Source of the DNA: Allomyces arbusculus
Taxonomy: Eukaryota > Blastocladiomycota > Blastocladiomycetes > Blastocladiales > Blastocladiaceae
Direction of reading: 5' to 3'
DNA length: 64,000 nucleotides
Assembly (NCBI GenBank): GCA_027604705.1
Contig: JADHYV010000005.1
Coordinates: 496,001-560,000, forward strand
The notes under the pieces were generated by a model that did no database searches, was not told the origin of the DNA, and worked only from the letters and a program-made list of their open reading frames with translations. The position numbers and the translations under genes were made by a program. Shown here piece after piece: positions 1-64,000 of this stretch (position 1 is the first letter of the stretch; each line of letters opens with the position of its first letter).

Positions 1-532
1 TGTCAGCCGTGAATGACGTGGACTTGACGCAGCTCGTCCACCGCACGCAAATTTGGGGAGGGATTGACGTGGTGCGTCGTGGTGCGTCGCGGTGCTCATT
101 CGGATTGAGGGAGCTTGGATGCGGAATCCGGGGGTTTCAGGTCACGCAGCGATGGCGTGTGGGCTTTGCGCAGGGGCTTGGCGTGGCTTTGCGGCAGCCG
201 CACGGTTTCACCGATTTCAGGGTTTACAGGCTCGTTTTTTCAACGTGCCGGCCTCTGCGCGCGCCATTCCCATTTTTTCAGAGGGTCTTTCGGTCGCGCG
301 TTGGGCCTGGTGTTGGCCCGCCAGCGCCAACGCACAAGCACAGCTCCTCCCCGGCCGGCCGGTCGACCGACCAACCGACCGACCTGCGCGCTTCTCCCCA
401 CAGCCGGCAACCTCCACAAGCATCCTGCTGCCGCTCCTCTCGCCTCCGCCGCCGCAGCCGCCGCCGCTGCCTCGCCGCCCGCGCTCTGCTTGACCTGCCT
501 GCCCGCCCGCCCGCCCGCCCGCCCGCCGCGCC
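1..532. other. 5' flank of the Opi1-like gene
   Basis: No reading frame here has family resemblance. From about 350 to 530 the sequence is strongly C-rich on the plus strand (CCG/CCCG runs, including several tandem GCCC units just before the ATG at 533), as expected of a GC-rich 5' leader or proximal promoter. The long open frames on both strands come from base composition. No TATA box was found. Confidence 0.5.
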
Positions 533-3001
533 ATGATCGAGCCGCCGCTTCCCGCCGCGCCTGTTGCTGGCGCGGTCCCCACCGTCACGCCCGTGCCCGC
601 AGCCCTGCCCCTGCCCGCTGCAACACCGCGCATCTCCGTCATGGCGCTCTGCAACGAGGCCGACGCGGCCGACCAAGGCGACAATGACGATGACGACGAT
701 GACGATGCTCACGTCGTGGACGACGATGCCGTGGACGGCGGCGCACTGTCCAACACCCTGCCGCTGCCGGTACCGGCACCACCGACGGCCGCAGCCGCCA
801 CGGCGCCAGGGGACACATCCGAGCCGGCGCCGCCCGCCCTTGCCGCCGCCGCGCCCATCGCCGCCACGCCCATCGCCGCCACGACGCCCGAGGAACCCGA
901 CCCGGACATGATGCTGGCCGCGCAGGCGCTCGACGGCCTGCGCGCATCCGTCCCGCCCTCGTCGGCCTCGCCCGCGCACGGCGCCGCGCAGGCCCCGCAC
1001 TTCCTCTCGCGCGTCTCGGCGCTCCCGCTCGTGAATACCTCGATCAAGTCGATTTCCAACCTTTACGCGTCGACCAAGGCCACCTCCAAGGTCGTGCAGT
1101 ACTCGGCCGACGTGCTCGAGGCCAATGTCGTGCGCCCCTTTGGCGCCATGGCCGGCCGGTACCTGCAGCACTCGCCCGTCGTGCACTCGGTCGACGAGTT
1201 TGCCTGCCGCCAGTTCGACCGGCTGGTCGGGTCCCCCCCACCGGCGCCTATGGACGTCGACGGGCTCGCCCCGCCGCCGCAGCACCAGCAAATGCCGCCG
1301 TTTGTGCACACGCACCACGCACACGCGCACGCGCACGCGCACGCGGGCCACCCGGGCCACGCACTCCAACACCACGCGGCCCACGTCCTCGCACACGCCG
1401 CGCACGCGCCGCCACCGCGGACACCCGCCACCTTGGCCCTCGCACAAGCCGCTGTGTCCTCGCCCAAGAAACGGCCGCGCGCGTCGTCGAGCCTCCACCA
1501 TGCCAGCACCGCCGGATCGGCCGCCGTCGACCAGCCCGACGCGCCGCGGCACTTGCGCCGCGCGTCCGTGTCGAGCACGCGCACGCTCTCCCCGGCGCCC
1601 GCAGCCGCACGGCCTGTGCACCGGTCGCGGTGGCAACAGATGACGGCGGGCGCCGTGGCCGCCGCCGGGGCCGGGGCCGCCGTTGTCTCCGAGGAAAGCA
1701 TGAAGTCGCTGCGCTACTGCCTCGAATGGCTCCAGGTGCGTGCGTCTTTCTCCATCGGTTTTGGTTTTATTTTTGACTTGATGACATGGCGTGGGCGTTG
1801 CATTGTTGGGGCCGAGCGCGCGGTTGGCGTGTTTTTCACACTGCGCGCGATCGAGGCGGCGCGCTCCAGTTCATGGGCGAGCACGGCTGGCTGGTCCTGC
1901 GGCTGTGGAAGTGAAGGTGGGACGAGCATCCGCCTTGCTGGAACGCGATAATCACACGACGCGCACCACGCGTGCACGCCCATGCCTAACCCGATCCCCG
2001 AGACGTTTTCACCAACTCTGGCTCTGACCCCCGCTGATTTCGGACGGTGAATGTAGTACGCGACGCAACAAATCGACGCGCAAATGACGCACCTGCGCAA
2101 CTTTCTCCTGTCGCTCGCGCGCGGCACCGGGCTGGCACTGACCGCCGGCACGTCTGCCGCCGCGCACAACCAGGCGTCGTCCACGTCCGCATCGGCGTCC
2201 GCACCAAGCGATACGGCCGTTGCCGCGCGCGACGCGATGCCCGTCGTCGCCTCGAGTTTCCCAACACTTGCTGAAATCAAGCGCGACCTCGCCGAGACGT
2301 TGCGCCGCGTCGTCGATGTCGTTGGCCGGTACGCCGGCAATTTCCTTGCCGGCGACGCGCGTGCGCGCGTGCGTGCGTTTATCCTGTCCCTGCCCTCGCG
2401 GTGGGCCTCGCTGAATGCGCCCTCGCCCACGACGCCCGTGCCCAACGCTGACGAGTCGCGCGAAGCGCAGCGTGTGCTCACGTTTGCCGCGGAATCGGCC
2501 GACGTGCTGCGTTCGATGCAAGACATTTTCGGCCATTCCCTCGCGACCGCCGAACAGTGGCTCGGCACGCTCGAAAAAGTGCCGTTTGTCAACTCGCTCG
2601 TGGCCCCGTCGGCGGCCGTCGCCGCTGCAGCAAGCATGCACCACCAGGCGCCCGGATCACCGACAATCGCGCACCACTTGGCCAACATGTCGCTCGCGTC
2701 GCCCGTGCCGTCGCCACACCTCACGCCCGTGCGCGGCATGCGCATGCCCGCGCCCGAGATTGCGGCGCTATTTGCCGCGCACGCGCCATTGCCGCCGTCG
2801 TCCGCGTCAGCGTCGGCCTCGGCCTCGGCGTCGTCGAGTTCCGAGGACGACGTGCCCGTGCCGCTCATTGTCCCGCCGCGCGATTCGGCAACGGCGTCGC
2901 CAGAACCGCCGGGGATCAAGAAGCGCCGGAAGGCTGGGAAGAAGGGGGCCGCAGCGGCAGGCGCAGGGGTGGTCCCCGTGGACGCGCCGGCGCGGCACTA
3001 G
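533..3001 (+). CDS. OPI1: Opi1-family transcriptional regulator
   Basis: Two exons, 533..1735 and 2057..3001 (phase 0; intron donor GTGCGT), giving 715 residues. The first conserved block (about residues 160-232) carries RVSALPLVNTSI and DEFACRQFDRL. The second (about 364-425) spans the intron and reads SRWQQM, SEESMKSLRYCLEWLQ, then YATQQIDAQMTHLRNF. Both blocks and their order are those of the Opi1 family (PF08618). In yeast Opi1 represses phospholipid-synthesis genes and is held at the ER by phosphatidic acid and VAP; that role is transferred by homology only. A histidine-rich, alternating His-Ala stretch (about 258-295), an acidic run near residue 50, a Ser-rich C-terminal region and a basic patch (IKKRRKAGKKG) lie outside the domain. 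The 321-bp intron is much longer than any other in the window. Start chosen as the first ATG of the open frame. Confidence 0.85.
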
Positions 3002-4846
3002 AGTCGCGTCGGTCGTGGGTGCCAGAGGGGAGGGTGAGGGTGAGGGTGAGGTCAAGGGGGAAGTTGGGGGTGGATCAGAGTCGCCGTGTGTGTGTCCTGG
3101 TTTTTTGTTCGTCTTTTCTTGCCGTTTGGAAGGTCTCGGCTTTTGGTTTTGTTTTTTCCTACCCTCATCGTGTGGCCCGGTTGGACCCTCCCGATTTCTT
3201 GAGGGCCCGTTTTCCCGTTGTCCACTGGGCCGCTGGTGCTTTCCGTTTGCCGGCTGTCGATTCCATATGTTGATTGGTTTGGATGCAAGAGCCCGTTGCG
3301 ACTCTGCCTTGCCCGCTGCTGGCTGATCAGGATGGAGAGTGATGATGGCCCCCCGATCCGGCTACTCGCACGAAAGCGCGCCCTCTATGATATCCGACGT
3401 TTTTTATTTGGGCTCGGTATGTGCGAGCAAGGCGCCGCACGTGTGGGTGCGGGCATGGTTGGTGGAAGGAGTCGCGCACGGGTATTGCTTGGCTTCACTG
3501 GTTTCGTGATGTTGTTTGGCTTCCTTCTCTCGTCAACTCTCCTTTGGTATTCATTTCACACGCACGCGTGGGTTTTGTCCGTGATCGGCATGCATTCGTC
3601 AATAACTACATGGTAACGATTTTGGTGGTGCTCGCATGGTTGCTGGTGCGTCTTGCAGCGGGTCGTGACGGACAGGTCGCACGAATTGGCGGCGCCATGA
3701 ACGATGAGCTCCATGCGTACTTGACCGGGTGGAGAATAATGCTGCGGGGACGGGGAGCACGAAATCGGCATCGAAACGGAGACCACTTTGCTTCGTCGAG
3801 CCTACAACAATCATGGACGGTCGAGAACGGACATGATCGCCATTATTAGAAAAACAGCATGCCATCTGCAGCCCGCTCCTTCACCATTATCGCCGCACCA
3901 AATACATCCTAGACGCCAATCACTCGTCGCTACGCGATCGTGTTCAAACTGCCAACCAACACAACGAAAGGGGCATTCGCACTCCTCTCATTCGCCGCTC
4001 CGACTTCCCCGTGGCAGGGGCGCGCAGTGCCAATGCACGTGCGTGTGAAGCAGTCGAATGCCATGCTGGCCGCTTGGCCAATGGAACCGCTTTGCAGGCA
4101 GCACATTTCTTAAGTCAGATCGCAACAGTAGGCGTATGCGCGCGCTGGTGATGCCTATGGAGAAGACAACTGGACCCGACTTGGCCGCTTGGCCAACCGT
4201 GTTCCCTTCTCGATGGGCAGCAACGCGCGTGCGTCCTCATCCCTGCCACGCTTTAGCATGGATATCGGTGCGCAAGTGGTTAAATCGTTGTGGTCGACCG
4301 GGACGGGAGACGGAGTGGAGGGTTGGAGGCGTGGCACTGAGCGGGGTGTTGCTGCACTGGATGCCCGATGGAGTCGGACCCGCGCGGAGTGGAACCCGCG
4401 CGGTACTGCGGCTGTGACCAACGCTTCATCTGTTTAGCAGTACGCAAAAACGGCCGGGTGCCCGACGCAGCGGTGGATCATTTGATGCATCAGCGGCAGC
4501 AGGCGGCCATGCGATGGCAGGCAAGACACGTCGAACCAAGCATGCAACTGCGTTTTGTGAGCATGTGGGACCGCGCATAATCAGCTTTTGACGTGAATCA
4601 ACATGGTCTCGTATAGCTCGTGGGGTTAATCGATTGATTCATGTTCTGTTTGGCGGCTCTCTTCGCCAGGCCGTACTTCTTCTGCCTCCTGCCTGTTTCC
4701 GCTGTTTTCGACGCCATGCCTTCAGATACGCGAGAATCGACCTTCTTCATTTGATACAAGCTATGGACAGACACATCAACAACCTCCTACGTATGACTAC
4801 AACCGCGACTTACGCGTAACATTCTGCTGGTCAGCCCCCACCAGCA
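3002..4846. other. Intergenic region, convergent 3' ends
   Basis: This separates the Opi1-like stop from the stop of small heat-shock gene A on the opposite strand. The first 300 bases are T-rich on the plus strand (3' UTR-like). The rest has lower GC and no credible coding frame. A 15-base word (TGGCCGCTTGGCCAA) occurs near 4066 and again near 4182. Nothing else recognisable. Confidence 0.5.
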
Positions 4847-5500
4847 TTACTCGACCGCGATCTGGCGCTTCTCCGCAACTTCGGCCTTCTTGGGCACCGT
4901 CACCGTCAGGACGCCATCGACCGATGCGGCCTTGATCGCGTCCGTGTCGGCGGCGGGGGGCAGCGCCATTTGCCGCTCAAACTTGCCGGTGTACCGCTCG
5001 CGCACGTGCACGGTGCCGTCGACCTTTTCGCCGTCGACGTTGGCCTCACCCGCAATTGTGAGCACGCGGTCGTGCACCTCGACGGTGATGTTTTCCTTGG
5101 GGACGCCGGGCGTGTCGAGCTTGATGACGATTTCCGAGTCGGTCTCGACGCTACGTTGCAGGGTGGGTGGGATAACGAGGTCAGAAATTGGCTGCAACTA
5201 TGGCTGGGATGGGAAGGTGGATAAAAGCGACGTACACGTCCATGCGCGGCGAAAACGAGGCAGCAGTCTGCTCGACCGGGTCGTCGCCGTCAGCAGCAGC
5301 ATCGGCAGCGGGGGCCCCACGCGACGCGGCATCGATCAGCTCGCGAAGCATGCGGTCGAGGTCACGGCGCATCGCTAGAGCGTGTTGACGAGGATGTCAT
5401 GAGTTGCTTTTCATTCATCGTGCCGTGGGCTCCGATCCAAGATCGTCAACGCACAGTAGAACGAGCGGTCGAACGTAACGGGCTCAAAGAAGAGGGCCAT
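4847..5500 (-). CDS. Small heat-shock protein A (Hsp20/alpha-crystallin)
   Basis: Three exons on the minus strand: 5500..5455, 5374..5236 and 5150..4847 (introns 80 and 85 bp), 162 residues. It begins MALFFEPVTFDRSF. The alpha-crystallin domain starts at DVVETDSEIVIKLDTPG and contains the VRERYTGKFERQMALP strand region and GVLTVTVPKK near the end, the usual Hsp20 landmarks; Hsp20 proteins are ATP-independent holdases. The tiny first exon was found by comparison with paralogue B at 21060..21644 (MALFRP... then RDMNRML against RDLDRML). The second donor must lie inside the Val codon (GT|GTACGT) to keep frame, and the same position works in B. A TATA box lies about 105 bp upstream. Confidence 0.9.
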
Positions 5501-6319
5501 GATGGTGATGGGTAGGGAAGTGTGCGTTGGTTGGAGAGCGTGGAGATCAGGCTCGATTCGAGTGCTGGATGACGAGCATCCATCGCGCGGGTCGACAGTG
5601 GTTTATATATCTGGCGCGGCGATGTGTGCGACCGATCCATCCAACTCGGCTCGAAGCGTCCTCAAGTCGCGTCAGTTCCAAGTGTGAATCGGCGCGGATG
5701 CACGACGACGCGCGATACCGCCTCGCATTCCGGTGGCGAGTGCGGCCGGGATGACAGCGACACCACTCGGCTGCGGCGACGGGAGCACACAGTGCGGTTC
5801 GGCGCGCCGTGAACGTCGTCGAAGGTCTTGGCGCGCGTTAGCGTGCCGTTGCCGGAGTTGTTAGCATCGAGGAGAGACTCGATCGTGAGCGGTGGGGGCC
5901 GTCGCGCCGCTGCGCCGCCCCGCATGGTGATCCAACGTTGATGCGACGCGACGCGTTGCGAGCAGGGTCCGAAAGGCGCGTGTGCATGAGCCAACACAGA
6001 ACAATGCCGAACAACTGCGTTCACGATGAAGGTTCGTCGTGCACGATCGTGTCAGCACGGGTCGGGACGTGCCGGGTTTGGTGGCGCGACGCGTTTTGTC
6101 TTTTGGCTTGTGCGGCGGCGCTCGCAGCGCTTGAGTGGTGCCAAACACACGTGAGTGCATAGACTCTGACATGCACGAAACCGATCGAACCGAAAGCAGG
6201 GCACCCAACCTTGGAGAAGATAACAATACTGCGAGCTCGATCTATTGCGAAGCAAGCCAAGTCACTCCGTGTCGACAATGGGCCCGGTCCGGGTGGCGAG
6301 CGACCACCGTCTCCGCGGC
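5501..6319. other. Promoter of small heat-shock gene A and 3' flank of OPA3
   Basis: About 0.8 kb with no supportable coding frame. It holds the TATA box at 5602..5609 and, further up, the 3' flank of OPA3, which is transcribed in the same direction. Confidence 0.5.
5602..5609 (-). promoter_or_regulatory. TATA box of small heat-shock gene A
   Basis: TATATAAA on the minus strand, about 100 bp upstream of the ATG at 5500. Its position fits a core promoter for a stress-inducible gene. I did not find a clean heat-shock element beside it. Confidence 0.6.
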
Positions 6320-7182
6320 CTACCAGAACCATCCCCGCCGCCCCGTCGCCGCCGGTGCTGACTCTCCCGGTCCCGCTGCTGCCGCGGCCGCCACGCTCGC
6401 CTCGGCTGCCCTTGCCAGCATCTTCTCTCGCTCCCTCTCCTCGACCATTTGCGCGACCGCCGCCTGCAACTCGGCGACGTGGCCCTTGAGCACAGCGACC
6501 TCGTTATGTGCCGCCTGCGCCTCTTGCTCAACCGCCGTAATCCGCGCGTTCTGCACGGCTTCCTTGCGCTTGCTCGACCGCGATGCGCGCTGGGCTTCCA
6601 CGGCGACCACGGTCGCGACGAGCGCAAAGAGTGTGGCTTCTCCGATGAAGGCAGCGCCGCGTTCGAGAGCTCTAAATCGAGAGAGCGTGAGCACGCGGGT
6701 CGTGGGATGAGGTGGGGGTGGGCGAGTGGGGGAGGAGACGTACCGCGCCTCGGTAAGCGGGCGGATGTGGTCGACCTGCGAAATAGGGAGGGGGGGGGGG
6801 GGGCGCAGAGTGATCAGGGACGTGATGCAAGCGGCGGTGCATGTTGTTGAGAGAACGCACGGGCGTCTCGAAGATTTTCGACTTGAGCGTGTTTTCGAAC
6901 CGGTGGACACTGCGCGAGGAAGGAGACACGGTCAACGTCGAGTTCATACAGTGCACCGACGACTGGCACAACGCGCACGTACGATTGCGCAAACAGCACG
7001 CAGCGCGAACTGAACTCGGGATGGGTTCTGCAAAGCGGTTTCGTGGCATCAGGAACGGTCAAACCGCGCGATGGGCCAAGAACGGATCCGGGTAAAATGT
7101 ACTTGGCGTAGTTCTTCACGGCATTTGCAATGGGTTTGGCCATGGTGCGCAGGAACAGGTAGCCGACCTTGGCCGCACTCAT
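6320..7182 (-). CDS. OPA3: OPA3-like mitochondrial protein
   Basis: Five exons: 7182..7103, 7027..6983, 6909..6861, 6775..6744 and 6671..6320, 185 residues. The N-terminus MSAAKVGYLFLRTMAKPIAN is the OPA3 hallmark. The splices restore THPEFSSRCVLFAQS, VHRFENTLKSKIFETP, VDHIRPLTEARALERGAAF and IGEATLFALVATVVAVEAQR, in the order and spacing of fungal and animal OPA3, followed by a coiled-coil and Ala-rich tail ending GRRGWFW. OPA3 proteins sit at the mitochondrial inner or outer membrane; their biochemical role is unsettled. Introns are 72-85 bp. The third intron has a C14-type pyrimidine tract before its acceptor. An alternative third-intron donor at CAC|GTCCCT would add residues that break the alignment. 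The first in-frame ATG matching the family was chosen; a 23-codon upstream extension was rejected. Confidence 0.9.
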
Positions 7183-7802
7183 CGTGACGGCGGGGAACGG
7201 CGAGAGCAGTGGGTTGGGAGGAGCAAAGGGCAAGCGAGCGCGCGAGCTCACGCGATCATCGACGGCTCACAGCGGTCGTTGGCGACGTCCAGCCGAAGAC
7301 ACGGCCAGGAACAAGCTGAGTAAACGGCAGGGACCGGATGCTCCGCAAGCTAACGACAGGCTTGGGCTGGTTGATGGATGAAGTCGAGTTTGCGCGCTGT
7401 GGCGGGTTGAACGAGTTGCTGGCGAGTCGGCGCCGCGCAGCGAGTGCACTGCAGGTAGTGGCGAGTCCAGACCGGCGCGCAAGATTGTTAAGAGTGGAAG
7501 TGATCAAAGCAGCCGCTGTTGCCAGCCGGTTTGTTGGATGGTTTGGTTTGCATGAGGTGGTTTGGCTGCGGTGGGTGCGGTAGATGGCTCGATAGATCTG
7601 GCATGATTCACAGGTGACCGCGACAAGCTGGTTCACGCGAGCCGCCAACGTCGAACCGACTCAAACCGCCGGCCAGCCCCATCCGCGACTCGCCAAATCA
7701 TCTCCCAGTCGCCCAAACATCACTTACCGTGGTCCCTTCCTCGGAGAACCTCCTGCACTGACCACACACCCGACTGCCCGGCGCTCCGCCCAACGCGTCA
7801 CC
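7183..7802. other. Divergent promoter region, OPA3 / CaMKK
   Basis: About 620 bp between two divergent start codons, so it should hold both promoters. No TATA box was found. The kinase frame can be extended upstream only through a GTG at 7614, not an ATG. Confidence 0.5.
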
Positions 7803-10800
7803 ATGGCGGCCACCAGCTGCAACGCACCAAACACGCCGGATCCGACCGAATCTGGACCGCCGCACCTGTCCGACCATGTCGTCTCGCTTCCAGACCCGAC
7901 CGTCGTGCTGCCCTCCAACGAGCCCAATCCCGCATTCTATCCCGTGTCGACCCCCACGTTCACCAATGGCGCCGTGATCAGCCCTACGCTCACTCGCGAC
8001 CACCGCGCTGAGCTGCGCGCGCCCGCCGCACCGCCTTCCACGCTCGACCGGTCAGTGTCCGCCTCATGGGTGCCCGACGCGCACCTCACCGGGTCCCCCA
8101 CGATCTCCCCTACGATCCGGTCCTATCGCGGTGCCGCGCACGACCTGCTCGCAAGTGCCGCGCACACGGCTTCGGGCATGCTGACTGCCGCGCTCGCACG
8201 CGTCGGGCTCAGTCCCGTCCCGACGCGCCGACCGAATACGGCGCCCGCATTGGGCAGCGACGTGGCCATCACGCCTCCCGTCGAGCCCTCGGTTAAGGCG
8301 CGGCATGTGCGCCGGTTGTCGGCGTCACGCGACCTGTTCACGCCCGTGCGCGAGGGGGTCGTGACGGAACACCAGGAGGACGACGAGGGGACGAGTATTC
8401 GCATCAATCAGTACCGCCTGGTGCGCCGGCTGGGCAAGGGCGCGTTTGGGACCGTACAGTACTTGCCTTTCCGCGACTTGTGATTTGTGGGTTCAGCGCA
8501 GTGATTGACGGTGGTGGCTGGCGTGCGTAGCATGGCCGTCGACGAACGTACCAAGATCGAATACGTGCGTTGCGCCTTTCGAAGACCCCAGCATCCTCTT
8601 CGCTCGCTCCTGACCCTTCTCCACCCACCCACCTCACCAGGCTATCAAGGAATTCTCCAAGGCGCGGCTGCGCAAAGCGCAATGGGCCATCAACGCGCGC
8701 CACCGCCGTATGAACCGCGGTGGCGGCAGGAGCATTTCTGGTCGCAGCCCCATGCCGGCACGCGGGTCGCCGTACATGACGCGGTCCACCAGTCGTCCAC
8801 TCGTCGAGCCCAGCTCGCGCAGTTCTAGCCCGGGCGTGACAGCAACCCCCGCAGCCAGCGGCCCGGACGACGACGATATTCTGCACCGCGAGATTGCGAT
8901 CCTGCGCAAGCTGCACCACCCGAATTGCGTCAAGCTGCTCGAGGTGCTCGAGGTGCCGGACGGGGACCAGATATACATGGGTGCGGTTATCTTTTATTTC
9001 CGTGTTGTTTCCGGATGGAGAGCGCCGAGATAACAGTCTGATTGACATCTCTGTGAATAGTCTTTGAAATGTGTCACGGCGGCCCGATCCTGCGCGTCGA
9101 AAAGGAGCCGTTTGATCCGTTCCCCGAGGACAAGGCGCGTGACTACTGCCAGCAGATTCTGCTCGGGCTCGAGTACCTGCACGAGCACCACATTGTGCAC
9201 CGCGGTACGCGTTCTTCACCGCCTCGTTTGCCGTACCGTTGCATGACGTACCGCTCTGATCAATGGACACAGACCTCAAGCCCGACAACCTCCTCCTCGC
9301 AGCCGATGGCACCGTAAAAATCGTCGACTTTTCCGTCTCTGAATGCTTTGCCTCGACCGACGATATTCTCAGTTCCGCTGGATCGCCCGCATTTCTCGCG
9401 CCCGAACTGTGCCGTGTCCAGTCGACTCCGGCCGCCGTCCCGGATGCACGGCCCGCGAGTGGCCGCGCCGCCGATATCTACAGTTTCGGCGTGACGCTCT
9501 ACTGCATGGTGTTTGGCCGACTGCCGTTCCACGGCCAATCGGTGCTCGACTTGTACCGCGCGATCGCCACGAGCGAGCCGGATTATACGCCATCGAGAGG
9601 CGCGTCGGCCGTGTCGCTCGCGCCGGTGCGGGCGATTGGGGACTCGGGGGCGAAGTCGTTGGACGGGATTGGGACGGTGGCGCTGCCGCCGGTGGCGACG
9701 TTGCCGTCATGCACGTCGCGGTCAGCCGACGCCGTTGGTCCCGCACCCGTGGTGCGCGATCTCGGCCTGGTGACGAGCAGTCCAACGACGACCAGTCCAC
9801 GCGCGATCAGCAGCCCAACGACGACCAGTCCCCGCGCGACGAGCACCACCACGTCCCTCGCCACCCCAGGCAGCCCCGCGTCCGCGCCAACCCTCACCAC
9901 TCCACCGTCTCCGGACCTGCTCGACCTCCTGCACCGGATGCTCGCGAAAGACCCGGCCCACCGAATCACGCTCGACCAGATGCGCTCTCACCCGTGGATT
10001 ACCGACCACGATCGGCAAGAACTGCCCTCCAAGGCCGATAACGTCGCCGTCGTCATCCGTCCTGAAGACTTGACGCACGACGAGATCGAGGCGGCGATCG
10101 CGCCGATCAACCCGCTCTGGACGGTCGTCAAGTTCATTGCAAACTTGAAACGGCGTGCGTCCATGTCGGCATCGTCGGCGTCGCTCGCGAGGCCGGCATC
10201 GGCCGTCTCGCTTGGCGGATGTGGCGGGAGTAGAGTCGGTGTGGACGGCAGGTCTGGTGGTGGTGATGGGAGCAGCGGCGGGGTCACGACCGACGGCACG
10301 GACACTTCACCCGCGGCTCCGGCCTCGCCCGCGTCGCCTAGGCAGGCGCCGCACGTGTGGCGCCGTCGCGCAAGTAGCCCTGGCGCACTGATGGTCCCGC
10401 GACCGATGCTCGCGTTTCGTGCGGCACTGAATCTGGATACGGAAATGCCCGCGTCGCCGCGCGGGTCGCGCAGTTCGCCGCAAGGGCTCGGGTTGAGCGC
10501 TGTGCCGGACGAGGAGGATGTCAAGGATTCGGCGGTGGTAGCGGGGGATCAGGGTGCACGGTTTGTGTTGCCGATGGGGGAGCCCGTGGACTATGGGATC
10601 GGCGCGTCGATGGCGAGCGGCGACGGGAGTAACGCGCCGGGACTGGAGCAGGCCGCGCCGCGGTACTCGCCGGTGCCCGACAAGACTTGTCCACCGGACG
10701 GTGTGCCGAGTCCGGGTACGGACACGCGTGGACGTGATGCCGAGTCGGCGAGGGAATCGTCCGGGCCGGATGGGTTTGCTGGGGGCGGGCAACGGCCGGA

Positions 10801-10828
10801 CGCGCGGCAGGGTGGGGCCGTGCTGTAG
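7803..10828 (+). CDS. CaMKK / Snf1-activating-type protein kinase
   Basis: Five exons: 7803..8458, 8531..8564, 8641..8980, 9061..9204 and 9273..10828, 909 residues. After a Ser/Pro-rich N-terminus of about 200 residues come the glycine loop GKGAFGTVH, the Lys motif YAIKEFSKARLRK, HRDLKPDNLLL, the APE equivalent AGSPAFLAPEL and DIYSFGVTLYCM. After the kinase core, RITLDQMRSHPWIT and LPSKADNVAVVIRPEDLTHDEIEAAI with WTVVKFIANLKRR match the C-terminal/regulatory segment of CaMKK kinases, which phosphorylate AMPK/Snf1. Odd points: the DFG motif reads DFS (KIVDFSVSE); a roughly 60-residue insert precedes CHREI; and a repetitive Ser/Thr-Pro insert of about 110 residues splits the C-lobe before LLDLLHRMLAKDP. 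The ATG sits in a good context (CACCATGG). Confidence 0.9.
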
Positions 10829-10847
10829 GAGCGCCTCCATCGGACAA

Positions 10848-10855
10848 TATATAGA
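10848..10855 (+). promoter_or_regulatory. Possible TATA box of the nucleotide-sugar transporter
   Basis: TATATAGA just downstream of the kinase stop and about 245 bp before the transporter ATG at 11099. It is plausible only if the 5' UTR is about 200 bases. Confidence 0.35.
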
Positions 10856-11098
10856 GGGTAGTTCGTGATCGTTTGTGTGCGGGCAAGGCGTGGCCGGACG
10901 CGGTCACGCTTTGCGGTGGTTGTTCGTCCGCCGCTTGCCAAGATGCAACCTGCCCAGGGCGCCACCACCGCGTCCACGCCCAACCACATCCAACCACTCC
11001 CTCCACCGCGTTGCCGATTGCGACGACCAACTTGCTGCAAGACATTGCAACCGCGGTCTCCCGCACCGCGTGCACCGTGTGCAACCACCCTCACCAAC

Positions 11099-12496
11099 AT
11101 GTCCAAGAGCCCGACCGCCGCCAATGCGGGCACCGGCGGCGCGTTCACGGCGATCCCTGTCCTCCCCGGCGCCGTGTCCTCGCCCGCCGTCGCCAGCAAT
11201 CCCCCACGACCTGGCCCAACGCACGCGCTCGACCTCGACGACCAGCTCAGCGCCGGGATCGACGACTACGACGACCCCTGGGCCGACATGTTGGGCGACT
11301 GGCACCCGCCAACCTCCCGTCGACGGCCCTACCTGTCCTTACGCCCTCGTCCCGTCCCGACCCTGATCCTCTTCGTGTGCACGATCCTTTACCTGACAGT
11401 GGCCACGCACAATGACGAGATTCACGTCTCGGCGTCGTTTCAGACGATTGTAAATCTCGGCATGGCGCTGGCGCTCGTGCTCGTCAAGCAGTTGTGGATC
11501 CCGAACCCGAAAGATGATGTCCTGGCGGCTCCAGCGTCGTTGGTCGCGAGGGGGATGCGGTTCGCGGTTCCGGCTGCTGCATGGTACTTGTATTTGGTCA
11601 CGACGTTGGCGACGCTGCATCGAGCAGGCGCGCAGTTGTTTGTGATGGTGCAGGTGCGTCTTGCTCCTGTGCCGTGGACGCGATTTGGCGGCGTCGGGAC
11701 GCTCACCCTGCGAACGTCTGCTAGTCTTCGTTGCCCGTGCTCGTCGTCTTGCTCGTCAAGCGATTCAGCACGCGCGCCGTATCCTCGACCGTGCACTTGT
11801 CGCCGCGGCTCATGGCGTGCCTTGTTGCCGTCATGATGGGGATCGCCCTGTTCAGTGCCGCTGTGGACGACCCGGTCGCGCCCGATGCCGATATGTGGGT
11901 TATGATCTTGGCCGCGACCGCAACGGCGACGCTCGCGGGAACGATTCTGTGGATGGAAAAGTACTTTTTGGAGGTCGAGACGGATCCGTGGGTGCTCGCG
12001 ACAAATATCGCCATGGTACGCTCAACTCGCCCAACTTTTCTCCCTCACCCGAGCAACACAACCGACGAAGTACGTTTTGATCCAGGTCGGCCTCCCCATC
12101 TCCGCCGTCGGCTGGGTCCTCTTCGACCGGTCCCTCCCCACCTCTTCCACCACATCTCACGCCTGGATCGCGCCGACCGTGCGCACCGGTATTCTCTCCG
12201 CGGCCTCGCTCGTTGCCTCCGCGTTCCTCGTGCAACACATTTCGTCCCTCGCGCTTGCGCTCCTGACCATGATATGTCACATCGTCTTTATTGTGTTCGA
12301 TTGGCAATTGCGCGGGCTCGACCTCACATGGTACGGGGTCGTGGGCGTCGTGCTGGTTGCGGCCGGGATGCGGTTCCTCGGACGCGCATCGCCGAGCGAT
12401 GGGGTAGGAGCGGACGCTTCAGCGTCCGGGTCGAACGGAGGCGCCGGTGGGATGTACGCGGCGGCGCCAACATCGCAGGGACCCGACGATTTATAG
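11099..12496 (+). CDS. Nucleotide-sugar transporter (SLC35A / DMT superfamily)
   Basis: Three exons: 11099..11653, 11725..12015 and 12086..12496, 418 residues. The sequence alternates about ten hydrophobic helices, starting at VPTLILFVCTILYLTVA (about residue 85). Features typical of Golgi nucleotide-sugar transporters are AWYLYLVTTLATLHRAGAQL then QSSLPVLVVLLVKRF, and the segment LAGTILWMEKYFLEVETDPW (equivalent to the GVYFEK...W region). These carriers exchange NDP-sugars for NMP across the Golgi or ER membrane; the substrate cannot be read from sequence. The acceptor of intron 2 is ambiguous: use of an AG at 12069-12070 instead would add YVLIQ in frame. The start at 11099 was chosen for its context and because upstream codons carry no family sequence. 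It follows the kinase stop by 270 bp on the same strand. Confidence 0.8.
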
Positions 12497-12655
12497 TGTC
12501 GGGATTGGCAAATGAAGGCACATTTTTTGGCACTGGTCTACTCGCAAGTCGTCTAACTTGATCTTCCTCCACGAGCACCTGCCCTTTCTTCGAGATACGA
12601 ATCGAACAGAAAATCAAAAACCACACACCCAAATCGGTTCCATTCCCCGCTACTT

Positions 12656-15600
12656 TTACCACGAATATTCGAACCGCTCCAACGCGTCCGTCGCGTCCTT
12701 GACGTCCTTCTGCACCTTCTTGCGCATATAGAAAATTGGACAGTCGCGCGACGTGCACAGCACGTCCATGTGCAACGATCCTTGGCAGTTTTGACACTGC
12801 GTCCACAGCCGCGCGTACCGCTCCTCGGCCATATTCACGGCCGCGACTTGCTTCTGGTAGAGGACGGGTAGCTTGGGACGGCAATAGTCGCATACAGCAG
12901 CGGTCGGGGCACCACCGGCGGCCTTGGTCCCCTTGAGCGGCGCCTTGCACCCAAGACAAGTCGCGGTCTTGACGGCGAATTTCATGAGACCGCCGGTCGT
13001 CGGGGCTGCGACGATCACGGTGCGCGTGTGGTCGCCATTGACTGGTGGAACGAGGGAGGAGGGTCAGTGAATGTCCAGGATCCCGACCGTGAAAAAAGAG
13101 GAATCAACGTACGCAGCTTCGACTCGGTCGACTCGCCCAAAATCGGCTCAAAGATGCGCACGAGCGGTTTGGCCAGCTGGTTGTCGAGGTAGTACCGCGT
13201 ATCGATCGGGATGTTATGCTCGAGCACGTAAATCGGGTCCTCGGCCTTTTCGTACGCGGCCGCGCCCTTGCTCGCCTTGACAATCACATAGGCGACACGG
13301 TCGCCGACGTTCGGCGCCGACCCCGGGTCGCGCTTACGCATCCGGTCAGCGAGCTCGACGTGCGCCTGCTTACCCGCATAGTCGGTCTTGGCGAGCGCCT
13401 TGGAAATCACGAGCTGCGACATGTCGACCTTGTTCTGGAGCAGGTCGGCAATCGTGTTCTTGACAAACGTCGTCGCGCCCTCGACGTCGCGGTCCATCAA
13501 AATCTTGCGCAGGCACGTATCAATGACGTGCGCGACGAGCGGCGCATTATCACGGCGCACCGTCTCGATTCCCTTGGTGTCCATCTTGTCCCACTTGTCG
13601 GGCCGCGTCCAATAGAGCCCGGCGTACCGCTTCTTGTTGATGAGTAGGTACGGGAAATAGACCTTTTCAAACTCGAGCTGGATCGGGCGCACAAAGTGCT
13701 TGGTCACATACTCGGCCGCTTCTTTCCCGAGCGCCATAACCTTGGACAAGTCGGACACACCAAACTTGACCATGACCGAATCGGTATCGCCATAAATGAC
13801 GTGCGCGTCGGCCGGGTACCCATTGGCCAGAACGTACCGCTCCTCGACGAGCTGCTTGGTGCGCTCAATCATGTCGCGGCCAAACGCCGTCACGGAACTC
13901 GAAATCTCGAGACACGGCAATTTGCCGACGGTCGCGCCCGTGAACCCGTAGACGGAATTGGCCGAAATCTTGAGCGCAAGTTGCCGCCCATCGAGCACGG
14001 CCTTTTTGAACGGGTCCGTTTCCTTTTTCAAGTCGGCCTTGGCGCGTTTTCGAGCGCTAAGCAAATCCTCCAAGATCACGGGCAATAGACCCTTGCGCTG
14101 CGTCGTCGTCACAAAACAATCGCCCGTCGGCGTGGTCACGTAGTCCTTGCTCTCTTCGAGTTTGAGCGCATTGATCACGGGTTTCGTCACGAGTGTTGTA
14201 TAGCACAAGTTGTGCGCCATCATGATCGACGGGTAGAGCGATGCGAAATCGAGTGTGGCAATCGGCATGTCATAGTACCCGCGCACGGGCTCAATCACGG
14301 TCGCGCCCTCGTAGCTCTCGTCGACCGGCGCGGCATCGCCCGTCTTGAACGCCGGAATCACCAAATCGTGGCCCTTGGCTTTCCGGTAGAGCTGCGAAAT
14401 GACCTTGATCTGCTGCCCGCGCGAGAGCAAGTAATTGAACGGTACGCCTGTGACACGCGCCATTTCCGACTGGTTGATGATACACATCAGCTTGTCTAGC
14501 AGCCGCTGCGGCAAGTAGGCGTCCTTCAAGCAATACACGGCAAGTCGGCGGCGCGTCTCGTCGTTGCCGTTCTGCAATTCCGTGATGATCGAGTGGTGCA
14601 CGTCCTCCTTTTGCTCCCCGAGAAAGTGCGCACAGACGGCATTGAGCGTATACGACCGCAGCTTGTGCTCGCGCTGCATGAGCGGGAGCAAGTCGAGCAC
14701 GATGCGCCCGTCGAGCGCGACCGTCTTGGACTCGCGCGCGCCAAACGCGCGCGACTGGAACCGCGCGTCTTTCGCCTCGGTCTTGACTTGCTTGACGCGG
14801 CCAAAGTACGGGAACGAGGTCACCTTCAACGTCGCCGCGCGGTCGAGCAAGTAGGTCCAGTCGAAATTGAGAATGTTATACCCGGTCACGATATCCGGGT
14901 CGCACTCTTGCACAAACTCGGACCACGCGAGTAAGAGCTCGGCCTCGCTTGCGTAGGACCGCACGTCGGATCCGACGATGGCCGCACACGATCCGAGCGT
15001 AAACACGTTGCGAATGAACGGCTGCGTCTCGCCCTGGATCGTAACCATGTTCGCAATCTGGATGACCGGATCGATCTTCGGGTCCGGGAACGCGCCCTTC
15101 CGCCCGGCGCATTCGATATCAAATGAGAGAATGCGCAGCGGCGCCATAGCCGCCCACTCGTCGACGGGTTCGTGTGCAATTACGTTCGACGCGAGCACGT
15201 CGACCTCAATCTGCGCGGTCGTTTCGCGGTGCGCGCCCGTGCGCAGCTGGTACGTGCCGCGGCGCAGTTCGAGCCAGGCCATGCCGGCAATGTCGGCGTC
15301 GATCATGTACCGTAGCAGGTAGGCAATGTTGGCTTCGTAAGTGAGCGTCGCGAACGTGAAGTGTGCTGCGCCGTCGAGCCGCACTTGACTCGTCTCGAAT
15401 TGCCGGCGCAGTGGCGGTACGAGTTTCGGGTGCGCGAGCGTGATTTTCAAGAAGGTCGATTTACGGTTGCCGTGGAAGTTCATGAGCGATTCCTTTTGCG
15501 TCGATTCAATGGCGAGCACCGGCGTGTCGACGTCTTTCTTCTCTTGCCGCAGGATGCGCTGTGGAAACGAGGGCACGTCAGAGAGATGGTCGACATGACA

Positions 15601-16302
15601 AAGCGCAAAGAAGCGGGGGGGGGGGGGAGACCGTACGTTGAGCGTGTCGACGAGCATCGGAATGTGCTGGTCGGTGAAGTTTTGCGGCGCCGGAATGTAA
15701 ATGTACGGGAAAAAGCCGTGTACGTGGCAGGCGACACTGTGGCCGTCGTGCGTCACGCCGTAGAAGCGCAGCGTCGGGTGCGTTGGCGTGCGCATGAGCT
15801 TGCTCGCGTACGGCAGCTGCATCCCGGCCGGGCACGGGCTGAAGGACTCGTCGGCCTCGATTTGTTGGAAGACTATCGGTGATCACCTTGGTCAAAGAGT
15901 TGCTCTCGAAAGAATTGCGGACCAAGAAAGAGATCGTACTCAGATCTTGCGTCGCCGCGTCCCATGGCCCGTCCAGTGCAGGTCGTGCCCACGTCAATTT
16001 CGGGTCGATGACTAGCGAACGTCACGCGTCAGCGTCCACGCACAGCCGCTCCTCATCGCAAAGCCCTGGTTCTAAGCACCATCGGCTTGCGTCTGCGTGA
16101 GTGCGAGCTCCTCGAGATGGTCCTCGAACGTGGACCGCGGCACTAAGTCGGGCTGCGACGAGACGGGCAGGTTGCCGTCAAACTTGCGGCGCTTGTTGGC
16201 GAAATTGGCGCGTGTCGACGAGCTCGAAACCGTGTTCTGGCCGGGCTCGGCGGGCTCGTCGCGCCGCTTGAGCGCGGGCTTGGTCAGGGATGTGTTGTCC
16301 AT
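12656..16302 (-). CDS. POLD1: DNA polymerase delta catalytic subunit
   Basis: Five exons: 16302..16080, 16011..15940, 15872..15637, 15558..13113 and 13041..12656, 1,120 residues. Family B replicative polymerase. The N-terminal spliced segment reads [10 protein letters not shown] then IFQQIEADE, followed by [20 protein letters not shown]. Exonuclease motif I is [10 protein letters not shown] (about residue 320); polymerase motif A is [10 protein letters not shown] (about 615), then [13 protein letters not shown]; motif C is YGDTDSVM (about 765). The last exon carries CysA (CLGCKAP...CDYC) and CysB ([19 protein letters not shown]), the [4Fe-4S] and accessory-subunit site. All catalytic motifs look intact. 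Intron 3 (78 bp) has no stop and could be read through in frame, but its removal fits the family and it has a C13 pyrimidine tract. Essential for lagging-strand synthesis and proofreading. Confidence 0.97.
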
Positions 16303-16980
16303 GTCGGGATGATCAATTGACGCCGAGGTACGGCCGAACAGAGCTTGAAGAGCGATGGTGCGAATGGAGGGTGTGTTGATTTTGGTTTAGGGTGCCGTCG
16401 TGGGGGTACGACAGGAGGACGTCGTCAAGGAGCAGAATTAGAGAAGCGTTTGCGAGTACTTGCAGGCCGCCGTCGTTGTCGTGCTCGCCGTCGTCGTCCT
16501 CGTCAACGCGATGAAGCTGGTTGGTCGCGACGGCGACGAGCGGCCAACCGCAACGAGGGACTCACACCAAGAGGCCTGCCCCAGCTTGCCATCCCCGTCA
16601 GCAGCACGAGCTTCCCGCTCCATTCACACCGTGAGATCACGCACTGAGAATGCCCTCCACTGCCCCCACGTCAAACCGATCGACCCCACATCAAACCAAC
16701 CTGGAACCAACCCAGAACGGTGGGACTCATGTCGCTCGAACCGGCGGGCCTAGTCGGGTCGTGCCGTCGACGGGAACGACAACGACAACGACCGTCGCCA
16801 ACGACCTGCTGCGCACCCGCAACTTGCTGCATCGTCTCGCACCGGTCTCCTGCTGCAACTCGACGCCGGTTGAGGGGCTGTTCACCCTTCGTTCTCGACG
16901 TTGGTCCCTGCCGCCGATTGCTGGCGTGGATCTGCGACCCCACCTGACGTGGTTGCGACCTTGAAAAGCTCGACCCCATC
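16303..16980. other. Divergent promoter region, POLD1 / REXO1
   Basis: About 680 bp between divergent start codons, with several open frames of no family resemblance. There is no TATA box, as expected for housekeeping genes. Confidence 0.5.
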
Positions 16981-18836
16981 ATGGCGGCACCAACGCTCCC
17001 GGAGCCCAAAATCCACGACCCGAACTTAGCGCCGCGCATCACGCTGATGCGCCGCCTGTCGACGGTCCGCGCCCTCTTCCAGCAATACGTGCGTATCATG
17101 GCGGCCTATACGGCCACCATGCCGGCGCTTCCCGCAACCATGGCCGAGCGCGACGAAGTTCAGCTCGTCACGTCGGTCGAAAACGATACCGACTACGTGC
17201 ACAAGGCCAAGGTCCACCTGAGCCAGTTGCGCCAACGACCGGTCGTCCCGCTCGGCATGCTCGACGCGAATGGACCCGCCGTCGACGGTGCCGCGGTTAC
17301 GGCGGCGCCTGATGCCGAGGAACCCGTGAGGCCACCGGGATCGTCGGCGGCGGCACCACCACCACCACCACCCCTACCAACCGGAGTACCGATCCCGGCC
17401 ACGAAACGACGCGCCCCGTCCCCCGCAAGCAGCCGCGAATCCAGCCCAGCTGATTCTCTCGCATCTGCCGGCAGCAGCGCGACCGACGCTGTCAAGCGCC
17501 GCCGCGTCGGTGCCGATTCGACCAAATCGCTCGCCGCCGCTGCTGCCCTGGGCGCCGCCGCGGGCCGACCCATTACGACGCTCACGTCGCTCGCCAAGAC
17601 GAGAATCAAACCGCCAGCACCCATCACCTACGACGACGCGTACCAGTACATCATGACCGACCAGGTCGTGATCGACTGGGGCTACCCGACCTACGACCGC
17701 GCGCACGAAGTGCTGGCCGCCGACGACCGCGACACGATTGCTGCGCTCAAGCAGCTGGCCGCGGACCCGACGGCGTTTGGATCTGGTGCCGTAGACCCCG
17801 TGATCCGGTCGTGTGAGCGGTGCCGTGCGAAATTCAGCGTGACGCCGCACCCTGGCGTCGACGAGTGCACGTACCATCCGGGCCGGTTGCGGATTGTCAC
17901 ATCCGGTGGGGAACGTATCAAGGAGTATTCGTGCTGTCAAGGGAACATGGGGTCGGTTGGATGCGTCTCGGGTGTGCACGTGTGGAAGGACGACAGTTGC
18001 GCCTTCTTGCATGGGTTGGTCCCGTTTGTCGTCACGCCCGAGGTCGTCGAGGGGGCAGCCAAGCCGGTGGGGTACTTGCCGATCGTTGCTATGGATTGTG
18101 AAATGGTACGCTGTGCTATTCACGTGTCGCGAGCGTTCATCGTGGACTTTCATCATTGATCCTGAAACGTAGTGCTACACGACGCACGGGTTCGAGCTGT
18201 GCCGGATTACTGCCGTCGATGCGCAGGGTGCGGACGTGCTGGACGAGCTCGTGAAGCCAATGGGATCTGTCTTGGACTTGAATACGAAATACAGGTGCGT
18301 TTGACTGGAGTTTTTGCCACCAAAGAAGTGATGAGCTCTCACCTCCCTCCTTTTTCAGTGGAATTGAGTCCCTGGACGGCGCCAAGGAAACGCTCGAGTC
18401 GGTGCGCAGTAAACTGCTCGCAAGGATCGATCAGGATACCATTTTCGTTGGTCATGGTCTCGAAAACGACTTCAAGGTTCTGCGCATTATTCATCCAACG
18501 ATCGTCGACACGGCTCATGTCTACCCGCATCCAAGCGTGCGTCTCTTTGGTCTGAGCCCATAGTTTCGCAACCAAGGATTGACTTGTGCGCTTGCTTGAA
18601 ATAGGGACTTCCATCGCGGTACTCGCTGCGGCACTTGTCGTCCAAGCTGCTCGGCTCTTTCATTCAGAACCAGGCCGAGGGTGGGCATGATAGTCTGGAG
18701 GACGCCAAGGGTACGCTTCCCTTTTCGACCCGCGAACGTCGGGACCGGAGCGCTGACAATTGTTGTTTCGAACACGGTAGCATGTTTGGAGCTGCTGCGC
18801 AAAAAGATTGCGCTCCCGGGCCTGGCCGTGCTGTAA
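16981..18836 (+). CDS. REX1: REXO1/Rex1-type 3'-5' RNA exonuclease
   Basis: Five exons: 16981..18105, 18173..18294, 18359..18536, 18605..18710 and 18781..18836, 528 residues. Upstream of the nuclease domain lies a Cys/His module (SCERCRAKFSV, ECTYHPGRL, EYSCCQ, GSVGC, HVWKD) that is also found in animal REXO1. The DEDDh exonuclease domain follows: motif I AMDCEM at the exon 1/2 junction, CYTTHGFELCRITAVD, LDLNTKYSGI, motif II VGHGLENDFKVL, then TAHVYPHPSGLPSRYSLRHL and motif III HDSLEDAKACLELLRKK. All four acidic residues and the His of motif III are present. Rex-family enzymes trim 3' ends of 5S rRNA, tRNA and snRNAs in the nucleus. The three 3' exons are very short and were fixed by frame and by these motifs. 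Confidence 0.92.
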
Positions 18837-19571
18837 AACGGCAGAACAGAGCAGAGCAGAAATACATTGTGGGCGTGATTCATTCTTCTCCACCGCTTCA
18901 ATCGACAGCATTTCCTACCCACGATCGATGCTATTACTTACTTGGCTCGACAACTCTTCTCTGCAATTGAGAGAAAAACTGCATTGCTCCATGCTTTCAA
19001 AGACAGCTCTGTATCGGTGGTATACGATTGAAAACACCACTGTCGCCGCGCGATCTCATCTCAGCGGACCTGACGCGATAACGAAATTAAAGCGAGCGAA
19101 AAATTGCTGCGATCCGCCACGGTCAAAGGCCTGACCATCTTTATGTCTGCAGATCGCAGCGTTCGTGTCCAAAGGAAATGAATGGAGAGGGACCAGCTTT
19201 TTGTTGAGATCGTTGACTGTGTACTTTACTGCAACTCGGTTCTGAGCGACAAGGAGCACGCAATGCTGTCGTCTCATTGGAATCAGCTCTCACCGCAAGC
19301 CGCGCTAACCGCTCATTGCATCTCTCGGTCCACGTGTCATTGTCGTCGTGTAGGCTAGTAGCTCATGCGCATTTGCCTTCGCGTCATGATGAGTGTGCTG
19401 TCGCATTTGTGGTCGACACGGTCGACTGCAGTGATGCAACGTGGTTGCGGGCAATAATATGAATTGGACTGTGGGAGGTGCGCTATTGCTCTGCCGTTCG
19501 TTATTGAGTAAAGAAGTTGGGTAACCAAACCGTGGGGGTAGAACGACTGTCAGTACTTGGCCTCGTCGCTC
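18837..19571. other. Convergent intergenic region
   Basis: This lies between two convergent 3' ends. The composition is more AT-rich than the flanking genes and no coding frame is supportable. Confidence 0.5.
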
Positions 19572-20291
19572 TCACGCCATGCTCCTCGCGGCGGGCACGC
19601 GCTCGGCCAGGACCTGGCCGACGCTGACGTGACGTCCCTTTGTTCCGAGTGTGTGCTCGAGCACCGTGAGGGGATTTGTGGGCGGGTGCGTGGGGAGTTG
19701 AAGCAGCTTGTCTTGACGGGCGAGGCGAAGCTGGAATTGCTGATTGTGCCGATGGATTGGTCGCCAGCGGTTGCCGGTAAAAAGATAGCCGAGCGCTGCC
19801 TGGCGGCCGGCGCGTTGTACGCGTTGGGTTTGGACAAGGGTGCTGGGGAGAGTGAGGACGAGGGCGTGGTGGAGGGGACGGGGTGAACATTCTTGGATCA
19901 CTGTCAGTGATGTCAGCCCAGCGACGGCGATCCGTGGAGACAGAATGTCTTGTGTCGTTCGAAAAATGCAAACCACAGTGGCAGCCTGCTTCCACGACGC
20001 GAACCGCGCCGCGTCCTCGGCCAGGGCCATGAACCGAACCAACGGCGACACCCGCCCTCCCTGCATCATGAAGATGCAGGAGGGGTGGCCGGGCCAGGGC
20101 GACGGAGCATTCACCTTTTCCCACTCGACGTCGCGTCCATCATTGGCCCGGCCGCGGGTGCCGCCGCCGGCGAGACGGTCGGGTTCGCCGCCACCATGGT
20201 CGTCGTCATTGCCGCGGTAGTCGACGCTAAGACCCGACGTGTATGGAAATGCGACGCTTCCCATGACTCGACTTGCAACGACGATGCGCAT
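19572..20291 (-). CDS. Unrecognised protein
   Basis: A single open frame of 239 residues starting at an ATG (MRIVVASRVMGSVAFPY). Codons use G or C at the third position strongly in two stretches (about residues 14-110 and 140-239), which is the reason to believe the gene. The most striking part is WEKVNAPSPWPGHPSC, then IFMMQGGRVSPLVRFMALAE and FASWKQAA. The C-terminal third is basic and Gln/Leu-rich (RQAALGYLFTG, RLARQDKLLQL) and ends ERVPAARSMA. I do not recognise a family. The middle segment after SWKQAATVV has weaker codon bias and might contain an intron, but no donor/acceptor pair keeps the frame. The start is uncertain. Confidence 0.5.
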   Translation of the reverse strand: MRIVVASRVMGSVAFPYTSGLSVDYRGNDDDHGGGEPDRLAGGGTRGRANDGRDVEWEKVNAPSPWPGHPSCIFMMQGGRVSPLVRFMALAEDAARFASWKQAATVVCIFRTTQDILSPRIAVAGLTSLTVIQECSPRPLHHALVLTLPSTLVQTQRVQRAGRQAALGYLFTGNRWRPIHRHNQQFQLRLARQDKLLQLPTHPPTNPLTVLEHTLGTKGRHVSVGQVLAERVPAARSMA

Positions 20292-21059
20292 CGAATTGAT
20301 CAAGAAATGGTTTGTTGCGACACGTTTAGGTGGCGGCCGCACACTCAAGGTCAAGGAGTAACGCGCTTGTTCAATTTCGTAGTGCCTTTTGTTCTGTTAT
20401 TTGAGGTACGCTCTGTTCCTTGGGCTTGGCCTTGATATCTCTGCTGACTCTGCAAAAACTGACCGCTGCAAATTGCTCTTCTTGATGGCAGATTCCTTTG
20501 TTTCGATTACGAGTATCGACCGTGCCCAAGCTCACGCACCGTAGCCTTTGCACACTGGTGAGCTTCAGCACTGCTCAGAAGGAAAGTGGGGTTGTGGCAA
20601 TGCAAGGCTGAGACGCCTTTGATCTGCATTTGCACGCTGAGGCTGGGCCCGCGCGCGTCGGCGTGTGCTGACTGCTTTGGCACAAGGTCGCGCTCGTGTT
20701 TTGCGTAATGTAATCACCATCACTTGGCCCCCGTCCGTCACGTTGACTTGTGGTCTAACAGTGAGCGGCCGGCATCTGGGCCCCAGGCATGAGGGTTCGG
20801 GTCGGGGGCACCCAATGTTGTGCAGTTGACGGTTTTCGGCCCTGAAGTTGTGGATGCGGATATGTGGTGGAAAGGCAACAATCGACACCCAACACCAGAT
20901 CCGAAAATGTAAATGGGTGTTTTCTCTTCAAATCCAAGCAATCAACAATCGCTCACTCTCCCTCCTAATCCTCCGCATTGTCCTCTCTGGCGCCTTTTCC
21001 TCCACCCTCATCGCGCCAGCACCTTTTCTTTCCTCCTCACAGCGTCACGCCCAATCCCT
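20292..21059. other. Intergenic region upstream of the unknown gene and downstream of small heat-shock gene B
   Basis: About 0.77 kb without a supportable gene. Confidence 0.4.
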
Positions 21060-21644
21060 TCACGAAATCGTGATCCGGCGGCCGGCGGCCTCGGCCTTCT
21101 TGGGCACATGCACGGTCAGCACGCCGTCGTGGAACGACGCCTTGGTGTTGGTCAAGTCGGCGGCGGGCGGCAGCGCGACGGAACGCGAAAACTTGCCCTG
21201 GTACCGCTCGCGCACGTGCATCGTGCCCTCGCGGCGCTCGCCCTCGGCCTGCGACTCGCCCGAGATCGTCAAGACGCCCTGGTTCGCCTCGACCTTGACG
21301 TTGTCCTTGGGGATGCCCGGCAGGTCGCACCTCACTTCAATGTCCTTGTCGGTCTCGTGCCTGGTTTGGTGGAGTGACCGTCAGTGGACGGGATCGAGGG
21401 AGAGATGGCGACAGTCGAAGCTGTACGAAACGTACACGTCGATGCGCGGCACAAAGCCCATCTCGCCCATGCCCGTGACCCCGGGCATCCCGATGGCCGA
21501 GGTGGCGCCGCCGCGGTTGGCCGTGTCGATGAAGTCAGAGAGCATGCGGTTCATGTCGCGCTGCATCGCGCGGAATGCGCGGTCCATGCCAAACGGGTCG
21601 GCGGCGGCGCCAACACCCCACTCGGTCGGACGGAAGAGAGCCAT
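21060..21644 (-). CDS. Small heat-shock protein B (Hsp20/alpha-crystallin)
   Basis: Two exons: 21644..21436 and 21360..21060 (75-bp intron, donor GTACGT placed inside the Val codon), 169 residues. Begins MALFRPTEWGVGAAADPFGM; the alpha-crystallin domain runs from RIDVHETDKDIEVRCDLPG through VRERYQGKFSRSVALP to GVLTVHVPKK. It is clearly a paralogue of the gene at 4847..5500. The intron before the crystallin domain is at the identical codon and phase, while the extra 5' intron of A is absent here, so one copy gained or lost it. The promoter has a TATA box and two heat-shock-element arrays, so heat-inducible expression is likely. Confidence 0.93.
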
Positions 21645-21770
21645 GGTGAAGGATTGGTGGGTGGTTGGGTTGGTGGTGGTGGATCAGAGCTTGCGTGCTT
21701 GCGTTGGTTGCGATGCGTTGCGTTGCGGTGGTCTGGAGAAGTAAGAGTGGCGGCGAGGGGAGCGCGCGGG

Positions 21771-21777
21771 CTTTATA
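21771..21777 (-). promoter_or_regulatory. TATA box of small heat-shock gene B
   Basis: TATAAAG on the minus strand, about 130 bp upstream of the ATG at 21644. Confidence 0.65.
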
Positions 21778-21851
21778 CTCGTCGCGGCGGGCGGTGGCGG
21801 CGGCATCGCGGGCGTGCGTGTGAGAAAGCGAGGTGCGCGACGCAAGCTCGG

Positions 21852-21948
21852 GAACGTCGAGGAACCAGCCCGCGGAGCGCGGGGCCCCAGGCGATCGCCG
21901 ACGCGACACGGTGCACGCGCGGACGAGGTCGAACGCTGGCGAACGTTC
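21852..21948. promoter_or_regulatory. Heat-shock elements of small heat-shock gene B
   Basis: Two arrays with 5-bp unit spacing lie 75-175 bp upstream of the TATA box. At 21852-21864 the units read GAA, TCG, GAA (one base off GAA-TTC-GAA). At 21931-21948 they read GAA, CTG, GAA, TTC, containing a perfect GAAcgTTC inverted pair. This is the Hsf1 binding pattern. Confidence 0.6.
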
Positions 21949-22514
21949 CCGCTCGCGCGTGTCGCGTCGTTTTGTTTCGTGTCGGGCTCGCACGGCAAAC
22001 GGCTGCTGGTCGGAAGAACCTCGTCGAATCATCTGCGGCCAGTCCCGCTGCGGGCGCGCGTCGGGTCAGCGTGGTGGTGTTGGAACATGGCGGTCCGACA
22101 CGAACACTTGGGTACCACATCGAACGCAGTCGACCTGCGAGACGCGATGCGGCTCGTGCGTGCTGCGCCACACGGAACGCCGTTCCTGCCAGTTCGATTC
22201 GCACGTGATCGCGTTTTGCACGTTGGTCCTTGGCTCGCACGGGTGTCGGTTCGCTGCACCAACCCTGCCACAATCCGCGAGAAGACAATGGTGGACAACG
22301 TGCTTCATTTTAAACGGTTCTGTTCTCACGGCCATGCACGGCGGAGCGACGACACGCTCATCCGCCGCCTTGTCCACCCACTCCTCGCCTCCCACCTCCC
22401 TGCTTCGCCGCTCGTGCCGCACTCGGCCAGCCAGCAGCAGCGTTCGCTCTCGCGGCCGCGATCAATCGGGCCGCTCATTCCACATCCTCCTGTCCCACGC
22501 GGCGCTCAGAGCAC

Positions 22515-23515
22515 TCACACAGCGCCGCTCAGCTGCGCGTCCTTGTCGGTGAGCGGCACGTACATGACGCCCATGAGGGTGTGCGTCGTGACCGTGCCCT
22601 CCTGGTCCTTGTCGACTTGCATCAACGCTTGCCCGCCGTAGGCGCGCGCGACGGGCAGGATCATGCGTCCGGGCGACGCGAGCTGGTCGACAAGCTACGG
22701 GATGCGGGAAAAGAATGCAAGGGACAGTGAGAAAAATGAGAGTGAGAGACAGAATGCTAAGGCAAATGGGGAGAACCGTACTGGCTGCGGGATCGTTGCG
22801 GCTGCCGCACCGACGTGGCTAGACGGTCGTGAGAAGGGGCGGTTGGTCAGTATGAGCGAGAATGGCGGCGAAGTAAACAAGTCGAGGACAACGTACATCG
22901 CACTGTACGGAGCGCGCGCCGGATACCCTTCACGGCCGTCGCCGACTACGCTCGCCATCACACACCATTGTCAGAACCAGTGCCGACCACCACCGCGCGT
23001 CGCGTCAACACGCACCCACACACTCGACGCGCCCATTCGTCGTCCAACCCGGCTGATCCCGCTCCACATTCGCGCGCGTCATCTCCACCAATTCCTCGAT
23101 ATGATCGAGCGCGACCACTTTCCCGCCGGGCCCGACCATCTCCGCCATACACGCGGCCAAGTACCCCGACCCGCACCCGACGTCCAGCACACGGTGACCG
23201 GGACGAAGGTACGGCTCGAGCAGGTCGAGCGCGTAGGCGTGCATGTGCGGCGCCGAAATCGTCGCCGAGTACCCTATCGTCTGCGGTGCGTCCATGTAGG
23301 CCGAACTGCCGGGGCGCACATAGTGCCCACGGTCGATGGCGAGCATGGCCGACTTGACGCGCGGGTTGGTGATGATGTTGGCGTCTAGACATGCGGGGAG
23401 GGTGTGAGTCGCGCCGGTTGCGGGTGCGAGCGATTGGGGGGCGTCGGAATGCAAACGGACCAAACAGGTTCTCCACGAGCCGCGCGTTCGACTTGGCGCT
23501 GCACCGCCACGCCAT
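22515..23515 (-). CDS. PCMT1: Protein-L-isoaspartate O-methyltransferase
   Basis: Five exons: 23515..23461, 23384..23016, 22945..22897, 22818..22782 and 22694..22515, 229 residues, the usual PCMT length. It starts [18 protein letters not shown]. The spliced protein shows [25 protein letters not shown] (the family's substrate-site region), SAM motif [25 protein letters not shown], then [20 protein letters not shown] and IHVGAAA. The C-terminal half [20 protein letters not shown] ends with [13 protein letters not shown]. It repairs isoaspartyl residues in aged proteins using S-adenosylmethionine, in the cytosol. The splices at VECV|VGDGR and SAI|HVGAAA were chosen because they rebuild the family consensus exactly. 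Upstream is the CpG-poor island region. Confidence 0.95.
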
Positions 23516-23989
23516 GGTGTTGATGGTGCTTGGAGTTGGGTCGAGGAATAGTCGCGCCGCGGATGAGCGCAGGTTGATCGATGATGCTTGGGCGAATGCC
23601 AGATGTTGCAGCGCGAGCGTCGCGACAAGGGAGACAATCGTCAGGATCCACAGCGTCGCGAAGAGAGAGAGCAGGAGCGCAACGCGTGCCGCCCCACCGC
23701 GCATCGTGGTCGGAGAGGAAGTTGATCCAGAAGAAATGGGCGGCCGTTGCACGCCCAAATGACGTGGACAAATTGACATTCGCGTTTGAGAAAGCATCGG
23801 CAAAAAACACGAGACCAAACATGATGCGCTGAGGTCGCTGTTCCACATTGAAACACTTCATCACCACACTCTGACAACGTCGGATCAGCACAACACGTCG
23901 ATCCCCGACCATCCTGCTCCCTCTTCTCGCATTGACAAGTTGGCCTAGACCAAGAAAAAACTGTTGGCAAGGGTGCAATGACCCATCCA

Positions 23990-24470
23990 GGCTGCAATAT
24001 GCTCATGTGACCAATTGATCCAGGTGGCAAGTCCTCCTGTGGCTCCATTACGCAGTTTGAGACCTGGTTGCTGCTTGCCAAGGTCTCTTGTCTTGAGCAA
24101 GTTGTTGGCGTGCTTTTGCACATTTTATATGTACCTGCTGAACCCTCTTATCTTAAAAAAATGGCAATGGACTTGGGCGATGTGATGGGCAGAGAAAATG
24201 ACCAGGAAACTGACACAAGCAACTCGAATTTAAATGCTGCAACCATGTAGTTCGGTGCTGTCATTGCTGTGTTCATGGCCATGTTGATGGTGGGCCAAGT
24301 TGATGTTGATCAAGGTGTGCATCTTGATCACACACACATGCTCAAGCTCAAGGCAACACACTCACTAACCATGGCCTGTACAAGTTGCAGGTGCAATGTG
24401 GTGAGGCGGACAACCAACTGTAGCTGCCCGTGTGTGGCAGGCAAGTGTGAGTTTCAGTGTGAGCTGTGAG
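23990..24470. repeat. CpG-depleted island, probable old repeat
   Basis: In about 480 bases I see only around seven CpG dinucleotides, against one every few bases in the neighbouring genes, while TG and CA are abundant. This is the footprint of 5-methyl-C deamination over an old methylated insertion. No transposase, reverse transcriptase or terminal repeat is readable, so the family is unknown. Confidence 0.45.
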
Positions 24471-24506
24471 TAAGTGTGCACATTTCTTGCTTGTAATTGT
24501 TGTGAC

Positions 24507-24551
24507 CCCCCATCCCCACCCCATCCCCACCCCATCCCCATCCCCACCCCC
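24507..24551. repeat. CCCCATCC / CCCCATC microsatellite
   Basis: Tandem CCCCATCC-type units (about five, imperfect) ending in CCCCACCCCC. Confidence 0.8.
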
Positions 24552-25025
24552 TTTGTTTCAGGATGTGTCATTTTTTCGTGTGTTGAGGCACAGGTGCACA
24601 CCTGTCCGGACTGCCTATGTTCATACTTGGGCGCTGGCGCTGAGACGTGCTCTTTGCCAAACAAACCAACGCGAAAGACACCGACATGGCAAACGACCAA
24701 GGGAAAATGAAGCACGCCCCACGAAGTGAAATTTCCAACCGATAAATATCAACCAACAATGAGAATGAACGCCCAACCAAAAACAACAAGAAAAGAGGCG
24801 GGCCGAGCACAGACGATCAACGGCAGTGACGGGTCGAGAGGGGGAAATTAACGAAGAATCAGCGCTGGAACGGCAGTGAGACGACGATTTACCGGCAAGA
24901 GGACACGGAAGAGAAGAAAGAGGAGACAGTAAAAGCGCGGGAGGAGAAAGGTGTCTAGAAAAACCGGTTCTAGCATCTGGTTGGGTTGGCAATTGTAAAT
25001 CGGCAGTAGGCCATTAGGCGTCGCG

Positions 25026-28000
25026 CTACCTCGGCCACGCTGCGCCGCCGCCGGCACTTCCACCATGCGCGTGTGGGACGCCCGTGGGCGACATGACGAG
25101 CCCCGTGTGCGCGGCGGCCGCGGAATTGGGCGTGCCTGCGCGCGACACGCCGGCCGCGGGCGACGCATACCCTGGATACGTCGCGGGTAACCACGTCGCT
25201 GGCCGGTGCGGCGCGGCCGCGACCAGCGGGACCGGCGCGTGAATCACGTCACGCGGCGTCATCACGGCGGACGGGACCGTGGCGACAGAGCTTGCGTAAA
25301 TGGATGAGGCGGAGGTCGTGGCGGCGGCAGCGGGCAGTTGCGTCATGAGCGGGACGGCGCCGCCCGTGACACCCATGCCGGCCACGAGCATCGGCGACGA
25401 CTGCTTGGACCCGACCGCGGCTGCGACTGCAGCAGCCGCAGTCGCCGCAGCCATCCCAACAGTTGTCGGCGCACCGCCACCGCCGACACGTTTCCCGTCC
25501 ATATCAAATCCTGACAGCGCGAGCGACTGCAGCTCTGAGAGCGTGCGTCGCAGATTTTCCTGCGACGCGTGCGCGGTCGTTGGGCGCGAAGCGGTCAGCG
25601 GTGTTGTCGCGGATCCGACGGTGCCAGCGATGGGCGTGCTGGTCGCAGGTGACGCGAGCGGAGTCGCGGTCGATGTGGGCCCGGCGCGGCGGAACGCCGA
25701 TACGTAGGCGCCCTCGCCGAGGCACGCGCGGTCGGCGTCGAGGCTGCGCGCACGGTGCAGGGCCGAGAACGTGTCGACGGGCGGCGGGTGGTGCGGGACG
25801 ACAGGCTCAGTAGGTAATGGAGGATCCGATGGTTGCGCCGCGGCGGGACTCGGTGGGGGTGGTGCAGCGACCGGCTCCAGAGGAGGTGGTGGGGCAGCCG
25901 GTTCTGGAACAGACGCAGAAAGCGCACTGGCGGCAGTGGCCGGCGGCTCGTGCTGAACGTCCTTGATCGTCGCCGCATCGGCAGGCGGCGTCGTGACTAG
26001 CGGTGCCACATGCGACACCGCCGTCGCTGGCCTCGCCTCGCCCTGCTTCTGCTGGTACCTCACCTGCTGCTGGTAATGATCCACATAAAACGCGTCCTCG
26101 TCGAGATCCGGGCCGTCATCGAGCCCGTGGTACAACTCGCTCGGATGGTCGCGGTAATCCACGACATTTTCGTGCGTTGGGTGCGCCAGATCGTCGACCA
26201 CATGCCCATCGTCGACGGCGCGGTCCGCATCGAACGCGTACGCGAGCGGTGCGAGAATGCGGGCCGCCATGGGCGGTGGCGGAGCGGGCGCTGGGGTGGG
26301 GGACGCGACCCCGAACCCGGCGTCGGATCCTTCGCCATCGTCTTCGTCGTCGTCGTCGTCAAACTCGTGGTACTCGTTGTCGCTCCCGCGGTCGCTCTCA
26401 TCATCCAACATCGCGCGCTCGCGCTGCATCACATCCATCCACGCCTCGAGCATTTCCGCATCCACGTCCTCGGCATCGGCGCGGTTCGCGCGTGCCAAGA
26501 CCACGGCTGCGACTTCGTCACCAAACACGCAGTGCCGAATCAGTGACTCTACCTGCACGCGCGCCGCCGCGGCCACGTCGGCCATGACCCCTTCGCGAAT
26601 CATCTCGGCCACGACGAGCGCGGGCGTATCGTCGACGAGGTGGAACGGGAACTTGACGTCGTTTGGCGCCCCGCCAGACCCAATCACGAGCGTCATACGC
26701 AGGTTGGCCGTGAACAAGGCCGCGTCGACGGAAATGAGCGCCATCGTCACGTCGTACCCGGGACCCGTCGCGTGCAAGGTCGCGAGCGGTGCAAGCAAGG
26801 CGGCAGGAGGACAGCGCGGGGCGGCGGGGTTCGACACGACCGACTCGGCTGTGGAAGTGCGTTCCAGAGATGCTGCGACAGACGGCGCGCGTGCGAGTGG
26901 CGGCGCGCCCGCGGCCAAGGTCGGGTCGGACACGGCAGCTCGTGCTGCGGCCACGGCGTCGTCGAGGTTCGCGTAAGAGGAAGGTGCCGTCGAAGGCGCC
27001 GTCGAAGGCGCCGACGACGACGACGAGTATCCTCCACCTCCACCACCGCCACCGGCACCCGCGCCGGGAATTGCAGGGGGCACGAGTCCACCAACACTCC
27101 CCGCGAGCCCCGCGCTCGTCCCGACCGTCGACCCGTTCAGATCCGTGGCCAAAAAGGGATGCTCGAGCAATTCGGCCGCCGACGGCCGCAACCGGTAATC
27201 GTGCTGGATGCACAGCTCAATAAACTCGCGCGTGTCCGGGTCGGTCACCTTGTTGAGTGCAAGCGGCTTGATTCCGGCCGAGACGCGCTTGTAGATCTGC
27301 GCCTGGTTGTGGCACTCTTGATATGGGTACTCTTTCGTGACGAGTTCGAGCACGCACATGCCAAACGCGTAAATGTCGACGCGCTCGTCGTACCGCTCGT
27401 CGTAGAGCTCGGGCGCCATGAATTCAGGCGTGCCGAGCACCGATGAGATGTGGTCCTTGTTCTTGATGGTCGCAAGGCCGAGGTCGCCGATCTTGGCGAT
27501 GCCGTTGTTGCCGTCTGGCGGGGTGGAGGAGGAAACAATCAGTTTACTGCAGCGGCCCGCCGTAAGACGACAATGGAAGAAGACGTACTAATGAAAATGT
27601 TATCCGACTTCAAATCACGATGAATGATGGGCGGCTGCCGCGAATGCAAGTAGGCCAGCCCGCGCAAGATATGCCGGCACAAGTTCTTGACCACTTTCGG
27701 CTTGAGCTTGCCCTTGGTCTTGCGCACAAACGACTTGAGTGTTCCCGAAGTCATGAGCTCCGTGATGAAATACACGCGCTCGCGACCATCGGGCCCACGC
27801 GCGGCCCAGACGTGGAAGAAGTTGATAATGTTGTCGTGGTGCAGCAGCTTGAGCAGCTTCACTTCGCCGCACACCTTGTGAATGTCGCGTCGCGACAAGT
27901 AGTCGGCGCGGAGCTGGTTCCACGCGACTTCCACACCTTCTTCGACGTCGAACGCCTTGTAGACCTCCTTGTAGGCGCCTAGTCCGGGGAGGGGGGAGGG

Positions 28001-28356
28001 GGGGCACCGGGGAGTCAGGGCGCTGGTCCGAGGCGGAGCGGCAAGATGGCCGGCCGGAACGTACCTCGGCCGAGACATATGTCCCAGCACTGGAACCGGC
28101 CGGACGGATCGGTCTGGATGATGCGGTGCTCGTCGTCCTCGTCGTCCTCGTCCTCGTCATCCTCGTCATCGTGGCCCGCGCGCACGTCGTCGCCGGGCGC
28201 GACCGCCAACAGGTCGGCTGCCGAGGATCCCGTCGCGTCCCATCGTGGCGGTGGTGACGGGCGCAGAGCGGCATCCGCGGCACCGGCAACGGGTACGGAC
28301 AGCGACGCGGCCGAGACGGCGCGGCGTGGCGAGTTTGTTGTGGAGGACGAGGCCAT
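25026..28356 (-). CDS. WNK (with-no-lysine) protein kinase
   Basis: Three exons: 28356..28065, 27978..27589 and 27514..25026, 1,056 residues. After an acidic D/E-rich N-terminus, the kinase has [14 protein letters not shown] with the WNK-specific Lys inside the glycine loop, and EVAWNQL where other kinases have VAIK, so the beta-3 Lys is absent. Further motifs are [21 protein letters not shown] (DLG instead of DFG, as in WNKs), [17 protein letters not shown] and [20 protein letters not shown]. At about residues 478-540 the segment [20 protein letters not shown] matches the OSR1-C/autoinhibitory-like domain found C-terminal to WNK kinase domains. The remaining ~500 residues are Pro/Ala/Ser-rich, with an acidic patch and several low-complexity runs. 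WNKs sense osmotic state and chloride in animals and plants; the target here is unknown. The promoter is shared with CCDC61. Confidence 0.93.
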
Positions 28357-29153
28357 GGCGATGACGGCGCGCAATCAATCAATCAATCGGGCGGCGGCAG
28401 GGCACGGGCCCGTCGAGGAGCTGGGGGCGCGCGAGTCGACACGGCCGATCTGGGGCCAAGACACGACGCAGGACCCGGGACGCGCGACAGGGCCAGACAC
28501 GCCGCGAGCAATCGGCGGGGTCCTGCCGCGAGTGCGCGCGTGCGACCGAGCCGTGGGGCTCGCGCGGTGAACCAAGATGCAGCCAGTCCCCGAATGCTGC
28601 GCCGTGCTGGCCGGTGGCCGCTGATGTGGGTTGACGTTGCAGTCGCCGATGCTGATGCTGCCGTGCGTGGCCGGTCGGAGCGACCTGCCTGCACACCACC
28701 GCAAGTTGTCGGCGAGCGGTGCACCGGTTGCCCTGCTTGTCCGGTCGGGGGCGCCGGTTGCTTGATCCAGAAGCGTCGCCACTGATGTGACTCGCTGCTG
28801 CAGGGTCGCGCGATCGCAGGCAGGACCGCGACGGCGCGGGGTCGGTCGGACTGGCCGGTGGCCGCGGAGGCGAGCGGGGTGCGGTGGGTCGCGCGCGCGG
28901 TGGGTCGCGCGCGCGGTGGTAGCAATCTGTTGACGACGATGACGGGGCGCAGAAACGCTGGAGCGGCTGGAGCGACACTCGGCACTCTTTGGCTTTTTTG
29001 GTTTGTCTCGCGGATTTCTGCAGATTAAGGCCGACGCTCTGCGCTCGTCGCGCTCTCAGCTCTTGCGACATCGTCGTCGTTGTTGTTGTTGCACGACGGC
29101 TACTCCCCTCCACGCCGCGCCTCACCCGCGCAACTGCCCGCCAGTCACTCGCC
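28357..29153. other. Divergent promoter region, WNK / CCDC61
   Basis: About 0.8 kb between divergent starts. It contains a short tandem duplication of GCGGTGGGTCGCGCGC-type units at about 28879-28918. No TATA box was seen. Open frames here are compositional. Confidence 0.5.
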
Positions 29154-31470
29154 ATGATGGCCTCGACCGTATTCTCCGAGGACTCGGACCCGAGGGACCT
29201 GTCCGTACCGTCGTTCCTGCTCGACCATGATCCCATGCACCGATCCACGGCCCCACGACAATCACGACGCACGCGTGCTGCACCAGCTACCCGAGCACCA
29301 ACGACCGCCGACCATGGCGCCGCCTGGACGCGCCGTACCGAGACTGCGACACTGCGTTTGCGCGATGGTCACTACGAGCTTGTTGCGCAGGTCACCATGC
29401 CGGGCAATGACGATCACGCAGCCTCGAAAAGCGCACCAGTGCCGACGCTCCGGCTCTGGCTGTCCAAGGTCGCCGACTTGCCGCTCGCGGCGGCCGCACG
29501 ACGTCCCGATGCGGCAGCGCACGATGCATGGACCGCCGACGTGACGGCCGACTGTACGGCATCCTCCCGGTGCTTGAACTCCAGTCGTGACCACGCTGAC
29601 CGTGGCACTGGGCAGCCGATTAGACGTCGAGACCATGACCAGAAAGGCCGGCAACGCCAAGCAATTCGCCGTCTTTGTGGAAATGCTCTTCGTAGGCATG
29701 GCACAGGTCCGCCGTTTTTCGCCACTGTCCATTTGCGTCGGTGATCGTGCTCTGATTCCCATTTCCACGACCAGAGCGACCCATGCGTCGCCCTCGACGC
29801 ACTTACCGCCGACGACCTCGCAGCGCTTAAGGCGCGCACGGCCCCGGGCGCACGGTCCACGGCGATCCCACTCAATGAACAGAAACGGTACCTGATCCTG
29901 ACCTACACGTCGGCTTATGACCGGTACGCATGCTTTTCTGCCACATTCGTATCTTCTCCTTGCTCCTCACCCTCTCCATCCGCTCCTTTACAGCGTCCAT
30001 TACCCGCTCCCGCTCGCCTACCACCCGGCGCACCACGAGCCCACAACCCTGATTTGCATGCTCAAGGCCCTGCAGGACGAGAACAAGCATTTGCGGCACC
30101 AACTGCATCGCGCTGAGCTGCACATGGGACCGAACCAGGTCGTTCTTGACGCGCACGTCGTCGACGAACTCTATGCGCACGCACAACATTTGGCCGAGGA
30201 AATGAGTCGCGCACAGGCGGATGCGGACGCGTGGCGCGCAAAGTACGACGATCTCGTGGTCACGGCGTTGGGGCCGCCTAAGCAGAACGCGGTTAGACGG
30301 GGGAGCGCGGCTGCGAGTCGCGAGTCGTCGACGGGGTTGACCACGCGCGGTGCTGGGCGGCGAAACGCGGTGGATCCGCCGCGGTCACGGCGGACTGAGA
30401 GTCAGGAGGGTGTTTACTCGACGCGCTCGCCGGCACCACGGCAACCTCGACGCACCGAAAGTCAAGAAAGCGTCTACTCGACTCGCTCTTCTGCATCCCG
30501 GACGCACCCAACAGCCTGTCGCGACCCGCCTCCACCACCAGCACCGCCGGCCACCCGCCGCCGACACTGGTCTAAGGACCGCGCCCCGTCCTCTTCCTCG
30601 TCGCACACTAGCTACGTCCCACTCCGCTCGGCACCGCTCCACGACGACTCGTACTTCGTCGAGAAAGTCGCGGTCCCCAGACACCGTCCGCGCCGTGCAA
30701 ACCATTCGGGATCCGCATCGCGCGACCGCGCGCCGCAACCATTCCGCCGCTTCGATCCGACCGAGTGGGCACGTGCGCGCGCCGACCGGATGCGAGGGAC
30801 CTCAGCATCCTCCGTCTCGTCGCGCGGATCCGCCGTGTCGTCGTCCACCACCCGGCGCGAACCAGCGCCGCGGTCGCCGCCCGTGAGTCGTCGCATGCCT
30901 GCCGCGTCACCATCCACCCGCCGTGCGCCGCCTGCACCGCCGTCGCCCAAATCCACACAACGCATGGAACGGCGCCGTGGCACGACGCACCAACGGTCCC
31001 CGTCACCCCCTCGAGCGCGACGCACCAAGTCCCCACCACGGCGGACTTGGAACGCGGCGCCATCAGGGAACCGCGCGCGGGAAGTGGCCGTCCCGTGCCC
31101 ACCGGCGGCGGTGTCGCCGAAACGTGGACCGGTGCGGTCGTCGGGGTATGGGCGGCCGCCGGCGCATCTTTCGCCGCGGCGGTCACTGCCGAAAACGACG
31201 ACGGCGGGGAGGCGGGATGAGGGGCGCGAAAGGCGGAGGCCGTGGACGCCGCGGTCGTCGGGTGTGGAGCGGGGTGATGGTGGGAGTGAGACGGAGGAGG
31301 AACGGTCGGACTGGTCGCGCTCAGGAGCATGGCGGCGTGGGAGTAAGGGGACGGGGAGGAGGGATGCGTCTGTGGGGTCAGTCAATGGGAGGGCGGCGTC
31401 ACGCGAGATTGAGGCACGGCTGGACCAGCTGGCTGAGTCGTTGCGGCGTGCAAGGGCGGAAATGAGTTGA
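29154..31470 (+). CDS. CCDC61: CCDC61 / VFL3 basal-body protein
   Basis: Four exons: 29154..29553, 29624..29706, 29775..29923 and 29994..31470, 702 residues. The head domain reads LRLRDGHYELVAQV, LRLWLSKVADLPL, then across splices WTADVTADYVETMTRKAGN and AKQFAVFVEMLFVGMAQ, LDALTADDLAALKAR and KRYLILTYTSAYDRVHYPLP, all family signatures of CCDC61 (XRCC4/SAS-6-like head). A coiled coil follows (LKALQDENKHLRHQLHRAEL to about EEMSRAQADADAW). About 400 Ser/Arg/Pro-rich residues come next, and a C-terminal helix IEARLDQLAESLRRAR matches the end of the family. CCDC61/VFL3 binds microtubules and organises basal-body/centriole accessory structures, so the organism should make cilia. Two degenerate 20-residue repeats (RRTESQE[GS]VYSTRS) lie in the tail. 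Confidence 0.9.
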
Positions 31471-32868
31471 GATGGGGTGGAGGACTGACAGAGAGACTCG
31501 TTTTGATCGGCTTGATGGCATTCACACGGTCGTCCGACCAAAAGAACGTTGTTTGGGCGCATTTCAGAAGGAGCGGTTGTGATTGCGGTTGATTGTGATT
31601 TGATGGGTCAATGTACTGAGCACACTGGCATCAGCAATAGAGATGCCACCTGTGGATCAGCGCCTTAAAATGTATTCAGGGGGACACCATGCTCATCACA
31701 AATGCGCGCTCCAATCTTCAATCAACCAGAAACCAGCCTTAAATGGTGCCCTGCATTGCACCATGCTCACTGGTGCCTGATTTGTGCCAGTGTGCAGTCA
31801 GGTTGCAGACTTAAAGCACCAATGTCCACATTGCAAGGCTACTGTGTGTCACCACTGCCAACCTTGACCAGTTCCATGACTGCATTGGCCAATGTGGTGC
31901 AACTTGTCAAATTGATATAGGTGCTCATCATGTGGGGTGTTGTCATGCTCAGCGCATCTTGCAAACATTGCAGCCATGTCTTGCAAGTCATAACCCTGTC
32001 ATCCACCAATGCCAGCATGTGGTGGCAGACCCCAGCTGACACTCTGGTCTGCACACAGAATGGAATTTCTGAACTGATTGGCCCCAAAGAATGGCAAAAA
32101 TGTAGGGCTAGCACAACCCAGTTGTTGGAGGCTGTCACTGCAGGTTCAAATTCTGCTGAGTATGACACCTCATGCTGCTGCAGAGTGGACTAGGTCCCCC
32201 CCAATGCCAAAGGTGCGCTACATTTTTCATGTGCTCAGCAGAATGCTAACAGCAGGTTCAATCCGGCTGTTGGTACATATAAACGTGGGCAGGTCTTAAG
32301 CCTGTTATCATGCTTCATCATGTTGACACAGTTATGCGTGAGCATGTGGTGCGTTGCTATGAGCTTGACTGACATGCGAGCCGAGGTGACGGCACTGAGA
32401 GCGCTGGGCGCTGATCTCGATCATAAAGCCAGCAAAACATGGGTGCGTCGGATAGCTATGGAAACTTATCAATCATTGCGATTCTGAAGCAGAACTGGCA
32501 ATTTCCTTTTTCTCGTCTTCCGCGGGAGAGCATAAAACAGCAACGTCGTTGCCAAAGTCGAAGAAATTGACTAAGGAGCAAGATCAGCGTGGGGGTGGAG
32601 CAGTTTTGTTGTGGACTGATCATGTTGACACGGTCAGGCAAATGCACGTGATGCGTTGCCATAAAGGTTGGCGTTTGTCAAGCTTGTGCAACCCGTGGTT
32701 TGCACGCGACTCGACGTGACCGCGCCCAGAGCGCTCGTTCTGGCCAGCGACTCGCACCTCCACTCGCGCACCGGCATAGCGCCCGCCATTCGCGCCAACA
32801 CCACCACCAACTCGATGCATTCTTGAGCCACCGAACACGGCACCAATTTTGTGTCTTCCGCGATCGCC
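31471..32868. other. Intergenic region with repeat remnants
   Basis: About 1.4 kb without a supportable gene. It contains a CpG-depleted island (31621-32215) and tRNA T-arm-like and inverted-repeat fragments. A degenerate duplicated word group (about 32318-32361 and 32622-32664) lies near the promoter of the giant gene. All are listed separately or under findings. Confidence 0.5.
31621..32215. repeat. CpG-depleted island, probable old repeat
   Basis: About 600 bases with roughly five CpGs and many TG/CA dinucleotides, in a contig otherwise dense in CpG. No protein-coding remnant is recognisable. It resembles the island at 23990-24470 in composition, but I cannot align the two convincingly. 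Confidence 0.45.
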
Positions 32869-35800
32869 ATGGACCAAGACAAGCGCCGCACCAGAGGCCC
32901 GTCGAAGCGGACTGAAGCCAACACACCCGCCTCTGCACCCGACCCGATCTCGACACGCCTACAAGCTGCCAACGCACTGAGCCCGAATGCGACCCCTCGC
33001 TCTGCCCGTCGCAGCGCACCAAAACCCACCGACCCTGCGCTCACGCGCAGCTCAACCGACCCGACGGCCACACGCATCCAGGCCGAAGAAGTCGCAACGT
33101 CCGGCAGTCCCACGGCCACCCCGGCAGCACACCGCCATGGCTCCATTTCCTCGAGCGCTCTCGGTCCCGCACTCACAGCGCTGTCCAAGCACGGCGCGAA
33201 TGGGCCTGGCCCTGCACTGTCAGTCCAGCCGCGTGCATTGCCGCTCACGAAAGCTGCGTCGCGCCGTGGGTCGATTGCGGGCGTTTCGCGCAATGCGTCG
33301 GCGGCTCCGAGTGTCGTCGGGACGCCGACCGGGTCAATTTCGAACTTGTCCACCACTGGGAAGAGCGGTAGTGGTGGTGGGAAGACGCCCGGCGGACTTG
33401 CCATGTCGCCGTACACGTCGTTGCCGTCGATTGGCGGCGGCGGGAGTGGAAGTGCGGGGGACGGGACACCGAGCGCGAGATCGATGCGCGCGCGTGGATT
33501 GTGGAATTTGATTCGCACGTTTGTGGTATGTGCGGATAGTCCGGTTCGAATGCGAGTGCTTGCGGAGCCAGCCCTGACGAGCGCCTTCTGAACCTCACAG
33601 TCACGCAAATTCTTCTCGAGCTTCATGTCGGGCGCCGCCAACAGCTCCTCCAAGGACTTTTTCCGCACCATGCAGTACCTGTGGCGGCAACTCCTCGAAC
33701 AACAGCGCCGGCCGATCCTGCGCCCACGGCGCCGCGGCGGCGCTACCATGGACCTCGCCTCATCACTCGCCAATAACACCGATCTCGATGGCGACCTCGA
33801 CGATTTTCTCGCGTACTTTGATCCAGACTCGAGTTCCGACTCGGATCGCTCCTCGCCCACCTCGGAACTCGAGGATCTTGAATGGGACCCGAATGCGTCG
33901 CTCTCGGCGTCGGGCACGCGGCGCGGGAGTGCACGGATTGGTCGTCGGCCGCCGGGTGGAGACGTCCTTGAGGGCATGTCGCTCGACGCGCTGAGTCGAA
34001 GAGACGCGCTCGATCTCGCGTCGACGCTCGCAGTGATCTTACGCGCGCTCGTGCCGTACGGGGCGCTCGGGTCGGCGCCGGCGCCAGCGGTCGCACCACC
34101 ACCATCCCCCGCGGCATTGGACGCACCCGCGGCCGACTCGGCCGCGGCGGGAACGGGCACACCGCTATTGTCGCGCGCGGCGACCGCAGCGCATACCCTC
34201 GCCACGACCTCACCCGATACCCAGGCCGCACAGGACTTGTTTTTCGCACAATCGCACCAGCTCACGGCGTGGCGCATCCTGATCTTGACGTTGCGCATGC
34301 GCGACCCGGTTCACCGCCGACTCGGACTCGACGTGATTGGCCTGCTCGGTGCCGCGTTCCCGCGCACGTGTGTCGATACCGAGTCGCGCGAGGCGCTCGC
34401 GACGGCGTTGCTCAACGTGGTTGCGGGGGACGAGGTCGCGCTGCTCCGCCGTCAAGCGGTCCAGGTGCTTGGCGACCTGTTTGGGCTCTACCTGTGTGTG
34501 CACGAAGGGTCGACGCCGGGGAGAACGTCGGAACGCGTGTTTAACACTCTCGTCGGGATCCTGTTTTCGATCCTGTGTCGCGAGCGGATCGCTTTGAACC
34601 GCACCGGTGCCAGTTCGTCAACCGAACCCAAGCCCGGCGGCGACGGCCTGCCCGCCAAAATGCACGTCGAGGCGGTGCTGTGCAAGATGCACCTCTTCCA
34701 AGCGCTCGGCAAATTCCTGCGGTCTGACGCGGAGCACGTTATCTTCAAGAACATGGTTCTCTACCTCGCGTGGACCGAGCTCGAACACGTCACGCCCGCG
34801 TACGTCCACGCCTACGGCGACGCCTACTACGCGGTGCTCGAAGTCGTGATCGGCATCCTGACCACGATTCACCCGACTGAGGCGAACCGCACCGCCATGG
34901 GCGCCATGTTCAAGAAACACGTGCAGCCGCTCATGGTGCAAGGCAACGCGACCATCCCGAAAACACCGACCACGCCGCGCGCGACCGCGACCGACCCGAC
35001 CACCGCTCTGAAACGGCTCGCGGTCCAGTTTGCCGCGCTCTGGCTGCCCGTCACGCACGACGGCGCGCATTCGACAGCGTGCGCCGTCCTGCTGGACGGG
35101 TTGAAACACGTCAACGCGACCGCCAACCACCCGCTCGCCAACTTTGACCGCGCCATGCTAATCACGACCATGCGCGACGCCGACGCACGCGCTGCCGCTC
35201 GCGCGCGGTCGCTCTGGCACATGCTCCAGATGCCCGGCACCAGTATGCGGCTCCAACGCGTGCCCGGCGCCCGACGTGGGTGGTTCGGGACGCCCGACCC
35301 GGTCGATGCCGATGACGCATCGACCGCCGCGACCGTTACCGGTTCGAATAGCCCCGTCGCGATCGGCGGCGGGTCCGGGAACATGCCCTTCACCGCTTCG
35401 ATTGCCCTGTTCTTGCCGGACTCGGGCCTCGCTGCGGACGCGTCATTGTCGAGCAGCTCGCGGCATGGCGCGGGCGAGGCGCAGCCGTTGCATCCGGACA
35501 CGGTCGTCTACGTGTACCGCCCGCTACCCTCGCTCCCGGGAGTCCCGGCCAACGCGACCACGGTCCCGCCCGTCTTCATGGACCCGAGCTGGGTCGGGAA
35601 AGCGTTGGCCACGTCGACGCCTTACGAGGCGCAGGAAAGGCAAGGGCACGTGCCAGGATTACCGGCCGGGTTCACGTACGCGCCCGCGCCGATTGCGAAT
35701 ACCGCCGCGGCGAAGACGGGAGGCACGATGCCACCATCGCCTCTGGTGGATGGCGCGGTGCCGCAGGGCAAGTCGCTGATTCCGCCGCGGCCGCCGGACG

Positions 35801-38800
35801 GGCGGGCGGCCGGGAACGTGCCGGCCGAAATGCAGCTTGGGCCGCGGCGCGTGCCGTTTGGGTTCCTCGCGCGGCCGCCAAATGCGGAACTGGGGGCCCC
35901 GTCGGCGCCAGTAGCCGCGAACGCTGCGGCAGCAGCTGCAGCGCAGGGTTCCGGGACGAGCGACGCGACGGTGGCCCCCGTGAACGGCACCGCCGTCGCG
36001 CAAATCATTTCGGCTGCGGCGCAGTGGTCGGGCGCCGACAAGGACAAGGCGCGGTTCGAAGGGGATGATCCCACCGGCGCCACGGGTGGCGGTGCCGCAA
36101 TCGACGACGACGTCACGGACCGCGCGCTCGTCGAGCCCGGGTGCACGACCGAACGGATCCCGCTCGTCTACGCGCACGCGAATGCGACCTACAAGAACCT
36201 GTTCAGTGTCGCCGACGGCACGCCGCTTGCCGACCGAATGCCCGAGTCGGAGTTTCTCGTGCACGCACCCGTGATCTTGGATGTGGTCGAGCCGCACCGG
36301 ATTCGCCGCGTGACTGCGCGGATCATGTCGATTGACAAGTGCTTTGAGCCCGTTGCCGTGCACCATTTGGGGTACCTGTCCCCGGGTGCAAGGTTCAATA
36401 TTCATGTTCGGAAACGGCGTAATATGCGGCCGAGGACGGGGAGTACGGCCGGTCTGGATGCGAACTTGGCCGCGATGGGGGCCGTGCGTAGATCGCATGT
36501 CGCGATTGCTTCAGCCGATGTGTCGTCGTCGCGTCTTAGCAGCCAAGATCCGATTGCCGCACACGCGCAGGCCATGATGGGCGGTGGGCGGCGGCTCAGT
36601 TCGGCCGACCCGGTGGGCGCGAGCCGCGCGTCGGGGATCGTTGGCGACGACGAGGGCGACAACGAGTGGATGACCGTGCAGCTGCAAGTCGAAGAGGAAA
36701 CGTCGAACCCGTTCAACTTGTTGCGCGCGTGGCATAACGGCCAAGTCGCGACCAGTGCCACATCTGCCGGCCAGACAGCAGACGGCACCCTCTTCTATGC
36801 GCCGCCCGCCAATGTCTCGCCGATGCCCGTCGGGTACACGTCGACCGGCGAGCCGTACTACGCGGCACCGCAGTCGCTCAAGCCGATCCCCGCGGGCATT
36901 TTGCCGAACGGCACGCGGTACTACCACACGGGCCCGCTCGCCGTGTCGGGCTGGGACTCGACGGTACCGGGCACGCACACACTCGCCGGATTTGATTTCC
37001 ACGGAAAACCCATTTTCTTACCGCGCGGGTGCAAAATCCCAACCCCGTCCGGGTACACGCGCATGGGTGTGCCTTACTACGACCTGTCGACGATCTTGAT
37101 CGAGCGCGGGATTCTCGTCCAGGACCTCGACTCGCAATTGACGCCGGACGTGCCCGGAAAAGTGACCGAAGCATTGCGGTCGCCCACGTCCCCGGCCTGG
37201 AGCCGGATCACGTCGTATATCCAGTCGGTCGACGACAGCAAGAACGTGTTCCGATCGGCCAGCTTTGACGGGGTCACGCAAATCTGGTGGCCGGCCAACC
37301 CGGCGCGCGGGCGGAACATGAACTTGCTCGACCAGTCGCTGCAGTTCATTCGCGACTACGAGGATTTTGGGCACCTCAAAGCGCCGAGTATCAAGACGGT
37401 GCTTGAACCGCCGGCGCTCGCGTTCCAGTCAGTCACGGGCGTCGTGACCCGGCCGTGCATTTTGAAGTTTCGCGCGTTGCGCGGCGATTACGACGAGCGC
37501 GACTACTTCTTCACGGTGGAACCGATGGAGATTTTTTCGGTCGATGTCTTCCATGTCCGGCTGCAGGGCGAGGGGATCGTGCAGGTGCGCGTGTCGTGCC
37601 ACCCTGCCAAGATGAAGTTCATGCAGGTCGAGGGCGCGCTGGCCTTGATTGATGCGACGGGACGACGGCTCGTGACGTGTAAGCTCTCGGCACTGCGCAA
37701 GTCGTTTGTCAAGGTGTCGCCGCTCAACGTGCATTGCGGTTGGGTCTTGCCGAACCAGTTGTCGACGTTTGCCGTGACGTGTGAGAACGTCAGCACCTCC
37801 TTGGTACGTCTTTGATTTATGGGCTCAGTGCGTGCGACTTGGATTCCATCTGACGCTCGGTCGGTTCTGTAGGTTCATTTGCAGTTCCAAAGGCCCACCA
37901 ATTCGTTCTACATGGTCGACGACGGCATCAAGCTGCAGAGCCACGAGTCCAAGACGGTCAATATCTCATTTGAGCCGACGGTCGTGGGCGCCTACGAGTC
38001 CAAGTTTCTCATCGAGGCGCCCGGCGGCGAAATCATTACAATCCACTTGGCCGGCGTCTGTGGTGTACCGCTTGCCATCCACCCGGAATCGCGGGCCGAC
38101 TCGGCACTTGGGCCCGACGTGCTTGCACGCGAGCGTTCGGCATTCGTGTCTCGCGTCTTCAAGATCATGGCTAATGGCGAGTCGGTTCTGGGTGTGGCCG
38201 AGAGACACGTCAAGGACCGGTCTGAACAGAACCTGTTCTCGTCGCTGCTCTATGCCATGGACCCAATTGGCCGCCGGCGTAACCACATCACAGTTGAATT
38301 CGGGATTGTCGACGCGTCAACGATGCTGCCGCAACAGGGCGATTTACGGTCGACGGCAAGCTTGTGCCTGACGCTCTTTAACGTCTCGACCGAGGCGTTG
38401 ACATGCTCGCTGCACTCGACGAGCCCAGCGCTCAAGTTTGACTCGCTCGTGCGCGTCGCGCCACATAAGGCCAACACAATCCAGCTCGACTTGACAGTCA
38501 AGACACCCGGCGAGTTCCAAGCAATGATCACGCTCACGTGCCCTGGGTTCACGTCGGTTCCGTGCCTTGTCAAGGCATTTGTTGGGTGCCCCGCCATCAT
38601 TCACAGTTTGCCGACGGCGTGGATGCCGCCCGTGTTCCCGGGCTACGGCACCAGAGTCACGCTGCCGGTCGTCAACATGCTTGATGCGGCCGTCGAGGCC
38701 ACTGTCGAGCTCACGTCAAGCAGCAGCAGGTTCTCGTGTGTGCCGACGGGCACGACCACGGCCGACGTCATGTCGCTCAGTCACAGGCGGCCGAGAATGG

Positions 38801-41800
38801 TCCCGACCGGGCCCGGCGAAAAATCGACGTTGCGGCTGCATTTACCGCCGCATGCCGTTGTGACTTTTGACGTGCACTTTGAAAACGTCGACACGACCGT
38901 CGAATTTGCATCGGTCCAGCTCGTGGTCGCGGGTCAGCGGTCGCCGAGCGTGACCGTGATTTGCATGCCGCTCTGGGACGCCCTCGTTATCCAGGACCTC
39001 GAGGCGCTCACGCACTGGATGGAGCAGTCGTCGATCAACGCGCCGCTGCCGCCGGTCCTGTCCCCGCCACCACTCATCAACAACTCGCCGCGCATGGTCC
39101 CGCCGCCGACAATGACGCTCAAAGCGCGAATTCCAGCACCCAAGCTCGTCAGCCAGCAGCCCATCACGCTCTACAACCCGAGCCCGAACGTGTCGACGCT
39201 GCACCTACTCCTGGCACCCGGCTTCGCGCTCGCAAAGCAAGCGAGTCACGTCGTGCGCGTGAATGCTGGCGACACGATTCACGTGCACGTCGCGTTCCAG
39301 ACGGAACACATAGCTGAGAACCACGCGTTCCTGATTGCCTACCCGGACCAGGCCGTCCCCATTGCCATGCCGCTCGTCACGTGCCCGCTGCTTGCCGTGT
39401 TCCCGCCGCCCTCGCCCGTCACGCGCGAAGTGCTCTTGGATTTCGGCACCATCGAGTCGGGCTCGGCCAAGACGTCCGCATGGTGTATTCGGTCGGCATT
39501 ACTGTGCAATACGCGCGACCAGCCGGTCTTGTGGACGTGTCGATTGCTCGCAACCAAGGGGCGACACGTGCCTTTTGAAGTGCTCGTCTCGGCGGGCGAA
39601 CTCAAGGGGATGGCCACGGACCGGATCGCATTTGCGGCAGTGCCGACCGTGCAAGGCACGTTTGATGCCACGTGCGAGGTTATTGCCAAGGAGCACTTGA
39701 CGGCGCCGCCCGTCGTCGTGTGCCAGGTCGTGCTTCGTGCGCATGTCGTTTTGACACAGGTCCTGGGCTTGCCCGAGGCCTACGATTTTGGCAGTTGTGT
39801 CGTCGGTAGCGTCCAGGAAGCACGCATCACGCTCGAAAACATTGGCAATGTCGTGGCTAAGGTCGCATTCCTCGCGCGGCCGCCCTTTGACGTGACACCC
39901 AACTCGTTCTCGCTGCAAATTGGCGCGCAGCAGCAAGTCCTGATTCAGTACTCGCCGACCGAGTCGTCCAAGGATTCGCTCAACAAGGTCGCGTGCTTCA
40001 TTAACCACAAGGTGGCCATGCTGCGCGTGCTCGGCAAATCGGGTTTTGTCGAGCTCGTGTCGAACAATCACCACAACTTGCTCGATTTCGGGTCGGTCTC
40101 GTCGACTTACATTGCCTGGATGAACGTTTACCTGACCAACCGCGGCACGTTACCGCTGCGGCTCGACCATATCATTTCGAGCAATCCGCAGATCTTGGCG
40201 CTTGAGCTCGTGAGCAAGCAACTCGTCGTGCACACGTCGACGCTGCGGCACCAGCGCGACGGGTGGTCGCTGATCAAGAGCAAAATCAAGGCGCTCGCGC
40301 TGATTGGGCACTTCCTGAGGCACAAGCTCAAGTCGGTCGCCGTGGTCCATGGTGCCGCGGGCCAGACGAGCACGGAACGAGCCGTGACGCGCACCACCAC
40401 CCGACTTGCCATTTCGCGGTCGGACACGGTGCACCTGTCGGACCTGGTGACCGACCCAGACGACCTGGTCCTTGAACCGATGCACTCGTTTGCGCTGCGG
40501 GTCGGGTTCAGCACCGTGCACCAGACGCGGCAAACGACCGACCTCAACTTCCACTACAGCCCGCTCGTGTCGAACGGCGCCGCGCATTTGAGAAAAGTGC
40601 TCAAGTTCACTGTGACGGGATTCATTTACCGCGTCGTCGAGTTTTACCCCAAGGGGATCGATTTCGGGCTCACGCCCGTCTCGTTTGCGTCCACGTCGCT
40701 GCAGCACCTGTTCTCGTCATCGTCGGACACGAGCGAGTCGGCGCGGATGGCGCGGTCCGGGTGCCACCAGCTGCGCATCTCAAACCTCAGCATCGAGACG
40801 CAGACTGTCTCGCTTATGCTCGCCGCGTCCAATGTGCCCAGCTCTGTCGCGTCGCAGCTCGGGTCATCGACGGGCACTTTCGACTCACACGCCATGTCGC
40901 GGAGTGTACGCCCACCGAGCGCGTCGGTCACCAACAATACAGTCGGCGGTGGGAGCGGCAGCATGCACTCGGCGTTCCGCATCGACGGGCGCAACTGGAC
41001 GCTCGGTCCGGGCGAGTCGGTGCGGATTCCCATCCGGTTCCTGCCGGCGCAGCCGCAGATGCAGTACCGCGGCGAAGCACTCTTCCAGCACAGTCACGGC
41101 GTCACGATTATTCGGTTCTCGGGAACCGGCGCGAGCGCCGAGGTGACGCACGGCACTCGCGTGCATTTTGGCGCCGTCTCGATCCACCGCGAGGGCCGTG
41201 TTCGGTTCCAGGTCGTGAACAAGGGTCTGCTCGACACGCCCATTCATTTCCAAATGAAGGAGGCCGGCACGTTCCGGTTCGACTCGGCCGATCCGTATGA
41301 CCTTGAAGAGCACTTGGATGCAGGTAGCGTGCTTGACTTGTCGTTGCTGTGTTACTGCTCGCAGCAGGTGCCGTCGATCACGTCATCGATGCGCGTCAAT
41401 TGGAAGCGCGCGCCGGGCGAGCCGTGGGAGAGTCAGGACGTGCACTTGACGGTGGATGTTGGGTACCCGATGTTTGCCGTCGACCAAATGGAGCTCGACT
41501 TTGGCGTCACGTACACAAAAAAAGTGCTCGAGATTCGGATTCGCAATGATGGCAATGCCAATTGCGCGTGGGAAATCAAGGCCGCACCGATCCTGACGTT
41601 TGCCGCGACCAAGGGCCTGCTGCTGCCGCAGTCGCACCAAATTGTGCACGTCACGTTCCAGCCGCACAGCTTTGACTCGCTCGAGACCAATATCGACTTT
41701 GTCACGGACGCGGGCACCAAGACAATTCTTGCGTACGGCATTGTCGGCGTGCCTTACCTGCACATTCCGGAAGAATTTACTCTGGTCGATTTTGGGATTG

Positions 41801-44800
41801 TCGAGGTCAACGAAACGCACGAGCAGATGATTGTCATGGCCAACACGGGCACCAAGCAAATCGACATGTCGATGTCTCTCGAGCAGGACGATCCCGTGTT
41901 TGCAATTGAGCCCGAGCAAGCGTTCATTGACCCGGGTGCCGAGTTGACGGTCAAGGTCACAGCAAGCCCGCAGGCCTTTGCACGCGTCTACTCGTGCCAG
42001 TGGGTCGTACGCACCACCGATGGCGAGCGGTACGACGGCGGGTTCTCGTGCGTCGGCGGCAAGGCCATTGTCGTTATGTCCAAGCTCTTCGACACGGGGT
42101 CGCGGCCCAACACGGTCCCGCGCGTTTTCAGCGCCGGAAGCCGTCTGCCCTTGACGCCGTCGCATCTGGAACTGCAACCCACGGTCCCGCCGCGCCATTT
42201 CGCGTCGCAGGCGCTCTTGGCCGTGCAGCGGCACGTCGAGACACTCAAGGACGTGACGGCGCAGTTGTCGTCGCCCGAGGCCCATCAACTTGAGCAGGAA
42301 ATTCGGCACCTCGACGAACTGCGTCAAGCGCAGTCCAAGGCGTCGCTCTCGTCGCGGCCGACCACCACGTCGGTCTCGAATAACATGGGCGGGATTGGGA
42401 CACCGGTCAGTGCGACTCGGCCGTCGACACGCGGCGCTGCTGGTGGTGGTGCGTCCAGACCGTACACCCAGAGTGGTGCCACGTCGCCCCTACCGCCCAT
42501 TTCGCCGCGCCCGGCTGGCATTCGGAGCCCTCGCCCGACGTCGGTCTCGACGGCCAAGTTGCGGTTCATGGAAGGGTCGCTGTTCAACCTGCAAGATGTC
42601 CGTGTGCCGATCGAGCAGCTATTTGCTAAGTCCGAGGGGATCATGAAGCGGCTCGAATGGACGGCCGATGGGGGCTATGCCGCTGGCACGGGGTCGCGCG
42701 TGATGCTACAAGTGCCCGCGTCTGACCGCTTGTCGGACTCGGACCCGTCAAGCTTGGACTCGCTGTCTGACGAGCTCGGCGCATCGCCGGCCAAGCCCAA
42801 GGCGCGATTCAAGGGCGTAACTCCTGCTGCTGACACGATTGATGCGGCTGTGGCCAAGGCCATTACGCCCGAGGAGATTCAGCGGCACATTGAAGAGTCC
42901 AAGGCAGCGATTGAGCTCTTGCAGCAGCACATTCCGCACCTCAACGACTCGAAAAACGTGCATATTCTCGAAACGGCGGTTGGGCAGCTCATGGAGTCGA
43001 CCAAGGTCCTCGAGCAGATCATTTACGTGCCCGAAGAGGACGAGGGTGCAGTGGCAACCGACTCGCAGGACGCTGGTCCGAGAATTTCCAAGGTGTTTGA
43101 GCTCGGCTTGCTCAAGGGCAACGACGTGCTCGAAGACTTCATCATTTTCGACCTGCCCAACCTCGGCAACATGCCGTTCCCGTTCACCATCGCCGTGCAG
43201 CCGGCGAGCATGACAAGCTTTTTTCGAATCAAGCCCGAGGCTGGCGTCATTCAGCCTGGCGGCAGCGTGCCATTGCTCGTCACGTTCAAGGCCGCCGATG
43301 CGGGCGAGTACCGCGCCGAATGCAGCATCTTGTACAAGGGCCAGCCACAGCTCCGGTTTATGGTCACGGCCAAGGTCGGCAACCCGAAGATTGAAGTCCA
43401 GGCCCTCAACCTCAACTTTGGACTCGTGGTCAAGGGGTCGTCGGTCACGCTGCCGTTCCGAATTTCAAATTCCGGTACGTACCGCGACACGATCGAGTTT
43501 GCGCTCGACTCGTCGGCGTTCTCGCTCGACTTCCCGGAACGCAACGTGCGGCTGCACCCGGGCACCGACGTGGTCTTGCCCGTGCGGTTCAGCCCTGTCA
43601 ATGACGACGCGTACCAGACCAAGTGGATGATCTTCCCGGCCTCGCGCGCCGCCTTTTCCGTTGTGCTTGAGGGAGTAGGTGCTGCACCCGTCGTGCGCGT
43701 GACCCCGGCGAAGCTTATGTTTGGCCAAGTTTTTGTCGCGAGCCCCAAGGCCATGACGGTGCAGATTTCCAACTCGGGCAACTGGATCGCTTCGTTACTG
43801 CCACGTTTGACGCACCCAAACTTCACCATGATCGCCAACGAGAAACCCGTCCAGCCGGGCGACTTTTTGGAAGTCGAGCCCAAGGCCACGCTCAATTTGA
43901 GCGTCGTCTTTGCCGCCGACCACCAGGTCGATGCGACGGCGCAGCTCGTCGTCGAAGAGAGCATGACGTTGCAACGCAACACAGTGCAGCTCGCTGGGTA
44001 CGCGGGCGCGTTTGATGTGGCCGCCGACGGCGAGCTCAACTATGGCAACCTGAAGGTTGAAGACTTGGCGAGCCGCGACATGGCCGTGCGAAACCGCGGC
44101 GATTTCTCCGTGCAAGTGCAATTGGCTCTCGACCCACCCGAGCTGCGCGAAACATTCACAGTCATGAACGGCACGCAACTTGTCTGGTCCGCCGCGGCCG
44201 CGGGGAGCACGCTTGACCTGGCGCCGGGTGCCGCAGTCACGCTCACGGTCAATACGTGTCCGAAGTCGTCGATGACCGTTGCGGGCAACTTGACCGTCTT
44301 GGCATCGAGCACGATTGATGGCGTGCGAAAGGAAAAGTCGTCCATCTTCCCGTTCTCGTACTTTGCGTTTGATAACCCGATTGTCGTCGACAAGCGCGAC
44401 CCCGTGCTCGATATTGGCGTGTGGGCCGTCGGCAAGGCGCATTCGATGCCACTGTCGATCACCAATTTTGATAACCGCGACGCGATCATTCGCGCGCGGC
44501 TGGAACCCGTTGAGGTGCCCGGCGCCGCCAAGGACGGCAAGGGCGACGCCAAACCCGGCGCAACCAAGGGAGCCGCTGCCACCAAAAAGAAGAAAAAGGA
44601 CGACGACAAGGGAAAAGCTGGTGCGGCCGGCGCGGGACTCGATGGCAGTGCGGCATGGCAGACGTGCTGGTCGCTGCCGACCAAGGAGATTCCGCTGCGC
44701 AAATCGCAGACCGATGCGCTCGTCATTGATTTTATGGCGTCGGACCTGCCGGAAATGAGCCAAGAAGCCTGGCTCAAGCTCGAATACTCGATGGACGGCG

Positions 44801-47556
44801 GCGTCACGTATGCGCCGCTGCACGTTTACCACGTCAAGGGCAAGAGTGGAAGGCCGAATGTGGTCTTGGTTACACCCATGGTCGACTTTAATTATGTTCC
44901 GTGTGGGACGTCGGAAACGCGGTACCTCGAGCTCCGAAACGACGGCACGGCCAATGCCGAGTGGATCATCGAGAATGGGTGGAGCAACGACGACGTGTTC
45001 TTCCTCGCTGCCGACGCGCTGCGGCAAGGGCTGTTGCGGCCCGGCGAGTCGGCATCGGTGCCCGTCCAGTTCAACGCAGCCGTCACGTTTGAGTTTTCGA
45101 GCGAAATGACGATCATCACTGAGCCCGAGAAACTCAGGGCCGCGCTCCACGGCCAAGGGTGCATTTACCGCATCTACACGGCGGGGTTGCCCAAGGAAAT
45201 CTCGCTCACGGCCGACATCAACGGCGACCTGATCAAGTCGACGCTTACGATTTGTAATGATTGCGTGTTCAGCGTGCCGATCGATTTGACCGTCGAAGAC
45301 CCGCACCATGGCCCCTACCAGCACAACTTGGCGGCGAACCCATCGAGTATTGTGCTGCTGGGTAATGCCACGACCGAGGTGCTCAGTGCCGACCGCGCCC
45401 GATTGGACGTGGACATCGAACTTGCACCCATACAAGCAACCGAGCCGGCCGCGCTGGCTTCACTTATCCGCGACGGGCTGCAGTACTTTGTACACTTACG
45501 CTCCTCGGCCTTCCGCGACGTCACGACGATCCCCGTGCGCGTCCACTTCCCCGTGCGACCCGTGACGTGCAACTTGCCCGACATTCAATTTTCCGACTGT
45601 ATGTACGACATTGGCAAGTCGGTCGTGCTTACGCTCAGCCACCAGAACCGGTTCGCGATTCCGTTGGCCGTGCGGTCCACGCACGAGCTCGTCGTCGTGC
45701 AAGAGTCGATTCCGACGGACCTAAAGCCGCACAGCAAGACGGAGCTGACGGTCACTCTGCATCCGCGGGTTTACGAACGCGACGAAGACATACCAACGTC
45801 TCTTGCCGTATCGGGCGCGCTCGAACTCGCGCTGGGCGGTCTGCTCCCGGCAATCGAGATCCCCGTGTCCGGCCGTCTCGTCGACTTGCAAGACCCGCCC
45901 ACGTTCGAGGACATGGATTTCGGCCCCGTGTTCTTGACCACGTCGCAGGAGCGCGTCATTTCGTTCAAGAACTGGGGCCGGCGCCCGCTCGAGTACCAAG
46001 TGATGTTGCCCGAGCACCCGCCCGCGGCGTTTATTCTCGACGCGAGCAAGCTCAAGGGCCATCTGGCGGCACGCGCCCCGTGCACGATCCCGATCACGTT
46101 CCAGCCGACAGCCGTCGCCACCGTGACCATGCCCGTGAGTCTCGTCACGACCCTCGGCGCCTTTTCGTTCGACGTTTACGCACAGGGCATTCTCCCGACC
46201 GTCGAAGTTGCGCCGCACGAATTGGATTTCGGGACCGTCGGCGCCGGGTTCGCGGAAATGCGCGCGATCACGCTGTACAATACGTCCCCACTGCCCGTGC
46301 GCGTCACCTGCGCGGTCCGTCCCATCGGCGAGGACGCCGCGAGCGTGATTCTGTTCACGGTCACGCCGCCGACGCTTTTGCTCGAGGCGGACGAAAAGCG
46401 GGCGGTGAATGTCATGTTTGATGCGCAAGAGCCCGGGATGGCCGGGAGAGCCATGCTGACGGTCACGGCGCTCGACGACCAGGTCTTGGGGACGTGTCGC
46501 ATGCAGGGACGCACGGGGACGCTGGCCGTGACGTGTGCGGCGGCCGGGTCGACAATCAAGTTCCCGGCGCTCGAGGCCATGGAGGTGAGGAGAAGTGTGG
46601 TTGAGGTCGCGAACCCGGGCGAGATTCCGGTGTTGGTCGCATTTGGCGACGACCAGTTGCAGCCGGTACCGGCGGGCCGCGAGCTGGAGGGCAACGTATG
46701 ATGGGTCTCGCGACTTTTTGGTTCCGCTTCACCATTCTAACGGTCCCATTTGCCCACACGTGTAGACAAAGTGCGTGTCGTTCGGGTGTAAGCCCCACTC
46801 GGTCACGATCCCGCCCGGCGGCACGGCCAAGTTCACGCTGTCGGCAACGGGCATGCGCGAAGGCCAAGACTCGCGCGCGCTCAGATTGATCACGCCGCAG
46901 CTCGTGAAGCCGATCGTATTCGAGTTCATGGCCGAGGCCAAGGTGACGCGAACACAGGACTTGCGCAATTTGCAGCAATTTGCCAAGGTGTGTTGGAGCG
47001 AGGTTTTCGTTGGCGTCGGCCTCGTTGCTCACCATAGTTGCCATTTAGGCTGACTCATCGATCGAGGACAAGCTCTCGATCGAGTACGAGGAGAGACCCA
47101 AATTCAAGTCCGACGAAGGCATTTGGAAAGCGCTGCTCCCGATCGTCAAGATCAACCGGCACGCGGTGGGCCTGGGCAACAACCACCCGCGGATCGCCTT
47201 TGTCGAGGTACGCGCCCCCCACCCTCAACCCTTCGAACCCAGCCCACTCACCCACCCCACCCGTCTAGCCTGGCACGCACCGTCCCTCCGTTGCAAACCT
47301 GCTCACGCGCCCGGCCGCGATCCCGGCCGCCAACTTGCCCAAGAAAACGGGCGGTGCGGGCGCCGCCTTTGTCAAGCGCCCACCTGTCACGCACGTAAGG
47401 GGCCCCGCCGCGCCCTCGGCGGTGCCGAGGATTCCGCCGGAGGTGGCGGCCGCACATGCCGCGCGTGAACGTGATCGACGTGCGGCGCTCGCGCAAATTG
47501 CGCCAGTCGAGCGCATCGTGCAACCGCAGGGGAGTAAGCGGGATCGGTACAAGTGA
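32869..47556 (+). CDS. Giant ASH/MSP-domain axonemal-type protein (HYDIN/CFAP47-like)
   Basis: Six exons: 32869..33525, 33601..37803, 37873..46695, 46766..46987, 47049..47207 and 47269..47556, all phase 0, 4,783 residues. Residues 1-219 are low complexity; about 440-515 is helical (DVIGLLGAAFPRT, LLRRQAVQVLGDL). At about 1280-1390 there are four short repeats of the type P-x-G-Y-x(3)-G-x-P-Y-Y. From about 1480 to the end, at least fifteen ~100-residue beta-rich modules follow, each with a phrase like LDFGTV / LNFGLV / IDFGLTP and the FxP or VxFxP strand ending. These are ASPM-SPD2-Hydin (ASH) or MSP-like domains. Coiled-coil segments lie at about 3070-3110 and 3287-3340, and a Lys/Asp-rich linker at about 3857. 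Length and architecture recall HYDIN (about 5,100 residues) and CFAP47, central-apparatus proteins. I cannot say which orthologue it is, so no symbol is given. Confidence 0.88.
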
Positions 47557-48355
47557 TGAAGAAGAGGGGTGGGGATGACTGGGGAGGTCCGGAAGGGTGG
47601 AGAAGGAGCGGAACGGATGGCAATACTGGGGGAGGGAGATGTACTGATACATTTGGCAACGGCCGGTATTTATTGGTATATCATTTGTCGCCAACGGGAC
47701 GAAGTTTCGAGAAGTCCGACGTTGACCAGGGTGATTGGTGAGGACATGGTCACTGCAGATGTGCCGTTCGAGGCGCGCTCAGCAGGGCTAAAAGGTCCAG
47801 TCACAGGAGCGTCGCGTGCGCTGGCATGAAGTGTTGTAAAACGATGGCACTGATCAAGCGGCTCGGGCCAAATGCATGCAGGACGCAATGTGAGCAAAGG
47901 TGAAGTGCATTTAGGAAACTACCACAATGAACGCAATGTGTTGTGACAAGGGAGAGGGAGCACGGATGGTTCGAGGGAGAATGATGTGGAAGAGGGACGA
48001 GGATCGCGCAAGGTGCACGAAAAGGAAAACCCCGGATCAAAGAGAGAGAGAAGGGAACGGATGGATCGTGAACGGATGCGAAAGCGAGAAATGGTTGGAG
48101 TGAATCAGGGAACGGATCAGGGCGCAAAAGCACGACGACAAGAACGTCGGCAGAGAAGCGGGCAGGATCCGCAGCGGCAAAAGAGCGCGCCGGATTGCGA
48201 AACGGGGCCAAAAGAGAGGTAATGGGTTGCAAAAAAAAGTGAGCGCGCGGGTAGTGCCGGATGTGAGCAAAGAGTACAAACAAAACGGTTGCAAGTCGAG
48301 CGGCCTTGGTTACGGTTTGATGGCCGGCTTGAAGAGCTTGTCCATGATCGACATC
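47557..48355. other. Convergent intergenic region
   Basis: About 0.8 kb between two 3' ends. 47960-48230 is purine-rich on the plus strand (GAGAGA and GGAACGG words). No coding frame is supportable. Confidence 0.5.
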
Positions 48356-49321
48356 TTAGCGACGCAGATGCTCGCGAGCCGCCTCGACGACACGTTTCAT
48401 GAGCACTTCGGGCCACTTCTGGTCGACGCTGTCCGAGAACGATGTGATCGTCTGTTGGTCCTTCAGGACGTCGGTCGCGTGGTTGTTGTTGGTGTTCTGC
48501 ATCGCGGCGACCGGAGCGCTTGGGTACGACGCCGCAGCATTGTTATCGTGCGAGGCGGCGCCCTGGTTGGCATTGCCGTTGTTGACCTGGTTGCGGTTGT
48601 TGTTGTCGGCCGCGGGGCTCGTCACGGCAGCGATCACGTTGGTCTTGTTGTCGGGAATGGCCTTGGCCGCGTCCTGCACCTTGTCGGGCTGCGCGTCGCG
48701 CTGCGTGTCGGGCTTGGTCGAGGTGGTCGTAGATGTGACCGTCACAGGCGAGCCAACGTTGGACTTGGCGGCGGCATCAGCAGTGGCGGCAGCGACAGCA
48801 GACGACGAATCAGTGAGGGCGGGGTAGGTGGCCTTTTTGGCACCGTTGCAGTCGGGCGAATCGCCAAGGCACTCGCAGCTGGCGGCCTCGACCCACGAGA
48901 TCGGTCCACGGCCCTTGTCGAGCGGGTAAAACTTTTGGAAGAAGCCCTTGGTCATGTCGAGCGAGCCGCCGCTGCAGCCCGGGCACTTGTCGGTGACCTT
49001 AAGCACGAGCGTCTTGCCGGCGGCCGTGACGGCGAGGCACTTGCCACAGAAGGGCGAGCTGCCCGGCTTGTTGCCAAAGAGGCCTGCAGCGAGGGCGACG
49101 ATCGGGTCGTTGTCGGAGTTGGTCGCACCGCAGGCGCCGAGGCCCGCGTCGTAGAAAGTCGCATCGCCAGCTTCGCGCTTGGCAAGGAGGCCGGCTGGTC
49201 GCGGGCTCCAGCTGGCGACACGCGCTTCGCCAAAGACGGGTGCGCGCGGCGCAGCGACGGCGGAGGAGGCGAGCGCCGCGAGGACGCACGCGGCGAGGAG
49301 GATGAAGAGCGGTTGGTTCAT
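48356..49321 (-). CDS. Secreted double-psi beta-barrel (barwin/expansin-like) protein
   Basis: Single exon, 321 residues. A signal peptide (MNQPLFILLAACVLAALASS, cleavage after about AVA-AP) is followed by a DPBB domain. Its motifs are GDATFYDAGLGACGATNSDN, IVALAAGLFGN, SSPFCGKCLAVT, LVLKVTDKCPGCSGGSLDMT and KGFFQKFYPLDKGRGPISWV. The Asp of the (V)TDKCPGC motif and paired cysteines are present. The C-terminal 140 residues are a Thr/Asn/Ala-rich linker and a short helical end, with no cellulose-binding module and no membrane anchor. DPBB proteins of this kind (RlpA/barwin/cerato-platanin-neighbouring groups) act on or bind cell-wall polysaccharide; enzymatic activity cannot be inferred. A TATA box stands about 90 bp upstream. 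Confidence 0.88.
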   Translation of the reverse strand: MNQPLFILLAACVLAALASSAVAAPRAPVFGEARVASWSPRPAGLLAKREAGDATFYDAGLGACGATNSDNDPIVALAAGLFGNKPGSSPFCGKCLAVTAAGKTLVLKVTDKCPGCSGGSLDMTKGFFQKFYPLDKGRGPISWVEAASCECLGDSPDCNGAKKATYPALTDSSSAVAAATADAAAKSNVGSPVTVTSTTTSTKPDTQRDAQPDKVQDAAKAIPDNKTNVIAAVTSPAADNNNRNQVNNGNANQGAASHDNNAAASYPSAPVAAMQNTNNNHATDVLKDQQTITSFSDSVDQKWPEVLMKRVVEAAREHLRR

Positions 49322-49406
49322 CGTGGGCGAAGAACGGCACACGCGTGAGAGCGAGGTGGTTGTCGAGTTTGTGAGGAGATGAGCCAGGGGACGGGGTCGT
49401 CTAGGG

Positions 49407-49414
49407 ATTATATA
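49407..49414 (-). promoter_or_regulatory. TATA box of the double-psi beta-barrel gene
   Basis: TATATAAT on the minus strand, 86-93 bp upstream of the ATG at 49321. Confidence 0.65.
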
Positions 49415-49797
49415 CCGTGCGGCGCGCTGGGCGGTGGAGAAGGTCGAGGGCAAGGATGAGTTGCCGAGATGGTGGAGGAAAGTGCGCGTGCCGCACGGCT
49501 TCACCGCAAACTCGAGCGAGCTCAAGGTGACGGCGCACCATCCTTGATCACGAAAAGGGACTGGCTAGCTCTCGCGTGTCACGGTCGACGCAAGGCCCGG
49601 GGTGGAGAGCAATGGAACGTTCGGCAGGCATGCGGTTCGACACGCTTGGCAAACTTTTTGGATAAAAGCGGAAAGAGGGACGTTGGGCATCGCAATCCAA
49701 TCCAGTGATCGTTTGCGAGATGCAGGCACGCAAGCCCGGCGGTGCGGCGCCCACCGAGCTTGCCCAGGCAGTGGCAACGTGCCACAAGCTCAAGGCC

Positions 49798-50337
49798 TTA
49801 ACCGCAAAACGTGACCGCGTCGCCCTCAGTTCCTCCCGCCGCCTTCTGATCTTTCCCCTTCTCCACGATTATCAGCACGCCATTCACACCGTCCGGAGAC
49901 GCGTAGGCATGTCGACGTGCGTCCGCTTCGGCTTCTCCGTCTTCCAGAGCGCCTCCTGACTGACTGACCGTGGCGGCAACGCTGCAAGGGACTTGGTTGC
50001 ACCGCGCGATTTCACTGCGCCAAGACTCTTGGCTCCCGAACAAGGTGCAGAGTGCGGAGGTGCGGCACAGCACGCTCACCCCGTGCAGCACAATCTCACC
50101 TCGCGCTTGACCCGCAAAAGAAACGTGGCCGTCGCTTCTTTCAGGCAGGCGCAGCACCGCTGCTGGCAGCAGACCTGGGGTTCCTTGCTCGTTGCCAACT
50201 GCAGGAATCGACCGCGATCCATTGCGGGTGGTTAGGTGTTGTGGTTTGCCATCCTTCGCGAAGGTTGCCGTGGTGATCGTTGTCGACGGCTGCGGTCGAC
50301 TTGGCTTTGCAGCGAAAAGAGAGGTGAGCAAATCCAT
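49798..50337 (-). CDS. Doubtful hypothetical protein
   Basis: An open frame of 179 residues from an ATG (MDLLTSLFAAKPSRPQPSTT) to TAA. Codon bias is weaker than in neighbouring genes. No domain is recognised; the last 40 residues (ASPDGVNGVLIIVEKGKDQK) look protein-like. A weak AT-rich element (TTATACC) lies about 150 bp upstream. The frame continues open further upstream (to 50877) without another plausible start. It may be non-coding. Confidence 0.25.
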   Translation of the reverse strand: MDLLTSLFAAKPSRPQPSTTITTATFAKDGKPQHLTTRNGSRSIPAVGNEQGTPGLLPAAVLRLPERSDGHVSFAGQARGEIVLHGVSVLCRTSALCTLFGSQESWRSEIARCNQVPCSVAATVSQSGGALEDGEAEADARRHAYASPDGVNGVLIIVEKGKDQKAAGGTEGDAVTFCG

Positions 50338-50836
50338 CACACAGAGACCTGCATCACGCGGGGTGCACGCGCTGGGGGGAGACGCGCTGTCGCATTGTCT
50401 CCCGCACCGACCAGCGCGGGCCTTGTCATCGCTTTCTCCTCCGCTTGCGGCTTTGCACCAGCCGCCATCATTTATCATGGTATAACGTAAAGACGCCTTG
50501 CTGCAGCGCAAACAAGGCTCGCCGTCCAACCGCCCGCAACATGCACGCAACCCGAAGCACCAACCCGCCCACCCTGCGATCCGCGCCGGGCCCCCCTCCT
50601 CTCCCGGTTGCCAAGCACGGCAGCAACTGCCAGCCCCGACGCCCAACCCCCTCTCTGTCGCCCAATCCTCCTCTTTCGACGCTCGTCCTCCCTTCTCCAT
50701 CTGCTGGCCGTCGCACCCTCGCCGCTGGTCCGGCTCGTCATAGATTTGGCCGCCGATAGAATCGACGTCGAGCCGCCGTAGCCCGATTCTCCTCCATTTT
50801 GCGCCCCATCCTCGACCATCTCCTCCCTCATCCACC

Positions 50837-53800
50837 ATGGCGAGTCGCGCTAGCGCGGCTCGCCGCCGCCCAGCCACGGCCGCTGCGGCACTCGTGACTC
50901 TCCTTGCAGTCCTCTCTACCCTCTCTTCCTCAACGACGACGACGACGGCAATACCCGTCGTCGAGCCGGCCGTCTTGCCGATCAGTACGGCAGCATGGCC
51001 GCAATGGGCCGATCCGACAGTTCATGACCGCACCGCCGCACCGGGCATCTGGCACCAAACAGCGGCGTCGCGGTCGCACGCGCCGCAGGCCCACTCAACG
51101 GCACGCACGTCCGTCTCGTCGATCACGGCAACGCTCGCAAGCTACCGCAACGTCTCGCTGCAGTTGCCCGCGACGCCCAATTTCACCAATGTCGATTTCC
51201 CTGCGCTCTCCTCGGCCGATCTCAAGACGGCGTCGAGTAAAGCCAAGGCATGGGCGATGGGCGGGCTCGAAGTGTGGGTGCGGTACGCGCAGGCGTGGCG
51301 CGTCGCCGTGCGTGGGACGCAGCCGTTGACCCCCGCCATGACCAATTTCTCGAACGGGCCGTCGGCGGCGCTGAGAGCGGTGATACTGGTGCGTTCGGTT
51401 ATTCTTCAAGGGCGGGCTGGCATGGAGCTCAGTGCTGACACGTACCTCCCGCACTGTCTAGCCGACGGCCATCTTTGCTGGGGGCATGCTCGTCCTCGGG
51501 CTCCTGCTTCTCCTGCTCTCGCCGCTCGCGTGCTGCTGCTTTGTCTGCCGCGTGCGCAAGCCCGGGACGTGCGGCCCCGTCGGGTTGCGCAAGGGCAAGG
51601 GCAACCCGCTCGACGTCGGCGTCTACACACCGAAAATGATATTGCGCACCAAGATTGCGTTTGCCGCGGTGCTCTTCTTCCAGATGTGCGTTGCGCGCTC
51701 TCTCCCCCATCGTCTCTCTGCTCGCAACATCACTGACCTCCAGCCCCACCCCTGACTAGCATCGTCGTCATCTGCATGGTGCAAGGCAGCGCCCTCTTCA
51801 CGCGCGGCCTCGCCAACACGGCAGGTTCCTTGACCAACACGGCGCAAGCTATCAACACGTTCCTCTACGCGGTGCAGCCCGTGGCGCGCGTCGTGCTCAA
51901 CACAACACAGACCGCGGCGACGACCGCCATCGACTCGCTGCTCGACGTGAACGCGACCCTGCCCGGCTTCATCGTGCAGCTCAACACCTCGGCCTCGACT
52001 CTCGCCGCGGACGTGACCTCCGCGGGCCAACTGGTCACGCTGGCCCTAGCAACGGGCACCGCCCTGAACGCGTCGCTCTCCAACGTGACTCGCGACGCCG
52101 CACATCTCGCGACCACGGCGCAATCTGCACTGACCGACGCGAACGCGCTCAACTCGCAGTTCACGGTTGCCGGGACGGGTGAGCAATATCAGCTAGCAGT
52201 GATGGCGTCGTTCCCGCCGGCATCGAGTATAACTGTCCCGACCCCGCCGTCGGCCAACGGGCTCGCCGCGATTCTCGCGCAACTGGCCAACCCGGGGGTC
52301 GATTTTGTCGCACAGGCCGCGGCGGTCCGTGCCGGGGTGGGTGCAGCAAACACGACGATTCTCGCGATGCTACAGACAGTGCGCGCTCAGGTGCTTGCGC
52401 AACTCGCGCCGGCGGTCGACACCGCGCGTCAAGTCGTGGACTCGCAGACGGATCCGCGCGCGACGCAGGGTGTCTTGGGCGGGGTGGTCTTGCCGATGGT
52501 GACCTCGTTCCAGTCGGCGCTGCTGCAGTACACGCCGATGGTCAAGCAAGTCGATACGATCCGGTACTTTGTGCAGCTGGCGATTGCAATTTTCTTCGTC
52601 ACATCGCTGTGTGGGGTCGCCTTGTCGGTCGCAACCAAGACGCCGGCGGTTCCGAAACAGGCCGCATGGATGTGGTTCGTGATCGCGGGGGTTGTGTTTG
52701 TGCTGGGCGGCATCTACGTACGTTTCTGCTGGCTTTGCGACGGGTTGATCGGGCGAATGTTTGCTCACTGCTGCCTCCTCGACGTTACTAGTTCCCCATC
52801 TCGATCGCCTGGAACGAAGCCTGCGCGCAAATCGACGACGCGGCCAACCCGATGGCCGGCGCGGCGTCGCTCCTGAACGCGCCGGACTTGCCCAAGTACG
52901 CCAAGCTCGGCCTCGGCGCGCTCGACTACTGCCAGCAGAACCAGTCGGTGCTGATGGCGCTCGAAAAAACGCAACAAGTCGGCGCCGTTTTCGGCAATGG
53001 CACGTCGTTGAACCTGACGACGCTTGCAACGTCCGTCTTTGATACCTACAACATCACGGGGCTCGCGCAGGCCGGGCTCAACGTGGACGCGAACTCGCTC
53101 GTGCCCGTGACGCCCGCGACAGTGCAGGCCGCGTTTGATCCGGCGCAGGCGGCGCTTGCGGGTGTCAACTTCACGGCGGTCGCTGCGGCGGTGAACGTGA
53201 CGGTCGATACGGCGACGCTCGACCAGGCGTATTCGGACTTGACGACATTGCGCTCGGGGGTCACCGACACGTCGTTCACGTACGGCGCGTCGTACACGGC
53301 GGCCGAAAAGGCGCGGTGCGTGACGGACTTCCAGCAACGGATCGATTTGGTGCTTGCGCAACTCAATGCGGCCAATGCGACGGCCAATGCCCTGCGCGTG
53401 GAATTGCCGCGGGTCCAAGCCAACGCGGCCGCGCTCGCGCCCGTTGCGGGCGCGGTGAATGCGACGGCGCGCGCGATTACCGCCGATGTGGCCCATGTCA
53501 CGTCCGTGATTGCCGGGTACATCGCGTCGGAACGCACGCGGCTTGTCACGACCAAGGTCCCCGCGGTTAAGGCGGCCGTTGCGCAATTCGCGACCGATAC
53601 CGACGCGTACCTGGCCACCTCGCTCTCGTGCTACCCGGCGGCCGTCGCCGTCGCGGCCGCGGTCACGGGCATGTGCACGACGATGCAGGGCGGGATCGAC
53701 GCGACCTGGCTCGCGTGGTGGTGGCACGGCGTGTTTGCGGTGGCCGGTGCCGTCGTGTTTACCTACTTGTTCCGCATCGCCACCCAAGTTAAGGAAGGGA

Positions 53801-54003
53801 TGGCGGCGGGCGTGCCTGTGATGATGGCGGAACCGCCGGCGGGCGGGTCCGGGTCGGCACTGTTGCCCGTGGAAGTAAAAAAGGCTGCAGGCAGTCGTGC
53901 GGGGAGCCTGGTCCCGCAGGAGGGAGGGAAGAAGGGCGGGAGTCGTATGGGGAGCGTCGTGCCGGAACGGTCGGCCGCGTTGGCGCCGTCGTCGCCGATG
54001 TGA
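50837..54003 (+). CDS. Prominin-like pentaspan membrane protein
   Basis: Four exons: 50837..51388, 51462..51685, 51760..52717 and 52792..54003, 981 residues. There is an N-terminal signal peptide (ALVTLLAVLSTLSS). TM1 (about 187-210, GGMLVLGLLLLLLSPLA) runs straight into a Cys cluster CCCFVCRVRK, and TM2 is at about 250-272. The first large extracellular loop (about 275-525) has many N-x-S/T sites. TM3 (about 528-552) and TM4 (about 558-578) follow, then a second large glycosylatable loop, TM5 (about 888-910) and a short cytosolic tail with Arg/Gly/Ser repeats. Two big external loops, five TMs and a Cys-rich first cytosolic loop are the prominin (CD133) plan; prominins mark membrane protrusions and bind cholesterol-rich membrane. 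Sequence identity is low, so the family call rests mostly on topology. Tweety-like or fungal Prm1-like proteins are alternatives. Confidence 0.6.
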
Positions 54004-54510
54004 GGAAACGAGTGGACTGGGATTATGGGGACTTGGTGGAGAGGGTACTTGCGCGCACGCAACGAATAGAAACCATGGCAACGGGTCTGATTTAGCAGAG
54101 TCATTTCCGTAGATGGTACTGGGCAATAGCGTTGTCGTCGTAGGCATTGTGGTCCAGCTTGGCTCATCCCACGCCATCCATCGCGGTCAACGTGAGTGCC
54201 GGATCCACCAGACCTTGTCCCTGCATCCACTTCGCTGCCCTGGGACCCCCATCTCTGGCGGACGGTAGTGATGGAACTGGCACTGTCAACGGACCCGCGC
54301 ACGGACCAGCGTATGGACAGGCACAGCACAGGCCCGAAAGGCGACAGTTTCAACCAATCACGGCGAAAACGGTTGTATTCAGGCGGCAACGCCAGACACA
54401 CAAAACAAAAAAAAAAACGGGTGATGCTTGACAACAACAACGACGGTAAGGATAATGATACAGAGCAGCAACGCCCAAATTACACCAACACGACAACACA
54501 AACGCTACGA
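54004..54510. other. Convergent 3' flanks
   Basis: About 0.5 kb between the prominin-like gene and tetraspan copy A. From about 54235 it belongs to the duplicated segment. An A11-type run lies at about 54407-54417. Confidence 0.5.
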
Positions 54511-55795
54511 CTATGCGTTCGAGTACCCGCCTTGTTCCTTGGCCTCGACGACCATCGTCTTCGAGTATTGCCAAAACGCGTAAATCAAGTAGAGCTGAAT
54601 AATGCCCCAGATGAGCGACGTCCAGCGGACTGACCCCGACGACACACCGAGAACGATATTCGCAATCAAGAACAAGGCCGTGATGGCGGTGAACACCTTG
54701 AACGCGCGCGGCCAGCGCTTCTTGGCAGCGACAAACCCGAACAGTGACCACAAGAATGAAACGCCGAAAATGGCGGCGAGAACGTAGACAATGACCTTGA
54801 CTTGCGACGTCGTCAACTCGGAGTCGCCGCCCGCAGCGGCCACAGATTCGTTGACCGAGTCGGTGGCAGCATTCGCGCCGTCGACAGATTTGGCGACGCC
54901 AACACTCGCGAGCAGGTAGAGGACAAAGACGACCAGGTTCACAACGAGGTTGAGGCCGAGCAGGAACAGGACGCCCCGGCGGATTTCCATGCACCCACAG
55001 CAAGTGCGCTTGACGGCCGACATGATGAGGAGTTCGGGGTGAACTATGGAGCAGGACGGTGCAGGACTCGGTCAGCAGCAAATCATAGGGCGGAGTGGCA
55101 CGCTGTTCAGCGCGGGCGACGATCCAACGCGGTGTCGCCCTCGTGCACAACCATTTGGTCGAAATGTGCGGACCTGAACGAGGCGCTGGTACAAGTTTAG
55201 AGGATTGCTGCAGGCGAGGTCGAATCGAGGTTGGAGGCAAGGACCGCGAGAATCTCGTCGGGTACTTAAAGGAGAAGCAATACGACGAGACAGCAAGCCG
55301 GGGCAGGCGCTGTATTTGTTCTCGGTGAGGGTGACCGCGACTTGGACGTGTCGGACGAAGGCAAGGAGAGGCAGGGAGGCGGTTGCCCTCAAGCGTGAAT
55401 GTCCAGAACCAGGCACTTGGTGCACCCAGGCGAAGTCCAGCACTGGGTGTGTGGTGGCGTTTTGAGTTGACATTGGCTGCGTGCGTGCACAGTTTCGTTC
55501 GACGTTTTGCATGTGCATCCGATGGAAATGAACATTTATCCTTCTGCAGTCGTTTTTGCGCGTTTACAACCGGCAAATACGCGCACACGCCGCAGACGCT
55601 GCGCTCCAGTTGGTTGCACGGGGGTGAGAGGTGCGCGTGCAACGGCACGCACGGGCGTGCGCCGTGGTGACTGCTGACTGAAGCGTGGAAGGAAAAGGTC
55701 GCGCCAAGTGTTCCTGTGCTGCCGCCAACCAACGAGACGATGCGACAGCATGCGGGACGCGGAGCACGTGCGCGTGGGACGTGCCAAGCTAGTAC
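54235..55795. repeat. Segmental duplication, copy A
   Basis: About 1.56 kb resembling 62075-63712 in the same orientation, including the whole tetraspan gene, its 3' flank (shared words such as GATACAGAGCAGCAACGC) and about 0.75 kb upstream. Shared upstream words include CAGCGCGGGCGAC vs TAGCGCGGGCGAC, GCGCTGTATTTGTTCTC, GGCAAGGAGAGGCAGGGAGG and CGCCAAGTGTT. Boundaries are by eye. Confidence 0.75.
54511..55023 (-). CDS. Small four-helix membrane protein, copy A
   Basis: Single exon, 170 residues. A short N-terminus with a Cys motif (KRTCCGCMEIRRG) is followed by TM1 (about 17-42, LNLVVNLVVFVLYLLASVG) and an external loop rich in Asp/Ser/Asn. TM2 (about 76-99, VIVYVLAAIFGVSFLWSLFG), a basic turn AAKKRWPRAFK, TM3 (about 107-128) and TM4 (about 135-152) come next, and the protein ends in EAKEQGGYSNA. 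I do not recognise a characterised family. The paralogue at 62334..62840 is about three-quarters identical by eye, with the loop the most divergent part, as expected if the membrane core is constrained. Confidence 0.85.
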   Translation of the reverse strand: MSAVKRTCCGCMEIRRGVLFLLGLNLVVNLVVFVLYLLASVGVAKSVDGANAATDSVNESVAAAGGDSELTTSQVKVIVYVLAAIFGVSFLWSLFGFVAAKKRWPRAFKVFTAITALFLIANIVLGVSSGSVRWTSLIWGIIQLYLIYAFWQYSKTMVVEAKEQGGYSNA

Positions 55796-56323
55796 CGACA
55801 GGCACACAGAGGAGAAGGCTTTCCGAAAAGTAAATAAAAAGGAGAAATATAGAGGAGGAGGGCAGAGGAGGATTAGAGCACAGGGCCAGAATCCTAACAC
55901 GAGAGCACAAGGGCAGAGAGACGAGAGAGAGAGAGAGAGAGAACATGGCAGGACCAAAGCAGTACGGCGCCCCGGCACGATCACGACCGCAACATGAGGA
56001 TTGCACCACTTCAGTCGCCGTCCTCGTCCTCGTCCTCATTCTCAGCCTCGCCCATGTTCACATCGCCGCTCTCGGCCGCGACCGCCGCCATTGCTGGTTG
56101 CTCATTGGATCCAGTCTAGCCAACGCCGCGCGCGCACGAACCCTGTCGTGACCGACGCTGCCGACTAGCAGCAGCAGCAGCCGCCAAGGCCACCGCTGCC
56201 TCGCTCGTGGCAATCACGGCAATCCGAGGACTCGTCTCTTGTCGAGCCGTGCGTGTCGGGCGCGTACTCGCGCGCGGCGTAGCCGTCGTGCCGCCGCTTG
56301 ACGCGACCGAGGTCGCCGTGTCC
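55024..56323. other. Upstream flank of tetraspan copy A
   Basis: The first ~770 bases belong to the duplicated segment and should hold the promoter. A (GA)n run lies at about 55920-55942. No coding frame is supportable. Confidence 0.5.
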
Positions 56324-56670
56324 TCACAGCACACTCGACGGCGCTTTGTCGCGCGTGCATGTGGCTCGGTCGGTTCCGTTGCAGACGGCGATGGGGGCGG
56401 AGGTGGTGGAGCCGCTGCGGTCGACGACGACGACGACGGGAAAGCCAAAGGCGTTGGGGCCGCAGGTGCCGGGAGTGCAGCAAATCGAGCCAACCTGTGT
56501 CGCCCACTCTGTACCGCGGCAGTCGATGGTGGTGGAGATGGTGGTCGCGCGGAAGGAGCGGTCATGGGCGGCGCTGCACGGGAAGATGCGGTCGTGCTCG
56601 GCCAAGTTGGCGTCGTAGCCGCAGTCGTGATCGCGGTCGCACTCGATGATGCGGCCGGTCCACTGGGAAA
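56324..56670 (-). CDS. 3' exon of a cysteine-rich protein (partial model)
   Basis: About 115 codons with very strong G/C third-position use ending at TGA (CTRDKAPSSVL). They read WTGRIIECDRDHDCGYDANL, FPCSAAHDRSF, STTIDCRGTEWATQ, GSICCTPGTCGPNAFGF and AVCNGTDRATC. About ten cysteines in a compact, charged stretch suggest an extracellular or zinc/disulphide-stabilised domain. A good acceptor (TTTCCCAG) precedes TGG at 56670, so 5' exons should lie upstream. That region is Pro/Ser/His-rich and I could not settle its frame, and no in-frame ATG exists within the open frame. Family unknown. It lies next to the 3' end of the Fanzor locus on the same strand. Confidence 0.45.
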
Positions 56671-57074
56671 GTCGTGCCGAGCGCCGAACCGACGCCGTCG
56701 CGGGCGAGGGCCGCGGTACAGGGGATGGTGGCGTGATGACGGTGGCAGCAACGGTAACAGCGATGACAAGGGTGCGAGCGGTTGCGGAGGTTGCGGAGCG
56801 AGTGGAGGCGCAGCAGGAGGTGGTTGTGGACGCCGTCGGTACCGCGTTGGCGACGGGGGGTGGCTCAGTTGAGGACGACGACGACGGCCGTGGTGGTGGC
56901 GGGGACGGCGAATGCGCACGCTTGGCTGACGCAGTGCCGCGGGTCGAACGCCGACGTGAGCGGTGGCGGCGGCGGTGGTGGTTAAGCAGGCTGCGCCGAG
57001 GATGCGCCGGTGATGGTTGCGCGGCAGTAGCAGCTTGGCCTCGACCTTGACGCCGCCTCCATCTCCTCTTTCCG

Positions 57075-58610
57075 TCATTCCCACCACCGCCGTCTCCACC
57101 CCCTCCTCCGGGGCCCGGACCGGGGCCGGGGTCGTACTCGCCACCACCGGGCGGCCAGTGGTGAACGCCGTCGCGGTCGCGCCGCAAGCGGGTGCGCGCG
57201 CATGTGCAGCGGGATGCCACACGAGATGATATCGCGCAACGCGACCCTCAATAAATTACGGGCCGCGTTGCGGTGGCGGGCCCGGACGCGCGACCGGCCG
57301 GATCCGCCGCAATCGAGACAGCGACGCGACCCGCGCGAGCCCTCCACCGCGACCATCTCCTGGCCGCACGGGCCACAGAGCTTAGACGTGCACCACTCGT
57401 CGCAAAATTCAATTGTCACGCCATAGCTAATCAAAAAGCGGCCGAGTTCCTTGATCGGCATGCGCGCGTCGCGAATCTGTGTCGCGCCGGCATTGCCCAT
57501 GACGACGAGGACCGGCTTGGTCGTGTCGTCGCCCGGCTCGTGGCGCTTGAGGTAGTTGGCGAGCGACGCAAAGAAGCCGCGGCGCCGGTTCCCCGCGCGA
57601 AAGTCCCACGACGCGAGCTTGGTCGCCAACATGCGCGGCTCAACGTGCCGCACGTGCCGCAACATGTACCCGACAAGCGCGAGCGTGTCGTCGAGCGACG
57701 CCGTCTTTTGCGTCGGCTTGTTCCGGTTGAACGCGGCGAGCACGGGGTCCTGCGCCATGTACCGCCGCTTGAGCCGAGTGTAGTCGCTGCTGGCCATGTG
57801 GTGCTGCGCGTTGGACGCCTTGTCGTAGGTCTCGAGAACCGCGTTGAAGTCGAACCCGGGCGTCGTGAGCATCGCGCGCAGCTCGGGCACGCTCATCGAC
57901 AGCCCGGTGAAAAAACTGCGATGGCCAGGGTCGATCACTTTTACGCGCGCGTAATCGTCGAGCGAGACGTCGCGCCGTCGTACGCGCGAAACTCGTCAGG
58001 ACCATCGGCCGATAACCACGACTTGAGGATCTTGACCGACGAGCCCGAGGGCACGTTATTTTTCGAGGCCCGATGCCTGCGCGGGACCTTGGTAATGGCC
58101 TGCCGCTGCTCGACCTGGCTTGGCTAGAAGAGAGGGGACGCGGTCGGTCAGGAAAGGACGTGAGAGAGGGGAGGAGAACGAGGACCAGATGTTCACGCCG
58201 GACCGCGACCGTGTAGCCATTGGTCGCGATCGAGGCGACATGCATCTTGCGGCGCCAACGACTGTACACGCCCTCCCCTCGGGGGCTCGAGCGCCGGTAC
58301 TCGGGTTTCATGAGCGCAGTAATCACTTGCGGCCGCCCATGGCCTGGCAGCTCGCCGTGCAGCGTCTCAAGGTCGTCGACGATGTCCTGCCATGTCGTCC
58401 TATGCGGGCTGTACCGCTCCAACTCGGCCTCGACGCGGCGCCGAATGAACTGCGAAATCACGGGTGACGCCAAACACCACTTGGCAGTAGCCGTGTCGAT
58501 TGCCAAGTTGCGGCGAGCGACGCGTCACGTCGGCACAATGGTCGGGCACAGCACGACAAACGCGCGCAGCTCATGCCACGAGAGAGGCGCGACCGAGTCG
58601 GGCAATGTGG
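57075..58610 (-). pseudogene. Fanzor-type (eukaryotic TnpB homologue) gene, C-terminal half with RuvC nuclease and zinc ribbon
   Basis: The RuvC-like fold begins at KVIDPGHRSFFTG (catalytic Asp of RuvC-I, codon 57932..57930). It continues through YTRLKRRYMAQDP, VLVVMGNAGATQIRDARMP, IKELGRFLISYGVTIEFCDE and WCTSKLCGPCGQEM, the Fanzor/TnpB 'DE..TSK.C..C' signature, then RRCLDCGG (second half of a C-x2-C...C-x2-C zinc ribbon) and RARHRNAARNLLRV. The last motif is normally RD.NAA, so the third RuvC Asp is His here (57275..57273). Upstream, on the same strand, lies an exon with ISQFIRRRVEAELERYSPHR, PQVITALMKPEYRRSS and MHVASIATNGYTVA, and an 80-bp intron (58124..58203). Between that exon and the RuvC part the reading frame changes near 57975, and a TGA interrupts the frame near 58530 unless a short intron is invoked. 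Fanzors are RNA-guided DNA nucleases of eukaryotes related to IS200/IS605 TnpB. This copy looks decayed or catalytically altered. Confidence 0.75.
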
Positions 58611-58619
58611 TCTTGATCG

Positions 58620-60960
58620 GCTAGCCGCATGGCGCGCGACATCGAGCGATTCGATGAGACACAAAAGTTGGATCCACTGGTGAATCGGCGTCCAAAACCG
58701 TTGCCGGGGGTCTGCTTGCCGCAACACGAGCCACTCGCGCAAGACGAGCACAAGCTTGGCCCGCACGAGCACGCGCCGCTCGTCCTTGGAAATGCGCGGC
58801 AGCCGCTGGCGCACCGTCGGCGGGCGCGGGTCGCGGCGGTAAGGACGAGCATGGCCGGGTCCCTACACGGGAACGGGAGCGGGACCAGGTGGCGGCGGCG
58901 GTGGCGGCAGCGGCGCTGGTACCGGTGCGGGTGCGGGTGGTGGCGGCGGTGTGGGTGCGGGTGGTGGTGGTGGTTGCACCGGTCCGTGAGCCGCGGGCAC
59001 TGGTGACAGCGCGCGCTTGCCTGGCCACTTGCCGGTGCACCGCGGCGGTGGCGGTAGTCGCGCCGGCGTCGCGAGACAGAACCCGGGCCCTCGTGCAGGT
59101 ACCATTGAGCGACATGCTCGCGCTTCGAGACGTGGTCGCGGTTGCCGCCCTGCGAGCGCGGGAACGCGAGCGGGTCCTCGGGCATCGGCGTCGCACGACG
59201 GGCGCGGGCGGCGGCAGCGGCAGCTCATCGCCGTCATCGTTGTCGTCTGGCGGCAGTGGCGGCTGGGGGTTGCGCTGCCGCCAGTCGCGCAGCGAGCTCC
59301 GCGGTTGGCGGCGCGCCGGCCGCACGAAAATCGCGGTACCGGTCAAAGTCGGCCCAAGTGCTCGCGACCTTTTTCAGGTACCGGTCCTTTGGATCACGCG
59401 GGCGCGACTTGATGCGCGTCGCCTCGGCCTGGATCCACTCGTTGATCTCGTCGTGCATGCGGTTGTCCATGTTGAGCGTCGCGTAGTAGTTGGCCAAGTT
59501 GTTATACGTGCTCCGGGGGAATGTTTGGAGCACGCGCAGACAGCCGTCGGCCGTGTTGAAGCGCGGGCCCGAGAACTTCGTCGAGAAACGGCCAGAAACA
59601 TGGCACTTGGTCAAACGGCCCGTGCACGCCGTCGTCGTGCTGGGTGAGCAGCGTCGCCTCGCCGCTCACTTTGGTCGTGAGAGCGAGAGCAACTACAAGG
59701 CATCAAGACAGGTCAGTAAAAGCGTCGACCAAGTCACTTCCATGGCGGATCCAGGTCAGATACGCACCTTGGTCGTGTTGTTCGACCCCGGAATTTTGTC
59801 AAAAATGTCGACCTCGATGGCTTATGGCAAGTACGGGAGCGCGCGGCCCGCAACAGCTTGCCAAACACCGGCAGCGCCCGCGCCGTAGATTTCGCCTTGC
59901 CCGAGACCATCCCCTTGCCCGACTTCAAGTACCGGATCCGCGACTAGAGCAGCAGCAGCAGCAGGTTCGCCATCGACTGGCGCAGCAGCCGCAGCAGCAA
60001 TGGGCGGCGCGTTCGCGAGCGCTGCGTGCATCCGGTAAATGTGCCCTTGGATCAGCGGACCGGTGAACGCAGCCTTGTGCGTGATACCCTCAATGAGTTC
60101 TGAGATTCGGGCAGTAACACCGTGCGTCGCACGTCCATGCACGAGCGCACGCCGCAAGCGCATTGTCGTCGTGCCAGATAGCAATTGGGCATGGTGTAGT
60201 CGGGCAGGTAGACGTCGGGCGCGAGGGCAAGAGCGACGAGGAGCAGGAACACAGGCAGGACGACGTCAAGCACGGACGTGAAGAGCGGGAAGACGTTGGG
60301 CGCGGGCGCAGAGAGCAGCGCGAGCAGCAGCACAGTCGTGAGCACGTCCTTGATGTGCAAAACGACCAGGTGCAGCGCGACCAGGTCGGCGACACAGTCT
60401 AAAAATGGGGTTCAGATTGGTGGAACGCGTCAGTTTCGCGATCCATGAGAACGCTGACGCGTAGAGGGGAGAGAGGAACACATACATGCTGTGCACTAAC
60501 TGGTTGATAATGCGCGTGACGAGCAGCGGCGTGGGATCAGCGATGCCATCTAAACATGGGGTTCAGGTCGGTGAAGCACATCAGTTTTCAGGTCTACTCA
60601 AGCGTGGGGGTGAGGGACACGTCCGCGTCTTGCACGGACCGGTTGGTTATGCGAGGTGAAGACCAGGTGCAGTGTGACCAGATCGGCGAAGCAGTCTAGA
60701 CGGTTTTGGATCAGTGAAATGCGTCCGTTTCACGGTGCGCGGGAACGCCGACGTGTAGAGAGGAGAGAGGAAGACGTACGCGTCGTGCGCCGACCGCTTG
60801 ATGTCACCCGTGATGGCGGCCGTGAGGGCCCAGGCGGCAGCAGGTCTTGGTGGACCCGACACGAGTTGGCACTCGGCACACTTGCATCGGGGGTGCACGC
60901 GCGCGGGGCGCGAGCGAGTCGTGCCGGCGGTGACCGTGGCCACGGTGGTGGTTGGTCCTG
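58620..60960 (-). pseudogene. Fanzor-type locus, N-terminal half
   Basis: Several G/C3-rich stretches line up on the minus strand in the order expected for a Fanzor N-terminus but do not join into one frame by eye. They include RCKCAECQLVSG and ITGDIKRSAHDA (about 60890-60780), and TRIINQLVHS then DCVADLVALHLVVLHIKDVL (about 60520-60330). Further stretches are ARISELIEGITHKAAFTGPL with IQGHIYRMHAAL (about 60110-60010), and YNNLANYYATLNMDNRMHDE with INEWIQAEATRIKS (about 59500-59390). The last is PRISKDERRVLVRAKLVLVL with REWLVLRQAD (about 58800-58730). A Pro-rich low-complexity stretch separates the last two. Introns with GTACGT and GTATGT donors and TAG acceptors are visible at 60696..60779 and near 60400-60490. 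No convincing ATG is found downstream of the TATA box in the frame of the first exon. Confidence 0.5.
60364..60803 (-). repeat. Three diverged tandem copies of an exon-intron unit
   Basis: Units at about 60661-60803, 60531-60656 and 60364-60510, each about 130-150 bp. The outer two share GACCAGGTGCAG, a CAGTCTA acceptor (complement), GTAGAG(A/G)GGAGAGAGGAA and the tail leading to TTGAT. The middle copy shares ATGGGGTTCAG and GTGAAGCACATCAG with its neighbour. On the minus strand each unit holds the end of one short exon, a whole intron (with an alike CTCTCTCC tract) and the beginning of the next exon (D-C-[VF]-A-D-L-V-x-L-H-L-V). Confidence 0.65.
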
Positions 60961-62333
60961 GGCGGTTGGGTGGGTGGGTTGGTTGCGTGCGCCTTGGTGC
61001 CTTGGAGCAGTGGTGCGCAGCAGGGACAGGAGCGACCGTCGCGGGGGGACAGTGCGGTCTTTATACGCGCGCGCATCGTGCAGGGCAGCGCGTCGTGGGA
61101 GGACGCGCGCCGTCGTGGATGGTGATCAAGGGTGGGAGGGCCGGCGAGGGGATTGCGAAGCCTGTAGATAATCGTGAATGATCCATCCAAGGACAAGAAT
61201 GTATTTTTCATTTCCGTGTCGCGCCGCGGTAGATCCCACATTCAAACAAGCACCATCGCTTATCAGTTCTTCCTTGATTCCCGACGCGCACTTGCGCCGT
61301 GAAAGCATGCATTTCGGCGGGCGCGGTGCCACCGCTTGGCATGCGTACCTGGTCGCGTCGGTCGCCGTCGAGCGACTGCTCGTAATCATGTTGATGGCGA
61401 TTGCAACGGACGTGAACAAGCAAGTCACCGATCTGGGCACAAATCCGGATAGTGAATGACCTGGGCAAACGACGATCACCGCACAGCAGCGGTTGTAACT
61501 AGGGCGCATCAAAATGATGATGGCGGTGCGCGACCGCGTTGCTGGCATTGCGGGACACGGGCGCGCCGCATTCCATGCGTTACCAAGTGTGGAATAAAGC
61601 CAAATGTCCGTGAGCGGTCAGCAAGCGGTTGTGTTGACTCTGCGACAGGAGCGTCGCAGTGGAGCGCGACTTGAATGAAAACGTACAGCGGTCAATTCGA
61701 GTTGGTTGTCGACGAGAAAGAGGGAGCGGCAACGGCTCGAGGCGCAGGGGAGATGTCGCCCACAGGATGGGGATGGTGAGCGCGCCGCGAAGAAAATGTC
61801 GTTTGGGAACCATTTGTGGAGCTGGCTCATCACGAACGCGCCTTTCACGGAAACTCAGGTCAAGCAAACGCCACAAACTATCAATTAAACCATACTGCAA
61901 ACTCCAAACCGTCATATCGAAGACATCAAACCACCAAACCAGCTAACCGGCCCGTCATACCAGCAAACCCACAATCCACTTCAAATCAACTGCCTGGTTT
62001 GCTCGTTAGCCGGTTTGCGCCCCCTTCCCCTCCCCAGCGAACCAAGGTCGGGCGCATGCCCATATACCACTTAGCTGCCTGGGTGCATCCATACCCATCA
62101 CTGAATGGGAGTGATGATGGAGCTGTCACTGTCACCAGACCAGGGACACGCCGCGTGGATAGTAGAGGACGGCTTTCAATTGATCAAAGAGCAGAAGCGG
62201 ATGTATTCAAGCGGCAACTGCAGGCACGAAAAAGAGGGTGATGCTTGACGACAACGACGATGATGGCGAGAAAAATGATACAGAGCAGCAACGCGCAAAC
62301 GCCAACCAGACTCTCCCGATCATCCTGCAGCGA
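60961..62333. other. Intergenic region between the Fanzor locus and tetraspan copy B
   Basis: About 1.4 kb. It holds the TATA box at 61058..61065. From about 61870 to 62030 it is A/C-rich, with several CAAACC/GGTTTG words partly inverted relative to each other. The last 260 bases belong to the duplicated segment. No coding frame is supportable. Confidence 0.45.
61058..61065 (-). promoter_or_regulatory. TATA box upstream of the Fanzor locus
   Basis: TATAAAGA on the minus strand, about 120-170 bp upstream of the first Fanzor-like coding stretch. Confidence 0.45.
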
Positions 62334-62840
62334 CTACGCGCCCACATACCCGCCTCGTTCCCTGGCCTCGACGGCCATCGTCTTCGAGTATTGCCAAAAC
62401 TCGTATAGAAAATAGAGCTGAAGAATGCCCCAGATGAGCGACGTCCAGCGCACTGCCCCAGACGCGACGCCGAGAACGATATTCGTAATTAAGAACAACG
62501 CCGTGATCGCCGTGAAGACCTTGAACGCGAGCCGCCAGCGCTTCTTGGCCGCGACAAACCCAAACAGCGACCATAGGAACATGACGCCGAAGATCACGGT
62601 GAGAGCGTAGACAACGGCCTTGACGTGGTCCCTCGTCAAATTGGAGTTGCCGCCCGCAGCGACCACGTCGGACGAGTCGTTTGTAGAAGCAGCGCCGTCG
62701 GCGGATTTGGCGACGCCCAGACTCGCAAGCAGGTAGAGGACAAAGACGACGAGGTTCACGATGAGGTTGATGCCGAGGAGGAGCAGGACGCCGAGGCGGA
62801 GGTCCATGCATCCACAGAAAGTGCGCTTGGCGGCCGCCAT
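62334..62840 (-). CDS. Small four-helix membrane protein, copy B
   Basis: Single exon, 168 residues, starting MAAAKRTFCGCMDLRLG and ending EARERGGYVGA. Four hydrophobic helices occupy the same positions as in copy A (GINLIVNLVVFVLYLLASLG; VVYALTVIFGVMFLWSLFG; AFKVFTAITALFLITNIVLG; TSLIWGILQLYFLYEFWQYS). The loop after TM1 is the variable part, and the frame is intact in both copies, so both are probably functional. Function unknown; no characterised family recognised. Confidence 0.85.
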   Translation of the reverse strand: MAAAKRTFCGCMDLRLGVLLLLGINLIVNLVVFVLYLLASLGVAKSADGAASTNDSSDVVAAGGNSNLTRDHVKAVVYALTVIFGVMFLWSLFGFVAAKKRWRLAFKVFTAITALFLITNIVLGVASGAVRWTSLIWGILQLYFLYEFWQYSKTMAVEARERGGYVGA

Positions 62841-63844
62841 GATGACGCGGTCGGGCGGAGATGGTATGGTCTGCTTTCGAGGAACGGCTCGGTGAGTGGC
62901 CATCCAGGGACGGAATGGCATCGTGTTTAGCGCGGGCGACTATCCGACGCGATCCGTCGCCGCACCCTCGTAGACAATAGTTTGGTCGGGATGAGGTACC
63001 ACTTACCTGAACGAGGTGTTGGTTGGTGCAAGAGCAATCGGGCCGACGTGCAAAATCCAAGCTGATACAAAGAGATGGAAAGCAAGGACCGAGAGGGTCT
63101 CGTCGGTTAGGTACTTGGAGGAGATGTGAAAAGGCGCGATGGCAAGCGGGGGCACGCGCTGTATTTGTTCTCTCGCCGAAGGCAGCAGCCCTGAGTTGTC
63201 GGACCAAGGCAAGGAGAGGCAGGGAGGGCGCAGTTTGCCCTCAGCATGAACGCCCAGCCCCAGGCGCTTGGTGCGCACCCGGGCGAAGTCCGCCCCGAGT
63301 GGTTCAGGATTGGTTGGTTTGGGTTGATGCTGGTGTGCTTGGTTGCGCGTGCGTGCGCGGATTTGTTCGACGTTTAGCGTGCGCATCAGCGGAAATACAT
63401 TCAACTCCTTCTGCAAAAATGGATTCCACACGTCACACATGCCCGAACGTGCGCACAGCACCGTGGATGCCGCGCTCCAGCAGGTTGTAAGGGGCGCGAG
63501 CGGCGTGCGTACGACGATGCGTACGGGCGCGCGCTGTGGTAATTAGTGCAGCGTGGTCGTTGCCGTCAGAGCCTGCGCCAAGTGTTTCCCGTGCTTCCAA
63601 ATCAACCAATCAACCAACCAACCAAGCAACCAACCAACCAGCCAACCAACGAAATGATGCACAATGGGAAACTAGACGCGGAGCGTGCGTGCGGGACATG
63701 CCGAGCAAGCACTGAAGGCGTTTGAGGTTGCCTTGGTATTACGGCAGGGGCGCATGGACGACAGGCTGCCAAGCGTTTCTGTACCCATCGACTGTTGGCA
63801 GGATGAAAAAACGGCACACGACAAGACGGGTTCATTCATTCATT
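62841..63844. other. Upstream flank of tetraspan copy B
   Basis: Mostly duplicated sequence (to about 63712), expected to hold the promoter. It includes the CCAA microsatellite. No coding frame is supportable. Confidence 0.5.
63599..63655. repeat. CCAA microsatellite
   Basis: Imperfect (CCAA)n with CAAT and CAAG variants, about 57 bp. The aligned position in copy A (near 55728) has only two units, so the array expanded after the duplication. Confidence 0.85.
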
Positions 63845-64000
63845 TTACATTGGGAACCACGCACGGATCACGTTCGGGAACACTAGGCCGAGCGAGTTGG
63901 TCAGCACAATGATTGTCGGCTCGGTTCACCTGCGCGCGTCCAAGAAAACGTACATGTGAGCGCGAGGCGACGCCCCACAAACTTGGCGACGAGCGGCAGG
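63845..64000 (-). CDS. 3' end of a gene running off the right edge (partial)
   Basis: The minus strand has a short G/C3-rich frame ending in TAA: PTIIVLTNSLGLVFPNVIRA then WFPM. It is preceded by a possible intron (donor GTACGT at about 63954, an AG acceptor near the start of the frame) and, beyond it, further coding-like sequence to the window edge (frame unsettled). Too little is visible to name the protein. Confidence 0.35.

Follow-up and report, generated by a model that had tools for sequence, protein, structure and literature searches.

Fanzors are eukaryotic RNA-guided nucleases carried by mobile DNA; in working ones, the guide is transcribed at the end of the transposon. The cutting of matching DNA is established for other Fanzors and may help the element persist. 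An initial annotation placed a Fanzor locus between duplicated genes in the DNA of Allomyces arbusculus, a water mould of the fungal phylum Blastocladiomycota. The locus raises the question of whether it encodes a working nuclease or the remnant of one. The window, i.e. the whole stretch of DNA that was analyzed, comprises 64,000 nucleotides (C5:496001-560000) of a genome of 25.9 Mb on 197 contigs. With a probability of roughly 85%, this A. arbusculus locus represents a Fanzor1-type gene that has decayed. Seven Fanzor1-derived loci, at differing stages of decay, were found in the genome, this one included.

Locus and motif content

The span first given for the locus, 57.0-60.9 kb, is about right; the descent of the gene was traced on the minus strand at 57.1-61.0 kb. 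The minus-strand frame 57075-57995 (306 aa) contains DPG as part of IDPG, VLVVMGNAG, DEWCTSKLCGPC, CLDC and RHRNAARN, which confirmed the motifs IDPG, DEWCTSKLCGPC, CLDC and NAARN read earlier. DPG and a glutamate located six residues ahead of the zinc finger are described as the mark of the Fanzor clade (PMC10711439). The window copy has the DPG signature at RuvC-I, the relocated glutamate at this distance (DEWCTSKLC) and a zinc finger with [TS][TS]xx in front of it (TSKLCGPC...CLDC). The position of the TDG motif of the WED domain is occupied by TNG in the window copy and in a copy on contig C12, and by TDG in a copy on contig C45.

Across all six frames of the window, the expression D-x-G-x(100-200)-E-x6-CxxC-x(10-20)-CxxC had a single match, which lies at the Fanzor locus; it matched in 0/60 first-order Markov simulations. 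A chance origin of the motifs was rejected on these simulations. Stop-to-stop frames of at least 306 aa number 34 in the window (simulation mean 4.4), so the openness of frame 57075-57995 is weak evidence.

The duplication of the flanking gene was reproduced with 71% identity over 1,592 columns, and the approximately 6.3 kb between the duplicates hold the Fanzor gene. The TATA box was found again by eye on the minus strand (Table 1). A DNA polymerase delta gene is located elsewhere in the window at 13018-15882 (-).

Table 1. Coordinates of features at the Fanzor1-derived locus (window positions).
Feature	Position	Strand	Basis
Flanking gene region, duplicate copy 1	54227..55732		Alignment of both copies
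RuvC and zinc-finger half of Fanzor1-derived gene, open frame	57183..57995	-	C45 alignment, PF07282, profile matches
Histidine codon at RuvC-III aspartate position	57273..57275	-	C45, C12 and C18 have D
Zinc finger (C4 type), CGPC...CLDC	57309..57377	-	PF07282 match and alignment
Relocated RuvC-II glutamate codon, 6 residues ahead of first CxxC	57396..57398	-	Alignment; rule described in PMC10711439
RuvC-I aspartate codon (DPG)	57930..57932	-	Alignment of copies
Probable intron	58124..58196	-	C45 alignment start 58185; GTGAAC start 58196 by eye
In-frame stop	58525..58527	-	C45 paralogue alignment
Upstream coding block with homology to C45, residue 295 onward	58611..58805	-	C45 alignment
Stretch with CpG-free sister copy on contig 4	58628..61055	-	DNA-level alignment
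Probable N-terminal coding block	59234..59665	-	Weak similarity (20% identity) to C12 and C45 N-termini
Direct repeats of ~150 bp, 5' part of gene	60364..60813		Families D3, D7, D11
TATAAA, possible promoter element	61060..61065	-	Sequence, read by eye
Flanking gene region, duplicate copy 2	62067..63609		Alignment of both copies

Fanzor1-like loci in the genome

Protein searches located at least six Fanzor1-like loci with recognizable RuvC or zinc-finger sequence, in the window and on contigs C45, C12, C1, C160 and C18. A seventh Fanzor1-derived locus, on contig C4, is a remnant of the N-terminal half only. Complete signatures occur in two copies, C45 (one frame of 1333 aa) and C12, whose frames measure 923 and 558 aa; these two represent the candidates for functional study. 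In the alignment of copies, the RuvC-III residue is D in C45, C12 and C18, H in the window and E in C160, and the position of the relocated glutamate carries K in C160. In C1, read by eye, the two positions carry N and M, respectively.

Three Fanzor1 families have been listed for Allomyces macrogynus (AMa) in Table 1 of a 2013 publication (PMC3627910). They share the protein family and the genus with the window copy, a comparison made by listing and not by sequence, whereas the window copy is interrupted and without the RuvC-III aspartate. As a further degenerate member of a family that was known from Allomyces before, the window copy is unremarkable.

Probable decay of the coding sequence

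Lesions were judged by alignment of the C45 paralogue (~38% identity) to one assembly. The protein alignment traces a single homologous gene between 58805 and about 57183 (-) and requires two frame changes, near 58610 and near 57975, and one stop in the window copy. The uninterrupted coding sequence of a Fanzor1 is therefore absent. Fanzor and TnpB have RD ahead of NAARN, where the window copy reads RH; five extra residues lie between the second CxxC and this histidine. Both the replacement of RD and the interruption of the gene had escaped the initial annotation. Because of the RH, the window copy was classed as a degenerate descendant and not as a working Fanzor. The RuvC-III histidine together with a frame interrupted at three places suggests that the copy most likely makes no active nuclease. 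The proposed Fanzor identity is supported for descent, in which motifs and profile matches agree, and is not supported for a working nuclease.

The introns suggested by the initial annotation are plausible, and one of them has support from the paralogue alignment and from a gap in C12. This probable intron ends at 58124; in the protein, its position roughly coincides with that of the C12 gap (GTACGT...TTGCTAG), which looks like a canonical intron, whereas C45 reads through.

Alternatively, the gene may be intact, with lesions that represent assembly errors or unrecognized splicing and a histidine that replaces the aspartate without loss. In favour of this reading, at least one intron is likely and modelling of the 5' part is difficult. 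However, the two frame changes, the stop and the loss of the catalytic aspartate must then all be explained, and the paralogue alignment appears to leave scarcely any space for introns where the frame changes. An intact gene is considered unlikely, and decay the better reading.

Guide RNA and element ends

In Spizellomyces, the guide RNA is described as originating at the 3' inverted repeat, in the region that follows the gene downstream (PMC10432273). A guide (omega) RNA had also been proposed for the flank of the window copy. This proposal was not borne out, as the 3' flank is single-copy, has no Rfam match and folds no better than shuffled sequence. The 3' flank (55540-57160), searched across the genome, matched only itself, and a repeated guide-RNA or ghost-element flank was rejected on this result. 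The 3' region of C45 yielded genome matches only as pieces of 70-73 bp on C187 and C139. An Rfam scan of the window gave no match at gathering score. Four pieces of 141 nt were folded and compared with shuffles. The two 3' flank pieces, 57020-57160 and 56880-57020, had z-scores of -0.15 and +1.30, respectively. Folding was slightly better than in shuffles for the 3' end of the gene itself (57160-57300, z -1.69) and better for a piece upstream of the gene (61000-61140, z -2.19). Inverted repeats bounding the gene were absent among the five longest of 24. Mobility of the window copy is unproven, since no transposon ends were found. Spizellomyces Fanzor1 differs in its conserved inverted repeats and mapped guide RNA, as described for that system; neither was found at the window locus.

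A nuclease-dead Fanzor could have been retained, binding guide RNA and DNA and acting in regulation like the bacterial TldR proteins, which are TnpB-derived and nuclease-dead. TldR proteins have been characterized as RNA-guided transcription factors (PMC13418256). The change of the catalytic aspartate to histidine, while DPG, glutamate and zinc finger are kept, fits such a role. The frame, however, has not been retained, with two frame changes and a stop; its open part means little next to 34 frames of at least 306 aa in the window, and the guide-RNA signal is absent by 3' flank search, Rfam and folding. Retention for regulation is thus judged quite improbable, and a decayed gene is preferred.

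Profile searches and family assignment

PF07282 scored 22.8 bits against the window copy (cut-off 26.3), its sole Pfam match, and the NCBIfam profile guided_TnpB scored 13.7 bits (cut-off 100). Two single-sequence protein searches returned no homologue, perhaps because shared 5-residue words were required. The PF07282 score of the window copy alone, below its cut-off, and these null searches count against a decayed Fanzor.

A family profile was built from five copies (window, C45, C12, C160 and C18); C1 was excluded because it is split between two frames. At E ≤ 0.1, PF07282 matches 5/5 of the aligned copies and guided_TnpB 4/5. Against the PDB, the five-copy profile matched 22 distinct sequences at E ≤ 0.1, of which 21 bear the name TnpB, OrfB, Fanzor, Cas12-type, TranC, RNA-guided nuclease or transposase; one is an RNA polymerase subunit. 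Matches comprised the mimivirus TnpB-like L79 (E 3.8e-9) and the Fanzor1 proteins of Parasitella parasitica (9cf0, E 4.7e-5) and Spizellomyces punctatus (8gkh, E 0.031). In the 9cf0 alignment, the glutamate and the zinc-finger layout are the same as in the Allomyces copies. Both Fanzor1 proteins are full-length with solved structures, whereas the window copy is broken. The profile check proposed at the outset gave a divided result: the five-copy profile matches Fanzor1 and TnpB structures, and the window copy alone stays under the PF07282 cut-off. Judged by sequence, descent of the locus from a Fanzor1-type gene is supported. The motifs could also merely resemble those of Fanzor and belong to an unrelated protein of the RNase-H fold. 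The low scores of single-sequence searches (best E in the PDB 0.25; no homologue at E ≤ 0.01 among 4494 candidates) are in line with this reading, but it was rejected as extremely improbable, because the PDB matches of the family profile are nearly all of TnpB/Fanzor type (21/22) and the motif arose in 0/60 simulations.

CpG loss in the sister copy on contig C4

The remnant on C4 is the sister copy of the window gene, and its CpG erasure matters more than the window copy itself. It contains 5 CpG in 3,664 bp versus 212 expected, and none over 3.2 kb (C4 776793-779973). The 294 window CpGs aligned without gaps correspond in C4 to 1 CG, 146 TG, 104 CA, 16 TA and 27 other dinucleotides; 250/294 have become TG or CA. 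Identity outside the window CpGs amounts to 1447/1749 (83%), and 79/105 GpC control sites not touching a CpG were kept. From the window to C4, C-to-T changes affect 166/295 cytosines in CG, 28/166 in CA, 30/247 in CC and 14/159 in CT. Transitions in this mobile DNA are thus concentrated at one dinucleotide, CG. At 324 aligned TG/CA sites, about 28 new CpGs would be expected by ordinary change; the aligned C4 sequence has two CpGs in all.

The edge of the CpG-poor block lies at 776655 on one side, compared with 776710 for the end of homology to the window gene. On the other side, the block continues through a 561-bp unit with 30-nt terminal inverted repeats (90% complementary), part of which matches C132.

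CpG content elsewhere and methyltransferase genes

The genomic DNA sampled is rich in CpG. Half-kb pieces of window positions 1-56000 (n = 112) have a median CpG observed/expected ratio of 1.28, with 3 below 0.5. Five methyltransferase loci (64 pieces) gave a median of 1.29 and no piece below 0.5. The window Fanzor copy has ratios of 1.57 and 1.24, which are normal, so its own decay proceeded without a CpG signature. Ratios are not strongly reduced in C12 (1.17), C45 (0.97) and the RuvC half of C18 (1.26). A milder depletion over the gene was observed in C1 (0.35) and C160 (0.53). A block near the C18 Fanzor remnant has 14 CpG in 3,021 bp versus 188 expected and matches only itself in the genome. 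CpG-depleted blocks within the window lie near 24 kb, with matches on six other contigs, and near 32 kb, with only two short matches. A simple CpG-erasure account is opposed by the four sequences without strong depletion (window, C12, C45, C18 RuvC half) and by the unique C18 block.

Contig C3 carries a DNMT1-like gene, which matches DNMT1 chains at E 1.8e-53, for the most part within the methylase domain. A Pfam search of this gene at E ≤ 0.001 detected DNA_methylase only and no BAH domain. DNA_methylase matches were found on five contigs besides C3.

Possible origin of the CpG loss

The change of CG to TG or CA in C4 would most simply result from cytosine methylation followed by deamination. 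The pattern suggests that, in this early-diverging fungus, mobile DNA is erased by a process that depends on methylation and may resemble RIP. Given the CpG loss in C4, host silencing probably contributed to the decay of some Fanzor copies. A CpG-directed, methylation-dependent mutational defence of Allomyces, RIP-like in effect and irreversibly erasing mobile DNA including Fanzors, is put forward tentatively, as possible and rather doubtful; in its favour, the erasure in C4 seems more thorough than what slow deamination by itself would produce.

CpG-type mutation signatures are known in some Dikarya (PMC4352252). RIP and CpG-type mutation of transposable elements, as described for Dikarya (PMC4352252, PMC9246332), resemble the C4 case in C-to-T changes at one dinucleotide, in the mobile DNA that is hit and in the DNMT1-family gene of the genome. 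The C4 erasure differs from them in its occurrence in Blastocladiomycota and in being practically complete over 3.2 kb. A review describes 5-methylcytosine as near-undetectable in early-diverging fungi (PMC13297926). Among the literature titles listed, none reporting CpG erasure for Allomyces was found; of the papers listed in one search, only PMC3627910 mentions Allomyces, and the searched terms on CpG depletion are absent from the text of PMC11244446. An Allomyces element that has lost practically all of its CpG allows genome defence by methylation to be tested directly in a lineage close to the base of the Fungi.

Other mobile elements

A PF07282 search identified four TnpB-like copies on contig C22. 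The copy examined is of the IS607-type TnpB/Fanzor2 kind and has the PF07282 zinc finger in common with the window copy. It differs in IS605-type OrfB domains (HTH_OrfB_IS605 and a sub-threshold OrfB_IS605) and in an overlapping or adjacent resolvase-domain frame, as in IS607 elements. Reverse-transcriptase loci were found at 10 places.

CpG-poor blocks and Fanzor copies

The CpG-poor block on contig C4 consists of a diverged sister of window 58628-61055, the region of the decayed Fanzor gene, and of a 561-bp unit bearing 30-nt terminal inverted repeats. A second such block lies on C18 close to a Fanzor remnant, whose own CpG is not depleted; a genome search with this block returned no match besides itself. 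Within the window, two CpG-depleted blocks were found. The 1.1 kb around the first (23929-24576) matched six other contigs at 69-84%, and an additional 38-bp piece was matched at 90%; this block therefore sits in a dispersed repeat. For the second (31587-32263), the search of the rest of the genome yielded just two matches, both of them short.

The Fanzor frame on C45 ends in a long, low-complexity C-terminal tail. The window Fanzor gene contains direct repeats in its 5' part which, judged by eye, may represent repeated intron-exon units.

Coordinates and CpG counts of the features (locus coordinates in brackets)
Feature	Position	Size	CpG observed	CpG expected
CpG-poor block	C4:776655-780318 (L024:656-4319)	3,664 bp	5	212
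Second CpG-poor block	C18:162104-165124 (L029:6105-9125)		14	188
CpG-depleted block	window 23929-24576		7	39
CpG-depleted block	window 31587-32263		5	41
Open frame, complete Fanzor signature	C45:127354-131352 (L025:2855-6853)	1333 aa		
Direct repeats, window Fanzor gene	window 60364-60813	~150 bp each		
Open frame, HYDIN/CFAP65-type Ig-like domains	window 37873-46698	2,942 aa		

Other loci

The profile search of the genome placed four PF07282 matches on C22, a single 334-kb contig (L001-L004), which may be viral. At the one locus of the four that was examined, a resolvase-domain frame overlaps, an arrangement resembling IS607. DNA_methylase loci are present on C10, C12 and C27 (L047-L049). The CFTK-Y motif occurs at those on C12 and C27 and likewise on C10, and we take all three to be putative DNMT2-like loci. 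The HYDIN/CFAP65-type frame in the window is what would be expected of a fungus whose spores are flagellate.
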